45,120 nt of DNA from an uncultured Bacteroidota bacterium (GTDB lineage: Bacteria; Bacteroidota; Bacteroidia; Flavobacteriales; Flavobacteriaceae): positions 1 to 45,120 of the forward strand of contig CAKZOC010000121.1 in assembly GCA_937136025.1 (NCBI GenBank), written 5' to 3'. Below the pieces are notes generated by a model, which was not told the DNA's origin, searched no databases, and saw only the letters and a list, made by a program, of their open reading frames with translations. The position numbers were made by a program, and so were the translations under genes. Positions 1 to 45,120 of the stretch are shown here, in pieces. Each line of letters begins with the position of its first letter. Position 1 is the stretch's first letter.

Positions 1-210
1 ATTATCGGAGCAGGTACTGGTGGCACAGCAGGCGCATATGAAATGCGTGAAAAGCTAGGCAAAGATCATCAGATTACTTTGATTAATGAGCGTGAAGATT
101 TCCAGTTTGTACCTTCAAATCCATGGGTCGCAGTCGGCTGGCGTGAGCGCTCGGGGACATCCATTGAGGTCGAGAAGTATCTTCAAAAGAAAAAGACTAT
201 CATTAACTGA
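1..210 (+). pseudogene. Sulfide:quinone oxidoreductase, truncated N-terminal remnant
   Basis: Reading frame 1 is open from the window edge to a TGA at 208-210 and gives 69 residues. It starts inside a dinucleotide-binding GAGTGG motif and continues through FVPSNPWVAVGW, which is typical of the N-terminus of sulfide:quinone oxidoreductase and flavocytochrome c sulfide dehydrogenase-like flavoproteins. Such enzymes are about 400 residues long, yet the frame stops near residue 75 and no frame downstream continues the fold. The rest is therefore missing, and the gene would lack the redox cysteines and quinone site. The start lies outside the window. Deletion or rearrangement at about 205-460 is the likely cause; an intact copy elsewhere cannot be excluded. 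Confidence 0.7.
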
Positions 211-458
211 GCTCTAACGGACATAAAACTGCCTTAAGGCACTCTTTGTACCTTCCGATGTGATTCCTTGTCGCCAACCGCTAAAGAATGACACTATTTT
301 TTAGAGGATCCGATGTAATTCCACAGTGCGATGGACTATTTTAGTTGAAGGGAACAAGCCTGTCCAGGCTGGAACGAAACTTTGCACCAAGAAGAAGTCA
401 CAGCTCGTGAAATCCTGCGGCTCGAAACAAGGTTTTAATATTCATAAACACAGCACTT
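211..458. other. Non-coding stretch after the broken oxidoreductase
   Basis: No frame here gives a convincing protein; the open frame beginning at 326 is of low-quality composition and runs into the next gene in another frame. A 13-base imperfect repeat (CCGATGTGATTCC at 255-267 and CCGATGTAATTCC at 310-322) is the only structure seen. It may be scar sequence from the event that truncated the upstream gene. Confidence 0.4.
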
Positions 459-1415
459 ATGACACTAAAAAAATATCAGACACTCATCATTTTAATTACC
501 CTGAACAGCGCATTGCTCATGGGGCAGCAGGAAAGAAAACCTGTTTCAACCTTGAAGGTCACCACCCTCTCCACCATGCTGGCCAACACCAAAGGCATTG
601 GCGAATGGGGATATGCAGCCCTCATAGAAGTAGATGGAAAGAAAATACTATTCGATACAGGCGCCAGGCCGGAGACGGTCTTAAATAATGCCCGGGAGTT
701 GGGTGTTGATTTATCAGATGTGGAGGACGTCTTTTTAAGCCACAATCACTGGGATCATACCGGTGGCCTGCTCACCCTCAGGGAGGCGCTCAAAAAAAGC
801 AATCCCAATGCCCTTTCAAGAATTCATGTGGGGAAAGGCATTTTCAGCAAACGCGTGAATTCCGACAATCCCCTTTTGGCCACAAAAGAGGCCTTGGAAA
901 AAGATAATGTGGAGTTTATTGTCTATTCCGGGCAACGCGAATTATTCCCCGGAGTCTGGATCACAGGGCCCATAAAAAGAATACATGACGAGCGCAACTG
1001 GTCCGGAAATGGTAAGATTGAAACCGAAGAAGGGGCCATAGAAGATACCATTCCCGAAGATCAGTCATTGGTGATTGATACCGCCAATGGCTATGTGCTG
1101 ATTTCAGGGTGCGGGCATGCCGGGCTTGTCAACACCCTGGAGCACATCCATACAAATATTGGTGCTGGCGAGGTGTCCACCATCATCGGAGGCTTTCATT
1201 TAGTGCAGGCATCCGATAAGCAATTGAACTGGACGGCGGGTAAACTAAAGGATTTTGGCGTTTCAAAAATAATGGGGTCGCATTGTACGGGAATCCATGC
1301 GCTGTACTCCCTGAAAGAATCCCTGGGACTCAATCGTGGTGATGCCGTTGTGGGGTCTGTGGGGGATAGTTTTAGTTTAGAAACCGGAATAAAAGCGGGT
1401 ATCATTGCCCGGTAA
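459..1415 (+). CDS. Secreted MBL-fold metallohydrolase
   Basis: This is a 318-residue metallo-beta-lactamase-fold protein. An N-terminal hydrophobic stretch (about 7-22) ending near MGQQ looks like a signal peptide, so export is expected. The zinc-binding HxHxDH motif is at 95-100 (HNHWDH, followed by TGG). A later GCGHAG near residue 217 and GSHCTG near 273 fit the remaining histidine ligands. The overall pattern resembles the group annotated as dihydropterin ribofuranosyl-aminobenzene phosphate synthase-like hydrolases. Substrate is unknown. The next gene follows after 32 bases. Confidence 0.8.
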   Translation: MTLKKYQTLIILITLNSALLMGQQERKPVSTLKVTTLSTMLANTKGIGEWGYAALIEVDGKKILFDTGARPETVLNNARELGVDLSDVEDVFLSHNHWDHTGGLLTLREALKKSNPNALSRIHVGKGIFSKRVNSDNPLLATKEALEKDNVEFIVYSGQRELFPGVWITGPIKRIHDERNWSGNGKIETEEGAIEDTIPEDQSLVIDTANGYVLISGCGHAGLVNTLEHIHTNIGAGEVSTIIGGFHLVQASDKQLNWTAGKLKDFGVSKIMGSHCTGIHALYSLKESLGLNRGDAVVGSVGDSFSLETGIKAGIIAR

Positions 1416-1447
1416 GGCATGTCCTGTGAAAGCTTACTGACAAAAAC

Positions 1448-2194
1448 ATGATCCAGTTCTTCAGACGCATCCGGCAAAACCTGCTTTCAGAAGGGAAAAC
1501 AGGCAAGTACCTCACCTACGCCCTGGGCGAGATTATTCTGGTCGTTATTGGTATTTTGATCGCCCTGCAAATCAATACCTGGAATGAAGGCCGGAAGGAG
1601 ATTAAAAAGTCGAAAGCCTTACTGGAAGAATTCAGAAAAGATCTGGTCAGGGATACCCTGGAATCCAATTATGTCCTCGGAAAGTTAGAAGATCAGGTAA
1701 AACTGGAACGCTGGGCCCTGACATTGGTTTCCTATGATCCGAGCCATAGAGATAGTCTGAGAAAAGTGTTTTTAGGCCCCTATTACCAGCAACCCATAAC
1801 GGTTCGCACCTTCAATAAACTGCAAAATTCTGAAAACCCGAACCTCACAGGTTTTCCAGATCTGCAAAACGAACTTACCCAGTATTATACCGACACCAAA
1901 TACCTTTTAGATGCGTATAATGAAGAAGAAAAACATCACGCCTTTGAGAACGAAATAAATCAAATCATACGTTCCAAAATGGAAATCGATGTAGCGGATT
2001 TTCCTTTGCTTCCCCGGGATAACAACCAGCCTGAGGCCATGCTGGATTTTGCGCAAAGCATTCAGGGAAGGAATTATATCAAGGAGAATTATATGCGCAG
2101 AAAAGGAATGATACGGTATTTTCAAAGCCTTAAACAGCAGGCAAAGGAAATCATTGAGCTGATTGACCTGAGTCTGAAAAAGGATTCACTGTAA
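1448..2194 (+). CDS. DUF6090 family membrane-anchored protein
   Basis: The 248-residue product has the N-terminal pattern of DUF6090, a family common in Bacteroidota: MIQFFRRIRQNLLSEGKTGKY, then one membrane helix (about 26-43, GEIILVVIGILIALQINTW). The remaining 200 residues are charged and helical and probably lie on the outer face. No catalytic motif is visible and the function of the family is unknown. It sits 13 bases upstream of a lipoprotein gene and probably shares its transcript. Confidence 0.8.
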   Translation: MIQFFRRIRQNLLSEGKTGKYLTYALGEIILVVIGILIALQINTWNEGRKEIKKSKALLEEFRKDLVRDTLESNYVLGKLEDQVKLERWALTLVSYDPSHRDSLRKVFLGPYYQQPITVRTFNKLQNSENPNLTGFPDLQNELTQYYTDTKYLLDAYNEEEKHHAFENEINQIIRSKMEIDVADFPLLPRDNNQPEAMLDFAQSIQGRNYIKENYMRRKGMIRYFQSLKQQAKEIIELIDLSLKKDSL

Positions 2195-2207
2195 GCGAGA
2201 GCACGAA

Positions 2208-3170
2208 ATGAATATGAAAAAAACACTCCCCATCCTCCTATTCTTAATTTTTGGACTTAGCAATTGCAATCAGAAAACCGAAATCCAGAAAGTAGTATAT
2301 TCTAAAGAACCTGTTCCAAGTCCTGTGCCATTTGCGCCGGGAGTGATCTCTACAGAAGACCACAGCGAATTTGAACTTGCGTTTTCGCCGGACGGCCTGA
2401 CTACGTATTTCTCAAGAAGGGCCCCGGAACAAAAGCAGAAAATATATATCAGCCATTTCAAAGATGGGCAGTGGTCCGAACCTAAACGTGTCGACTTTTC
2501 GACGGACCGGGACGAGGCCGCTTCCATTACTCCGGACGGCAAATACCTCTTCTTTGGTTCAGAACGACCCATTCCAAACATGCCTAACAAAGGCAACTTC
2601 GACATGAATATTTGGATGATGGAAAACACTGATAACGGCTGGAGTGAACCCAAACCTTTACCGGAACCCATCAACGCCGTTCAAAGGGAAAATGAAGAAT
2701 GGCCCTCCTCTAACAATAATTTCCTCTTTACCCATGACAACACGACCTTTTACTTCACCACAATGAAGCGTGGAACAAAATCTGTTAAACTCTACGAAAC
2801 CAATTTTGATGGCAAGAGTTTCACGGAACCCATAGAAGTAAAAGGAATCTTCAGTGACGCGCAGTACTGGATATACTCAGCGGTAATTTCCCCGGATGGA
2901 AAGTATTTGCTTTTCAATTCTTACGGTGCCCCGGGCGGAGCGGGAGGCGAAGACATTTTTGTATCGAAAAAAATGAAGGATGGATGGAGTGAAGCTAAAT
3001 CCATCGGAAATTTAATAAACACCAAAAATGAGGAAAGCAGCCCCAGGTTTTCAAGAGATGGAAAGTATTTTTTCTTTTCCCGGGCCGAAAATTTGGGCAA
3101 CTATGAATACGGGGAATGGAATATTCTCTTTCTTGAAACTGATTATTTGAATTTGGAATCGATTTTTTGA
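2208..3170 (+). CDS. PD40/TolB-like beta-propeller lipoprotein
   Basis: The 320-residue protein begins with a lipoprotein signal ending in LSNC (Cys20), so it is probably anchored in the outer or inner membrane. The body carries repeated FSPDG, TPDG, SPDG and SRDG motifs, typical of PD40 WD40-like propeller blades found in TolB and prolyl peptidases. There is no enzyme domain, so a binding or scaffold role is likely. ATG at 2208 and ATG at 2214 are both possible starts. Confidence 0.8.
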   Translation: MNMKKTLPILLFLIFGLSNCNQKTEIQKVVYSKEPVPSPVPFAPGVISTEDHSEFELAFSPDGLTTYFSRRAPEQKQKIYISHFKDGQWSEPKRVDFSTDRDEAASITPDGKYLFFGSERPIPNMPNKGNFDMNIWMMENTDNGWSEPKPLPEPINAVQRENEEWPSSNNNFLFTHDNTTFYFTTMKRGTKSVKLYETNFDGKSFTEPIEVKGIFSDAQYWIYSAVISPDGKYLLFNSYGAPGGAGGEDIFVSKKMKDGWSEAKSIGNLINTKNEESSPRFSRDGKYFFFSRAENLGNYEYGEWNILFLETDYLNLESIF

Positions 3171-3411
3171 GTCTGTAGGTTGTGTAAAATTGACCCTCCA
3201 AATTGAGCCGCCCCTCCGTATCGCATAAAAATCCTTAATTTAATCAAGTCAATACAGCTTGGTGATAAACCACAGGCGACCCTGTTTTGCCAACCACCCC
3301 CCTTTGGAGACAAGGGCCGAGCCGCAGGTTAACCTCGCTCAGGCTGCCGACTGTTATACATGAAGAATACAACCTTGTTGAAAATCCAAAGCCTTTAAAA
3401 AATTATCTATT

Positions 3412-4878
3412 TTGCCTAGAAGCTTCCTTTATATCCTCCTTATTCCACTAATTATTTCGTGTGCCGATTCACAACCTCAAACCCAAAAAGAAAGCGCGTA
3501 TTACAGGGGTGAAGCAGATTCCATACATGCGCAGAACATAGAAGGCAATTTAATTCCCATGTACTCTGTAGCGGGGAGGGTCAGGAGAATGAGCATTCCC
3601 GAGATGATGAAAAAGGACAGCATCCCAGGGGTGAGCATCGCTTTTGTGGACAATGGGCAAATAGCATGGACCAAACATTACGGATATGCCAACCTCGAAG
3701 ATTCAATCCCCGTAAGGAACGAAACCGTCTTTACCGGAGCCTCCCTAAGCAAACCTGTTACGGCCATTGCGGCTTTGAACTTAGTTGAAAAGGGGGTTCT
3801 CAATTTGGACGAGGACGTTAACCTCAAATTGGAAGAATGGAAGGTTCCTGAAATCGAACTCACCGCAAATGAAAAAGTAACCCTGCGAAGGCTTATGGGT
3901 CACAACGCCGGAATCAAGAATGATCTATGGAGTAGTTATTTGCCCTGGGAGCCCGTCCCCACCCTGAACCAAATGCTTGCCGGAGAGCCCCCTTCGGTTG
4001 ATCCTGCTACATCGGTCATTTCCCGGCCCGGTAGTACAACGAAGTATTCCAATCCCGGGTATTCCATTATTCAGAAACTCATGATGGATGTTACGGACCA
4101 GGCTTTCGAACAAATCATTGACGAGCTTATTTTTGACCCTGCCGGGATGGAGAATTCCTCAATGGAGCAGCCTATGCCCGACAAGCTGATGAAGCGCAGG
4201 GCTATTGGGTATACCGAGGACCTTGAAGCTTATCCTTACAGGCTTTTCCCCTATCAGGCGGCTGGCGGTATTTGGACCACCCCAACAGACATCGCCAGGT
4301 TTATGATTACACTGCTCGATGACTACCATAAAGGGAGCAACACCCTGGTTTCCCAAGAAATGGCTCAGACCATTTTTGGAAAAAATATGGGCAGATTTGT
4401 TTTTCCGCTTTGGAATTGGGGAGATGATATTGTTTTTACACATTACGGAAGCAATCAGGGTTTTAACTGCATCATGTATGGTTCGATTGATAAAAATCAG
4501 GGGATTGTAGTGATGACCAATAGTGACAACGCCTTTGGTTTTTTCGATTACATTCAGAGGGCCGTGAACGATGAATACCAATGGGAGTATGTGAAGCCCG
4601 AAATATTAACCCCGGTAGATTCGGATACGGGTTGGGCAGACAGATTTTTAGGAGATTACCTATGGAGGGGAAGGCGACTAAGGCTTTCGAGGGAGAACAA
4701 CCTATTGTTTTTGGGTATAGATGATGAAAAATATTCGCTCACATCCACAGGCGAGCGGGTGTTCGTTCTTGAAGAAATTCCATTAAAAATAACATTCCCG
4801 ACAGGTGCCGATGACTACAGAATGACCATCTGGGGATCAGGTGGGGCGCCCGCCAAAATTGAAAAGATTGCGAAATAA
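3412..4878 (+). CDS. Serine hydrolase lipoprotein, class C beta-lactamase/DD-peptidase fold
   Basis: The 488-residue product has the active-site pattern of the beta-lactamase (PF00144) family: SLSK at 111-114 and YSN at 212-214. A HYGSNQG segment near residue 345 fits the third box. The N-terminus is a short lipoprotein signal ending IISC (Cys17). No ATG begins this frame; the frame opens after a TGA at 3379 and the signal peptide starts at a TTG at 3412 (an ATT lies just before it), so TTG is the best start. A C-terminal domain of about 100 residues follows the catalytic part. Activity as an esterase, peptidase or lactamase cannot be told from the sequence. Confidence 0.8.
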   Translation: MPRSFLYILLIPLIISCADSQPQTQKESAYYRGEADSIHAQNIEGNLIPMYSVAGRVRRMSIPEMMKKDSIPGVSIAFVDNGQIAWTKHYGYANLEDSIPVRNETVFTGASLSKPVTAIAALNLVEKGVLNLDEDVNLKLEEWKVPEIELTANEKVTLRRLMGHNAGIKNDLWSSYLPWEPVPTLNQMLAGEPPSVDPATSVISRPGSTTKYSNPGYSIIQKLMMDVTDQAFEQIIDELIFDPAGMENSSMEQPMPDKLMKRRAIGYTEDLEAYPYRLFPYQAAGGIWTTPTDIARFMITLLDDYHKGSNTLVSQEMAQTIFGKNMGRFVFPLWNWGDDIVFTHYGSNQGFNCIMYGSIDKNQGIVVMTNSDNAFGFFDYIQRAVNDEYQWEYVKPEILTPVDSDTGWADRFLGDYLWRGRRLRLSRENNLLFLGIDDEKYSLTSTGERVFVLEEIPLKITFPTGADDYRMTIWGSGGAPAKIEKIAK

Positions 4879-4941
4879 AACACAAAAAGGGAGAAGCGAA
4901 AATGACACCTTTGCCTAACCGAATCTAAGCTAAATCCAAAG

Positions 4942-5811
4942 ATGAATATTCCGACCAATTACATGAAAAATTATGCCTTGATTCTAATTTTATGTCTGGT
5001 TTTTCAGGGGACTGTACTTTCCCAAAACAGCGTGAATGGTTTACAGGATGCAGCAACAGATACGCGTTTCGAAACATTGGTGTGGTCAGATGAGTTTGAA
5101 GGCAATGGACCTGTAGATGCTAAAAAATGGTTTCACCAGACCCAACTGCCACCAGGAGGAAGTTGGTTTGGTGGAATAATAAACCATTACACAGATCGAA
5201 AGGAAAATACCTATCAAAAAGACGGCCTCTTACACCTGGTTGCCAAAAAAGAAGTGTTCAAAGACCAGGGTGAAGTGAAAAACTACACCTCAGCCCGATT
5301 GAATTCAAAATTCACCTTTACTTATGGACGGGTAGAGATTAAGGCAAAAATGCCCAAAGGGGTTGGTACATGGCCGGCCATCTGGATGTTGAATAAAAAC
5401 ATTGACGAGGATGGCGCCTACTGGGATAATGAAGGGTTTGGCAAGGTGAAATGGCCCTACTGCGGGGAAATTGATATTCTCGAACACTGGGGAAAGAACC
5501 AGGACTACGTGTCCAGTGCACTCCATAATGGGTCAGGTTATGGAGGGGAGGTCGAAAATCTTGGTGGGCGGCGCGTGGCTGGAGTATCCGATCAATTTCA
5601 CGTCTATGTGATGGAATGGACTCAGGACAAAATGGAATTCAGTATTGATGGGGTCGTTCACTATGTTTACGAACCCCCGAAGAGAGATTCCAATACCTGG
5701 CCCTATGATTCGGAATACTATTTAATTCTGAATATTGCCATTGAACCGGACATTGATCCTGAATTTACTGAAAGTACGCTGGAGGTGGATTATATCAGAT
5801 TATATCAATAA
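4942..5811 (+). CDS. Glycoside hydrolase family 16, laminarinase-type
   Basis: This secreted 289-residue enzyme has a signal peptide (hydrophobic 11-27, ending LSQNS). The GH16 catalytic motif is EIDILE at 176-181, with E176 the expected nucleophile and E181 the acid/base. The extra residue between Asp and the second Glu is the form seen in laminarinases (beta-1,3-glucanases) rather than kappa-carrageenases or lichenases. TYGRVEIKAKMP and WPAIWML upstream are also family hallmarks. There is no carbohydrate-binding domain and no SusCD pair nearby. Breakdown of algal laminarin would suit a marine flavobacterium. ATG at 4942 is used; ATG at 4963 would also leave an intact signal. Confidence 0.87.
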   Translation: MNIPTNYMKNYALILILCLVFQGTVLSQNSVNGLQDAATDTRFETLVWSDEFEGNGPVDAKKWFHQTQLPPGGSWFGGIINHYTDRKENTYQKDGLLHLVAKKEVFKDQGEVKNYTSARLNSKFTFTYGRVEIKAKMPKGVGTWPAIWMLNKNIDEDGAYWDNEGFGKVKWPYCGEIDILEHWGKNQDYVSSALHNGSGYGGEVENLGGRRVAGVSDQFHVYVMEWTQDKMEFSIDGVVHYVYEPPKRDSNTWPYDSEYYLILNIAIEPDIDPEFTESTLEVDYIRLYQ

Positions 5812-5836
5812 AGCCCTCATAAATTCATTCAAAATT

Positions 5837-6127
5837 ATGATTCTACAGATTGTTAAATTGAGATCCAACCTTTCGGAGGAAGACCTCTTAAGCAAGGCAA
5901 GAGAAAGGGAACCCCAGTTTAAGGCGATTCCCGGGCTTGTCCAGAAATATTATGTAAAAACAAGCCAACAGGGAGAATACGGGGGAGTATACGTTTGGGA
6001 TTCTCCTGAATCGCTTCAGTCCTTCCAAAAAACTGATTTGGCCAAGAGTATTCCAGAAGCCTATGAAATTGTAACGGCTCCGGGTATTGAAATCATGGAT
6101 ATCCTCTTTCAACTGAGAAATGACTAA
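5837..6127 (+). CDS. Small dimeric alpha/beta-barrel (monooxygenase-like) protein
   Basis: This 96-residue protein looks like the YdhR/antibiotic-biosynthesis-monooxygenase ferredoxin-like fold: a first strand MILQIVKLRSNL, a helix with AREREPQFKAIPGLVQKYYV, then GGVYVWDSPESLQSFQ. The frame is open further upstream, but that extension overlaps the GH16 gene and the ATG at 5837 gives the natural N-terminal strand. No cofactor site is evident and the substrate is unknown. Confidence 0.65.
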   Translation: MILQIVKLRSNLSEEDLLSKAREREPQFKAIPGLVQKYYVKTSQQGEYGGVYVWDSPESLQSFQKTDLAKSIPEAYEIVTAPGIEIMDILFQLRND

Positions 6128-6161
6128 ACCCTCAGGGGAGCAAATCTGTCCGGATTGGAAT

Positions 6162-6169
6162 TATATTTG
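6162..6169 (+). promoter_or_regulatory. Candidate Bacteroidota -7 box (TATATTTG)
   Basis: TATATTTG matches the TAnnTTTG -7 consensus of Bacteroidota promoters. It lies 86 bases before the DUF481 gene, in the intergenic space. No TTTG or TTG at the usual -33 distance is obvious, so this is weak. Confidence 0.25.
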
Positions 6170-6255
6170 GCCTGAATTTGTTCCTTTGCAGGGAACTCAA
6201 TTTGGCAAACCTGAAGTTTCAAACCTCAACAGCAGGTCTTTAATCCTATTATTCT

Positions 6256-7320
6256 ATGTCTAAATACTACACCTTTATTTTTTTACTTCTTGCTATTCAT
6301 AGCGTAAGCTGGTCACAAAATGACACCTTATATCTGAACAATGGAGATATGATTGTAGGGGATCTCAAAGGAATGGACAAGGGCGTTCTGACCATTGAAC
6401 CAAGTTATTCAGACTCAGACTTTAAAATCACCTGGGAGGATATAAAAAAAATGACGGCGACACAACGCTACCTGATTACCCTTTCTGATGGGCAAAGAAT
6501 CAACGGAACATTTAACAGTGCGGATGATGGAAAAATATTTATTGACAATGAGGAAGGAGAGGATGTGACCGTAGACCAAATAGAAATTGTAAATATTAAA
6601 AGTATTGATAGCGGATTTTTAAGCCGGCTCTCAGCGAATATTGACTTCGGGCTTTCCCTGACAAAAGCCAATAATCAAAAACAATTAAACGGGAATCTGA
6701 GATTGGGCTATCTCGAGGACCGATGGTCAGCAGAATTATATTACAATACACTGATCACTACTCAGGATAATGTATCGGATATTCAACGAAATGATGCCGG
6801 TATCGGTTACCGCTACTTCCTGCCTGGAGACTGGAATCTCGGAATAGACCTGAATTTTCTTTCAAATACAGAACAGTCTTTAGATTTACGGTCTACCGGA
6901 AAGCTGGGAGTCGGTAATTTTGTTAAACGAACAAATTCACTTTACTGGAATGTTACCGCGGGGGTCGCGTTCACAGGTGAGAAGTATGCCCCGGTTACTG
7001 ATCCGGATGACGGAACAACGACAACAGCCCCCAGCAGGCAGTCTCTTGAAGGTTTTGTTGGAACAGAGTTAAACCTATATGACATTGGCGATTTAAACCT
7101 GCTCACAACTCTGGTCGTCTACCCAACCCTTATTTCGGATAAATCTGTTGAATCCGGACGTGTTCGTACAGACTTTAGATTCGATGCAAAATATGATGAT
7201 ATCTTTATTAAAGATTTTTATGTCAGGGCAGGTTTTACCCTGAACTATGACAACCGACCTGTTGAAGCCGGAAGAGAAGTCGATTATATCTTTACTACCG
7301 GTTTAGGCTGGAAATGGTAG
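6256..7320 (+). CDS. DUF481 outer-membrane beta-barrel protein
   Basis: The 354-residue protein has a signal peptide ending near SWSQND. An N-terminal beta-rich segment with LNNGDMIVGDLKG and LSDGQRINGTF looks like two SH3-like repeats. The DUF481 barrel follows from about residue 125, with alternating strands (NLRLGYLEDRWSAELYYN, GIGYRYFLPGDWNLGIDLNF) and a terminal aromatic residue (GLGWKW). An outer-membrane location is expected. Salt-induced outer-membrane proteins belong to this family, but the role here is unknown. The 222 bases after it contain no gene or clear signal. Confidence 0.82.
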   Translation: MSKYYTFIFLLLAIHSVSWSQNDTLYLNNGDMIVGDLKGMDKGVLTIEPSYSDSDFKITWEDIKKMTATQRYLITLSDGQRINGTFNSADDGKIFIDNEEGEDVTVDQIEIVNIKSIDSGFLSRLSANIDFGLSLTKANNQKQLNGNLRLGYLEDRWSAELYYNTLITTQDNVSDIQRNDAGIGYRYFLPGDWNLGIDLNFLSNTEQSLDLRSTGKLGVGNFVKRTNSLYWNVTAGVAFTGEKYAPVTDPDDGTTTTAPSRQSLEGFVGTELNLYDIGDLNLLTTLVVYPTLISDKSVESGRVRTDFRFDAKYDDIFIKDFYVRAGFTLNYDNRPVEAGREVDYIFTTGLGWKW

Positions 7321-7542
7321 TTCCCTCTATGGCGAAATGCGACTGGATTACAACAATTAATTTGCCTGGGATTATGCGAAAAAGCATACTTCCCACGGAA
7401 AAAATCAGGAGAAACTTTAGAAAAAATCACGCTGTTTGATTCTCATGAACCGAAAATAATTCGGGAAAATCAAGGTAAAGCCCGGTAACGGACAGGACTT
7501 TTCAACCCAAAATATAAGAGTTAAGAACCTAATTTCTAAAAA

Positions 7543-8808
7543 ATGAAAGTGCTAAAAAATTTGATTTTCGCCTTAATGCTGAGCATCCTTGCAATTTCAT
7601 GTGGTGCCTCCGACGAAGTTGAACACGGAAAAGCGACAAAAGAACTCATAACGCTTTTAGAGAATGACCCTGCTCTTAAGTCCATGCTGGAATCTTCGAT
7701 AGCCAAAGCCAAAGCGATCAATCCGGACCGAAATACCAACCCGGCCCAGACCCTGGACGAGTACTATGAATTTATAACGTGGGCCGAAACCACTATGCCG
7801 TGGGCTATTGTTGAGAAAGAAACATATCCCGAAATTTTTGACAATATATTTCAGGGCTTCTGCGCCTTCTATTTCCTGATAGACCAGCCCCTGCCGGAGT
7901 TGGAAGGAAAAGGGCTGGTGAACAATTCGTTACAATATTACGAGCCCTTTACAGAATGGTTGACCACTTTTAACAAAGCCTGGGGCAACTACCTCGATAC
8001 AGAAGCCTCCTGGAATGAAGCAAACTATCAATTGGCTTTAAACGATCCGAATTTCGGGCTGCAGCATGGCTGGTATGAAGATCCTTCGAACTGGAAGACT
8101 TTCAACCAGTTTTTTGCCCGGTATTTAAAATCTCCCGAGATGCGGCCTGTTGCCAGTGCGGATGTAGATTCGGTTGTCGTATCCTTTGCAGATTCACAAC
8201 CCCAGGGTGTCTGGGCCATCGACAGCAGTTCAAATCTTGTGAACGCGGAAGGTGTTCCCGTAAAGTCTGCCACGCTCAAGTCCGTGGCCGCCCTGATCGG
8301 GGATGACAGTGCGTACAAAGACGCTTTTGCCAATGGCACACTTACGCACTCCTTTTTAAATGTGAACGACTATCACCGGTATCACTTTCCTCTTAGTGGC
8401 ACCGTTAAAGAGCTGAGAATCATTCAGGGGATCAACCCCACGGGCGGACAACTTTGGTGGGACGGCGAAAACGAGCGTTATGCCTTTAATCCAACTGCCA
8501 AAACGGGATGGCAATCTGTAGAAACGCGCGGATGCCTTATCCTGGAGACTGCTGATTATGGACTTGTTGCTCTATTGCCTATAGGTATGGGCGTTGTGGG
8601 TTCTGTAAATTTTGAAGATCATCTCGCCCCCGGGGCAATCGTCAAAAAAGGGGATATGCTGGGTCATTTTGCCTTCGGAGGGTCGGACTTTGTCATGATC
8701 TTCCAGGAGCATGTGCATTTTCAACTGCAAGCCCCTATGGAAGCGGACGGGGAATCTTACAAACACATTCTGATGGGGGAGCGCCTGGGATCCCTTACAA
8801 AGAAATGA
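7543..8808 (+). CDS. Phosphatidylserine decarboxylase-like lipoprotein
   Basis: The C-terminal half of this 421-residue protein resembles phosphatidylserine decarboxylase. Landmarks are YHRYHFPLSGTV near 285, GCLILETADYGLVALLPIGMGVVGSV, and LGHFAFGGSDFVMIF, where S381 of the GGS motif matches the serine that self-cleaves to form the pyruvoyl cofactor. The N-terminus is a lipoprotein signal ending LAISC (Cys20), followed by about 200 residues not found in housekeeping enzymes. The predicted extracytoplasmic location is unusual for a phospholipid biosynthetic enzyme, so the substrate may be another amino-acid-containing compound. It may be co-transcribed with the small membrane gene 18 bases downstream. 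Confidence 0.78.
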   Translation: MKVLKNLIFALMLSILAISCGASDEVEHGKATKELITLLENDPALKSMLESSIAKAKAINPDRNTNPAQTLDEYYEFITWAETTMPWAIVEKETYPEIFDNIFQGFCAFYFLIDQPLPELEGKGLVNNSLQYYEPFTEWLTTFNKAWGNYLDTEASWNEANYQLALNDPNFGLQHGWYEDPSNWKTFNQFFARYLKSPEMRPVASADVDSVVVSFADSQPQGVWAIDSSSNLVNAEGVPVKSATLKSVAALIGDDSAYKDAFANGTLTHSFLNVNDYHRYHFPLSGTVKELRIIQGINPTGGQLWWDGENERYAFNPTAKTGWQSVETRGCLILETADYGLVALLPIGMGVVGSVNFEDHLAPGAIVKKGDMLGHFAFGGSDFVMIFQEHVHFQLQAPMEADGESYKHILMGERLGSLTKK

Positions 8809-8826
8809 CTGTGAAGCCATACGAAC

Positions 8827-9009
8827 ATGAAGATTAAAATTGTCCCCAACTTTTTTTCAATCGTCATAGCCCTGATTGTGGGTGGCGCCCTGCTTCGTGA
8901 GTTCGATTTTCAGGACATGACCTTTGAAAATCCTGCGTTGGCGGTAGTTTACTCCATTGCCTTTATCCTCTCCGTTGGATTTATGATTAAGAGATCCAAA
9001 AACAAATAA
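8827..9009 (+). CDS. Small two-helix membrane protein
   Basis: Sixty residues with two predicted membrane helices (about 6-23 and 37-54) separated by a loop containing FDFQDMTFENP, and a basic C-terminus (KRSKNK). No family was recognised. Its position 18 bases after the decarboxylase-like gene suggests a shared transcript. Confidence 0.55.
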   Translation: MKIKIVPNFFSIVIALIVGGALLREFDFQDMTFENPALAVVYSIAFILSVGFMIKRSKNK

Positions 9010-9147
9010 AACGAGTCCACTCCCGCCCTTCCGCTTATGCGGGCTTCCCGTGGACTCAATATTTTTCGTTATCTTGAAAGTGAATGGGCAATTTATCCGG
9101 ACAGCATTGCCCATTTTAAAATAATTCGCCGGGGCAAATCGCAGCAT

Positions 9148-9363
9148 ATGAAGACAAAAAATCTACTCAAGGGTTCCTTCAACGTATTTACATTGCTCCT
9201 GTTGCTCATTATAGCCACGGTACTTATCGCAGTGCCCTTTCTTCTATTAGATCACTTTTTTAGCCTGGAAGTGGCTTATCTGGCCTACATCATGGTCGTC
9301 TTCGTTCCTCCGGTCTATGCCTTTATAAAACGGCGCATCTTCAATTCCACAAAACCCTCCTAG
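9148..9363 (+). CDS. Small two-helix membrane protein
   Basis: Seventy-one residues starting at ATG 9148 (MKTKNLLKGSF). Two hydrophobic helices (about 13-33 and 39-57) are followed by a basic tail (KRRIF). The frame is open further upstream, but that stretch is hydrophilic and overlaps an intergenic GC-rich segment, so the internal ATG is preferred. Function is unknown. Confidence 0.5.
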   Translation: MKTKNLLKGSFNVFTLLLLLIIATVLIAVPFLLLDHFFSLEVAYLAYIMVVFVPPVYAFIKRRIFNSTKPS

Positions 9364-9569
9364 AGTCTTGGATGATTATCCAAAAACCTCGGCTGAAGTC
9401 ATCCTAAAGAGAAGAGCCTTACCTCTGAAAAGGCCTGAGACGATGTGTTTAGATTTCCGGTCGGAGGTAAATTCTCGAATCACGCTTCCCGGTTCTATTC
9501 AAAAAAAGCGGCTTACCTTTACGGGAATGACCCAAGTGCTGAGTCGCGATGGGATGATAAATTGAAACA

Positions 9570-9779
9570 ATGATCAAAAAATTAGTCTTTATTACAACCC
9601 TTTCGGTGTTCTTGTCCGGATGCAATATGAATCCCAGCAAGGAAGCGAGAATTCAGAAACTTGAAACGGAGATCCGGCAATCTTTAGATAAAATCGACGC
9701 CCTGGAGACCCGGGTTCAAACGCTAGAAAGCCAGAACGAAGCACTTCAAAAGAGGCTTCTTGAGATTCAGGATCAATAG
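9570..9779 (+). CDS. Small coiled-coil lipoprotein
   Basis: Sixty-nine residues with a lipoprotein signal ending LSGC (Cys18). A continuous heptad-like coiled coil follows from about 28 to 67 (IQKLETEI, IDALETRVQTLESQ, LQKRLLEIQ). It resembles small Lpp-like envelope proteins in layout only. The preceding 206 bases hold a short TTGGAT/ATCCAA hairpin at 9368-9383 but no gene. Confidence 0.65.
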   Translation: MIKKLVFITTLSVFLSGCNMNPSKEARIQKLETEIRQSLDKIDALETRVQTLESQNEALQKRLLEIQDQ

Positions 9780-9875
9780 TGAAAATCGATGGTTACTGAA
9801 TCGCGACCGCTTTAAGAAACCTTCAAAACAATGGCCTGTTCAGCCTTTCAGAAACGAGCTTAAAAAAACCACAAC

Positions 9876-10385
9876 ATGATTCACCCAAACTACCCAAAGT
9901 CCTTTTCTCATATAGGGATTACAGTTCCTGACATAAAAAAGGCTGTAGATTTTTACAGCCGCGTGATGGGGTGGTATATCATTATGCCCCCTTCCAAAGT
10001 CCTGAAGGAAAGTGAAACGGCCATCGGGCAGATGTGCATCGATGTTTTCGGAGAGGACTGGGACGTTTTTGAAATTGCCCATATGTCCACTTCAGATGGT
10101 ATTGGCATTGAATTGTTCGCCTTCCCCCATGGGATCAAAGAAGCACCGGATTTCAACCCGTTTAACACCGGGCTTTTTCATTTCTGTGTGCAAGACCCGG
10201 ATATTGAGAATTTAATGCAGAAAATCGTCGAAAATGGAGGAAAACAACGCATGCCCATACGCGAATACTACCCCAATGAAAAACCATACAAAATGGTTTA
10301 TGTAGAAGACCCCTTTGGCATTGTGTTCGAAATTTACTCCCATAGCTACGAACTGACCTACTCTTCAGGGGCCTATCAGAAATAA
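9876..10385 (+). CDS. VOC (glyoxalase/dioxygenase fold) family protein
   Basis: The 169-residue protein has the two beta-alpha-beta-beta-beta modules of the vicinal oxygen chelate superfamily: FSHIGITVPDIKKAVDFYSRVMGWY at the start of the first, and FHFCVQDPDIENLMQKIVENGG plus YVEDPFGIVFEIYSHSYE in the second. Candidate metal ligands are His12, His102 or so, and Glu in FEIY. Family members include glyoxalases, dioxygenases and lactoylglutathione lyase-like proteins, and the substrate cannot be assigned. Confidence 0.78.
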   Translation: MIHPNYPKSFSHIGITVPDIKKAVDFYSRVMGWYIIMPPSKVLKESETAIGQMCIDVFGEDWDVFEIAHMSTSDGIGIELFAFPHGIKEAPDFNPFNTGLFHFCVQDPDIENLMQKIVENGGKQRMPIREYYPNEKPYKMVYVEDPFGIVFEIYSHSYELTYSSGAYQK

Positions 10386-10441
10386 TACCTCTGAACCCAG
10401 GGGCTAAAAAGGATCTTTAAGAAAATAAAAACCACCTAACC

Positions 10442-12631
10442 ATGATATTCAAGACGTTTAAAACGCTTCTCTTTGTTTTCCTGTTTTCCATTTGTTTTAT
10501 GGGGACTGCCCAGGTCAACTGGACAAACGACGGCGATTCTTATTTTAAACTGGAAAATAACGAGCTCAAAACCTATACCCTCCCGGGGCATGAGTCCACA
10601 ACGGTTATTTCCAAAGCACAACTCACTCCTGAAGGTCACTCAGAACCCCTGGAAGTTGCCCATTTTTCGTTTTCATCAGATCAGCAGAAAATACTCCTGT
10701 TTACAAATACCCAACGGGTTTGGAGGTTGAACACCAAAGGAGATTACTGGGTTTTTGACTTTAAAACCCATACGTTGAAGCAGCTTGGGCAAGGCCTTCC
10801 CCCGGCCTCCCTGATGTTTGCCAAATTCTCCCCGGATGGCACCAAAATCGCCTATGTTTCGGAAAACAACATCTATAGCGAAGACTACCAAAGCGGCAAC
10901 ATTCAACCCTTAACGACCAACGGCACTGTTACTTTAATTAACGGGACTTTTGACTGGGCGTATGAGGAAGAATTTTTCTGCAGAGATGGTTTTCGATGGA
11001 GCCCGGACAGCCAATCTATAGCCTACTGGCAAATCGATGCCAGTGCGATAAAGAAATTTTATATGATTGACAATACAGATTCGATCTATTCACAACTCAT
11101 CCCTTTGGAGTATCCTAAAGTGGGGGAAAGCCCGTCTGCCTGCCGGGTAGGAGTGGTACAACTCTCGGATGCCGAAACTACCTGGATGAATATCCCGGGA
11201 GACCCCTCCCAGAATTATCTGGTAAGAATGGAATATATTCCAAATACCAATGCGCTTTTACTCCAGCAGTTAAACCGTAAACAAAACAAGAGCACACTCT
11301 ACAGGGCAGACGCTTTAAACGGAAGGGCAGAATCGATTTTTGAAGAATCGGATGAGGCCTGGGTAGATATGTTTCAACTGGGCAATCCCTATGCCATAGA
11401 CTACACCAACAACTTCAGTTTTCTGGAGAAAACAAAGGGTATTCTCTGGGCTTCTGAAAAAGACGGTTGGCGGCACCTGTACCAGGTTTCTTTAGAGGGA
11501 AAGCCCGAGGTTCTGATCACCAAAGGGGACTTCGATGTGATAGATGTTAAGCACATCAATGCCAAAGAAGGGAATGTGTATTACCTGGCCTCACCCGGGA
11601 ATGCCACCCAGAAGTATTTGTACAAATCAAAACTAAACGGAAAAGGGAAAAACGAAAGGCTGAGCCCCGAAAGCCTTGCGGGTACCCATGATTATTCCTT
11701 TTCTTCCAACGGCGTCTATGCCCAGCATACTTTCTCAAATCACTTTACCCCTTCGTCAAAGGAATTCATAACCGTCTCCAACCACAAAGCCCTGACTCTA
11801 GAGGAAAGCATCACAGACAATCTTAAAAACATAGAAAAGGAGCCGACCATGGAGTTTTTTACCATTACCACGGAAGACGGCGTTGAAATGGACGGATGGA
11901 TGGTAAAACCGATCCCTTTTGATCCCTCCAAAAAGTACCCGGTAGTCTTTTATGTCTATTCTGAACCGGCGGGCACAACGGTAAATGATACCTATAACGT
12001 CGGACGGAACTGGTTTTATCAGGGCAATATGGCTGAGGATGGGTATGTTTATATTTCTCTGGACAACAGGGGTACGCCTGCTCCCAAAGGACGGCAATGG
12101 AGGAAGTCTATTTACAGAAAAATTGGTGTGGTGAATATCCGGGATCAGGCTATGGCCGCCCGTGAAGTTCTAAAATGGGATTTTGTGGACCCGGAACGGG
12201 TCGCGGTTTGGGGCCATAGCGGTGGGGGTTCGGCTACCCTGAATTTAATGTTTAAGCATCCCGATATCTATAAAACCGGTATTTCGCTGGCCGCAGTCGC
12301 CTATCAGCTGACCTATGACAATATCTACCAGGAACGCTACATGGGTTTACCCCAGGAAAACAAAGAAGATTTTATTATGGGATCTCCCGTTACCCATGCG
12401 AAGCATTTAGAGGGAAATTTGCTTTATATACACGGGACCGGAGATGACAATGTCCACTATCAAAATGCGGAATTACTAATAAACGAACTGATTAAACACA
12501 ATAAGCAATTTCAATTCATGCCGTATCCGAATCGCTCCCACGGGTTTAGTGAAGGAGAGGGCACCTGGGATCACCTCTCCACTTTATACACGAATTACCT
12601 CAAACTTCACTGCCCTCCGGGAGGAAGGTAA
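10442..12631 (+). CDS. Dipeptidyl peptidase IV-type S9B serine peptidase
   Basis: The 729-residue enzyme has a signal peptide (ending GTAQ), an N-terminal eight-bladed propeller (about 40-460) and a C-terminal alpha/beta-hydrolase domain. The catalytic triad is visible: Ser593 in GHSGGGSA, Asp668 in HGTGDDNVH and His700 in RSHGF. DWAYEEEF near residue 178 is the DPP-IV double-Glu motif that binds the peptide N-terminus. It probably removes X-Pro dipeptides from peptides in the periplasm. Length matches the bacterial family. The gene ends 17 bases from the convergent ABA4-like gene. Confidence 0.93.
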   Translation: MIFKTFKTLLFVFLFSICFMGTAQVNWTNDGDSYFKLENNELKTYTLPGHESTTVISKAQLTPEGHSEPLEVAHFSFSSDQQKILLFTNTQRVWRLNTKGDYWVFDFKTHTLKQLGQGLPPASLMFAKFSPDGTKIAYVSENNIYSEDYQSGNIQPLTTNGTVTLINGTFDWAYEEEFFCRDGFRWSPDSQSIAYWQIDASAIKKFYMIDNTDSIYSQLIPLEYPKVGESPSACRVGVVQLSDAETTWMNIPGDPSQNYLVRMEYIPNTNALLLQQLNRKQNKSTLYRADALNGRAESIFEESDEAWVDMFQLGNPYAIDYTNNFSFLEKTKGILWASEKDGWRHLYQVSLEGKPEVLITKGDFDVIDVKHINAKEGNVYYLASPGNATQKYLYKSKLNGKGKNERLSPESLAGTHDYSFSSNGVYAQHTFSNHFTPSSKEFITVSNHKALTLEESITDNLKNIEKEPTMEFFTITTEDGVEMDGWMVKPIPFDPSKKYPVVFYVYSEPAGTTVNDTYNVGRNWFYQGNMAEDGYVYISLDNRGTPAPKGRQWRKSIYRKIGVVNIRDQAMAAREVLKWDFVDPERVAVWGHSGGGSATLNLMFKHPDIYKTGISLAAVAYQLTYDNIYQERYMGLPQENKEDFIMGSPVTHAKHLEGNLLYIHGTGDDNVHYQNAELLINELIKHNKQFQFMPYPNRSHGFSEGEGTWDHLSTLYTNYLKLHCPPGGR

Positions 12632-12648
12632 GTCATAGGGAGCCCTGC

Positions 12649-13128
12649 CTATTCAGATTTTCCCGACAGTGGCGGAATCGATATGACCTCCGGGAAAGGG
12701 ACGGCCAGCTTTCGGGTATAGCCATAGCGAATCAGGGCGTAGAGCAATAATCCAAAGGGGCCGGTCATCAGCGTAAAAAATAGGGGGACGACCATTAATA
12801 ACCGGTTGACGCCTATCCTTCGGGCGTCCAAAGCGATCACCATGGCCGCAAACAGATCAAAGGCCAGGTAGTGGACCCACCCGATTAAAATGGCCTTGGG
12901 GCTTGAAAATGCCTGGGCCAGACCCGCCAGGGATGAACCGGCCTCAGGGTCAAAGCTTCCTAAATCTCCAAATAACAAAACGGCATAGGTGATGGCAAGT
13001 GTCAGGATGATGAGATAAAAGACAATTCTCCCGGTATACTTCCAGGACGGTGCAAAAAGCAACAACAGCCACCCGGGTAAAATCCAGGTATTGGCGATGG
13101 TAAAAAGTGTTTCCAGATCAAACTCCAT
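12649..13128 (-). CDS. ABA4-like (DUF4281) integral membrane protein
   Basis: The 159-residue product (MEFDLETLF start) has four membrane helices and the family pattern of ABA4-like proteins: FTIANTWILPGWLLLLFAP at the front, GWVHYLAFDLFAAMVIALDARR in the middle, and GPFGLLLYALIRYG near the end. The plant homologue acts in neoxanthin formation; the bacterial role is unknown. The frame opens 54 bases earlier, but ATG at 13128 is chosen because a GAGGGG Shine-Dalgarno-like site lies six bases upstream and the product then matches family length. Confidence 0.78.
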   Translation of the reverse strand: MEFDLETLFTIANTWILPGWLLLLFAPSWKYTGRIVFYLIILTLAITYAVLLFGDLGSFDPEAGSSLAGLAQAFSSPKAILIGWVHYLAFDLFAAMVIALDARRIGVNRLLMVVPLFFTLMTGPFGLLLYALIRYGYTRKLAVPFPEVISIPPLSGKSE

Positions 13129-13330
13129 AGTACCCCTCAAGATACGGTTTTTTGAATATCGAATTAAAACAGAATTCACCATGCCCTTTTAACCCGCGGC
13201 CCTAAATTGGAATTCTTTCCCTTTTAAAAACCCACGTTTAATACTATGGTAACCTCCTTTGAAGTGGAATTCCGGAGATTTGTTTCTCAATAATCATTTA
13301 AGCTTCGTTTGAATTAGTTTGGTTGTAAAG

Positions 13331-13356
13331 AGCCGGTCGGATTGGGCCGGCTTTTT
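13331..13356 (+). terminator. Terminator-like hairpin
   Basis: AGCCGGTC (13331-13338) pairs with GGCCGGCT (13345-13352) around a six-base loop with one G-T wobble, and a run of T follows. This is a good intrinsic-terminator shape on the + strand. No obvious gene lies directly upstream on that strand, so it could end a small RNA or act in a leader. Confidence 0.45.
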
Positions 13357-13436
13357 CATGAAAACACACTTCATATCGGTTTTTCAATCCTTACGTCTGG
13401 AGCTTCGAGAATTGCAAACTTCCGGTGAAAAGCGCT

Positions 13437-13480
13437 TTTTATCGATAAGTGGGGCACGATAGTGCAGTTCATCGATAAAA
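13437..13480. promoter_or_regulatory. Inverted/direct repeat of ATCGATAA, possible operator
   Basis: TTTTATCGAT at 13437-13446 and ATCGATAAAA at 13471-13480 form a perfect 10-base inverted repeat. Because ATCGAT is a palindrome, ATCGATAA also repeats directly at a 30-base interval (13441 and 13471). The spacing, close to three helical turns, would suit a dimeric regulator binding 85-130 bases before the small membrane gene at 13565. An RNA hairpin is the alternative. Confidence 0.35.
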
Positions 13481-13564
13481 CGAGGGGTCAGTCCATTTCG
13501 CTGGCGTCATAACCCAGAAGGGCTGAAATTTGTAAGTGAAAATGAATCCCTAAATCCTATCATT

Positions 13565-13735
13565 ATGAAAACAACATTACTACTTAGAGACATTTATTTC
13601 GAAGCGTTCAGAGAACTTGGAAATTTTGTTGTCCGAAATTACTTCAAGGCTTTTGCCTGGTTCAGCTTTGCCATGTTCGCTACGGTAATCTATGCATTCG
13701 TATTCAGAATAGCTACTGGTTTCGCCTTTGTATAA
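13565..13735 (+). CDS. DUF6747-type small membrane protein
   Basis: Fifty-six residues from ATG 13565 to TAA 13733-13735. The layout MKTTLLLRDIYFEAFRELG, NYFKAFAWFSFAMFATVIYAF, then RIATGFAFV matches a short protein widespread in flavobacteria that I recall as DUF6747. It has an amphipathic N-terminus and one membrane helix (about 31-48). Its function is unknown. The assignment is from memory of the pattern. Confidence 0.65.
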   Translation: MKTTLLLRDIYFEAFRELGNFVVRNYFKAFAWFSFAMFATVIYAFVFRIATGFAFV

Positions 13736-13812
13736 AGGCAGAAACACGTGTAACATCTTAGAATTTGTAAAAATGCCCCTGACGGGACTCTTTTACGCGA
13801 ACACTAGTGATT

Positions 13813-13944
13813 ATGAAAAATAGCCCAACCCTTTCGATTTTTTACCAGGTCAGCAGTACCCTGCACCGCTACAGAGGAGCCATCCTCTTCTGGATTTACC
13901 TTATGGCCATTGTGATTTATGCTACCCGTTTGGTAGAATACTAG
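13813..13944 (+). CDS. Tiny single-helix membrane protein, possible
   Basis: ATG at 13813 opens a 43-residue frame: a polar start MKNSPTLSIFYQ, then a basic segment HRYRGA and one hydrophobic helix (ILFWIYLMAIVIYATRL). The arrangement resembles its upstream neighbour (N-terminal amphipathic part, one helix), so the two may be distant relatives. It could also be a chance frame. The following 199 bases lead to the arsenosugar operon and contain its promoter and hairpin. Confidence 0.4.
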   Translation: MKNSPTLSIFYQVSSTLHRYRGAILFWIYLMAIVIYATRLVEY

Positions 13945-14054
13945 ATCCAATACCCCCGAAACAAATACGGTCATGATCCCTGCCCGGGAACCCGGAGTGG
14001 CAAAGGACATCCGATCCGGATACCTTGGCACTTCAACCCTTAAGACCGATGGTA

Positions 14055-14080
14055 TTTGTGCTTTCTATATAATATCTTTG
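14055..14080 (+). promoter_or_regulatory. Candidate promoter of the arsenosugar-type operon
   Basis: TATCTTTG at 14073-14080 is an exact TAnnTTTG -7 box. A TTTG lies at 14055-14058, 14 bases upstream, which is shorter than the usual spacing of about 19. The box is 63 bases before the first start codon, leaving a leader that contains a hairpin. Confidence 0.45.
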
Positions 14081-14092
14081 TAGTTGAACACA

Positions 14093-14124
14093 TACCCGTC
14101 TTTGTTCCTGATAACAGACGGGTA
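14093..14124 (+). promoter_or_regulatory. Nine-base-pair hairpin in the operon leader
   Basis: TACCCGTCT (14093-14101) and AGACGGGTA (14116-14124) are perfect complements around a 14-base loop, and GTTTTAA follows. It falls between the promoter box and the first gene, so it could be an attenuator, a 5' stabilising hairpin, or a palindromic operator. No leader ORF with an ATG lies in this stretch. Confidence 0.5.
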
Positions 14125-14143
14125 GTTTTAACGACTACAAGCC

Positions 14144-14767
14144 TTGTTGAGGTCTTCTTCCCGCGCCCTTCTTATTTTCACCCGGAATCCGGTTCCCGGA
14201 AAATGCAAAACCAGGTTGGCCGCCGCAATCGGTGAACAGGCAGCCCTGAATATCTACATTTATTTACTGCAGCATACAGCCTCCCAATGCGCCGGGCTTC
14301 CAGACGTACAAAAATTCGTGTATTTCAGTGAATCCTTAGGCGATGGCGCAATCTGGGACACCGACACATTTGATTATCGGCTGCAGCAAGGCGCGGATTT
14401 AGGGCTGCGGATGCAACGGGCTTTTGAGGATGCTTTTAAGTCCGGGTATCGCGAAGTGATTGTCATAGGGAGTGACCTGCTCGAGCTGCACACTTCCGAT
14501 CTTGAGCGTGCCTTTGACCTCTTGTCTGAAAACGAGGCCGTCCTCGGACCCGCCCAGGATGGAGGATATTACCTTCTCGGGCTTACGAAGCCCATTCCGG
14601 GTATTTTTCAGAACAAAGCCTGGGGCACAAAAACCGTTCTCAAAGAGACCCTTGGCGACCTCCGGAAATTTAAAACGGCCCTCTTGCCGGAACGAAATGA
14701 TATTGATCAGTACGAGGATATCGAGGGAAACCCGGTATTTGAACCCTTTTTAAAAAAGACTAAATGA
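14144..14767 (+). CDS. TIGR04282-type (DUF2064) glycosyltransferase, arsenosugar biosynthesis
   Basis: The 207-residue protein matches the DUF2064/TIGR04282 family, nucleotide-sugar-dependent GT-A-like enzymes found beside arsenosugar genes. Visible hallmarks are IFTRNPVPGKCKTRLA at 11-26, the central VIVIGSDLLEL, and GPAQDGGYYLLGL at about 137-149. No ATG begins the frame: after a TAA at 14129 the first candidates are tandem TTG codons at 14144 and 14147, so a TTG start is inferred. Its stop overlaps the next start by four bases (ATGA), showing translational coupling with the phosphorylase. It is expected to act in the cytoplasm; the sugar and acceptor are unknown. Confidence 0.82.
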   Translation: MLRSSSRALLIFTRNPVPGKCKTRLAAAIGEQAALNIYIYLLQHTASQCAGLPDVQKFVYFSESLGDGAIWDTDTFDYRLQQGADLGLRMQRAFEDAFKSGYREVIVIGSDLLELHTSDLERAFDLLSENEAVLGPAQDGGYYLLGLTKPIPGIFQNKAWGTKTVLKETLGDLRKFKTALLPERNDIDQYEDIEGNPVFEPFLKKTK

Positions 14768-15579
14768 CTCAAAAACAAGTATCGGCCTCCCTGGACTTTC
14801 TCAAGGGAAAAGGCTTTATGAATCCTGAAATAGGTATTGTCCTGGGCTCCGGACTCGGCCGGATGGCAGACGAAATTGAAGATGCCAAAATCGCGCATTA
14901 CCACAACATTCCATTCTTCCCGTTAGCCACGGTTGAATTTCATAGCGGAAAGCTCGTATACGGGACGTTGGAAGGTAAAAAGGTAGTGGTCATGCAGGGC
15001 AGGTTCCACCTTTATGAAGGATACGCCTTTACGGAAGTCACCTATCCCATACGGGTGATGCACGGTTTGGGCGTTCAAAAACTACTGATATCAAATGCTG
15101 CAGGCGCTGTAAACCTCGGTTTTAAGAAAGGTGAAATGATGCTTCTTGAGGACCATATCAACCTCCAGGGGGGGTCTCCTCTGGCATTTAAAAATGTTAC
15201 AGAATTCGGAGAACGGTTTGTAGACATGAGCGCTCCATATGATGCCGGTTTGCGAGAGGGCCTCCTCCGGATTAGCAGTGAAAAAGGAATTACGCTCAGA
15301 AGTGGCGTGTACGCAGCGGTTACCGGACCTCAACTGGAAACACGGGCCGAATACCGCATGTTGAAAACCCTTGGAGCGGATGCTGTGGGAATGAGTACGG
15401 TGCCCGAGGTGATCGTGGCGAACCAACTGAGTTTACCGGTTGCCGCCCTTTCGGTCCTGACCGATGAATGCGACCCGGATCATTTGGCTCCGGTGAATGT
15501 CGCAGAGATTATTAAAATCGCCAATGAAACTGAACCCCACATGGTCACCTTATTCCGGGGACTTATCGCCAGCCTCTAA
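14764..15579 (+). CDS. Purine nucleoside phosphorylase, predicted 6-aminopurine type
   Basis: The 271-residue protein is a trimeric-class purine nucleoside phosphorylase: GSGLG at 28-32, HSG at 60-62, GRFHLYEGY at 79-87, NAAGAVN at 111-117, and TGPQLETRAEY with Glu192 as the base-binding residue. At the position of the human enzyme's Asn243 (in TN) it has Asp234, within LTDECDPD. From established work, Asn at this site selects 6-oxopurines, while Asp favours 6-aminopurines, as in methylthioadenosine phosphorylase. Here it could release adenine from 5'-deoxy-5'-arsinoyl-adenosine, giving ribose-1-phosphate-type arsenosugar intermediates. General purine salvage is the alternative. The start overlaps the preceding gene by ATGA. 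Confidence 0.88.
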   Translation: MTQKQVSASLDFLKGKGFMNPEIGIVLGSGLGRMADEIEDAKIAHYHNIPFFPLATVEFHSGKLVYGTLEGKKVVVMQGRFHLYEGYAFTEVTYPIRVMHGLGVQKLLISNAAGAVNLGFKKGEMMLLEDHINLQGGSPLAFKNVTEFGERFVDMSAPYDAGLREGLLRISSEKGITLRSGVYAAVTGPQLETRAEYRMLKTLGADAVGMSTVPEVIVANQLSLPVAALSVLTDECDPDHLAPVNVAEIIKIANETEPHMVTLFRGLIASL

Positions 15580-15656
15580 ATGCAGCGGATCTGTAAGTAA
15601 TCTCCACCCGCTACTACTAAACCATAAATCATTCTTATTTAAAACCTTTTTCTCCC

Positions 15657-16622
15657 ATGAGTTATCTTCAAGCCACCTCAGATCTGTACAAAGAAGCGGC
15701 GTTGACACCCGATGTCGGGCTATGTTGTACGACCAATCCGATCTGGCAGCTCCCCGGACTCTCCATTCCCACTAAAATGCTGGAAATGAACTACGGCTGT
15801 GGAAGCACCGTATCGGCCCAGGATCTGACGGCAAATCCGAAGATTTTGTACGCCGGGGTCGGAGGCGGTATGGAACTGCTTCAATTCGCCTATTTCTCAA
15901 GACAAAAAGGCGGGGTTATAGGAGTAGATATCGTAGAAGAAATGCTGGAGGCCAGTCGGGAGAATTTTAAAATTGCCGAAGCCGAAAATCCGTGGTTTTC
16001 TTCTGATTTTGTGGAACTGGTCCACGGAGATGCCCTCAACCTGCCCGTCCCGGACCAGAGTGTGGATGTGGCGGCCCAGAATTGCCTTTTCAATATTTTT
16101 AAGGAAGAAGACCTGCGCAAAGCTGTGGCAGAAATGTACCGGGTGCTGAAACCCCACGGCCGCCTGGTGATGAGCGACCCGGTTTGCGATGTCCCCCTGA
16201 GTGATACCCTTCGCAATGACGACCGCCTGAGAGCCCTGTGTCTCAGCGGCAGCATCCCCGTTAAGGACTATATTAAAATACTCACCGATACCGGTTTCGG
16301 GACTATTGAAGTGCGTGCCAGACGCCTGTATCGAGTCCTCAGTCCGAACCACTATCCAGTTGATACCCTCATTCCGATTGAGTCCATTGAAGTGGCGGCC
16401 ATCAAAGATCCGATGCCTGAAGATGGGCCGTGTATTTTCACCGGAAAGACAGCTATCTATTACGGGAAGGAGGACTACTACGACGATCAGAAGGGGCACA
16501 TACTCTTACAGAATCAGCCTTTGGCCGTTTGCGACAAGACCGCGAAAGCCCTCAGCACGCTCCCTGCGGAAATCTACGTAAGTGAGAGCACCTGGCACTA
16601 TACAGGCGGAGGCTGCTGCTGA
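15657..16622 (+). CDS. arsM: Arsenite S-adenosylmethionine methyltransferase, ArsM
   Basis: The 321-residue enzyme matches the ArsM type found in cyanobacteria and Bacteroidota. It would methylate arsenite to mono- and dimethylarsenicals in the cytoplasm. The SAM site is ILYAGVGGGMELL at 63-75. Cysteines that can bind As(III) are Cys143 (AQNCLFN) and Cys195 (LRALCLSG), which match conserved ArsM positions, with Cys48 (NYGCGS) a likely third. Additional pairs sit at Cys23-Cys24 (LCCTT) and at the extreme C-terminus (GGGCC, 320-321), a feature of this subgroup. A 77-base gap separates it from the phosphorylase and 53 bases from the DUF547 gene. An ArsR repressor is not seen nearby. Confidence 0.87.
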   Translation: MSYLQATSDLYKEAALTPDVGLCCTTNPIWQLPGLSIPTKMLEMNYGCGSTVSAQDLTANPKILYAGVGGGMELLQFAYFSRQKGGVIGVDIVEEMLEASRENFKIAEAENPWFSSDFVELVHGDALNLPVPDQSVDVAAQNCLFNIFKEEDLRKAVAEMYRVLKPHGRLVMSDPVCDVPLSDTLRNDDRLRALCLSGSIPVKDYIKILTDTGFGTIEVRARRLYRVLSPNHYPVDTLIPIESIEVAAIKDPMPEDGPCIFTGKTAIYYGKEDYYDDQKGHILLQNQPLAVCDKTAKALSTLPAEIYVSESTWHYTGGGCC

Positions 16623-16675
16623 ATTTTCAAAATGTAAACCCCGAGGACTCTGGAGTCTGAAGACTTTCCAACCCT

Positions 16676-17419
16676 ATGTGCCGAGCTGTTTTTTTTATGT
16701 TGCTCCTTTTGGTTACCTCCAGTGGCCTGCCTCAGGACAAAAGGGTTTCTCCCGGGAGTTCGACAACTCCCCCCCACTCCCCCTGGGAAATCTTGCTGCA
16801 AGAGCATGTTCATGACGACGGAAGGGTCGACTATAAAGGTTTCCTCAAAGATCAGCAGCGGTTGAATTCTTATTTGGGAGCACTTGCCTTAAATCCTCCT
16901 CAGGAGGATTGGACGCCCCAGGCGAGAATGGCCTATTACATCAATCTGTACAATGCGGGGACTGTAGCCCTGATCCTGGAAAATTATCCTGTAAAAAGCA
17001 TCCGGGATATTGACAGGCCCTGGGCAAAAAAAAGAGTCCGGGTGGGCACTGAATGGCTTTCTCTCTCAGATATTGAACACAAAATTTTACGCAAAATGGG
17101 AGATGCCCGAATTCACTTTGCCATCAACTGTGCATCGATTTCGTGTCCGAAGCTGCCTAAATACGCCTTTACAGAAGCGAAAATCGAATCCCAGCTCGAA
17201 AGGGCCGCCCGCGGGTTTATCAATGATCCCGAGCGCAATACCCTTAATGCGGACAAGGCTGAAGTATCCAAAATCTTTAAATGGTTTCGTTCGGATTTTA
17301 AAGCTGATGAGGGTTCTCTAGTCGAATACCTGAATCGCTTTCTGGAAAAGCCCATCCCAAAGGGCACTTCGGTTGGTTTTTTGCCCTACGACTGGGCTTT
17401 AAATGACATCGACCCGTGA
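16676..17419 (+). CDS. DUF547 domain protein, secreted
   Basis: A 247-residue protein with a signal peptide (hydrophobic 5-18) and one DUF547 domain. Family motifs are MAYYINLYNAGTV (85-97) and IHFAINCASISCPKL (146-160), with His147, Cys152 and Cys157. DUF547 proteins often sit beside redox and arsenosugar genes, but their activity is unknown; the domain has a papain/transglutaminase-like pattern by inference. It is the only clearly exported product of this operon. Its stop overlaps the next start by four bases (GTGA). Confidence 0.82.
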   Translation: MCRAVFFMLLLLVTSSGLPQDKRVSPGSSTTPPHSPWEILLQEHVHDDGRVDYKGFLKDQQRLNSYLGALALNPPQEDWTPQARMAYYINLYNAGTVALILENYPVKSIRDIDRPWAKKRVRVGTEWLSLSDIEHKILRKMGDARIHFAINCASISCPKLPKYAFTEAKIESQLERAARGFINDPERNTLNADKAEVSKIFKWFRSDFKADEGSLVEYLNRFLEKPIPKGTSVGFLPYDWALNDIDP

Positions 17420-18144
17420 CCGAGCTGAGCATTATTATTCCCACGCTGAATGAAGCTCCACGTCTGACGTTTTTGCTGCCCTATCTCCAGAGAAACCTGG
17501 AAGCCCCCGCAAACGTTGAGATCATTATCGCCGATGGAGGAAGTTCAGATGGCACACAAGACATGGGCCGGAAACTGGGAGCTGTTGTTCTGAGTACTCC
17601 TACTGGCCGGGCCGTTCAGATGAATGCGGGCGCAGAAAAAGCCCGGGGACGCATTCTGTACTTTCTGCATGCCGATTCCATACCCCCGAAAAATTTCTAT
17701 TCCGAAATTCTCAAAACCCTTGAAAAAAGAGATACGGCCGGTTGTTTCAGACTTCGCTTTGAACCTTCCAATCCCACGCTGGACGCTTTTGCATGGTGCA
17801 CCCGACTGAACATACCCTTGTGCCGGGGTGGAGATCAGTCCCTCTTTCTACCTCGCATCTGGTTTGAAGCTCTGGGGGGTTTTGACGAGCGCTATCGGAT
17901 CTACGAAGACAATGAACTGATCGGAAGGCTTTACCGACAATACACCTTTACGGTCCTTACCCCGGAGCTTGTGACCTCCTCGCGCCGCTATCAGCAACTC
18001 GGCACTTATCGCCTCCAGTTTTATTACGCCATGGTACATTTAAAAAAATTCTTCGGAGCCTCCCCCGAGGCGCTGTATCGCTATTATAAAAACCATGTTC
18101 AGGGCGGGGGCGAAATCAGTGCTTCTGGAAGTAGTCGCGAATAA
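17416..18144 (+). CDS. TIGR04283-type family 2 glycosyltransferase, arsenosugar biosynthesis
   Basis: The 242-residue enzyme has the GT-A fold of GT2: SIIIPTLNEAPRL at 5-17, ADGGSSDGT at 39-47, and the DxD-equivalent HAD at 85-87. GGDQSLFLPRIWFEALGGFDE and EDNELIGRL near 170 agree with the TIGR04283 group, which occurs with arsenosugar biosynthesis genes. It starts with GTG at 17416, overlapping the DUF547 stop. It probably adds or transfers the sugar/glycerol part of the product, which is inference. Its last 29 bases overlap the end of the convergent GH113-like gene. Confidence 0.83.
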   Translation: MTELSIIIPTLNEAPRLTFLLPYLQRNLEAPANVEIIIADGGSSDGTQDMGRKLGAVVLSTPTGRAVQMNAGAEKARGRILYFLHADSIPPKNFYSEILKTLEKRDTAGCFRLRFEPSNPTLDAFAWCTRLNIPLCRGGDQSLFLPRIWFEALGGFDERYRIYEDNELIGRLYRQYTFTVLTPELVTSSRRYQQLGTYRLQFYYAMVHLKKFFGASPEALYRYYKNHVQGGGEISASGSSRE

Positions 18145-19114
18145 CGCCTTCTGCAGGTTTATTCTGGGGCGTAAACCGATTGTCCCCGGGGCCCCCGGCT
18201 CTGGAATGATGTATAAACCATTTCCAGACAAAGCCTCCTGCAAACCAATCCTCCGACCAGAATTCTTCAAACAGGGCTTCTTTGGCATTGGCCTGGGCTT
18301 CCAGGTTAACCGCCTCTTCATTGCGATCGACCAGCCAGGGTTTTTTGGCGGTATAATCCATACTGCGGTACCCGAACTCCGTAAAGAGGACCGGCCTGCC
18401 CACAGTCTGTTGAAGGGCCTCGATTTCGGCTTTCCATCTTCCCCAACCCGCCCGCAGTTCGGCTACCCCGGGATTTCGGGCTTCCGAGAGCGGAAAATAG
18501 GCATCGATCCCGATAAGGTCCAGGTCCTGCCAAAAAGAAATCCGTTTGTACTCATCCCAGTTCGCGGCGTAGGTGAGCTTTCCTGAATACCGTTCCCGGA
18601 CATTGCGGATGAGCCATTTCCAGTACGCAGGCCTGTGCTTCACAAAGGTTTCGAGCTCGGTACCGATACAAAACAGGCCTACTCCGGTTGCCTCTGCCAG
18701 TTCCGCATAGGTCAGAATAAAATCGGCATAATGCCATTCCAAACGCTTCCAATCCTCCTCGGAGGTCATTTCCAATTCCCCCGTAAAGATTCCCCTCCAT
18801 ATCCAGAGTTGCGGTTTGAGCATCACCCGGATCCCGTTCTTGTGGAGCAGGTCGATATACTGCCGGGCTCCCTGTCGGGTCTCCCCAAACCACTGCCGTT
18901 CGGTATCAAAAATGATCTCAGGGCTACCCATCTCCCGGATAAACCCAAAAGGCATTACAGCCGCGTAGCCCGCATGTACCGCTCGAAGGGCCTCTATGTG
19001 CTCTAAGTCCGCGGGCTCCCGCGAAGCCACAAAACTCACCCCGTTGATTTTTTCAAGGTCAGGGGCCGTACAGCCGTAACAAAAGAGCAAGAAAAGGAGG
19101 GCAATTCGCCTCAT
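18116..19114 (-). CDS. GH113-like TIM-barrel glycosidase lipoprotein
   Basis: The 332-residue protein has a lipoprotein-like signal ending YGC (Cys15) and a TIM-barrel resembling GH113 beta-mannanases. VMLKPQLWIWRG, LFCIGTELETF (Glu153 or 155 as acid/base) and PVLFTEFGYRS (Glu246 as nucleophile) are the catalytic regions, followed by GGFVWKWF. The substrate may be a mannan or a manno-oligosaccharide, by family. It is divergent from the FAD oxidoreductase gene (109 bases between) and convergent with the arsenosugar-type operon, so it is transcribed separately. Confidence 0.78.
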   Translation of the reverse strand: MRRIALLFLLFCYGCTAPDLEKINGVSFVASREPADLEHIEALRAVHAGYAAVMPFGFIREMGSPEIIFDTERQWFGETRQGARQYIDLLHKNGIRVMLKPQLWIWRGIFTGELEMTSEEDWKRLEWHYADFILTYAELAEATGVGLFCIGTELETFVKHRPAYWKWLIRNVRERYSGKLTYAANWDEYKRISFWQDLDLIGIDAYFPLSEARNPGVAELRAGWGRWKAEIEALQQTVGRPVLFTEFGYRSMDYTAKKPWLVDRNEEAVNLEAQANAKEALFEEFWSEDWFAGGFVWKWFIHHSRAGGPGDNRFTPQNKPAEGVIRDYFQKH

Positions 19115-19175
19115 ATAAAAATTTTTATCCCGAATTAAAGGTACATATTAATCAAAGATTGCACACCGGAACTGT

Positions 19176-19183
19176 TAAGTTTG
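19176..19183 (+). promoter_or_regulatory. Candidate -7 box for the oxidoreductase/glycosyltransferase operon
   Basis: TAAGTTTG matches TAnnTTTG exactly and lies 40 bases before the FAD oxidoreductase start, inside the divergent intergenic region. A TTG at 19159-19161 is a possible but close -33 partner. Confidence 0.4.
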
Positions 19184-19223
19184 TAACTTCATTGCGACTG
19201 ATAAAAAACGAGAAGGCCCGGGC

Positions 19224-20525
19224 ATGCATATTGTAATTATTGGAAATGGAATTTCAGGAATTACCGCTGCACGACATATTCGCAAAGGCTCGGATTATAA
19301 AATCACCGTAGTCTCCTCTGAAAGCGACCACTTTTTCTCACGTACCGCCCTGATGTATATCTATATGGGGCATATGAAATACGAACACACCAAGCCTTAT
19401 GAGGATTCCTTCTGGAAAAAGAACCGTATCGGGCTCATGAGGGCTAAAGTTACGGCCGTGGTTCCGGCATCAAAATCGCTGGTTCTGGAAGATGGCGGAG
19501 CACTGAGTTACGACAAACTCATTATCGCCTCGGGCTCCCAGCCCAATCGTTTCGGTTGGCCCGGACAGGATCTCAAAGGAGTTCAGGGGCTGTATTCCCT
19601 CCAGGATCTGGAGGCGCTGGAGGTCCATGCTCCGGATAAAAAACAATGCCGGCGTGCTGTGATAGTGGGTGGAGGCCTCATTGGTATTGAATTGGCCGAG
19701 ATGCTGCGCAGCCGTAATATTCCTGTGACCTTCCTGGTTCGGGAATCGAGTTTCTGGAACGGCGTATTGCCGAAAGGGGAGTCGGCCATGATAAACGAGC
19801 ATATTCGCCAGCACCACGTAGACCTGCGCCTGGGTACCAACCTGAAGGAAATCCTTTCGGACGAATCGGGAAGGGCGCGGGCCGTCATCACCGACCAGGA
19901 CGAAGAAATCGAATGTGACCTGGTAGGCCTCACGGCCGGAGTACGACCCAATATCGGTTTTCTCGAAAATTCGGGCATAGAAACCGACAAAGGGGTACTG
20001 GTAGACCGGTATTTACAAACCAATATCCGCGATGTTTATGCCATCGGTGATTGTGCCCAACAGCGCATCCCTATCGGGAAACGTCGGGCTGTGGAAGCCG
20101 TTTGGTACACCGGACGTATGATGGGTGAAACCCTGGCCCGGACAATATGCGGGCAGGATATGGAATACAGACCGGGACACTGGTTTAATTCCGCCAAATT
20201 CTTTGATATTGAATACCAGACCTATGGATGGGTATCCGGGTCCGGGAGCATGGATCCCGAAGAACAACATTTTCACTGGAGACATCCCAATGAACTCCTC
20301 TGCCTGACGATAGCCTACGATGTAAAAACCCGAAAATTTCTGGGAATCAACACCTTTGGGATCCGATTGCGGCATGAAGTGGTAGACCAGTGGCTGACTC
20401 AGGAACTCACCATAGACCAGGTGCTGGAACGTCTCCCAGAGGCGAATTTTGACCCGGAACAGTACCGCCGGTATGAAGGTGACATCTTACACACATTTAC
20501 CTCTAATACCGAACAAACGCTATGA
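19224..20525 (+). CDS. NAD(P)/FAD-dependent oxidoreductase
   Basis: A 433-residue two-dinucleotide-domain flavoprotein: GNGISG at 7-12 binds FAD, VGGGLIGIELAE at 148-159 binds NAD(P)H, and VYAIGDC near 275 contacts FAD. The pattern is that of the NADH-dependent ferredoxin/rubredoxin reductase and nitrite-reductase-like group. There is no redox-active CxxC. It overlaps the membrane ferredoxin gene by four bases (ATGA), so the two probably form an electron-transfer pair at the inner membrane. The electron acceptor is unknown. The C-terminal 120 residues are a domain of uncertain role. Confidence 0.85.
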   Translation: MHIVIIGNGISGITAARHIRKGSDYKITVVSSESDHFFSRTALMYIYMGHMKYEHTKPYEDSFWKKNRIGLMRAKVTAVVPASKSLVLEDGGALSYDKLIIASGSQPNRFGWPGQDLKGVQGLYSLQDLEALEVHAPDKKQCRRAVIVGGGLIGIELAEMLRSRNIPVTFLVRESSFWNGVLPKGESAMINEHIRQHHVDLRLGTNLKEILSDESGRARAVITDQDEEIECDLVGLTAGVRPNIGFLENSGIETDKGVLVDRYLQTNIRDVYAIGDCAQQRIPIGKRRAVEAVWYTGRMMGETLARTICGQDMEYRPGHWFNSAKFFDIEYQTYGWVSGSGSMDPEEQHFHWRHPNELLCLTIAYDVKTRKFLGINTFGIRLRHEVVDQWLTQELTIDQVLERLPEANFDPEQYRRYEGDILHTFTSNTEQTL

Positions 20526-22117
20526 CGACCCTGGAATCTATGTCCCTGGCCGGAGGACCTCCTAAAAGTTTGAAAAACGGTCAAAAGCTGGCGGTTTTTC
20601 TCGGCCTTTCGAGTGTATGTATTCTTCTGCTCGCCACTTTTGGTTTTGATTTTCCAAACCAGGGGTTCTGGCTGACAGCCTCCCTGATCGGGATCTTAAT
20701 GGGAGTCATCGGGTTCAGCTGGGCAACCTATAAGGGGGAACCCAAGGGAATCAAAAATCACGGGGTACAGTTTAAATCCATTTCCGGACGAGGCCTTTGG
20801 GCCTGGGCCCTGGGGATTGTACTGACCACATTCTACATCGTTCTGTATTTCTATCCGGAGTACCTCGGCCTGGTCAAAGACGGCCCCAACCGGGGGTTGA
20901 TTTCTCTTTTTGACCCCTTGAGCCGCTCCTTAAGTGGCAATCCGGCCAGCCAGTGGTTTGTTTACGGCACCCTTTATACCCTGGCTATTTTAGCCTTCGG
21001 GATCAAGTTTCTCTGGAAGTACCGCCACAACCGGTATCAGCGTCTCAGAACCCTGAGCGTAATGTTTTTCCAAACCGCTTTTGCCTTTATCATTCCTGAA
21101 ATCATGGCGCGGCTCAATGGGGATCTTCCGTACTACGACCTGAAAAACATCTGGCCCCTGAATTATTATAACTTCGAGCGGTATCGGGTCAACGCCTTTA
21201 TCGATTCCGGGGATATCGGCCTTGGGATGCTCATCTTCGGGATACTCTCCATCCTGGTCATCACCCCCCTGCTCACCTATTTTTACGGAAAACGCTGGTA
21301 CTGTTCCTGGGTGTGCGGCTGCGGGGGTCTGGCAGAAACGGCAGGGGACTCCTTTCGACAACTCAGCGATAAAAGCACGTTTGCCTGGAAGGTAGAACGG
21401 TGGGTGGTGCACAGTGTCCTTGTTTTTGTGGTCCTGATGACTACCGCCGTTATCTACTCCTATCTGGGTTCCGATAACAGCAAATACTGGCTCAGTAAAT
21501 CCCAGTTTCTTATGGGAGTGGGTGTGCTGCTGACCGCTATCTTCACCTGGGTCATGGTCTTCAGGCGAAAGGCCCTTAAAAAAGATGCCCTCTACGGGGC
21601 TGCAGGCTACATGATTATTATTCTTGGCCTGTTAGCCATCCACGGCTTCAGCGATGCCAAACACATCTTTATCTTCTCCTCCGAAAGCCTGAGAAAGACC
21701 TATAGTTTTCTCATCGGAAGTATATTTTCCGGGGTTATCGGAACGGGCTTTTACCCGATTTTCGGCAATCGGGTATGGTGCCGGTTTGGCTGTCCTATGG
21801 CGGCGATCCTCGGTCTGCAACAACGGCTCTTCTCCCGCTTCCGCATTACCACCAACGGCGGACAGTGCATCTCCTGCGGAAATTGCTCCACCTATTGTGA
21901 AATGGGTATAGATGTGCGCGCTTACGCACAGAAGGGAGCAAACATAGTCCGCGCGAGTTGTGTGGGTTGTGGAATTTGCTCCGCGGTCTGCCCCAGGGGC
22001 GTGTTGAAACTCGAAAACGGTCCGCGCAAGGGAAGGATTAACCCCAGGGAAGTGCTGTTGGGCAACGACGTAAACCTGATGGAGTTAGCCAATCAAAATT
22101 CAGATACGGCCTATTGA
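20522..22117 (+). CDS. Polytopic 4Fe-4S membrane ferredoxin (NapH/CcoG-like)
   Basis: The 531-residue protein has about eight membrane helices and four cysteine clusters: CSWVCGC (261-267), CRFGCP (420-425), CISCGNCSTYC (449-459) and CVGCGICSAVCP (480-491). The last two are classic ferredoxin [4Fe-4S] sites, and the first two match the membrane cysteine motifs of NapH, NosR and CcoG-type proteins. It likely moves electrons between the quinone pool or a ferredoxin and the flavoprotein encoded just upstream. In Bacteroidota, related genes occur near arsenosugar and other redox clusters. No heme site is seen. Confidence 0.83.
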   Translation: MTTLESMSLAGGPPKSLKNGQKLAVFLGLSSVCILLLATFGFDFPNQGFWLTASLIGILMGVIGFSWATYKGEPKGIKNHGVQFKSISGRGLWAWALGIVLTTFYIVLYFYPEYLGLVKDGPNRGLISLFDPLSRSLSGNPASQWFVYGTLYTLAILAFGIKFLWKYRHNRYQRLRTLSVMFFQTAFAFIIPEIMARLNGDLPYYDLKNIWPLNYYNFERYRVNAFIDSGDIGLGMLIFGILSILVITPLLTYFYGKRWYCSWVCGCGGLAETAGDSFRQLSDKSTFAWKVERWVVHSVLVFVVLMTTAVIYSYLGSDNSKYWLSKSQFLMGVGVLLTAIFTWVMVFRRKALKKDALYGAAGYMIIILGLLAIHGFSDAKHIFIFSSESLRKTYSFLIGSIFSGVIGTGFYPIFGNRVWCRFGCPMAAILGLQQRLFSRFRITTNGGQCISCGNCSTYCEMGIDVRAYAQKGANIVRASCVGCGICSAVCPRGVLKLENGPRKGRINPREVLLGNDVNLMELANQNSDTAY

Positions 22118-22150
22118 ATCCCTCCCGCTTTTTAACCCTTCAGAATCTCC

Positions 22151-22840
22151 ATGCAAACTATTGCTCTTATTATTCCGGCTTACAATGAAGAAAAATCCAT
22201 CGGGAATGTCCTGTCTGACATCCCGTCAATGGTCTCAGAAACAGTAGTGGTAGACAACAATTCCACCGACCGCACCGCTGAAAAAGCCAGAGCCGGGGGC
22301 GCAACCGTACTTCATGAATCCAGGAAAGGTTATGGTTACGCCTGTCTGAAAGGTATTGATTATCTGAGCAAAAGATCCAGGAGGCCCGATATTATCGTAT
22401 TTATGGATGGTGACTATTCCGACTACCCTGAGGAACTGCCCGCTGTAGTCGCTCCTATTTTGGAGGAGGGTAAGGATATGGTCATAGGGGCTCGGGTGAA
22501 AAGCCTGCGGGAAGAGGGTTCAATGACCCCTCAACAGGTGTTTGGAAACGCCCTGGCCACAACTCTGATGAAAGTGCTTTTCGGAGCCACATATACAGAC
22601 CTGGGGCCTTTCAGAGCGATCCGGTTTGACGCTTTGGAGTCCCTGGAAATGGAAGACAAGACCTATGGCTGGACGGTTGAAATGCAGCTCAAAGCTCTGA
22701 AAAAAAAGCTTGCATACACTGAAGTCCCAGTGCGTTACAGAAAAAGAATTGGGGTCTCAAAGGTCTCCGGCACGGTAAAAGGTAGTATCTTTGCGGGCGT
22801 TAAAATCTTAGGCTGGATTTTTAAATATAGTTTAAAATAA
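22151..22840 (+). CDS. Family 2 glycosyltransferase, polyprenyl-phosphate glycosyl transferase-like
   Basis: The 229-residue GT2 enzyme carries ALIIPAYNEEKSIGNVL at 5-21, VVDNNSTDRT at 33-42, and MDGDYSDYPEE near 90, where DGD holds the metal. The C-terminal VRYRKRIGVSKVSGTVKGS resembles dolichyl-phosphate mannose synthase-like enzymes. It has no extra membrane domain of its own. It lies 33 bases after the membrane ferredoxin and three bases before a processive GT2, so all are probably one transcript. It may make a polyprenyl-phosphate sugar used by the GT-C enzyme, by inference. Confidence 0.82.
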   Translation: MQTIALIIPAYNEEKSIGNVLSDIPSMVSETVVVDNNSTDRTAEKARAGGATVLHESRKGYGYACLKGIDYLSKRSRRPDIIVFMDGDYSDYPEELPAVVAPILEEGKDMVIGARVKSLREEGSMTPQQVFGNALATTLMKVLFGATYTDLGPFRAIRFDALESLEMEDKTYGWTVEMQLKALKKKLAYTEVPVRYRKRIGVSKVSGTVKGSIFAGVKILGWIFKYSLK

Positions 22841-22843
22841 AAC

Positions 22844-24328
22844 ATGGGACTAACCATCGCTTACATTATCATCGGGATTTACACGCTGTCGCTCCTGCTC
22901 ATCTTTATGTATAGCCTGGCTCAGCTGAATTTGCTGGTCAACTACCTCGGGCAGAGACGAAACCAGAAGGAAGCGCCGAAATTCAACCTGATGGACCCCC
23001 GGGAGATTCCGCTGGTGACGGTGCAGCTCCCTATTTACAATGAACAATACGTCATCGAGCGGCTGCTGGCCAATATCGCCCTGCTCGAATACCCTAAGAG
23101 CAAACTGGAAATACAGGTGCTTGACGATTCCACAGACGACTCCGTACAGGAAACAGCGGAAAGGATTGCAGCCCTGGCAAAAACCGGTCTGGACATTCAG
23201 CATATTTGCAGATCAAACCGGGAAGGCTTTAAAGCAGGGGCCCTTAAAGAAGGACTTAAGATCGCTAAGGGCGAGTTTATCGCCATTTTTGATGCGGACT
23301 TCCTGCCTGATGCCGATTGGCTTAAAAAGACAGTTCCTTACTTTAAGGATGCAGAGATTGGGGTAGTCCAAACCCGTTGGGGGCATATCAACCGCGATTA
23401 TTCTACCCTCACGCGGATACAGGCTTTCGCTCTGGACGCCCACTTTACGCTGGAGCAAGTTGGTCGCAATGCCAAAGGGCATTTTATCAACTTCAACGGT
23501 ACGGCCGGGATCTGGAGAAAAGAGTGTATTCTCGACGCAGGAAATTGGGAAGGGGATACCTTAACAGAAGATCTCGACCTCAGTTACCGGGCACAATTAA
23601 AAAACTGGAAGTTCAAATACCTGGAAAATGTGGAAACTCCGGCCGAGCTTCCTGTAGTTATCAGCGCAGCCCGGTCCCAACAATTTCGCTGGAACAAAGG
23701 CGGTGCAGAGAACTTCCGCAAGACCGTTTGGAGCGTATTGCAGGCAAAGAACATTCCTTTTAAAACCAAATTTCACGGGGTCATGCACCTGTTGAACAGC
23801 TCCATGTTCCTCTGTGTTTTCCTGGTGGCTATTCTCAGCATTCCGATGTTGTACATCAAAAACTCCTTCGGACATCTGGCATTGGTTTTCGAGCTCACCA
23901 GTTTCTTTATCGTCAGTACCATCATTCTTTTTGTCTGCTACTGGTTTACCTATAAAAGCATTCAGGGAAGCGGACTGGATAACTTCGTGTCGTACATTAA
24001 GCTGTTTTTCACCTTCTTTTCGGTGGCGCTCGGCTTCTCTCTACACAATAGCGTAGCCGTTCTCGAAGGGCATATGGGCAAGCGGTCTGAATTTGTGCGC
24101 ACCCCTAAGTTTAACATCAATAGTCTTAAAGACAGTTGGAAGGGAAATAAGTACCTGGTCAAGAAAATCTCCCCAAATACCATTCTGGAGTTTGGACTGA
24201 TGCTCTATTTCCTTTTTGGAATGTACAGCGCCATTCCCCTGAATGATTTCGGACTTTTTCCGTTTCACTTCATGCTCTTCCTCGGGTTCGGCTTTGTGTT
24301 TTTGAAATCCGTTACCTCTAAAGTATAA
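22844..24328 (+). CDS. Cellulose-synthase-like family 2 glycosyltransferase, membrane
   Basis: The 494-residue enzyme has an N-terminal helix, a cytoplasmic GT2 domain (about 50-290) and four C-terminal helices. The D,D,D,QxxRW signature is visible: DDSTDDS near 97, FDADFLPDAD near 149, TEDLDLSYR near 242, and QQFRWNKGG near 281. That is the signature of beta-glycan or glycolipid processive transferases (mannan or glucan synthase-like). The sugar cannot be predicted. There is no c-di-GMP PilZ domain. Confidence 0.83.
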   Translation: MGLTIAYIIIGIYTLSLLLIFMYSLAQLNLLVNYLGQRRNQKEAPKFNLMDPREIPLVTVQLPIYNEQYVIERLLANIALLEYPKSKLEIQVLDDSTDDSVQETAERIAALAKTGLDIQHICRSNREGFKAGALKEGLKIAKGEFIAIFDADFLPDADWLKKTVPYFKDAEIGVVQTRWGHINRDYSTLTRIQAFALDAHFTLEQVGRNAKGHFINFNGTAGIWRKECILDAGNWEGDTLTEDLDLSYRAQLKNWKFKYLENVETPAELPVVISAARSQQFRWNKGGAENFRKTVWSVLQAKNIPFKTKFHGVMHLLNSSMFLCVFLVAILSIPMLYIKNSFGHLALVFELTSFFIVSTIILFVCYWFTYKSIQGSGLDNFVSYIKLFFTFFSVALGFSLHNSVAVLEGHMGKRSEFVRTPKFNINSLKDSWKGNKYLVKKISPNTILEFGLMLYFLFGMYSAIPLNDFGLFPFHFMLFLGFGFVFLKSVTSKV

Positions 24329-24478
24329 ATCAGCTTCCGGACCTGCGACCTGAGTCGGGTAAAACCTCTGAATAGGAGGAATACCCCATCATCTGAAGAC
24401 CCCTGGGATTCAGGGATGAAAATCAGCGCTTTAATAAACCGTTATTTTTCTTTTTCTTGCAGGAGTTAACCAAACTCC

Positions 24479-25861
24479 ATGATCCGGGCCCTGATTACCT
24501 TCTGGAACCTTCACCGCATTTCCATTTTACTGGTTGCGTTAGGCCTTGTTTTTTATGGGGTCTTTGGTTATGAACTGGACCGGTCCGATTCTATACGCCT
24601 GGTTACCCTGTTTGCAGCCCTGTTTTTCCTCTCTTACAAATTGATTCAGTTTGAAAAGTGGAACCTGCGGTTTATGGTCACCAGTGGCTTGCTCTTCAGG
24701 GTGGTTTTGCTTTTTACCCTGCCCAACCTCTCCCAGGATTTTTATCGGTTTATCTGGGATGGCAACCTGATCCTCGAAGGCCTGAATCCCTATATGCTGA
24801 CTCCGGATGCATGGATGGCACGGGGCGGACCCGCGTTTCCAGCGGCTTCTGAAATCTACGAGGGAATGGGAAGTCTCAGTGGTGCCCACTACAGCAATTA
24901 TCCCCCCGTAAACCAGTATTTCTTTGCCCTTTGCGCCTATCTGGGTGGCCAGACCATCCTCGGGTCCGTGATCAGTATGCGTGTGCTGATCATCCTGGCC
25001 GATCTGGGGATTTTGTACTTCGGAAGGCGCATCCTGAAAAAAATCAATCGGGCCCCCCATCTGATTTTCTGGTACTTCCTGAACCCTCTGGTGATTATTG
25101 AACTCACAGGCAACCTCCATTTTGAAGGCGTCATGTTGTTTTTCTTTGTGCTCGCCATGTTCCTGATTGTCTCAGGAAAGTGGTTTCTGGCCGTGATTCC
25201 CTATGCGTTTTCGATAGGTGTCAAACTGATTCCGTTGCTTTTTTTACCCCTTTTACTACCCTTACTCGGGTGGAAAAGAGTTTCGGGATTCTATATAGGG
25301 ACAGCCCTTATGCTCGGGGTATTGCTCTATCCATTCTATTTTCCGGAATTCTCGGACCACTACAGTCAGACACTGCGCCTGTGGTTTTCCAATTTTGAAT
25401 TTAATGCGAGTTTATACAATCTGGTTGAATCAGTGGCCGTAAGCCAGGGTGCAAAGCCATGGGAGTTTATCAAGCAATACGGGGCGATCATTCCGGGGCT
25501 CACCGCCCTGATCACCCTGATCGTCTGCGCCCACCCCATCGTCAGGTTGTCAAAATACTGGTTCGGCGCAGCGTTGCTGGTGATTTGCGTGTATTATTTT
25601 ATGGCCACTACGGTACATCCGTGGTATATTATTTTTCCGCTTTTGCTCAGCACCTTTACAAACTTTAGGTTTATGTATCTCTGGTCTGCGACCATTGTAT
25701 TGAGTTATATCGCCTACGGGGAGGAAGGGGTCGAAGAACGACCCTGGGTTTTGATTCTTGAATATGCTGTGGTCTTTGGCTTTCTTATTTATGAAATCAT
25801 CAGAAATAAACGGAATCTCTCGGCTATTGCCAAAAACCAGGTGAGAACCCCTGCTGATTAA
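24479..25861 (+). CDS. GT-C fold mannosyltransferase-like integral membrane protein
   Basis: The 460-residue protein has 10-12 membrane helices. LSQDFYRFIWDGNLILEGLNPY near residues 85-105 has the acidic first-loop motif of polyprenyl-phosphate-dependent GT-C enzymes, and SNYPPVNQYFFAL follows. Annotated relatives are called mannosyltransferases, although donor and acceptor are not proven. It begins 150 bases after the previous gene, with a GCAGGAG ribosome site near 24459-24465, and could share the upstream transcript. The 5' gap holds no gene. Confidence 0.75.
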   Translation: MIRALITFWNLHRISILLVALGLVFYGVFGYELDRSDSIRLVTLFAALFFLSYKLIQFEKWNLRFMVTSGLLFRVVLLFTLPNLSQDFYRFIWDGNLILEGLNPYMLTPDAWMARGGPAFPAASEIYEGMGSLSGAHYSNYPPVNQYFFALCAYLGGQTILGSVISMRVLIILADLGILYFGRRILKKINRAPHLIFWYFLNPLVIIELTGNLHFEGVMLFFFVLAMFLIVSGKWFLAVIPYAFSIGVKLIPLLFLPLLLPLLGWKRVSGFYIGTALMLGVLLYPFYFPEFSDHYSQTLRLWFSNFEFNASLYNLVESVAVSQGAKPWEFIKQYGAIIPGLTALITLIVCAHPIVRLSKYWFGAALLVICVYYFMATTVHPWYIIFPLLLSTFTNFRFMYLWSATIVLSYIAYGEEGVEERPWVLILEYAVVFGFLIYEIIRNKRNLSAIAKNQVRTPAD

Positions 25862-25871
25862 ATAATATTTG

Positions 25872-25879
25872 TACATTTG
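25872..25879 (+). promoter_or_regulatory. Candidate -7 box for the arginine operon
   Basis: TACATTTG matches TAnnTTTG exactly and lies just after the stop codon of the GT-C gene. It is 174 bases before the first arginine gene and seven bases before a 26-codon leader ORF. No clear -33 TTTG is visible. Confidence 0.4.
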
Positions 25880-25886
25880 GGTTAAG

Positions 25887-25967
25887 ATGAAACACCGAAT
25901 TCCTTTTTCATTGAATCTGACCCGGCCTTTCCCGGGATTGTTCCGGCGCTTCCGCCTCCGCCCGTAA
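25887..25967 (+). CDS. Putative arginine-rich leader peptide of the arginine operon
   Basis: ATG at 25887 opens a 26-residue frame ending in TAA at 25965-25967. Six residues are Arg (positions 4, 13, 20, 21, 23 and 25), and the end reads FRRFRLRP. The frame lies 86 bases before the GNAT gene of an arginine operon and starts seven bases after a promoter-like box. An arginine-rich peptide in such a place is the usual sign of translation-coupled attenuation: with scarce Arg-tRNA the ribosome would stall near codons 20-25. The region is GC-rich, so chance Arg/Pro codons are possible. No Shine-Dalgarno is seen. Confidence 0.5.
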   Translation: MKHRIPFSLNLTRPFPGLFRRFRLRP

Positions 25968-25984
25968 GGGTATCTCTCTGTTAT

Positions 25985-26006
25985 GGAATTAGGTGAGTCC
26001 AGTTCC
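25985..26006 (+). terminator. Imperfect hairpin in the arginine leader, possible attenuator
   Basis: GGAATTAGG (25985-25993) can pair with TCCAGTTCC (25998-26006) around TGAG, with one mismatch and two wobbles, and a T4 run follows seven bases later at 26014-26017. The stem begins 17 bases after the leader-peptide stop. It is weaker than a textbook terminator. An upstream TTCC-containing stretch (25941-25952) could compete for the GGAA arm. Confidence 0.3.
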
Positions 26007-26053
26007 GCATCGCTTTTAAAAATTCTCTTCCACATATTAATTCTCAATTGGCA

Positions 26054-26671
26054 ATGAAAATTGTAGTTGCTGATGCATCACATATAAAATTTGCAGCCGT
26101 GATCTCGGAAACCATTACCGAATCGGCTAAGGTCAGGGGTACCGGCATCGCCAAAAGGACTCCGGAGTATATCATCCAGCGTTTGAAAAATGAAAACGCC
26201 GTGATCGCCATCGACGGGGACCGCTTTGCGGGTTTCTGTTATATCGAAGTCTGGAGTCATCAGAAATACGTCGCGAATTCCGGTCTTATCGTACATCCCG
26301 ACTATCGGAACCGCGGGCTGGCCAAGCAGATTAAAAAGGCCATTTTTGAGCTATCCCGCAAGAAATTCCCGGAAGCCAAAATCTTCGGAATCACTACGGG
26401 GCTGGCGGTGATGAAAATCAATTCAGAACTGGGCTACCGCCCGGTGACCTATTCCGAACTCACCGACGACCCCCAGTTCTGGAAAGGCTGCCAGACGTGC
26501 AAGAATTTCGACGTCCTTACCCGCACCAACCGCAATATGTGCCTCTGTACCGGGATGCTTTACGACCCAAAACAAGAGCCCTCAAAGCCAGTGCCCAGCC
26601 TGGATAAAAAATCCTTCGAACGATTGAAAAACCTGAAGCAAAAACTTCTTTCAAAGAAAAAGAAACCATGA
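26054..26671 (+). CDS. GNAT N-acetyltransferase leading the arginine operon
   Basis: A 205-residue GNAT-fold protein: SGLIVHPDYRNRGLAKQIKKA (about 75-95) is the acetyl-CoA-binding motif A. A cysteine-containing tail (GCQTCKNFDVLTRTNRNMCLCTGM) is characteristic of the Bacteroidota GNAT that heads arginine operons. It is the natural candidate to acylate glutamate (the ArgA step), because no argA or argJ is present. That role is inferred from position. The frame reaches TTG 26048, but ATG 26054 gives the usual N-terminus. Its TGA overlaps argG by ATGA. Confidence 0.8.
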   Translation: MKIVVADASHIKFAAVISETITESAKVRGTGIAKRTPEYIIQRLKNENAVIAIDGDRFAGFCYIEVWSHQKYVANSGLIVHPDYRNRGLAKQIKKAIFELSRKKFPEAKIFGITTGLAVMKINSELGYRPVTYSELTDDPQFWKGCQTCKNFDVLTRTNRNMCLCTGMLYDPKQEPSKPVPSLDKKSFERLKNLKQKLLSKKKKP

Positions 26672-27855
26672 AAAAACTCGTTTTGGCATATAGCGGAGGT
26701 CTGGACACCTCCTATTGCGCCCACTACCTGTCCCACGAAGAAGACTATGAAGTGCACGCCGTTACGGTAAACACTGGTGGTTTTGACGGGGAAGCCCTGA
26801 AAGAAATTGAGTCCAGAGCCCTGGAGCTGGGGGTGCATTCTTACCGGGCCATAGACGCCGTGCAGTCCTTTTACGACCGGGTGGTCCGGTATCTGGTCTT
26901 TGGAAACATTCTCAGAAACAATACCTACCCCCTTTCGGTAAGTGCCGAGCGTATTGTTCAGGCCATGGAAATCGCCCAATATGCGCGGGATACCGGAGCG
27001 ACCCATATCGCTCATGGAAGCACTGGGGCAGGCAACGACCAGGTGCGCTTTGATCTGATTTTTCAGATTATGGTTCCGGAGGTCGAAATCATCACCCCAA
27101 TTCGGGATAACAAGCTCTCGCGGGAAGCAGAAATCAAATACCTTCAGAATGCGGGCATACCCTATGCCTGGGAGAAAGCGAAATATTCCATCAATAAAGG
27201 GTTGTGGGGAACTTCAGTGGGAGGAGAAGAAACCCTGGGATCGCGTAATCCCCTGCCCGATCATGCCTACCCAAGTCCCCTTGTAAAGGAAGATCCCGAG
27301 ACGGTCACCCTGGAATTTACCCAAGGAGAATTAACGGCAGTGAATGGAAACGAGGATACACCCGTAGCCAATATCCTGAAACTCGAAGCCCTGGCTTCCA
27401 ACTACGCTATTGGCAGAGATATCCATGTGGGGGATACGATTATCGGTATCAAAGGACGTGTGGGTTTTGAAGCAGCCGCCCCTTTGATTATCCTGAAATC
27501 CCATCACCTTTTGGAGAAACATACCCTGAGTAAATGGCAGCAATTTCAAAAAGAACAACTGGGAAGTTTTTACGGGATGCTCCTGCATGAAGGACAATAT
27601 CTGGATGAAGTTATGCGCAATATCGAGGCTTTTCTCGAAGATTCTCAGCGGAACGTCAGCGGTCGCGTTTTTGTAAAACTCCATCCCTATCGCTTTGAAC
27701 TTGAAGGGATCGAATCGAAAAACGACCTGATGGATGCCTCTTTTGGAAGTTATGGGGAACTCAACCGGGGTTGGTCGGCAGCGGATGCCAAAGGATTTAT
27801 CAAAATCCTCTCTAATTCAGGGCGTATTGCTTCTCAAATACAAACGGACTCATGA
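26668..27855 (+). CDS. argG: Argininosuccinate synthase
   Basis: The 395-residue enzyme joins citrulline and aspartate with ATP to form argininosuccinate. The PP-loop AYSGGLDTS is at about 6-14, GSTGAGNDQVRFD near 111-123, and the central substrate segment KYSINKGLWGTSVGGEE near 171-187. Length agrees with the family. It overlaps the genes on both sides by four bases. Confidence 0.95.
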   Translation: MKKLVLAYSGGLDTSYCAHYLSHEEDYEVHAVTVNTGGFDGEALKEIESRALELGVHSYRAIDAVQSFYDRVVRYLVFGNILRNNTYPLSVSAERIVQAMEIAQYARDTGATHIAHGSTGAGNDQVRFDLIFQIMVPEVEIITPIRDNKLSREAEIKYLQNAGIPYAWEKAKYSINKGLWGTSVGGEETLGSRNPLPDHAYPSPLVKEDPETVTLEFTQGELTAVNGNEDTPVANILKLEALASNYAIGRDIHVGDTIIGIKGRVGFEAAAPLIILKSHHLLEKHTLSKWQQFQKEQLGSFYGMLLHEGQYLDEVMRNIEAFLEDSQRNVSGRVFVKLHPYRFELEGIESKNDLMDASFGSYGELNRGWSAADAKGFIKILSNSGRIASQIQTDS

Positions 27856-28826
27856 TACGGGCAGGAGTCATAGGCGGGTCCGGATATACGGGAGGGGAGC
27901 TGATCCGCCTGCTGCTTCATCACCCGGATGTCCAATTGGATTTTGTATTCAGCAGAACCCGGAAAGGAGAATCCCTCCACAGGACTTTTCCGGATTTGAT
28001 CGGACAGACAAACCTCACCTATGTGGATCGGCCCAATGCCGATGCAGACGTGGTATTCCTTTGCCTGGGTCATGGAAATTCCGGACGTTTTTTAGAAACG
28101 TGGACCTTCGGAGCTGATACGCGCATTGTCGATCTGAGCAATGAATTCAGAGCGACGGAAAACCGTTGGTTCGGGCAAAGGGAATTTGTCTATGGCCTTC
28201 CTGAATCCTATGCCGATACCATTTCGAGGGCGCGGAACATTGCAAACCCGGGTTGCTTTGCCACGGCCATTGAGTTGGCACTCCTTCCCCTGGCCACTGC
28301 GGGCCTGCTCAAAGAAGCTGTGCACATAAGCGCGGTCACGGGGAGTACGGGCGCCGGGGCAGGACTCTCAGAAACCTCCCATTTCAGTTGGCGAAATAAC
28401 AATATGTCTGTGTATAAACCCTTTACACATCAGCACCTTGCAGAGATTCGGCAAACCCTGGAAAGCACAGGTACGACTATTCCCGAACTGCATTTCCTCC
28501 CACACAGGGGGAATTTCCCCCGGGGGATCTTTGCGACACTTTACACGGCGTATGCCGGGAGTATCGAACAAGCGGTGGACCTCTATACCGCCTATTATGA
28601 GGATTCTCCCTTTACTTTCGTTACAGAAGGTCCGGTAAACCTCAAACAGGTGGTCAACACCAATGCGGCTCACCTGCACGTGCACCTTCACGAAGGAAAA
28701 CTGCTCATTACCTCGGTTCTGGACAACCTTTTAAAAGGGGCATCGGGCCAGGCTGTAGAAAATATGAACCTGATGTTCGGATTCCCCCGGGACAGGGGTT
28801 TAAACCTCAAAGCAATCGGTTTTTAA
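27852..28826 (+). CDS. argC: N-acetyl-gamma-glutamyl-phosphate reductase
   Basis: The 324-residue enzyme reduces acylglutamyl phosphate to the semialdehyde with NADPH. GGSGYTGGELIRLL (8-21) binds NADP. The catalytic Cys135 is in NPGCFATAIELALLPL. HRGNFPRGIFATLY near residue 218 contains a conserved His. Whether the natural acyl group is acetyl or succinyl is tied to argF'. Confidence 0.94.
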   Translation: MIRAGVIGGSGYTGGELIRLLLHHPDVQLDFVFSRTRKGESLHRTFPDLIGQTNLTYVDRPNADADVVFLCLGHGNSGRFLETWTFGADTRIVDLSNEFRATENRWFGQREFVYGLPESYADTISRARNIANPGCFATAIELALLPLATAGLLKEAVHISAVTGSTGAGAGLSETSHFSWRNNNMSVYKPFTHQHLAEIRQTLESTGTTIPELHFLPHRGNFPRGIFATLYTAYAGSIEQAVDLYTAYYEDSPFTFVTEGPVNLKQVVNTNAAHLHVHLHEGKLLITSVLDNLLKGASGQAVENMNLMFGFPRDRGLNLKAIGF

Positions 28827-28845
28827 AAAATAAAATATACTTCTG

Positions 28846-29640
28846 ATGAAAATAGCAATCATTGGTGCGGGCAATCTGGGCATTTCGATGGCCACAGGTA
28901 TTCTCCACAGCGGGGCCGCTACCAGCATGTACCTGACGCGGCGCCATCCGGATTCCCTACAGGAATTTGAAGCTTATGGGAACGTCATAACCACTTCGGA
29001 TAACCGCCTGGCGGTTTCGAATTCGGACATTCTGATTTTTGCAGTACAACCGGGGGACTTCCCGGCGGTCCTGACCTCTGTGGTGGATCTCCTGGGCGAT
29101 AACCATGTGGTTATTTCCACGGTTACAGGCTTTGGCATATCCAAAATCGAAGCCATTACCGGAGCCGGGCGGTATATCATACGGGCGATGCCCAATACAG
29201 CCATCTCCGTCCAGCATTCAATGACCTGTCTGTGCAGCAATGAACACGGGAAAGCGCGCCTGGAACTCGCTCAGGCCATCTTTAATCGTATGGGGCATTC
29301 GATGATTATTCCCGAGGCCCGTATGCAGGCGGCCACAGTGATCTGTGCCAGCGGCATCGCCTTCTGGATGCGCCTGATCCGCGCGACTACCCAGGGTGCG
29401 ATTCAATTGGGCTTCGACGCCGGGCAGGCCCAGGAACTCGCCATGCACACCTGCAGGGGTGCGGCAGAACTACTCATTCAAGCGGGAAGTCATCCGGAAG
29501 CGGAAATCGACCGGGTTACTACCCCCATGGGCTGCACTATAGAAGGGCTCAACGAAATGGAGCACCAGGGACTCAGCGCCTCACTGATCCGCGGTATTGT
29601 TACCTCATTCGACAAAATTTCTGACATTAGAAAAGGGTGA
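28846..29640 (+). CDS. proC: Pyrroline-5-carboxylate reductase
   Basis: The 264-residue enzyme makes proline from pyrroline-5-carboxylate with NAD(P)H. GAGNLGISMATG (7-18) is the nucleotide site. IIRAMPNTAISVQHSMTCLC near 109-128 and TPMGCTIEGLNEM (about 230-242) form the substrate and dimer signature of ProC. It sits in the arginine operon, 19 bases after argC and directly before argD. Proline and arginine precursors are both made from glutamate, so co-regulation is plausible. A specialised arginine-linked reductase is an alternative. Confidence 0.9.
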   Translation: MKIAIIGAGNLGISMATGILHSGAATSMYLTRRHPDSLQEFEAYGNVITTSDNRLAVSNSDILIFAVQPGDFPAVLTSVVDLLGDNHVVISTVTGFGISKIEAITGAGRYIIRAMPNTAISVQHSMTCLCSNEHGKARLELAQAIFNRMGHSMIIPEARMQAATVICASGIAFWMRLIRATTQGAIQLGFDAGQAQELAMHTCRGAAELLIQAGSHPEAEIDRVTTPMGCTIEGLNEMEHQGLSASLIRGIVTSFDKISDIRKG

Positions 29641-29642
29641 TC

Positions 29643-30770
29643 ATGGAACTCTTCGACGTATATCCCAGATTTGACATTACCCCCGTCTCAGCCGAAGGCT
29701 GCTGGATTACAGATGCCAACGGCGACCAGTATCTGGATTTATACGGAGGGCATGCCGTAATCTCCATCGGGCATTCGCACCCGGAATTCGTACAAAATCT
29801 GACGACCCAACTGGGCAAAATAGCGTTTTACAGCAATTCCGTACAGAATCCCCTCCAGGAGAAGCTGGCCGTTAAATTGGGCCGGGCTTCCGGACTGGAA
29901 GGGTATCAGTTATTTCTATGCAATTCAGGGGCAGAAGCCAATGAAAATGCGCTCAAACTCGCCTCTTTCCATACCGGAAAATCGCGGGTGATCGCCTTTA
30001 AAAACAGTTTTCACGGCCGGACCTCAGCCGCAGTAGCTGCGACAGATAATCCCGCGATTATCTCCCGCCTCAATGCCCTTCACCAGGTCACCTTTCTGCC
30101 ACTGAACGATGCAGGCGCCCTGGAAAATGCCCTGAGTAAAAAAGATGTCAGTGCCGTGATCCTCGAACCCATTCAGGGGGTGGGAGGATTACAGATGGCC
30201 GAGGCCTCGTTTATGGAAGAAACCGCCCGTCTCTGCCGGGAACACGAAGCTGTCTTTATCGCAGACGAAGTACAAAGCGGATTCGGGCGTACCGGTGCCT
30301 TCTTTGCCTATCAGCACAGCGAAGCCGTACCTGGAATCATCACTATGGCCAAAGGGATGGGAAATGGCTTTCCCGTCGGAGGAATTCTGATTCATCCGGA
30401 TATACATTCCCGTCCCGGACTGCTGGGCACAACCTTCGGGGGGAACCATCTGGCATGCGCCGCCACACTCACCGTCCTGAATGTTCTGGAACAAGAAGAG
30501 CTGCTCCCGCACGCCACACGCATGGAAGGTGTTTTCCGCACTCAGGTCAAAGGAATTCCCGGATTGAAACAGGTGAGGGGAAAGGGGCTGATGCTCGGTC
30601 TTGAAATGGACTTTGAAGTAGCTGCATTGCGAAAAAAATTGCTCTACACCCATCGCATTTTCACCGGAAATTCAAAAAACAAAAACCTTTTGCGCATCCT
30701 GCCCCCTTTGCCTATTCAGGAGAAAGACCTGGGACTTTTATTCAGTGCCCTAAAAAAGGAACTCTTATGA
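29643..30770 (+). CDS. argD: Acetylornithine/succinylornithine aminotransferase
   Basis: The 375-residue PLP enzyme (class III aminotransferase) transfers an amino group from glutamate to the acylated glutamate semialdehyde. The PLP lysine is Lys237 in TMAKGMGNG, and FIADEVQSGFGRTG (about 204-217) holds the cofactor-binding Asp. ATG 29643 is preferred because an AAGGGTG ribosome site lies just upstream; a GTG at 29637 would overlap proC by four bases. Confidence 0.92.
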   Translation: MELFDVYPRFDITPVSAEGCWITDANGDQYLDLYGGHAVISIGHSHPEFVQNLTTQLGKIAFYSNSVQNPLQEKLAVKLGRASGLEGYQLFLCNSGAEANENALKLASFHTGKSRVIAFKNSFHGRTSAAVAATDNPAIISRLNALHQVTFLPLNDAGALENALSKKDVSAVILEPIQGVGGLQMAEASFMEETARLCREHEAVFIADEVQSGFGRTGAFFAYQHSEAVPGIITMAKGMGNGFPVGGILIHPDIHSRPGLLGTTFGGNHLACAATLTVLNVLEQEELLPHATRMEGVFRTQVKGIPGLKQVRGKGLMLGLEMDFEVAALRKKLLYTHRIFTGNSKNKNLLRILPPLPIQEKDLGLLFSALKKELL

Positions 30771-31705
30771 AGCATTTCTTAAGTACCGACGATATTGATT
30801 CCCTTCCCGAATGGCTTAAAAAAGGAGGGGCGCTCGCTCAAGGCATCGGAACCCCTGATTTGCCCGGCCAGGGCAAGACCCTCTGCCTCCTTTTTTTTAA
30901 CAACAGCCTCCGCACCCGGCTCAGCACTCAAAAAGCGGCGCGTTTACTGGGATTGGAAGTCCTGGTAATGAATTTTGGTTCGGAAGGTTGGAATCTGGAA
31001 TTAGAGGACGGCACCCTCATGGAAGAAGGGGCCGCTGAACATATTGCAGAAGCTGCAGCAGTCGTCGGACAATATGCAGACCTGATTGGTGTCCGTGCTT
31101 TTGCCGGTCTTTCAGACAGAACAATGGATTTGGCCGAGGGAATACTCAATGGTTTTGTAAGGTATGCCGGGGTCCCGATACTCAATATGGAAAGTGCCAC
31201 AGGGCATCCCCTGCAGGCCCTGGCCGATGCCCTCACCATTGCGGGAACTGCTCAAAAGACCACTCCAAAAGTAGTGTTGTCCTGGGCACCCCATCCGCGG
31301 GCGCTGCCACAAGCGGTGTCCAATTCCTTTGTACGGATAATGCAAAGGATGCCCGTAGAGCTGACGATCACCCATCCTCCCGGTTATGAACTTGACGCGG
31401 ATCTGGTGGGAGTTTACAAGCCGGTTTACGACCAGAAAAAGGCCCTGGAAGGCGCGGATTACGTATATGTAAAAAACTGGAGCAGTGTACAGGAATACGG
31501 CAAGGTCCTGCATCGGGATCCCAGCTGGATGATGACGGCAGAAAAACTCGGGAAGGCCCGATTTATGCACTGCCTGCCCGTCAGACGGAACGTGGTGGTG
31601 GAAGACGCCGTCCTCGATGGCCCGCAGTCCCTGGTCCTGAAACAGGCCGCTAACCGGACGCTTTCGGCTCAGCTGGCCTTAAGGCACCTTTTAGGTGCGC
31701 TATAA
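30767..31705 (+). CDS. argF': N-acyl-ornithine carbamoyltransferase (argF' type)
   Basis: The 312-residue enzyme is the Bacteroidota form that carbamoylates an acylated ornithine rather than free ornithine. FFNNSLRTRLS at 43-53 replaces the usual STRTR carbamoyl-phosphate motif, and WAPHPRALPQA and FMHCLPVRRN are family marks. In characterised relatives Pro90 selects N-succinylornithine (Bacteroides fragilis) and Glu92 selects N-acetylornithine (Xanthomonas). By hand alignment this protein has Ala90 there, within EGAAEHIAEA, so its acyl preference is open. The pathway therefore needs a late deacylase, which argE provides. It overlaps argD by four bases. Confidence 0.92.
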   Translation: MKHFLSTDDIDSLPEWLKKGGALAQGIGTPDLPGQGKTLCLLFFNNSLRTRLSTQKAARLLGLEVLVMNFGSEGWNLELEDGTLMEEGAAEHIAEAAAVVGQYADLIGVRAFAGLSDRTMDLAEGILNGFVRYAGVPILNMESATGHPLQALADALTIAGTAQKTTPKVVLSWAPHPRALPQAVSNSFVRIMQRMPVELTITHPPGYELDADLVGVYKPVYDQKKALEGADYVYVKNWSSVQEYGKVLHRDPSWMMTAEKLGKARFMHCLPVRRNVVVEDAVLDGPQSLVLKQAANRTLSAQLALRHLLGAL

Positions 31706-31720
31706 ATCCCCGGTAAAATC

Positions 31721-32500
31721 GTGAAACAGAAAGTAGGAATTATAAAAATTGGAGGGGCGTTCTTAGAAGATGAAAAACTTCTGGAAAAGTTCTATTCGGC
31801 GTTTTCGGCCATGGAAGGATTAAAAATCCTGGTCCACGGTGGGGGGCAACGCGCCAGTAAACTCAGCACCGATTTGGGCATTACCCCTCAAATGGTCCAT
31901 GGCCGGCGCATTACGGACGCCAAAAGTCTGGAAGTCGTCACCATGGTGTATGCAGGATGGGCCAATAAGACTTTGGTAGCCGGCCTGCAGGGCAGGGGAT
32001 GCAATGCCCTGGGGCTAAGTGGAGCGGATGCCAATCTGATCCGGGCCCTCAGGCGACCCGTCAAAGATATAGACTATGGCCTGGTTGGCGACGTGGAACG
32101 GGTGAATACCGAAGGGCTGAGCACCCTGTTAAACGCAGGATTCACTCCCGTCTTCTGCGCCCTGACCCACGATGGAAAAGGACAGCTGCTGAATACGAAT
32201 GCAGACTCCATTGCGGCAGATTTAGCCATGGCGCTCAGTCCGGCATACGAAGTCAGACTCATCTACTGCTTTGAAAAGCAAGGGGTACTGCGCAATGTAA
32301 ACGATCCGGAAAGTGTCATCCCTTCAATGGATACTGACAATTTTAAATCACTCCAAAAAGAGGGCGTCATATCGGCGGGAATGATCCCCAAATTGTTTAA
32401 TAGTTTTAGGGCCCTGCAGGCAGGGGTTGACCAGGTTATTATCGGTCCTGTTTCGCTGCTGAGCGGGCAGGCGCCTAAATACACTCAAATACAATTATAA
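31721..32500 (+). CDS. argB: N-acetylglutamate kinase
   Basis: The 259-residue amino-acid kinase phosphorylates acylglutamate. IIKIGGAFL near 7-15 binds ATP and VHGGGQ near 39-44 binds phosphate, with NADSIAADLAMAL later. It begins with GTG at 31721, 15 bases after argF', and its stop shares one base with the argE start (TAATG). Feedback inhibition by arginine cannot be inferred because the N-terminal extension typical of sensitive enzymes is absent. Confidence 0.92.
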   Translation: MKQKVGIIKIGGAFLEDEKLLEKFYSAFSAMEGLKILVHGGGQRASKLSTDLGITPQMVHGRRITDAKSLEVVTMVYAGWANKTLVAGLQGRGCNALGLSGADANLIRALRRPVKDIDYGLVGDVERVNTEGLSTLLNAGFTPVFCALTHDGKGQLLNTNADSIAADLAMALSPAYEVRLIYCFEKQGVLRNVNDPESVIPSMDTDNFKSLQKEGVISAGMIPKLFNSFRALQAGVDQVIIGPVSLLSGQAPKYTQIQL

Positions 32501-33579
32501 TGTCTTTGGAATCCCTTACTTCAGATGCCCTGACGCTTCTCAAAAATCTGATCGCAACTCCTTCTTTTTCCGGGGAGGAAAAAGAAACGGCTTCCTTAAT
32601 TCGCAAGTGGCTGGAATCCCATGACATCCCCACGGAGCAAATCGGCAATAACATCATTGCTAAAAATGCCCATTTTAACGAAGGCAAGCCGACCCTCTTG
32701 CTAAACTCTCACCACGATACAGTTCGGCCTAATAAAGCCTATACCCGGGACCCTTTCGCACCCACCATTGAGGATGGGAAATTATACGGTCTGGGCAGTA
32801 ATGACGCCGGAGGTTGCCTGGTCTCTCTCCTCGCCAGCTTTGCGTATTGGCATAAACAAACAGACCTCTCGCACAATGTACTCCTGGTGGCCTCGGCAGA
32901 AGAAGAGAATTCAGGCCCAAACAGTCTTAGGGGCATCCTGCAGGATTTACCGCAAATTGATGTGGCTATTGTGGGTGAACCCACAGAGATGCATCTGGCC
33001 ATTGCCGAAAAAGGACTGGTCGTTTTTGATGCCACCATTACGGGAACACCCTCTCATGCGGCCCATCCCAATACGGATAACGCCATCTACAATGCGATTC
33101 CCGTGCTGGAATGGTTCAAAAAGTACCGTTTCCCCAAAGTTTCCGAAACCCTGGGAGAAGTCAAACTGACCGTCACCCAAATCGAAGGCGGTAAACAACA
33201 TAATGCGGTACCGGCCCATGTGGATATTGTCCTGGATGTTCGCGTCAACGACTGCTATACCAACGGGGAAATTGCGGAAATCCTCACGCGGGAAGCCCCC
33301 TGCTCCCTGCGGCCCCGATCCCTGCGCCTGAATTCATCATCCATCGACCCGGGGCATTCGCTGGTACTCGGCGGGAAGGAGCTCGGACGAAAGACCTATG
33401 GCTCCCCTACCCTTTCCGACCAGGCAGCCCTGAGTTGTCCCTCCCTGAAAATGGGTCCGGGCCTGAGTCTCCGCTCCCATTCGGCTGATGAATTTATAGA
33501 GATTCAAGAGGTTGTAGAGGGTATTGCAATTTATATCGCCCTGCTGGAGCGATTCCTCAAACCTGAAAGATTTGGGTAA
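32500..33579 (+). CDS. argE: M20 family deacylase (acetylornithine deacetylase/acyl-citrulline deacylase)
   Basis: The 359-residue zinc peptidase-fold enzyme likely deacylates N-acyl-citrulline, as the carbamoyltransferase acts on the acylated substrate. Metal-binding residues are in NSHHDTV (about 69-75), GLGSNDAGG, SAEEENSG (catalytic and metal Glu), VGEPTE and the late RSHSADEF. It starts in a one-base overlap with argB. The 94 bases to argH hold no gene. Confidence 0.88.
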   Translation: MSLESLTSDALTLLKNLIATPSFSGEEKETASLIRKWLESHDIPTEQIGNNIIAKNAHFNEGKPTLLLNSHHDTVRPNKAYTRDPFAPTIEDGKLYGLGSNDAGGCLVSLLASFAYWHKQTDLSHNVLLVASAEEENSGPNSLRGILQDLPQIDVAIVGEPTEMHLAIAEKGLVVFDATITGTPSHAAHPNTDNAIYNAIPVLEWFKKYRFPKVSETLGEVKLTVTQIEGGKQHNAVPAHVDIVLDVRVNDCYTNGEIAEILTREAPCSLRPRSLRLNSSSIDPGHSLVLGGKELGRKTYGSPTLSDQAALSCPSLKMGPGLSLRSHSADEFIEIQEVVEGIAIYIALLERFLKPERFG

Positions 33580-33673
33580 CTTCGTATATCATAAGAAAAC
33601 CATTGGTTTAAACACGAAAGGGCCTGCAACGGAAAGTATAACTGAAGTGTAAGAGAAACGTAATACCTATTTT

Positions 33674-34960
33674 ATGAAACTATGGGACAAGGGGGGCACC
33701 CCCGATGAGCGTATGGACCTTTTCACCGTTGGTAATGACAGGGAACTCGACCAGATCCTGGTGAAGTATGATCTTATCGCTTCCAGAGCCCATGCCGAAA
33801 TGCTGGGGCGGATCGGAATACTCTCTGCATCTGAAACCGAAGCGCTGACCAAAGCCCTGGATGCTATGATGGAGGAAGTGGAAGACGGGAAATTTTCCAT
33901 TGCGCCGCCTTTTGAGGATATGCACTCCAAAATTGAATTTGAACTTACCGAGCGTTTAGGCGAAGCCGGTAAAAAAATTCATACCGCCAGATCCAGAAAC
34001 GATCAGATCCTTGTCGCCTTACAGCTGTATCTGAAGGATTCCATCTCTGGTTTTCACGATCAAATCCGCGGGCTGTTTGACTTGCTCCTCGAGCTTGCAG
34101 AACAACATAAAGACATCCTGCTCCCCGGGTACACGCATCTTCAGGTTGCCATGCCTTCTTCTTTCGGTCTGTGGTTTTCGGCCTACGCGGAGAGTCTTAT
34201 CGACGATGTATATATGCTTCAGGCAGCCTTTCGGGTTGCCGATCAGAACCCCCTGGGAAGCGCTGCCGGGTACGGGAGTTCCTTTCCCATAGATCGTGAT
34301 TTTACGACAACGCAGATGGGTTTCGCCACTCAGAAATACAATGTAGTAGCCGCTCAGATGGGCCGGGGGAAAGTGGAGCGCCTTGCAGCTATGGCCATGG
34401 CATCAGTAGCCGGAACACTCGGGAAAATGGCCATGGACATTTGTCTTTACATGAATCAGAACTTCGGTTTTATCTCCTTTCCTGAAGAACTCACCACAGG
34501 AAGCAGTATCATGCCCCACAAAAAAAATCCCGACCTTTTTGAACTGGTCAGGGCCAAATGCAATATTATTCAGGGGTTGCCCAACCAATTGAGTTTGCTC
34601 ACCACCAACCTGCCCAGCGGATATCACCGGGATCTTCAGATGACCAAACCACTGCTGCTGCCTGCGGTGGAGGAATTGAAGTCCTGCCTGGAAATTACCC
34701 TGAGCAGCCTGGGAAGAATACAGGTGAATTCAGACATACTTGAGGACCCTATATACGACTACCTCTTTAGTGTGGATAGTATGGATCGTATGATTCAAAA
34801 AGGTATTTCCTTCCGGGACGCCTATCGAAAAATGGCGGCCCATATTGAGTCAGGCACCTATACGCCCGAAAAACAACTAAAGCATACCCACAAAGGCAGT
34901 CTGGGAAATCTCTGTCTGGACGAGATCCGAACTAAAATGGATCAGGCCTGGACCGTTTAA
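33674..34960 (+). CDS. argH: Argininosuccinate lyase
   Basis: The 428-residue enzyme splits argininosuccinate into arginine and fumarate. TGSSIMPHKKNPD contains the catalytic serine (Ser277 or 278). HTARSRNDQI near 103 and TLGHLQ-type PGYTHLQVAMP near 152 are family motifs. It is the last gene of the arginine operon and ends five bases from the convergent pseudouridine synthase gene. The 94-base gap before it could hold a second promoter, but no consensus box is seen. Confidence 0.95.
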   Translation: MKLWDKGGTPDERMDLFTVGNDRELDQILVKYDLIASRAHAEMLGRIGILSASETEALTKALDAMMEEVEDGKFSIAPPFEDMHSKIEFELTERLGEAGKKIHTARSRNDQILVALQLYLKDSISGFHDQIRGLFDLLLELAEQHKDILLPGYTHLQVAMPSSFGLWFSAYAESLIDDVYMLQAAFRVADQNPLGSAAGYGSSFPIDRDFTTTQMGFATQKYNVVAAQMGRGKVERLAAMAMASVAGTLGKMAMDICLYMNQNFGFISFPEELTTGSSIMPHKKNPDLFELVRAKCNIIQGLPNQLSLLTTNLPSGYHRDLQMTKPLLLPAVEELKSCLEITLSSLGRIQVNSDILEDPIYDYLFSVDSMDRMIQKGISFRDAYRKMAAHIESGTYTPEKQLKHTHKGSLGNLCLDEIRTKMDQAWTV

Positions 34961-34965
34961 GCCAC

Positions 34966-36372
34966 TCAGGAAATCGTCATCCCCAGGTTGATCACTTCCT
35001 GAGCTGTTAAATGCCTCCAGTGGCCGCGGGGAAGGTCTTTTTTAGTAAGGCCTGCCAGGACTACCCGATCGAGTTTCACAACCTGATACCCCAGATGTTC
35101 GAAGATGCGACGGACGATGCGATTGCGTCCGCTGTGTAATTGTATGCCTACCTCCCGCTTGGACGTCCCATCGATATAACTCACCTCATCTACTTCAATC
35201 AGGCCATCTTCAAGTTCCAGCCCTTTGCGAATCTGGGAAAGGTCACCGGCCTTTAAATTGGCGTCGAGTTCCACATGATAGATTTTGCGCACCCCGTGTT
35301 TGGGATGTGTGAGTTTCTTGGCCAGATCTCCGTCATTGGTGAAAAGTAAGAGTCCCGTGGTATTGCGGTCCAAACGGCCGACCGGTAAAAGACGGGAAGC
35401 ACTGGCCCGAGTAATGAGTTCCATCACAGTCCGCCTTCCTTTTTCATCTTTTGTGGTGGTGATGAAGTTTTTGGGCTTATTCAGCAGCACGTATTCCTTC
35501 TTTTCCCGCTGCAAGAGCCGCCCGTCAAAGCGGACTTCATCTGTAGGGTCTACCTTATACCCCATTTCGGAAATAACCTTGCCGTTTACGGTTACATTAC
35601 CCGCTGCAATATAGGTGTCAGCCTCCCTTCGGGAACAAACTCCGGCATTGGCTATGTATCTGTTGAGTCGAATCTTTCCGGGTTCTGAGCTCGACGCTTT
35701 GGCAGGGCCTGCGGGTCGCCTGCGGAATGCCGGCTTTTTCGCAGGATCCCATGATCCTGAACGTCTGTCATCCCCGGAGCGCTTCTTGAAACCTTCCGAT
35801 TTTGAGGCATCCGAAAATCTGGAACCTGCACCTCTCGGGGCAGACCTTCTGGAATCTGAGCCTCGGGAAGTCGAACTCCTTGAATCTGAACCTCTGGAAC
35901 CAGACCCTTTAAAGCCTGAACTCCTTGAATCTGAACTCCGTGTATCCGAGCTTCTTGAAGGCGAACGCTTGAAGTCTGAACTTCGAGAATCTGAACCTCG
36001 GGAAGTTCGCCGGACCGCAGCATCCCGATTGGAGGCCGAAGCACCTCGCGTCCTGTCCGCAGTTCTTCCGGAGGATCGTGTAGCAGATCCTCTGGAACCC
36101 GTTCCCCGGGAGTCTGAACCTTCAGACGCTCCACCACTGGCAGAAGAGTCTCGTGCCCCTGAACTCCGGGATGCAGCACTCCGGGAAGTCGTGCCTCTGG
36201 CAGGTCGCCGAACCGGGGAATCCGGTTTTGAGTAGTCCAGCGCTGAGGATCGACCGGAACCCCCTTTGGAGGTGCCTGAAGCGGCCTTTCGCACAGGGCC
36301 CTTCTTATTGGAATACGTACCGGATTTTTTTTCTGCAGGCTTTTTGCCCTTCCCAGAATCGGAGTTGCTCAT
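34966..36372 (-). CDS. RluB/RsuA-family pseudouridine synthase with long Ser/Arg/Gly-rich N-terminus
   Basis: The C-terminal 235 residues are an ordinary pseudouridine synthase of the RluB/RluE/RluF type: an S4 RNA-binding domain (IRLNRYIANAGVCSRREAD, about 234-252) and a catalytic domain with Asp335 in GRLDRNTTGLLL. It should modify a 23S rRNA uridine. The first 230 residues are low-complexity Ser, Arg, Gly and Asp, with imperfect SDSRSS/SRGSDSR repeats densest at about 125-175 (35848-36000). Basic, disordered extensions on S4 pseudouridine synthases are common in Bacteroidota, but this one is long. It is the last gene of the minus-strand isoprenoid operon, 21 bases after the nitrilase. Confidence 0.9.
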   Translation of the reverse strand: MSNSDSGKGKKPAEKKSGTYSNKKGPVRKAASGTSKGGSGRSSALDYSKPDSPVRRPARGTTSRSAASRSSGARDSSASGGASEGSDSRGTGSRGSATRSSGRTADRTRGASASNRDAAVRRTSRGSDSRSSDFKRSPSRSSDTRSSDSRSSGFKGSGSRGSDSRSSTSRGSDSRRSAPRGAGSRFSDASKSEGFKKRSGDDRRSGSWDPAKKPAFRRRPAGPAKASSSEPGKIRLNRYIANAGVCSRREADTYIAAGNVTVNGKVISEMGYKVDPTDEVRFDGRLLQREKKEYVLLNKPKNFITTTKDEKGRRTVMELITRASASRLLPVGRLDRNTTGLLLFTNDGDLAKKLTHPKHGVRKIYHVELDANLKAGDLSQIRKGLELEDGLIEVDEVSYIDGTSKREVGIQLHSGRNRIVRRIFEHLGYQVVKLDRVVLAGLTKKDLPRGHWRHLTAQEVINLGMTIS

Positions 36373-36393
36373 ATCGAGGTTTCGGCAAAGGTA

Positions 36394-37356
36394 TTAAATG
36401 TCAGCTTCTCCAAAGCCTAAAATCGACTGTCGGGACCGATCGAGGATCAATCGGGTGACATCCGGGCGACTGTAATGGCCCGAGGGATCAAAATTCTGAC
36501 GCTCCTCGTAGATCCTGCCCAGGGAAAGGTCGGCCACCATAACTCCTTCCATCCCGATTTGCGGTTCCAGGATCCACTCCCCGTCGGGCCCTGCAATACA
36601 AGAACCCCCATTGGCCAGGATGGCCGGGGTTTTATCTATAAAATCACTGAGGTAGGGCGTGTTTGAAGGAAAGTCCTCCCGTCGCATCAGGGCAGAAGCA
36701 GAAATCACATAACTCCGCGATTCTCTGGCGATAAAACGGGTAATGTCACCGGTATTAAAATCACTTCCAGGCCAAACCGCAATATGCACATTTTCACCCT
36801 GGGCGTAGAGGGAGGCCCGGACCAGTGGCATCCAATTCTCCCAACAGTTCAACCCTCCCACCTTAAATCCTTTAAGGGGATGTGCCTGTAATCCATGCCC
36901 ATCGCCAGGCGCCCAGGTCAGGCGTTCATCATACGTGGGTTGTAATTTCCGATGCAGGGAGCACAAGCCGCTGGAGGCATCCATATAGGCCAGAGAACAG
37001 TAGAGGCTATGACCACCCCTGTCCTGAGGGCGTTCCACAATGCCCAGATATACTGAAATCCCAAGGGCCGAAGCCTGCGCAATAATCGGATCCAAATCTC
37101 CATTTGCCGGATCTACAGCATTGTGAAGGTAATGGGCATGAAGCGCCTTATTTGCAGGAACTTCCCAGGCTGCCCCATCCATATAAGCCAGCCAGAACGG
37201 GTACCCCGGCCAGAAGGCCTCTCCAAACACCAGTAATTCTACACCCTGACCCGCAGCCTCTTTAAGGGCCTGTTCGATCACCTCAAGGGTGCCTTTTTTG
37301 TCCAGCCATTTTGGGGCGTATTGGGCTATGCCCACCCGAAGGGTGTTGGATTTCAT
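36394..37356 (-). CDS. Nitrilase (carbon-nitrogen hydrolase family)
   Basis: The 320-residue enzyme has the complete Glu-Lys-Cys triad of the nitrilase superfamily: Glu46 in VFGEAFWPGYP, Lys137 in LHRKLQPT and Cys171 in GLNCWENW. The HRKLQPTYDER and NCWENWMPL contexts are those of true nitrilases (nitrile to acid plus ammonia) rather than amidases. The substrate is unknown. Its start overlaps the UbiA-type gene upstream by four bases, so translation is coupled; the link to isoprenoid genes may be only positional. Confidence 0.88.
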   Translation of the reverse strand: MKSNTLRVGIAQYAPKWLDKKGTLEVIEQALKEAAGQGVELLVFGEAFWPGYPFWLAYMDGAAWEVPANKALHAHYLHNAVDPANGDLDPIIAQASALGISVYLGIVERPQDRGGHSLYCSLAYMDASSGLCSLHRKLQPTYDERLTWAPGDGHGLQAHPLKGFKVGGLNCWENWMPLVRASLYAQGENVHIAVWPGSDFNTGDITRFIARESRSYVISASALMRREDFPSNTPYLSDFIDKTPAILANGGSCIAGPDGEWILEPQIGMEGVMVADLSLGRIYEERQNFDPSGHYSRPDVTRLILDRSRQSILGFGEADI

Positions 37357-38258
37357 AAGAGACGATTTATCAGCAGGTCAATATCGATCAGTAAAATACT
37401 AATCACCCCGGAAACAATAATAAACTTCAGAATGTTGTGCAGCCATATAAATTGTGTTTTGGAATTCGACTTCCAGAGCAAGATCAGAAAAACGATAAGC
37501 AGCACACTTGTGGCGCTAAAATACAAATACATATAACCGACGTCAAAGTAGGCTATTAGCAGTCCTGCAGGTACCAGGGCCAGCAACACCAGAAGGGTAA
37601 TACAGCGTTTTGAAAATTGGGTGCCATAACGAACGGCAATCGTCTGATAATCCTGTGCAATATCCCCCGCCAGATTTTCCATATCCTTGATCAGTTCCCG
37701 ACTCAGAATAATCAGAAAAAGAAAGAGGGCATGAACGAAAATCACCGGATCGAAATTCCGGTAATACACGAAAATGGCAAAGAAAGGCGTAATGGCCAGA
37801 AGCGCAGATACCATATTTCCCAAAAATGGAATCTTCTTCAGCCGGTGTGAATAGAGCCAAATTCCGAACACATAGGCTGCAAAAAACAGGGCTGCCCGGA
37901 AAGAGACATAACTGGCCAGTAATACGCCGAGGAAATTCAGGATAAAATAGGAATAGATTTTAACACGCTGACTCACCAGCCGGTCCAGCATACTCTTGTG
38001 GGGCTTATTGATGAGATCCTTTTCAGAATCGTAAAAACTATTGATGATGTAACCCCCGGCAATGACCAGAGCTGAAGAAAGCACGAGGACAAAGAGATTG
38101 AGGTCGAGAATGACATCCCTCCAGGGCAGACCGGGAGACATGATAAAGATAGCCGCCAGGTACTGCGCCAGGGCTATGACCAATATATTATACCCTCTTA
38201 CAATAGAAATGAGACTCAGTGCTTTTAACAGTAGCAATCTGGTCTTACGGGAAAACAT
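37353..38258 (-). CDS. UbiA-family prenyltransferase (geranylgeranylglycerol-phosphate type)
   Basis: The 301-residue protein has about eight membrane helices and both UbiA Asp motifs: NSFYDSEKD (Asn73, Asp77, Asp81) and RELIKDMENLAGD (Asp192, Asp199). Flavobacterial genes of this type are usually annotated as geranylgeranylglycerol-phosphate geranylgeranyltransferase, an archaeal-lipid-like reaction, although quinone or heme side chains are alternatives. It lies 11 bases after mevalonate kinase, which supports an isoprenoid role. Confidence 0.83.
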   Translation of the reverse strand: MFSRKTRLLLLKALSLISIVRGYNILVIALAQYLAAIFIMSPGLPWRDVILDLNLFVLVLSSALVIAGGYIINSFYDSEKDLINKPHKSMLDRLVSQRVKIYSYFILNFLGVLLASYVSFRAALFFAAYVFGIWLYSHRLKKIPFLGNMVSALLAITPFFAIFVYYRNFDPVIFVHALFLFLIILSRELIKDMENLAGDIAQDYQTIAVRYGTQFSKRCITLLVLLALVPAGLLIAYFDVGYMYLYFSATSVLLIVFLILLWKSNSKTQFIWLHNILKFIIVSGVISILLIDIDLLINRLL

Positions 38259-38269
38259 GGGAGTTGTGT

Positions 38270-39214
38270 TTAGAAGTTGTAAACCACCTCTAAACGATGT
38301 CCTTTAAGGGCTTTGCGGGCCTTTTCGAGATCTTCAGTAAATCCGAGGATGTAGCCGCCGCCTCCGGATCCACACAATTTTAAGTAATACGAATTCGATT
38401 CAATCCCCTGTTTCCACAACTGGTGGAATTCCTGTGGAATCATCGGGCTGAAGTGGTCGAGTACAACGTGAGATAACTTCTTGATATTGCCGAACAGGGA
38501 CTTGACATTTCCGCTGATAAAATCCTCTACACAGGCATCTGTATAACGGATAAATTGATTTTTCAGGACTTTTCGAAAACCCTCCTGTTTCATCTGCTCC
38601 ATAAAAATCTGGACCATCGGAGCCGTTTCACCCACCGTACCGCTGTCTAAAAGAAATACCGCTCCTTTTCCATCCGGATTCTGGGTGGGAATGCTCGTCG
38701 ATTCAATATTGTCCTGAGAATTGATCAGGATGGGCAGACTCAGGTAACTGTTTAAGGGGTCCAGACCCGAAGATTTCCCGTGAAAGAAAGACTCCATACG
38801 TCCGAAGATGGCTTTGAGCCGAAGCAGTTTCTCCCGGGTGAGATTCTCTAAAACAGTGATCTTATCCTTGCCGTACTGATCGTAAATGGCGGCAACGAGA
38901 GCCCCGCTGCTACCAACGCCATAGCCCTGGGGAATAGAACTGTCAAAAAACATCCCTTCTTCAATGTCTTTATGAAGGGTCTCCATATCAAAGGAAACCA
39001 GGTCCGGAGCTTCGGCCTGCATGTGTTCGAGGTAGGTGGCAAATTTTTTCAGGTTCCCGTTAGATTGCAGGGCCTTGCCCTCAAGATGATCTGATTTTTT
39101 CAGAGCGCCTTTAAAGAAATTATACGGGATTGATAGCCCCCGGGAATCCTTAATAATTCCATATTCCCCAAAGAGGAGGATCTTGGAATAAAACAACGGT
39201 CCTTTCATATACAT
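38270..39214 (-). CDS. Mevalonate kinase (GHMP family)
   Basis: The 314-residue GHMP kinase shows the three family motifs: SKILLFGEYGII (9-20), GYGVGSSGALVAAIYD near 97-112 (ATP-binding loop), and KLCGSGGGGYILGF near 281-294. In Bacteroidota this gene pairs with diphosphomevalonate decarboxylase and is assigned to mevalonate phosphorylation; phosphomevalonate kinase activity is not excluded. A -7-like box lies 15 bases before its ATG. ATG at 39208 is an alternative start. Confidence 0.82.
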   Translation of the reverse strand: MYMKGPLFYSKILLFGEYGIIKDSRGLSIPYNFFKGALKKSDHLEGKALQSNGNLKKFATYLEHMQAEAPDLVSFDMETLHKDIEEGMFFDSSIPQGYGVGSSGALVAAIYDQYGKDKITVLENLTREKLLRLKAIFGRMESFFHGKSSGLDPLNSYLSLPILINSQDNIESTSIPTQNPDGKGAVFLLDSGTVGETAPMVQIFMEQMKQEGFRKVLKNQFIRYTDACVEDFISGNVKSLFGNIKKLSHVVLDHFSPMIPQEFHQLWKQGIESNSYYLKLCGSGGGGYILGFTEDLEKARKALKGHRLEVVYNF

Positions 39215-39229
39215 TTATAAGGTACAGAA

Positions 39230-39237
39230 CAAAAATA
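39230..39237 (-). promoter_or_regulatory. Candidate -7 box before mevalonate kinase (TATTTTTG)
   Basis: On the minus strand TATTTTTG matches TAnnTTTG, 15 bases before the start codon, the same distance as two other minus-strand boxes here. A -33 motif is not clear. It would give an internal promoter within the isoprenoid operon. Confidence 0.35.
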
Positions 39238-39269
39238 GGAAACTTTCTTCTAAAGGTACTGTTAAACCT

Positions 39270-40352
39270 TTAAAGGCGCAAGGCGCCCGGACCTACATGA
39301 TCCTGAAGATACTGTCCGTCCTGGCAAAACGACACCAGCTCCTCATTTACAAACGCACCAACAGCCTCCTTATTTTCCTCAGGATAGAGCAAATGCACAT
39401 TAGCGCCCGCATCGAGGGTAAAACAGATTGGGGTGCCGGTGTCCTTTCGATATTCCCAAATACGATTAATAATCTCCAGGGTCCCGGGTTTCATCAGGAC
39501 AAAATAGGGATTGCTACTCATCATCATGGCGTGGAGGCTGAGTGCCTCAGACTCTACCAGGCTGATAAAAGCCGGGAGATCACCTTCCCGAAGTATAGGC
39601 TGAAGTCCGTCCAGATGTTGTCTGGCCTGTTCAAACCGGGAATTCGCAAAGGGATGACCCTGCATCAGGCCGTGCCCTACGGTACTGCTGACCTGTTTTT
39701 TCCCTTTATCCACAAGGAGAATCGTATCCTGAAACGAACTGAAAACCGGATGCACTTCAAACGGGTAGGGAATACCATACAGATCCGAACTTCCCGGAAC
39801 GGATGCATGATTTCCCCACTCGACCAGCCCGCCTTCAATGCTGCGGGCTGCAGAGCCTGAACCCAGGCGCGCCAGGAAGGAGGCTTTTTTCTTGAAAAGG
39901 TCCTCTTTCAAATCCGGATAAATGGCCCGTTCCAAATCCATCAAACACAATGAAAGCGCCGCCATACCACTTGCCGAAGAGGCAATTCCACTGCTATGTG
40001 GAAAAGTGTTCTCCGTCCGTATCTCAAATTCATATGCCCCCAAAAAAGGCTGATAAACACAAATCCGCTCAAAAAACGTGCTGATTTTAGCAGCAAAGTG
40101 GGGGGCGGCCACTCCGTCCAGATAAATACGGAATACGGGAACCTGCGATGGGGCGGACACGCTCCGGTATTTGAGGGTGGTTCGGGTAGCCGAGGTGTCC
40201 AGGGTAAAACTCACCGACGGATTTGTCGGGAGCTGGCCCGGCCGCTTACCCCAGTATTTGACAAGGGCAATATTGCTGGGGGCTTGCCAGCTGATAGTGC
40301 CGGTTTCCGGAAGCGTCCCGGCCATCTCGGGAATAAAATCCTTTTCAATCAT
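39270..40352 (-). CDS. mvaD: Diphosphomevalonate decarboxylase
   Basis: The 360-residue GHMP-family enzyme converts mevalonate diphosphate to isopentenyl diphosphate. ISWQAPSNIALVKYWGKR (about 17-34) and SSGIASSASGMAALSLCL (about 120-137) are signature segments, and CFTLDAGANVHLLYP near 310 contains the catalytic Asp (DAGAN). The frame extends to 40634, but that would overlap tspO; ATG 40352 gives the usual length and a -7-like box precedes it. It heads the minus-strand operon. Confidence 0.92.
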   Translation of the reverse strand: MIEKDFIPEMAGTLPETGTISWQAPSNIALVKYWGKRPGQLPTNPSVSFTLDTSATRTTLKYRSVSAPSQVPVFRIYLDGVAAPHFAAKISTFFERICVYQPFLGAYEFEIRTENTFPHSSGIASSASGMAALSLCLMDLERAIYPDLKEDLFKKKASFLARLGSGSAARSIEGGLVEWGNHASVPGSSDLYGIPYPFEVHPVFSSFQDTILLVDKGKKQVSSTVGHGLMQGHPFANSRFEQARQHLDGLQPILREGDLPAFISLVESEALSLHAMMMSSNPYFVLMKPGTLEIINRIWEYRKDTGTPICFTLDAGANVHLLYPEENKEAVGAFVNEELVSFCQDGQYLQDHVGPGALRL

Positions 40353-40366
40353 CCACAGAATTTTTG

Positions 40367-40374
40367 CAAAGATA
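40367..40374 (-). promoter_or_regulatory. Candidate -7 box before mvaD (TATCTTTG)
   Basis: The minus-strand TATCTTTG matches TAnnTTTG exactly and lies 14 bases before mvaD, in the 76-base divergent gap to tspO. It supports the chosen mvaD start. Confidence 0.42.
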
Positions 40375-40428
40375 TGCCTTTGCGCCTTCACGCTTGTACT
40401 CCTAAAAAATTCCCGTATTTTTAAAACC

Positions 40429-40911
40429 ATGAGAAGGGAACGCAAAACTATACTGCGCATTGCTGTGGCCGTAACCGTATGTCTGGTGGTCGGTGCCCTC
40501 TCGGGCTTTGCCACCCAGTCTTCGGTAGATACCTGGTACAGCACCCTGAACAAACCCTCCTTTAATCCACCCAATTGGATCTTTGCCCCCGTATGGTCGG
40601 TTTTATATCTTCTTATGGGTGTGGCAGCCGGCATGGTCTGGGGACATGGCTATTATCATAAATGGGTTAAAACCGCCCTTTATTTCTTCGGATTTCAACT
40701 GTTGCTCAACGCCTCCTGGAGTATTGTATTTTTCGGATTGCAGCTTCCATTGCCGGCTTTGGTCATCCTGATCCTTCTGTTGATCCTTATCGTATTGACG
40801 ATCCGCAGATTCTATATAGTAAGCCGCACGGCGGCATATCTAATGGTCCCTTATCTGCTCTGGGTGCTCTTTGCGGGGATTCTGAATTTCAAAATCGTTC
40901 AGCTGAATTAA
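40429..40911 (+). CDS. tspO: TspO/MBR family tryptophan-rich sensory protein
   Basis: The 160-residue protein has five membrane helices and TspO marks: [32 protein letters not shown] (split here; [10 protein letters not shown] is the core), then [16 protein letters not shown] and [14 protein letters not shown]. TspO binds and breaks down porphyrins and affects stress responses in other bacteria. The frame opens earlier at 40171, but the ATG at 40429 gives the normal N-terminus. Seven bases separate it from glpK, so both are probably in one transcript. Confidence 0.92.
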
Positions 40912-40918
40912 ACACATT

Positions 40919-42430
40919 ATGGAAGGATACATCCTAGCCCTTGACCAGGGAACTACCAGTTGCCGGGCGCTCGTTTTCAACCGAAAGGGCACCATCATCT
41001 CTACCGCCCAAAAGGAGTTTGAACAACATTTTCCCAAACCGGGCTGGGTAGAACACGATGCCCGCGAAATCTGGGAAGTCCAGGCGGAAATGGCAGCAAA
41101 AGCCCTGAGGCAGGCAAATCTGAAGCCTTCGGAGATTCAGGGCATCGGTATTACCAATCAGCGCGAAACTGTGGTGGTATGGGATAAAAACACCGGAGAA
41201 CCCATCTACAAGGCCATTGTATGGCAGGATAAACGAACCGCCTCCTATTGTGAAACACTTAAGAAAGAAGGGCGGCAAAAATTGGTGCGGGAAAAAACCG
41301 GTTTGGTGATCGATTCTTATTTTTCGGGAACCAAGGTCAAATGGATTCTGGACCATGTTCCCAGGGCCCGGGAACGGGCAGAGGCCGGCAACCTTTTACT
41401 CGGAACTATTGATACATGGCTGATCTGGAAAATGACCGGCGGAGCCCTTCATATTACCGATATGACCAACGCCTGCCGGACCCTCTTCTTTAATCTGCAT
41501 ACCCTGGATTGGGATCCTGATATGCTCGACCTTTTGGGAATCCCTAAATCGATGCTGCCAGAGATCAGGGAGTCCAGTGAGGTTTATGGACACACCTCAG
41601 CAGCTTTTCTCTCGGAGGGCATTCCGATAGCCGGAATTGCCGGCGACCAGCAGGCCGCACTTTTCGGGCAAATGTGTACTCGGGCAGGAATGGTCAAAAA
41701 CACCTACGGCACAGGTTGTTTTATGCTGATGAATATCGGGGATAAACCTATCGTCTCTAAAAATAACCTGCTCACATCCGTCGGCTGGACCCTGGGAGGT
41801 AAAACCACCTATGTACTGGAGGGGAGTATTTTTATAGCCGGAGCCGTGGTGCAATGGCTCAGAGATGGGCTGAAAATCATCGAAAATTCTAAAGATATCG
41901 AAACCCTCGCGACCCAGGTTCCGGATTCAGGCGGGGTGTATTTAGTACCTGCCTTTGCCGGCCTGGGCGCACCCTATTGGAATCAACAGGCCAGGGGAAG
42001 TATTTTCGGTCTGACCCGGGGCAGCACCGATGCACATGTGGCCCGGGCGGCTCTGGAGTCCATTGCGTATCAGACCATGGATGTGCTCAGCGCTATGGAG
42101 GCCGATGCGGGCATCTCCATAAGGGAGCTTCGGGTAGACGGTGGAGCCTCGGTGAACAGCTTATTGATGCAGTTTCAGGCAGATGTACTCAACACCCATA
42201 CCGTCCGACCTGAAATCGTGGAAACCACAGTCATGGGGGCGGCCTTCCTCGCCGGACTGGCCGTAGGGTACTGGGAAGATCTGGAGGAAATTGAAAAACT
42301 CTGGAGCGTGGATGAACGTTTTGCCCCCAGGGGTAATGCGGCGGATACTCAGCTGGGAATCGACCAGTGGCACCGGGCGATCAGAGCCGTTGAATACTGG
42401 GCTGCAGACACAAATACTATGGAATCATGA
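40919..42430 (+). CDS. glpK: Glycerol kinase
   Basis: The 503-residue FGGY-family kinase phosphorylates glycerol to glycerol-3-phosphate. [16 protein letters not shown] (5-20) is the first phosphate loop, [13 protein letters not shown] near 77-89 and the central [13 protein letters not shown] with [10 protein letters not shown] are family hallmarks, with [16 protein letters not shown] near 401. Length is normal. It overlaps glpF by four bases. Confidence 0.96.
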
Positions 42431-43155
42431 GCCCCTTTACTGCTGAAGTCATCGGAACTTTTCTATTGATTTTATTGGGATGCGGGGGAAATGCCAATGT
42501 CGTCCTAAAGGACACCAAAGGGCAGAACAGCGGGTGGATAGTGATCACCACCGGATGGGGCCTGGCCGTTTATGTGGCCGTGGTGGTAGCCGGGCCGTAC
42601 AGCGGCGCCCACATAAATCCGGCTGTTACCCTGGGGCTCGCCGCTGCAGGAACATTCCCATGGGCGGATACAGGCAGCTATATTCTGGCACAGTTCCTGG
42701 GGGCTATCCTCGGCGCTTTGGCCGTCTGGGTACTGTATAAGGATCATTTTGACCGGACGGAACTCCCTGGTATGCAACTGGCCGTATTCAGCACTGCCCC
42801 GGCTATTCGTAACACTTGGCGTAATTTGTTCAGCGAGATTCTCGGGACCTTCGTCCTTGTTTTTACCGTGCTCTATTTTACCGATGCTACCCTTGTGGAG
42901 GAAGGCACAATTATCGGGCTCGGATCACTTGGAGCCCTGCCGGTGGCCTTTTTGGTATGGGGCATCGGTTTGAGTCTGGGAGGGACTACCGGATATGCCA
43001 TCAATCCGGCCCGGGATTTAGGCCCCCGGATTTTGCACGCCCTGGTACCCATGAAAAACAAGGGTTCAGGGGATTGGGGATATAGTTGGATTCCGGTGGT
43101 AGGGCCTGTAATCGGAGGCGTTCTGGCCGCCTTCCTTTTCCTCGCACTTTCATAA
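42427..43155 (+). CDS. glpF: Glycerol facilitator (aquaglyceroporin)
   Basis: The 242-residue MIP channel has six helices and both pore motifs: [13 protein letters not shown] (about 58-70) and [13 protein letters not shown] (about 189-201). Asp after the second NPAR is the mark of glycerol facilitators rather than water-only aquaporins. It brings glycerol into the cell for glpK. No glpD is adjacent. Confidence 0.95.
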
Positions 43156-43215
43156 GACACCCCTCCCGAAGTACAACCCTGCACGGCTTTTATGAACCTC
43201 GAAAAAGCTTGTGGA

Positions 43216-43962
43216 TTATTTCATCCGGTCCGGGTAATCCGAAAACACCCCATCGACTCCTGCGGCCTTTAACCGCTGAAATTCAGCCGGGTCGTTCACT
43301 GTATAGGTGTACACTTTAAACCCCGCCTCGTGCAATTTGGCCACATTCTCTGCATTCACCTGAGAGTAATGGGGATTAATGGCCTCCGCCTTCAACTCCC
43401 GGGCTACTTCTATGGCTTCCAGAGGATCCCCTTCAGTCAATACCGCAATGCGACCCTCAGGACTGTACTCTCTGTATTTACGCAACTCCTCCCAATCAAA
43501 ACTGGAGACCATAAACTGGGATTCGGACCATTCAGGTTTCGCGGAGTACCCGGTAATAATCTGATGGATATTATCAGCTATCCGGGTGTCCTTTAACTCG
43601 ATATTCAGGGCGACCCGTCCATTTATTTGCTTTAAGACGTCCTGCAGCATTGGAATTTGATGCCCGCCATCCAGGATTAGTTTTTTCAAGTCAAAAATGT
43701 TGTACTCTTTAATGTTGCCGGCACTGTTAGAAAGGCGGTCTACCCGCTCGTCGTGAAATACCACAATCTCCCCGGAACTGATCTGGAAGACATCGATTTC
43801 TATCATATCCACGCCCAATTCAATGGCTTTCTCCACGGAGGCAAGGGTATTTTCAGTTTCATACCCCATCGCTCCCCTATGCCCGATAATTATGGGCCCT
43901 TCCGATTGGGTGGTACAACTCATCAGCATAGAAAATAATACTAAAAACACGATTTGTTTCAT
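43216..43962 (-). CDS. Glycerophosphodiester phosphodiesterase lipoprotein
   Basis: The 248-residue protein has a lipoprotein signal ending LMSC (Cys16) and a complete GDPD domain: HRG at 28-30, ENTLAS, EIDVF with Glu55 and Asp57, and HDE at 70-72. It would hydrolyse glycerophosphodiesters outside the cytoplasm to glycerol-3-phosphate and an alcohol. It is convergent with glpF, which fits glycerol recycling. A weak hairpin (GCTTTT/AAAAGC) lies between the two genes. Confidence 0.93.
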   Translation of the reverse strand: MKQIVFLVLFSMLMSCTTQSEGPIIIGHRGAMGYETENTLASVEKAIELGVDMIEIDVFQISSGEIVVFHDERVDRLSNSAGNIKEYNIFDLKKLILDGGHQIPMLQDVLKQINGRVALNIELKDTRIADNIHQIITGYSAKPEWSESQFMVSSFDWEELRKYREYSPEGRIAVLTEGDPLEAIEVARELKAEAINPHYSQVNAENVAKLHEAGFKVYTYTVNDPAEFQRLKAAGVDGVFSDYPDRMK

Positions 43963-43978
43963 GGCATTCTCTTTGAAC

Positions 43979-43986
43979 CAAAAATA
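43979..43986 (-). promoter_or_regulatory. Candidate -7 box before the phosphodiesterase gene (TATTTTTG)
   Basis: On the minus strand TATTTTTG matches TAnnTTTG and lies 16 bases before the ATG at 43962. It suggests the gene has its own promoter apart from the upstream amylase gene. No -33 element is clear. Confidence 0.38.
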
Positions 43987-44013
43987 AGGATTCCCTTAAA
44001 ATAACATGGGGTA

Positions 44014-45120
44014 TCAGGGATAAAGAAATTGAAATATAAAAGATTCCAAGGGGGGGAGTTCCACGGCAATGGATCCGCGCCCTTCAGACACCTCAAGGAC
44101 CGCTTTTACACTTCCGTAGAGCATTTCTTCTAATGGGTAACGGCCGGAAGGGACCTCCCATGCTTCTATGATATGGGGCGGTATTTTCAGGTTGAAGGAA
44201 TACGATTTCCGGGCGTCAAAATTGCTTACAATGACCAGGCGTTCCCCCTCAGACCACCGGACAAAGGAGTACACCCTGTGATCGTAGGTAGGGGTGTGTT
44301 CTTTGTTGTAGTAGTGGATATCTTCATAGGCCCCCATCAGCGCCTCACTTTGTATTGTGAAATTCAGGAGCCTGCTATAAAAATCCCGCAATTCCTTTTC
44401 AGCGGTTGTGGACTGCCCCCCGTCAAACTTTTTGTCATTCACCCAGCGCTGCAGATGGGGTACGCCTACATAGTCAAAAATAGAGGTTCGGGACGGGGAT
44501 CCAAACCCGGCGTTCTCAGCCCCCGGCTCCCCTACTTCCTGTCCGAAATAGATCATGGTTGGGGCCGTACTTAAAGTCGCAGATACCACCATGGCCGGTT
44601 TCCCCTTCTGTGTATCCCCGGCAAACTCAGGGGATGGAAGCCGCTGTTCATCGTGATTCTCGAGGAAGTGCAACATATGGTGCTCTATATCCTTTAAGCC
44701 ATTTTGAACCACAGGGATATGATCGGTCCACCCGTATCCTTTGATAATATGCTTCAGACTATCGTAGAGCTCCACTTTATCGTAGAGATAATCCATTTTC
44801 CCTTTGTGGATATAGTCCCTGTATCGCTCAGGGTTATACACCTCAGCGAGCAGAAAGGCATCCGGATTCTTCATCTTTATATGCGAATTCAGGTAACTCC
44901 AGAATTCTACAGGTACCATTTCGGCCATATCATACCGAAATCCGTCTACCCCTAAATCCAGCCAGAAAAGGGCGATATCCCTGAATTTTTTCCAGGTCCC
45001 GGGAACATTTTTGTCCGCCCAGAATTCAACGTGTTGAGCGTATTCCATTTGTGCGTACTCCGGGGGGAGTAATGTAAAATCATAGGACCCGTCAGGGCGA
45101 ACCCCGTAATTGAGTTTTAC
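44014..45120 (-). CDS. GH13 alpha-amylase family protein, partial (C-terminal part)
   Basis: The frame is open to the window edge (369 codons seen, 5' end outside). The GH13 conserved regions are present: DGFRYDMAEM with the nucleophile Asp, LLAEVY with the acid/base Glu, and LENHDEQR with the transition-state Asp. A short C-terminal beta domain (about the last 90 residues) follows. It probably cleaves alpha-1,4-glucans. Signal peptide and N-terminus cannot be judged. Confidence 0.88.
   Translation of the reverse strand, partial: VKLNYGVRPDGSYDFTLLPPEYAQMEYAQHVEFWADKNVPGTWKKFRDIALFWLDLGVDGFRYDMAEMVPVEFWSYLNSHIKMKNPDAFLLAEVYNPERYRDYIHKGKMDYLYDKVELYDSLKHIIKGYGWTDHIPVVQNGLKDIEHHMLHFLENHDEQRLPSPEFAGDTQKGKPAMVVSATLSTAPTMIYFGQEVGEPGAENAGFGSPSRTSIFDYVGVPHLQRWVNDKKFDGGQSTTAEKELRDFYSRLLNFTIQSEALMGAYEDIHYYNKEHTPTYDHRVYSFVRWSEGERLVIVSNFDARKSYSFNLKIPPHIIEAWEVPSGRYPLEEMLYGSVKAVLEVSEGRGSIAVELPPLESFIFQFLYP

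Follow-up and report, generated by a model that had tools for sequence, protein, structure and literature searches.

In seaweed, arsenosugars rank among the major forms of arsenic. The window analysed here, a whole stretch of 45,120 nucleotides, carries a five-gene operon of arsenosugar type but does not encode ArsS, the radical SAM enzyme of arsenosugar biosynthesis. This raises two questions. First, is the pathway completed by an ArsS elsewhere in the genome, or does the operon make a different arsenical? Second, which gene products could carry the ArsS product on to the glycosyltransferase?

The five-gene operon and the ArsS locus

The operon consists of five co-directional genes on the + strand. 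They encode a TIGR04282 (DUF2064) protein (14144–14767; TIGR04282 210 bits, cut-off 134), a purine nucleoside phosphorylase (PNP) of the 'non-His' type (14764–15579; NF006054 335 bits, cut-off 218), the arsenosugar-type arsenite methyltransferase ArsM (15657–16622; NF038099 549 bits, cut-off 400), a DUF547 protein (16676–17419; PF04784 88.7 bits, cut-off 27) and a TIGR04283 glycosyltransferase of the GT2 type (17416–18144; TIGR04283 222 bits, cut-off 182). The first and last gene pairs overlap by four bases (ATGA at 14764–14767 and GTGA at 17416–17419), and the remaining two intergenic gaps are 77 and 53 bases. The tight spacing, the two overlaps and the match to the arsenosugar gene set, all described in an earlier note on this DNA, are confirmed. 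The methyltransferase, TIGR04282 and TIGR04283 proteins fall inside the arsenosugar families in the model search which that note had proposed, and judged by family models the operon is indeed of the arsenosugar type.

Cys48, Cys143 and Cys195 of ArsM align with Cys72, Cys174 and Cys224 of the arsenic methyltransferase 4kw7 (numbering by hand), which we take to be the arsenic-binding cysteines. Together with C23-C24 and C320-C321 they are invariant in all 15 aligned ArsM proteins, so the cysteine sites noted earlier are indeed present. The DUF547 protein has a hydrophobic N terminus (residues 1–19, by hydropathy) and is likely exported.

A whole-genome profile search with TIGR04167, also suggested by the earlier note, found no ArsS within the 45-kb window, as had been stated. 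The sole match above the cut-off of 300 in the genome lies on another contig, C136, with 446 bits, and a third contig holds one weak match of 30.5 bits. The supposition that ArsS lies elsewhere is thus borne out: with its gene on a second contig of this genome, the bacterium likely has the whole pathway, divided between two loci. On C136, ArsS is accompanied by a TIGR04169 peroxidase-like gene, a second TIGR04282-like gene and a TetR gene. The two-locus layout is seen again within the genus; in this comparison TetR was looked for within 1.5 kb flanks only. In four congeners ArsM and ArsS share one contig at a distance of 422–490 kb, so the split is genuine and assembly breaks are ruled out as its cause.

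In a class survey of 295 genomes, ArsM of this type occurs in 24. The common layout, with ArsS and ArsM in the same cluster, is found in 19 of these and is not the one found here; the two genes are unlinked in the other five, which means that complete pathways are missed when ArsS is sought only next to ArsM. A sub-sample of 44 of the 295 genomes was made up of all 24 ArsM genomes and, from those lacking ArsM, the first 20 in the list.

The downstream FAD-polyferredoxin-glycosyltransferase module

Through the comparison of operon neighbours among relatives that the earlier note had recommended, it was found that the operon is one part of a wider recurrent gene neighbourhood. Neighbours were counted, at chosen score thresholds, in the best 80 of 560 confirmed named ArsM loci (590 stretches matched); these 80 come from close relatives only, and some are short contigs. 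The convergent neighbour, a GH113-like protein (18116–19114, − strand; PF22612 150 bits), is found in 63 of these 80 loci. It is followed on the + strand by an FAD-dependent pyridine nucleotide-disulphide oxidoreductase-like protein (19224–20525; PF07992 185 bits), present in 54 of the same 80, whose gene overlaps by four bases that of a membrane polyferredoxin (20522–22117) with about nine hydrophobic segments and C-terminal 4Fe-4S motifs (Pfam Fer4 families and hydropathy). The predicted structure of the polyferredoxin was a poor model (pLDDT 57) and was dropped.

Three further + strand genes encode an AglJ-like GT2 glycosyltransferase of the polyprenyl-phosphate type (22151–22840; TIGR04182 120.6 bits, below the cut-off of 325), a membrane GT2 resembling PgaC and cellulose synthase (22844–24328; TIGR03937 118.9 bits, below the cut-off of 422), which is present in 43 of 47 ArsS genomes, and a polytopic protein with about ten hydrophobic segments (24479–25861). 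The last is weakly similar to the polyprenol-phosphomannose-dependent mannosyltransferases MptA/MptB (TIGR03459 40.5 bits and NF038066 34.8 bits, both below cut-offs).

Does this module belong to the arsenic pathway? It could equally well be unrelated to arsenic and share only lifestyle, ancestry and chance synteny with the ArsM and ArsS genes, and we give this explanation an even chance. It is favoured by the 17 of 57 polyferredoxin genomes that lack ArsS, and by 17 stretches (3.9 to 19 kb) from ArsS-less genomes in which the FAD-polyferredoxin pair is accompanied by none of ArsS, ArsM, PNP, TIGR04282 and TIGR04283. However, the polyferredoxin is found in 40 of 47 ArsS genomes against 17 of 248 without ArsS (295 genomes; kinship uncorrected). 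In just 11 of these 40 is it no more than 20 kb from ArsS or ArsM, yet linkage by chance, assumed at 2.5%, would give about one such genome (binomial p 2.8e-9), and the linkage is kept between families in which the gene order of the module is shuffled (L103, L104, L111 and L115). This co-occurrence ties ArsS strongly to a membrane electron-transfer and glycosyltransferase module and suggests a larger pathway. A specific form of it, an enlarged Bacteroidota pathway, appears improbable to us: an NAD(P)H-FAD-polyferredoxin membrane chain would power the arsenic or ArsS chemistry, polyprenyl-phosphate glycosyltransferases would build a lipid-linked cell-surface arsenoglycan, and the 'non-His' phosphorylase and a nucleotidyltransferase would supply activated arsenoribose.

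Candidate enzymes for the steps after ArsS

The available parts of PMC12159101, PMC12608789, PMC7338719, PMC4308819, PMC7271239, PMC13171826 and PMC8552651 contain no description of the steps after ArsS, and searches of an open-licence library showed no description of flavobacterial arsenosugar clusters. The operon offers two testable assignments for the steps that lead from the ArsS product to the glycosyltransferase: a phosphorylase whose 5' pocket is altered, then a nucleotidyltransferase. The aliphatic residue of the cluster PNPs, the CofC-like fold of the TIGR04282 protein and the co-occurrence of the downstream module with ArsS are new observations.

The earlier note counted two glycosyltransferases in the operon. 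Both proteins score above the cut-offs of their family models, but for the TIGR04282 protein the label is doubtful on the grounds of the modelled fold. Its predicted structure (pLDDT 94.2) has a CofC-like fold, the closest folds being CofC-type nucleotidyltransferases (7p97 and 6bwg/6bwh). The likeness to these guanylyltransferases is one of fold, whereas the sequence scores are far below the CofC cut-offs (TIGR03552 24.7 bits against 105; PF01983 19.3 bits against 22). The fold suggests sugar-phosphate activation, and we predict from the model that the protein activates an arsenosugar 1-phosphate with a nucleotide. The alternative that the model name is right and the protein a genuine glycosyltransferase, with the arsenoribosyl group moved directly from the 1-phosphate or the nucleoside, has in our view somewhat less than an even chance.

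For the PNP, the positions of His257 and Asn243 of human PNP were placed by alignment to 8swu and by an equivalence that we assume. Valine presumably occupies the His257 position in 5'-methylthioadenosine phosphorylase (MTAP) as well. In the cluster PNPs an aliphatic residue stands at the position of the 5'-OH-contacting histidine in all 87 aligned rows (V246 in the operon PNP), which fits a 5'-arsinoyl substrate. Both human residues are described in the part of PMC4308819 available, where the hydrogen bond between His257 and the ligand 5'-OH is not strongly persistent in simulation. The operon PNP resembles MTAP in its predicted substrate, a 5'-substituted adenosine, and in having an aliphatic residue at the His257 position and aspartate at the Asn243 position. 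Unlike MTAP, it is a PNP by family, with 95.3 bits on TIGR01694, below the cut-off of 274.85. The idea that Asp234 is an adenine switch specific to arsenosugars was rejected, since the residue is shared by 87 of 87 cluster rows and 39 of 43 rows from outside. With duplicates of earlier outside rows removed, 39 outside rows were left; of these, G252near and one cluster row are the same protein, and G230b sits at a contig end. The PNP tree of 68 rows, which took one in four named-locus PNPs, was made by a quick method with column 246 retained.

From its sequence, we predict that the operon PNP releases adenine from the ArsS product. Could it instead be an ordinary purine-salvage enzyme that is in the operon by chance, with another enzyme removing adenine? 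The operon PNP is the sole TIGR01697 match in the genome and is matched well by inosine-guanosine PNP models, the cluster lacks a PNP in 14 of the 24 ArsM genomes of the class survey, and non-His PNPs also occur in two genomes lacking both ArsM and ArsS. Against these points, a PNP is found in 77 of the best 80 named ArsM loci (of 560 confirmed), the histidine is missing throughout the cluster PNPs, and genomes with two PNPs (e.g. G247, G083, G111 and G252) keep the His type outside the cluster. We regard the salvage explanation as unlikely.

The predicted pathway, related systems and control signals

We consider it probable that an arsenosugar pathway is spread over two contigs, its larger half in the window and the half with ArsS on the other contig, and that the two would jointly make dimethylarsinoyl-ribosides from arsenite. 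ArsM, with its arsenic-binding cysteines in place, would convert arsenite to the dimethyl form, as known for the family, and ArsS would join the dimethyl arsenic to the 5'-deoxyadenosyl group of SAM, as published for homologues. Judging by its active-site residues, the PNP would swap adenine for phosphate to give 5-deoxy-5-dimethylarsinoyl-ribose 1-phosphate, which the CofC-like protein may then activate with a nucleotide; transfer of the arsenoribosyl group to an acceptor would fall to the TIGR04283 enzyme. That the operon instead yields a different arsenical without ArsS, or only methylates arsenic, is very improbable: ArsS lies outside the window, and hundreds of kilobases away in congeners, but its presence in the same genome makes a different arsenical unneeded and removes the basis of that suggestion in the earlier note, all 24 ArsM genomes of the class survey have ArsS, as do 20 of 21 with ArsM among relatives (the exception being a 74% complete genome), and the operon ArsM matches the arsenosugar model far better than the arsinothricin ArsM model NF040538 (102.7 bits, cut-off 500).

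Arsenosugar biosynthesis by ArsM and ArsS is described for SsArsM and SsArsS of Synechocystis in the available parts of PMC8552651 and PMC12159101, which also present the arsinothricin pathway as pairing ArsM with a radical SAM enzyme. As in Synechocystis, ArsM and ArsS are here encoded in one genome, which also has TIGR04282, TIGR04283 and TIGR04169 genes. Unlike in that system, ArsS has a locus of its own that includes a TetR gene, and the ArsM operon has a PNP and a DUF547 gene and is followed by the FAD-polyferredoxin-glycosyltransferase module. The arsinothricin and bisenarsan pathways likewise lead to bacterial organoarsenicals, and the low NF040538 score sets the operon ArsM apart from the former.

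The claim that the window encodes neither ArsR nor an arsenite pump stands for the proteins scanned with NCBIfam (part at E 1e-20 and 1e-10) and Pfam, with eight genes at 26668–34957 covered by Pfam only; it is less firm for a small ArsR, the scan having taken in a minority of the short ORFs and not the gene at 10442–12631. A widely conserved RNA leader was rejected: among 44 upstream regions, the nearest relative's is the only one with the pattern, and an Rfam search for a leader gave no match. A consensus promoter was likewise rejected, sigma-70-like matches being at chance level (16 against 14.3 ± 4.3). Terminator-like matches exceed those in shuffles (29 against 16.7 ± 4.5).

ArsS lies on another contig of the same genome

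The five genes at 14144-18144 of the window, in the order TIGR04282, PNP, ArsM, DUF547 and TIGR04283, run in the same direction where the earlier note had placed them, and two of their junctions overlap by four bases (14764-14767 and 17416-17419). Their assignment to the arsenosugar families also stands: four of the five exceed the curated NCBIfam cut-offs (TIGR04282, NF006054 for PNP, NF038099 for arsenosugar ArsM, and TIGR04283), and DUF547 exceeds its Pfam cut-off. Three ArsM cysteines, which we take to be the arsenic-binding ones, are kept in an alignment to arsenic methyltransferase 4kw7 and are invariant in all 15 aligned ArsM proteins. These gene families, and their association with arsenosugars, were already known, as the NCBIfam model names state.

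The earlier note had left it open whether the missing radical SAM enzyme, ArsS, lies elsewhere. When the assembly that contains the window (280 contigs, 3.38 Mb in total, 99.97% complete) was searched with TIGR04167, ArsS was located on contig C136, as the sole match above the cut-off (446 bits); a weak match of 30.5 bits was found on contig C169. The ArsS protein contains a CX3CX2C motif. Its gene is neighboured on the same strand by a TetR gene, by one for the TIGR04169 "arsenosugar biosynthesis-associated peroxidase-like" protein (197 bits against a cut-off of 120) and by another TIGR04282-like gene, which at 81 bits stays under the cut-off of 134.

This genome has a second, weaker match to the ArsM model (C199:6227-6841, 90.8 bits against a cut-off of 400), which may represent a further ArsM-type methyltransferase. 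The leader 5′ of the operon (14075-14150) folds with -26.2 kcal/mol (z -4.87 against shuffles), and a similar layout is present in Robiginitalea aurantiaca (locus L198); 43 other upstream regions were checked for the pattern, and all lacked it.

Separation of ArsM and ArsS among relatives

Among the matches listed, the nearest named relative is R. aurantiaca, with an ArsM 90% identical, so that the window likely comes from Robiginitalea. Of 60 genomes searched as relatives, the window's own included, 25 have ArsS, 21 have ArsM and 20 have both. The two genes are less than 10 kb apart in 12 of these 20 and unlinked in the other eight, where they lie either on different contigs (the own genome, G299 and G329) or far apart on one contig, at distances of ~490 kb (G295), 422 kb (G296), 463 kb (G300), 450 kb (G301) and 572 kb (G314). 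The split is genuine and recurs within the genus. Two further genomes of the genus, G297 and G298, have neither gene, G303 has ArsS without ArsM, and G302 (74% complete) has ArsM without ArsS.

Each of the eight unlinked genomes, like G303, has a TetR gene adjoining ArsS; at the remaining 16 ArsS loci examined, none was seen within 1.5 kb of ArsS. Such a separate TetR gene points to possible regulation of ArsS independently of ArsM. TetR is no exclusive mark of the split, since GT82b, AhpD, ArsS, ArsM and TetR stand together at L240 and L262, two of the best 80 of 560 confirmed ArsM neighbourhoods in close relatives (hereafter named loci).

Over the class (295 genomes), ArsM was found in 24 genomes and ArsS in 47. 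Every ArsM genome has ArsS, and 23 ArsS genomes are without an NF038099-type ArsM. The two genes are at most 20 kb apart in 19 of the 24, and on different contigs in the remaining five (the own genome, G118, G142, G188 and G252).

The cluster PNP and a proposed pathway

Aligned to 8swu, the operon PNP has D234 opposite an Asn and V246 opposite a His, positions that presumably correspond to Asn243 and His257 of human PNP. Both human residues are binding-site residues according to PMC4308819. D234 was dropped as an arsenic-related residue, because most PNPs outside ArsM/ArsS loci also have it and it is uninformative on arsenic. All 87 PNPs of ArsM/ArsS loci (77 from the named loci, the best 80 of 560, and 10 found in the class survey) have Ile, Val or Leu at position 246, where 22 of 43 PNP rows outside such loci have His. 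With repeats dropped (39 rows), His occupies this position in 12/15 outside PNPs from genomes without ArsM and ArsS, 10/22 from ArsM genomes and 0/2 from genomes with ArsS alone. Counted per genome, a non-His PNP is present in 19 of 24 ArsM genomes versus 2 of 14 with neither gene (Fisher p 1.5e-4, kinship ignored). In the PNP gene tree, a single change sets the His and non-His types apart (support 93).

From these residues, we infer that the cluster PNP would act on a 5′-substituted adenosine. A fixed role is opposed by the ArsM genomes themselves, only 10/24 of which have a PNP within the fetched cluster stretches and 5/24 of which have a His-type PNP alone. The operon PNP is the only TIGR01697 match in its genome, and thus may also have an ordinary role.

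In the pathway that we propose, ArsM would dimethylate arsenic and ArsS would adenosylate the product, as expected from their families (PMC8552651 and PMC12159101). By inference, PNP would then take off adenine, the TIGR04282 protein would perform activation and the TIGR04283 protein transfer. In the open-licence literature, which takes in few subscription journals, we found no account of the two-locus layout of the genus, of the "non-His" PNP type, of TIGR04282 read as a nucleotidyltransferase, or of the wider module described below.

A second module and other neighbouring genes

3′ of the operon, a convergent GH113-like gene is followed by an FAD oxidoreductase and a membrane polyferredoxin with a four-base overlap, an AglJ-like glycosyltransferase (GT), a PgaC/cellulose-synthase-like GT and a polytopic protein with weak likeness to MptA/MptB; an acetyltransferase-like gene and arginine-pathway genes lie from 26048 on. 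At the named loci (best 80 of 560, up to 10 kb per side, self-chosen score thresholds), PNP was found at 77, TIGR04282 at 76, DUF547 at 68 and TIGR04283 at 64. GH113 was found at 63, FAD at 54, polyferredoxin at 49, AglJ-like GT at 35, PgaC-like GT at 30 and the polytopic protein at 20; ArsS was found at 34 and an AhpD-like gene at 33. A family including a rhodanese-like protein stands 5′ of or near the operon at 63 of these 80 (e.g. L200:7728-8276); all 18 stretches checked from the own genome and near relatives lack it.

In other families, module genes lie near ArsM or ArsS in altered order (L103, L104, L111, L115 and L123). Over the class survey, polyferredoxin is present in 40/47 ArsS genomes versus 17/248 others, and PgaC-like GT in 43/47 versus 24/248. 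Where ArsS and polyferredoxin occur in one genome (40 cases), polyferredoxin lies no more than 20 kb from ArsS or ArsM in 11. In the fetched stretches of the 17 ArsS-less genomes with the FAD-polyferredoxin pair, ArsM, ArsS, PNP, TIGR04282 and TIGR04283 are absent; DUF547 is present there in four of the genomes and a GH113-like gene in a single one. This speaks against a fixed link, and the pair therefore has some role separate from, or broader than, arsenic.

A fatty acid hydroxylase-family gene (PF04116) recurs by arsenosugar clusters (L109:4704-5588, L100, L103, L123 and L236), in five genomes among the class-survey stretches and at 16 of the named loci (best 80 of 560). Within the window, 40919-43962 encodes a glycerol kinase, an aquaglyceroporin-like channel and a glycerophosphodiester phosphodiesterase-like protein. 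Arsenite can enter through aquaglyceroporins, and arsenosugars with glycerol as the aglycone are known; a link between these genes and the pathway is speculative. Nitrilase-family, prenyltransferase, GHMP-kinase-like and diphosphomevalonate decarboxylase-like genes are consecutive at 36397-40634, and a glyoxalase-like protein at 9876-10385 matches TIGR03645 (glyox_marine) with 266.6 bits, barely over the cut-off of 262.05.
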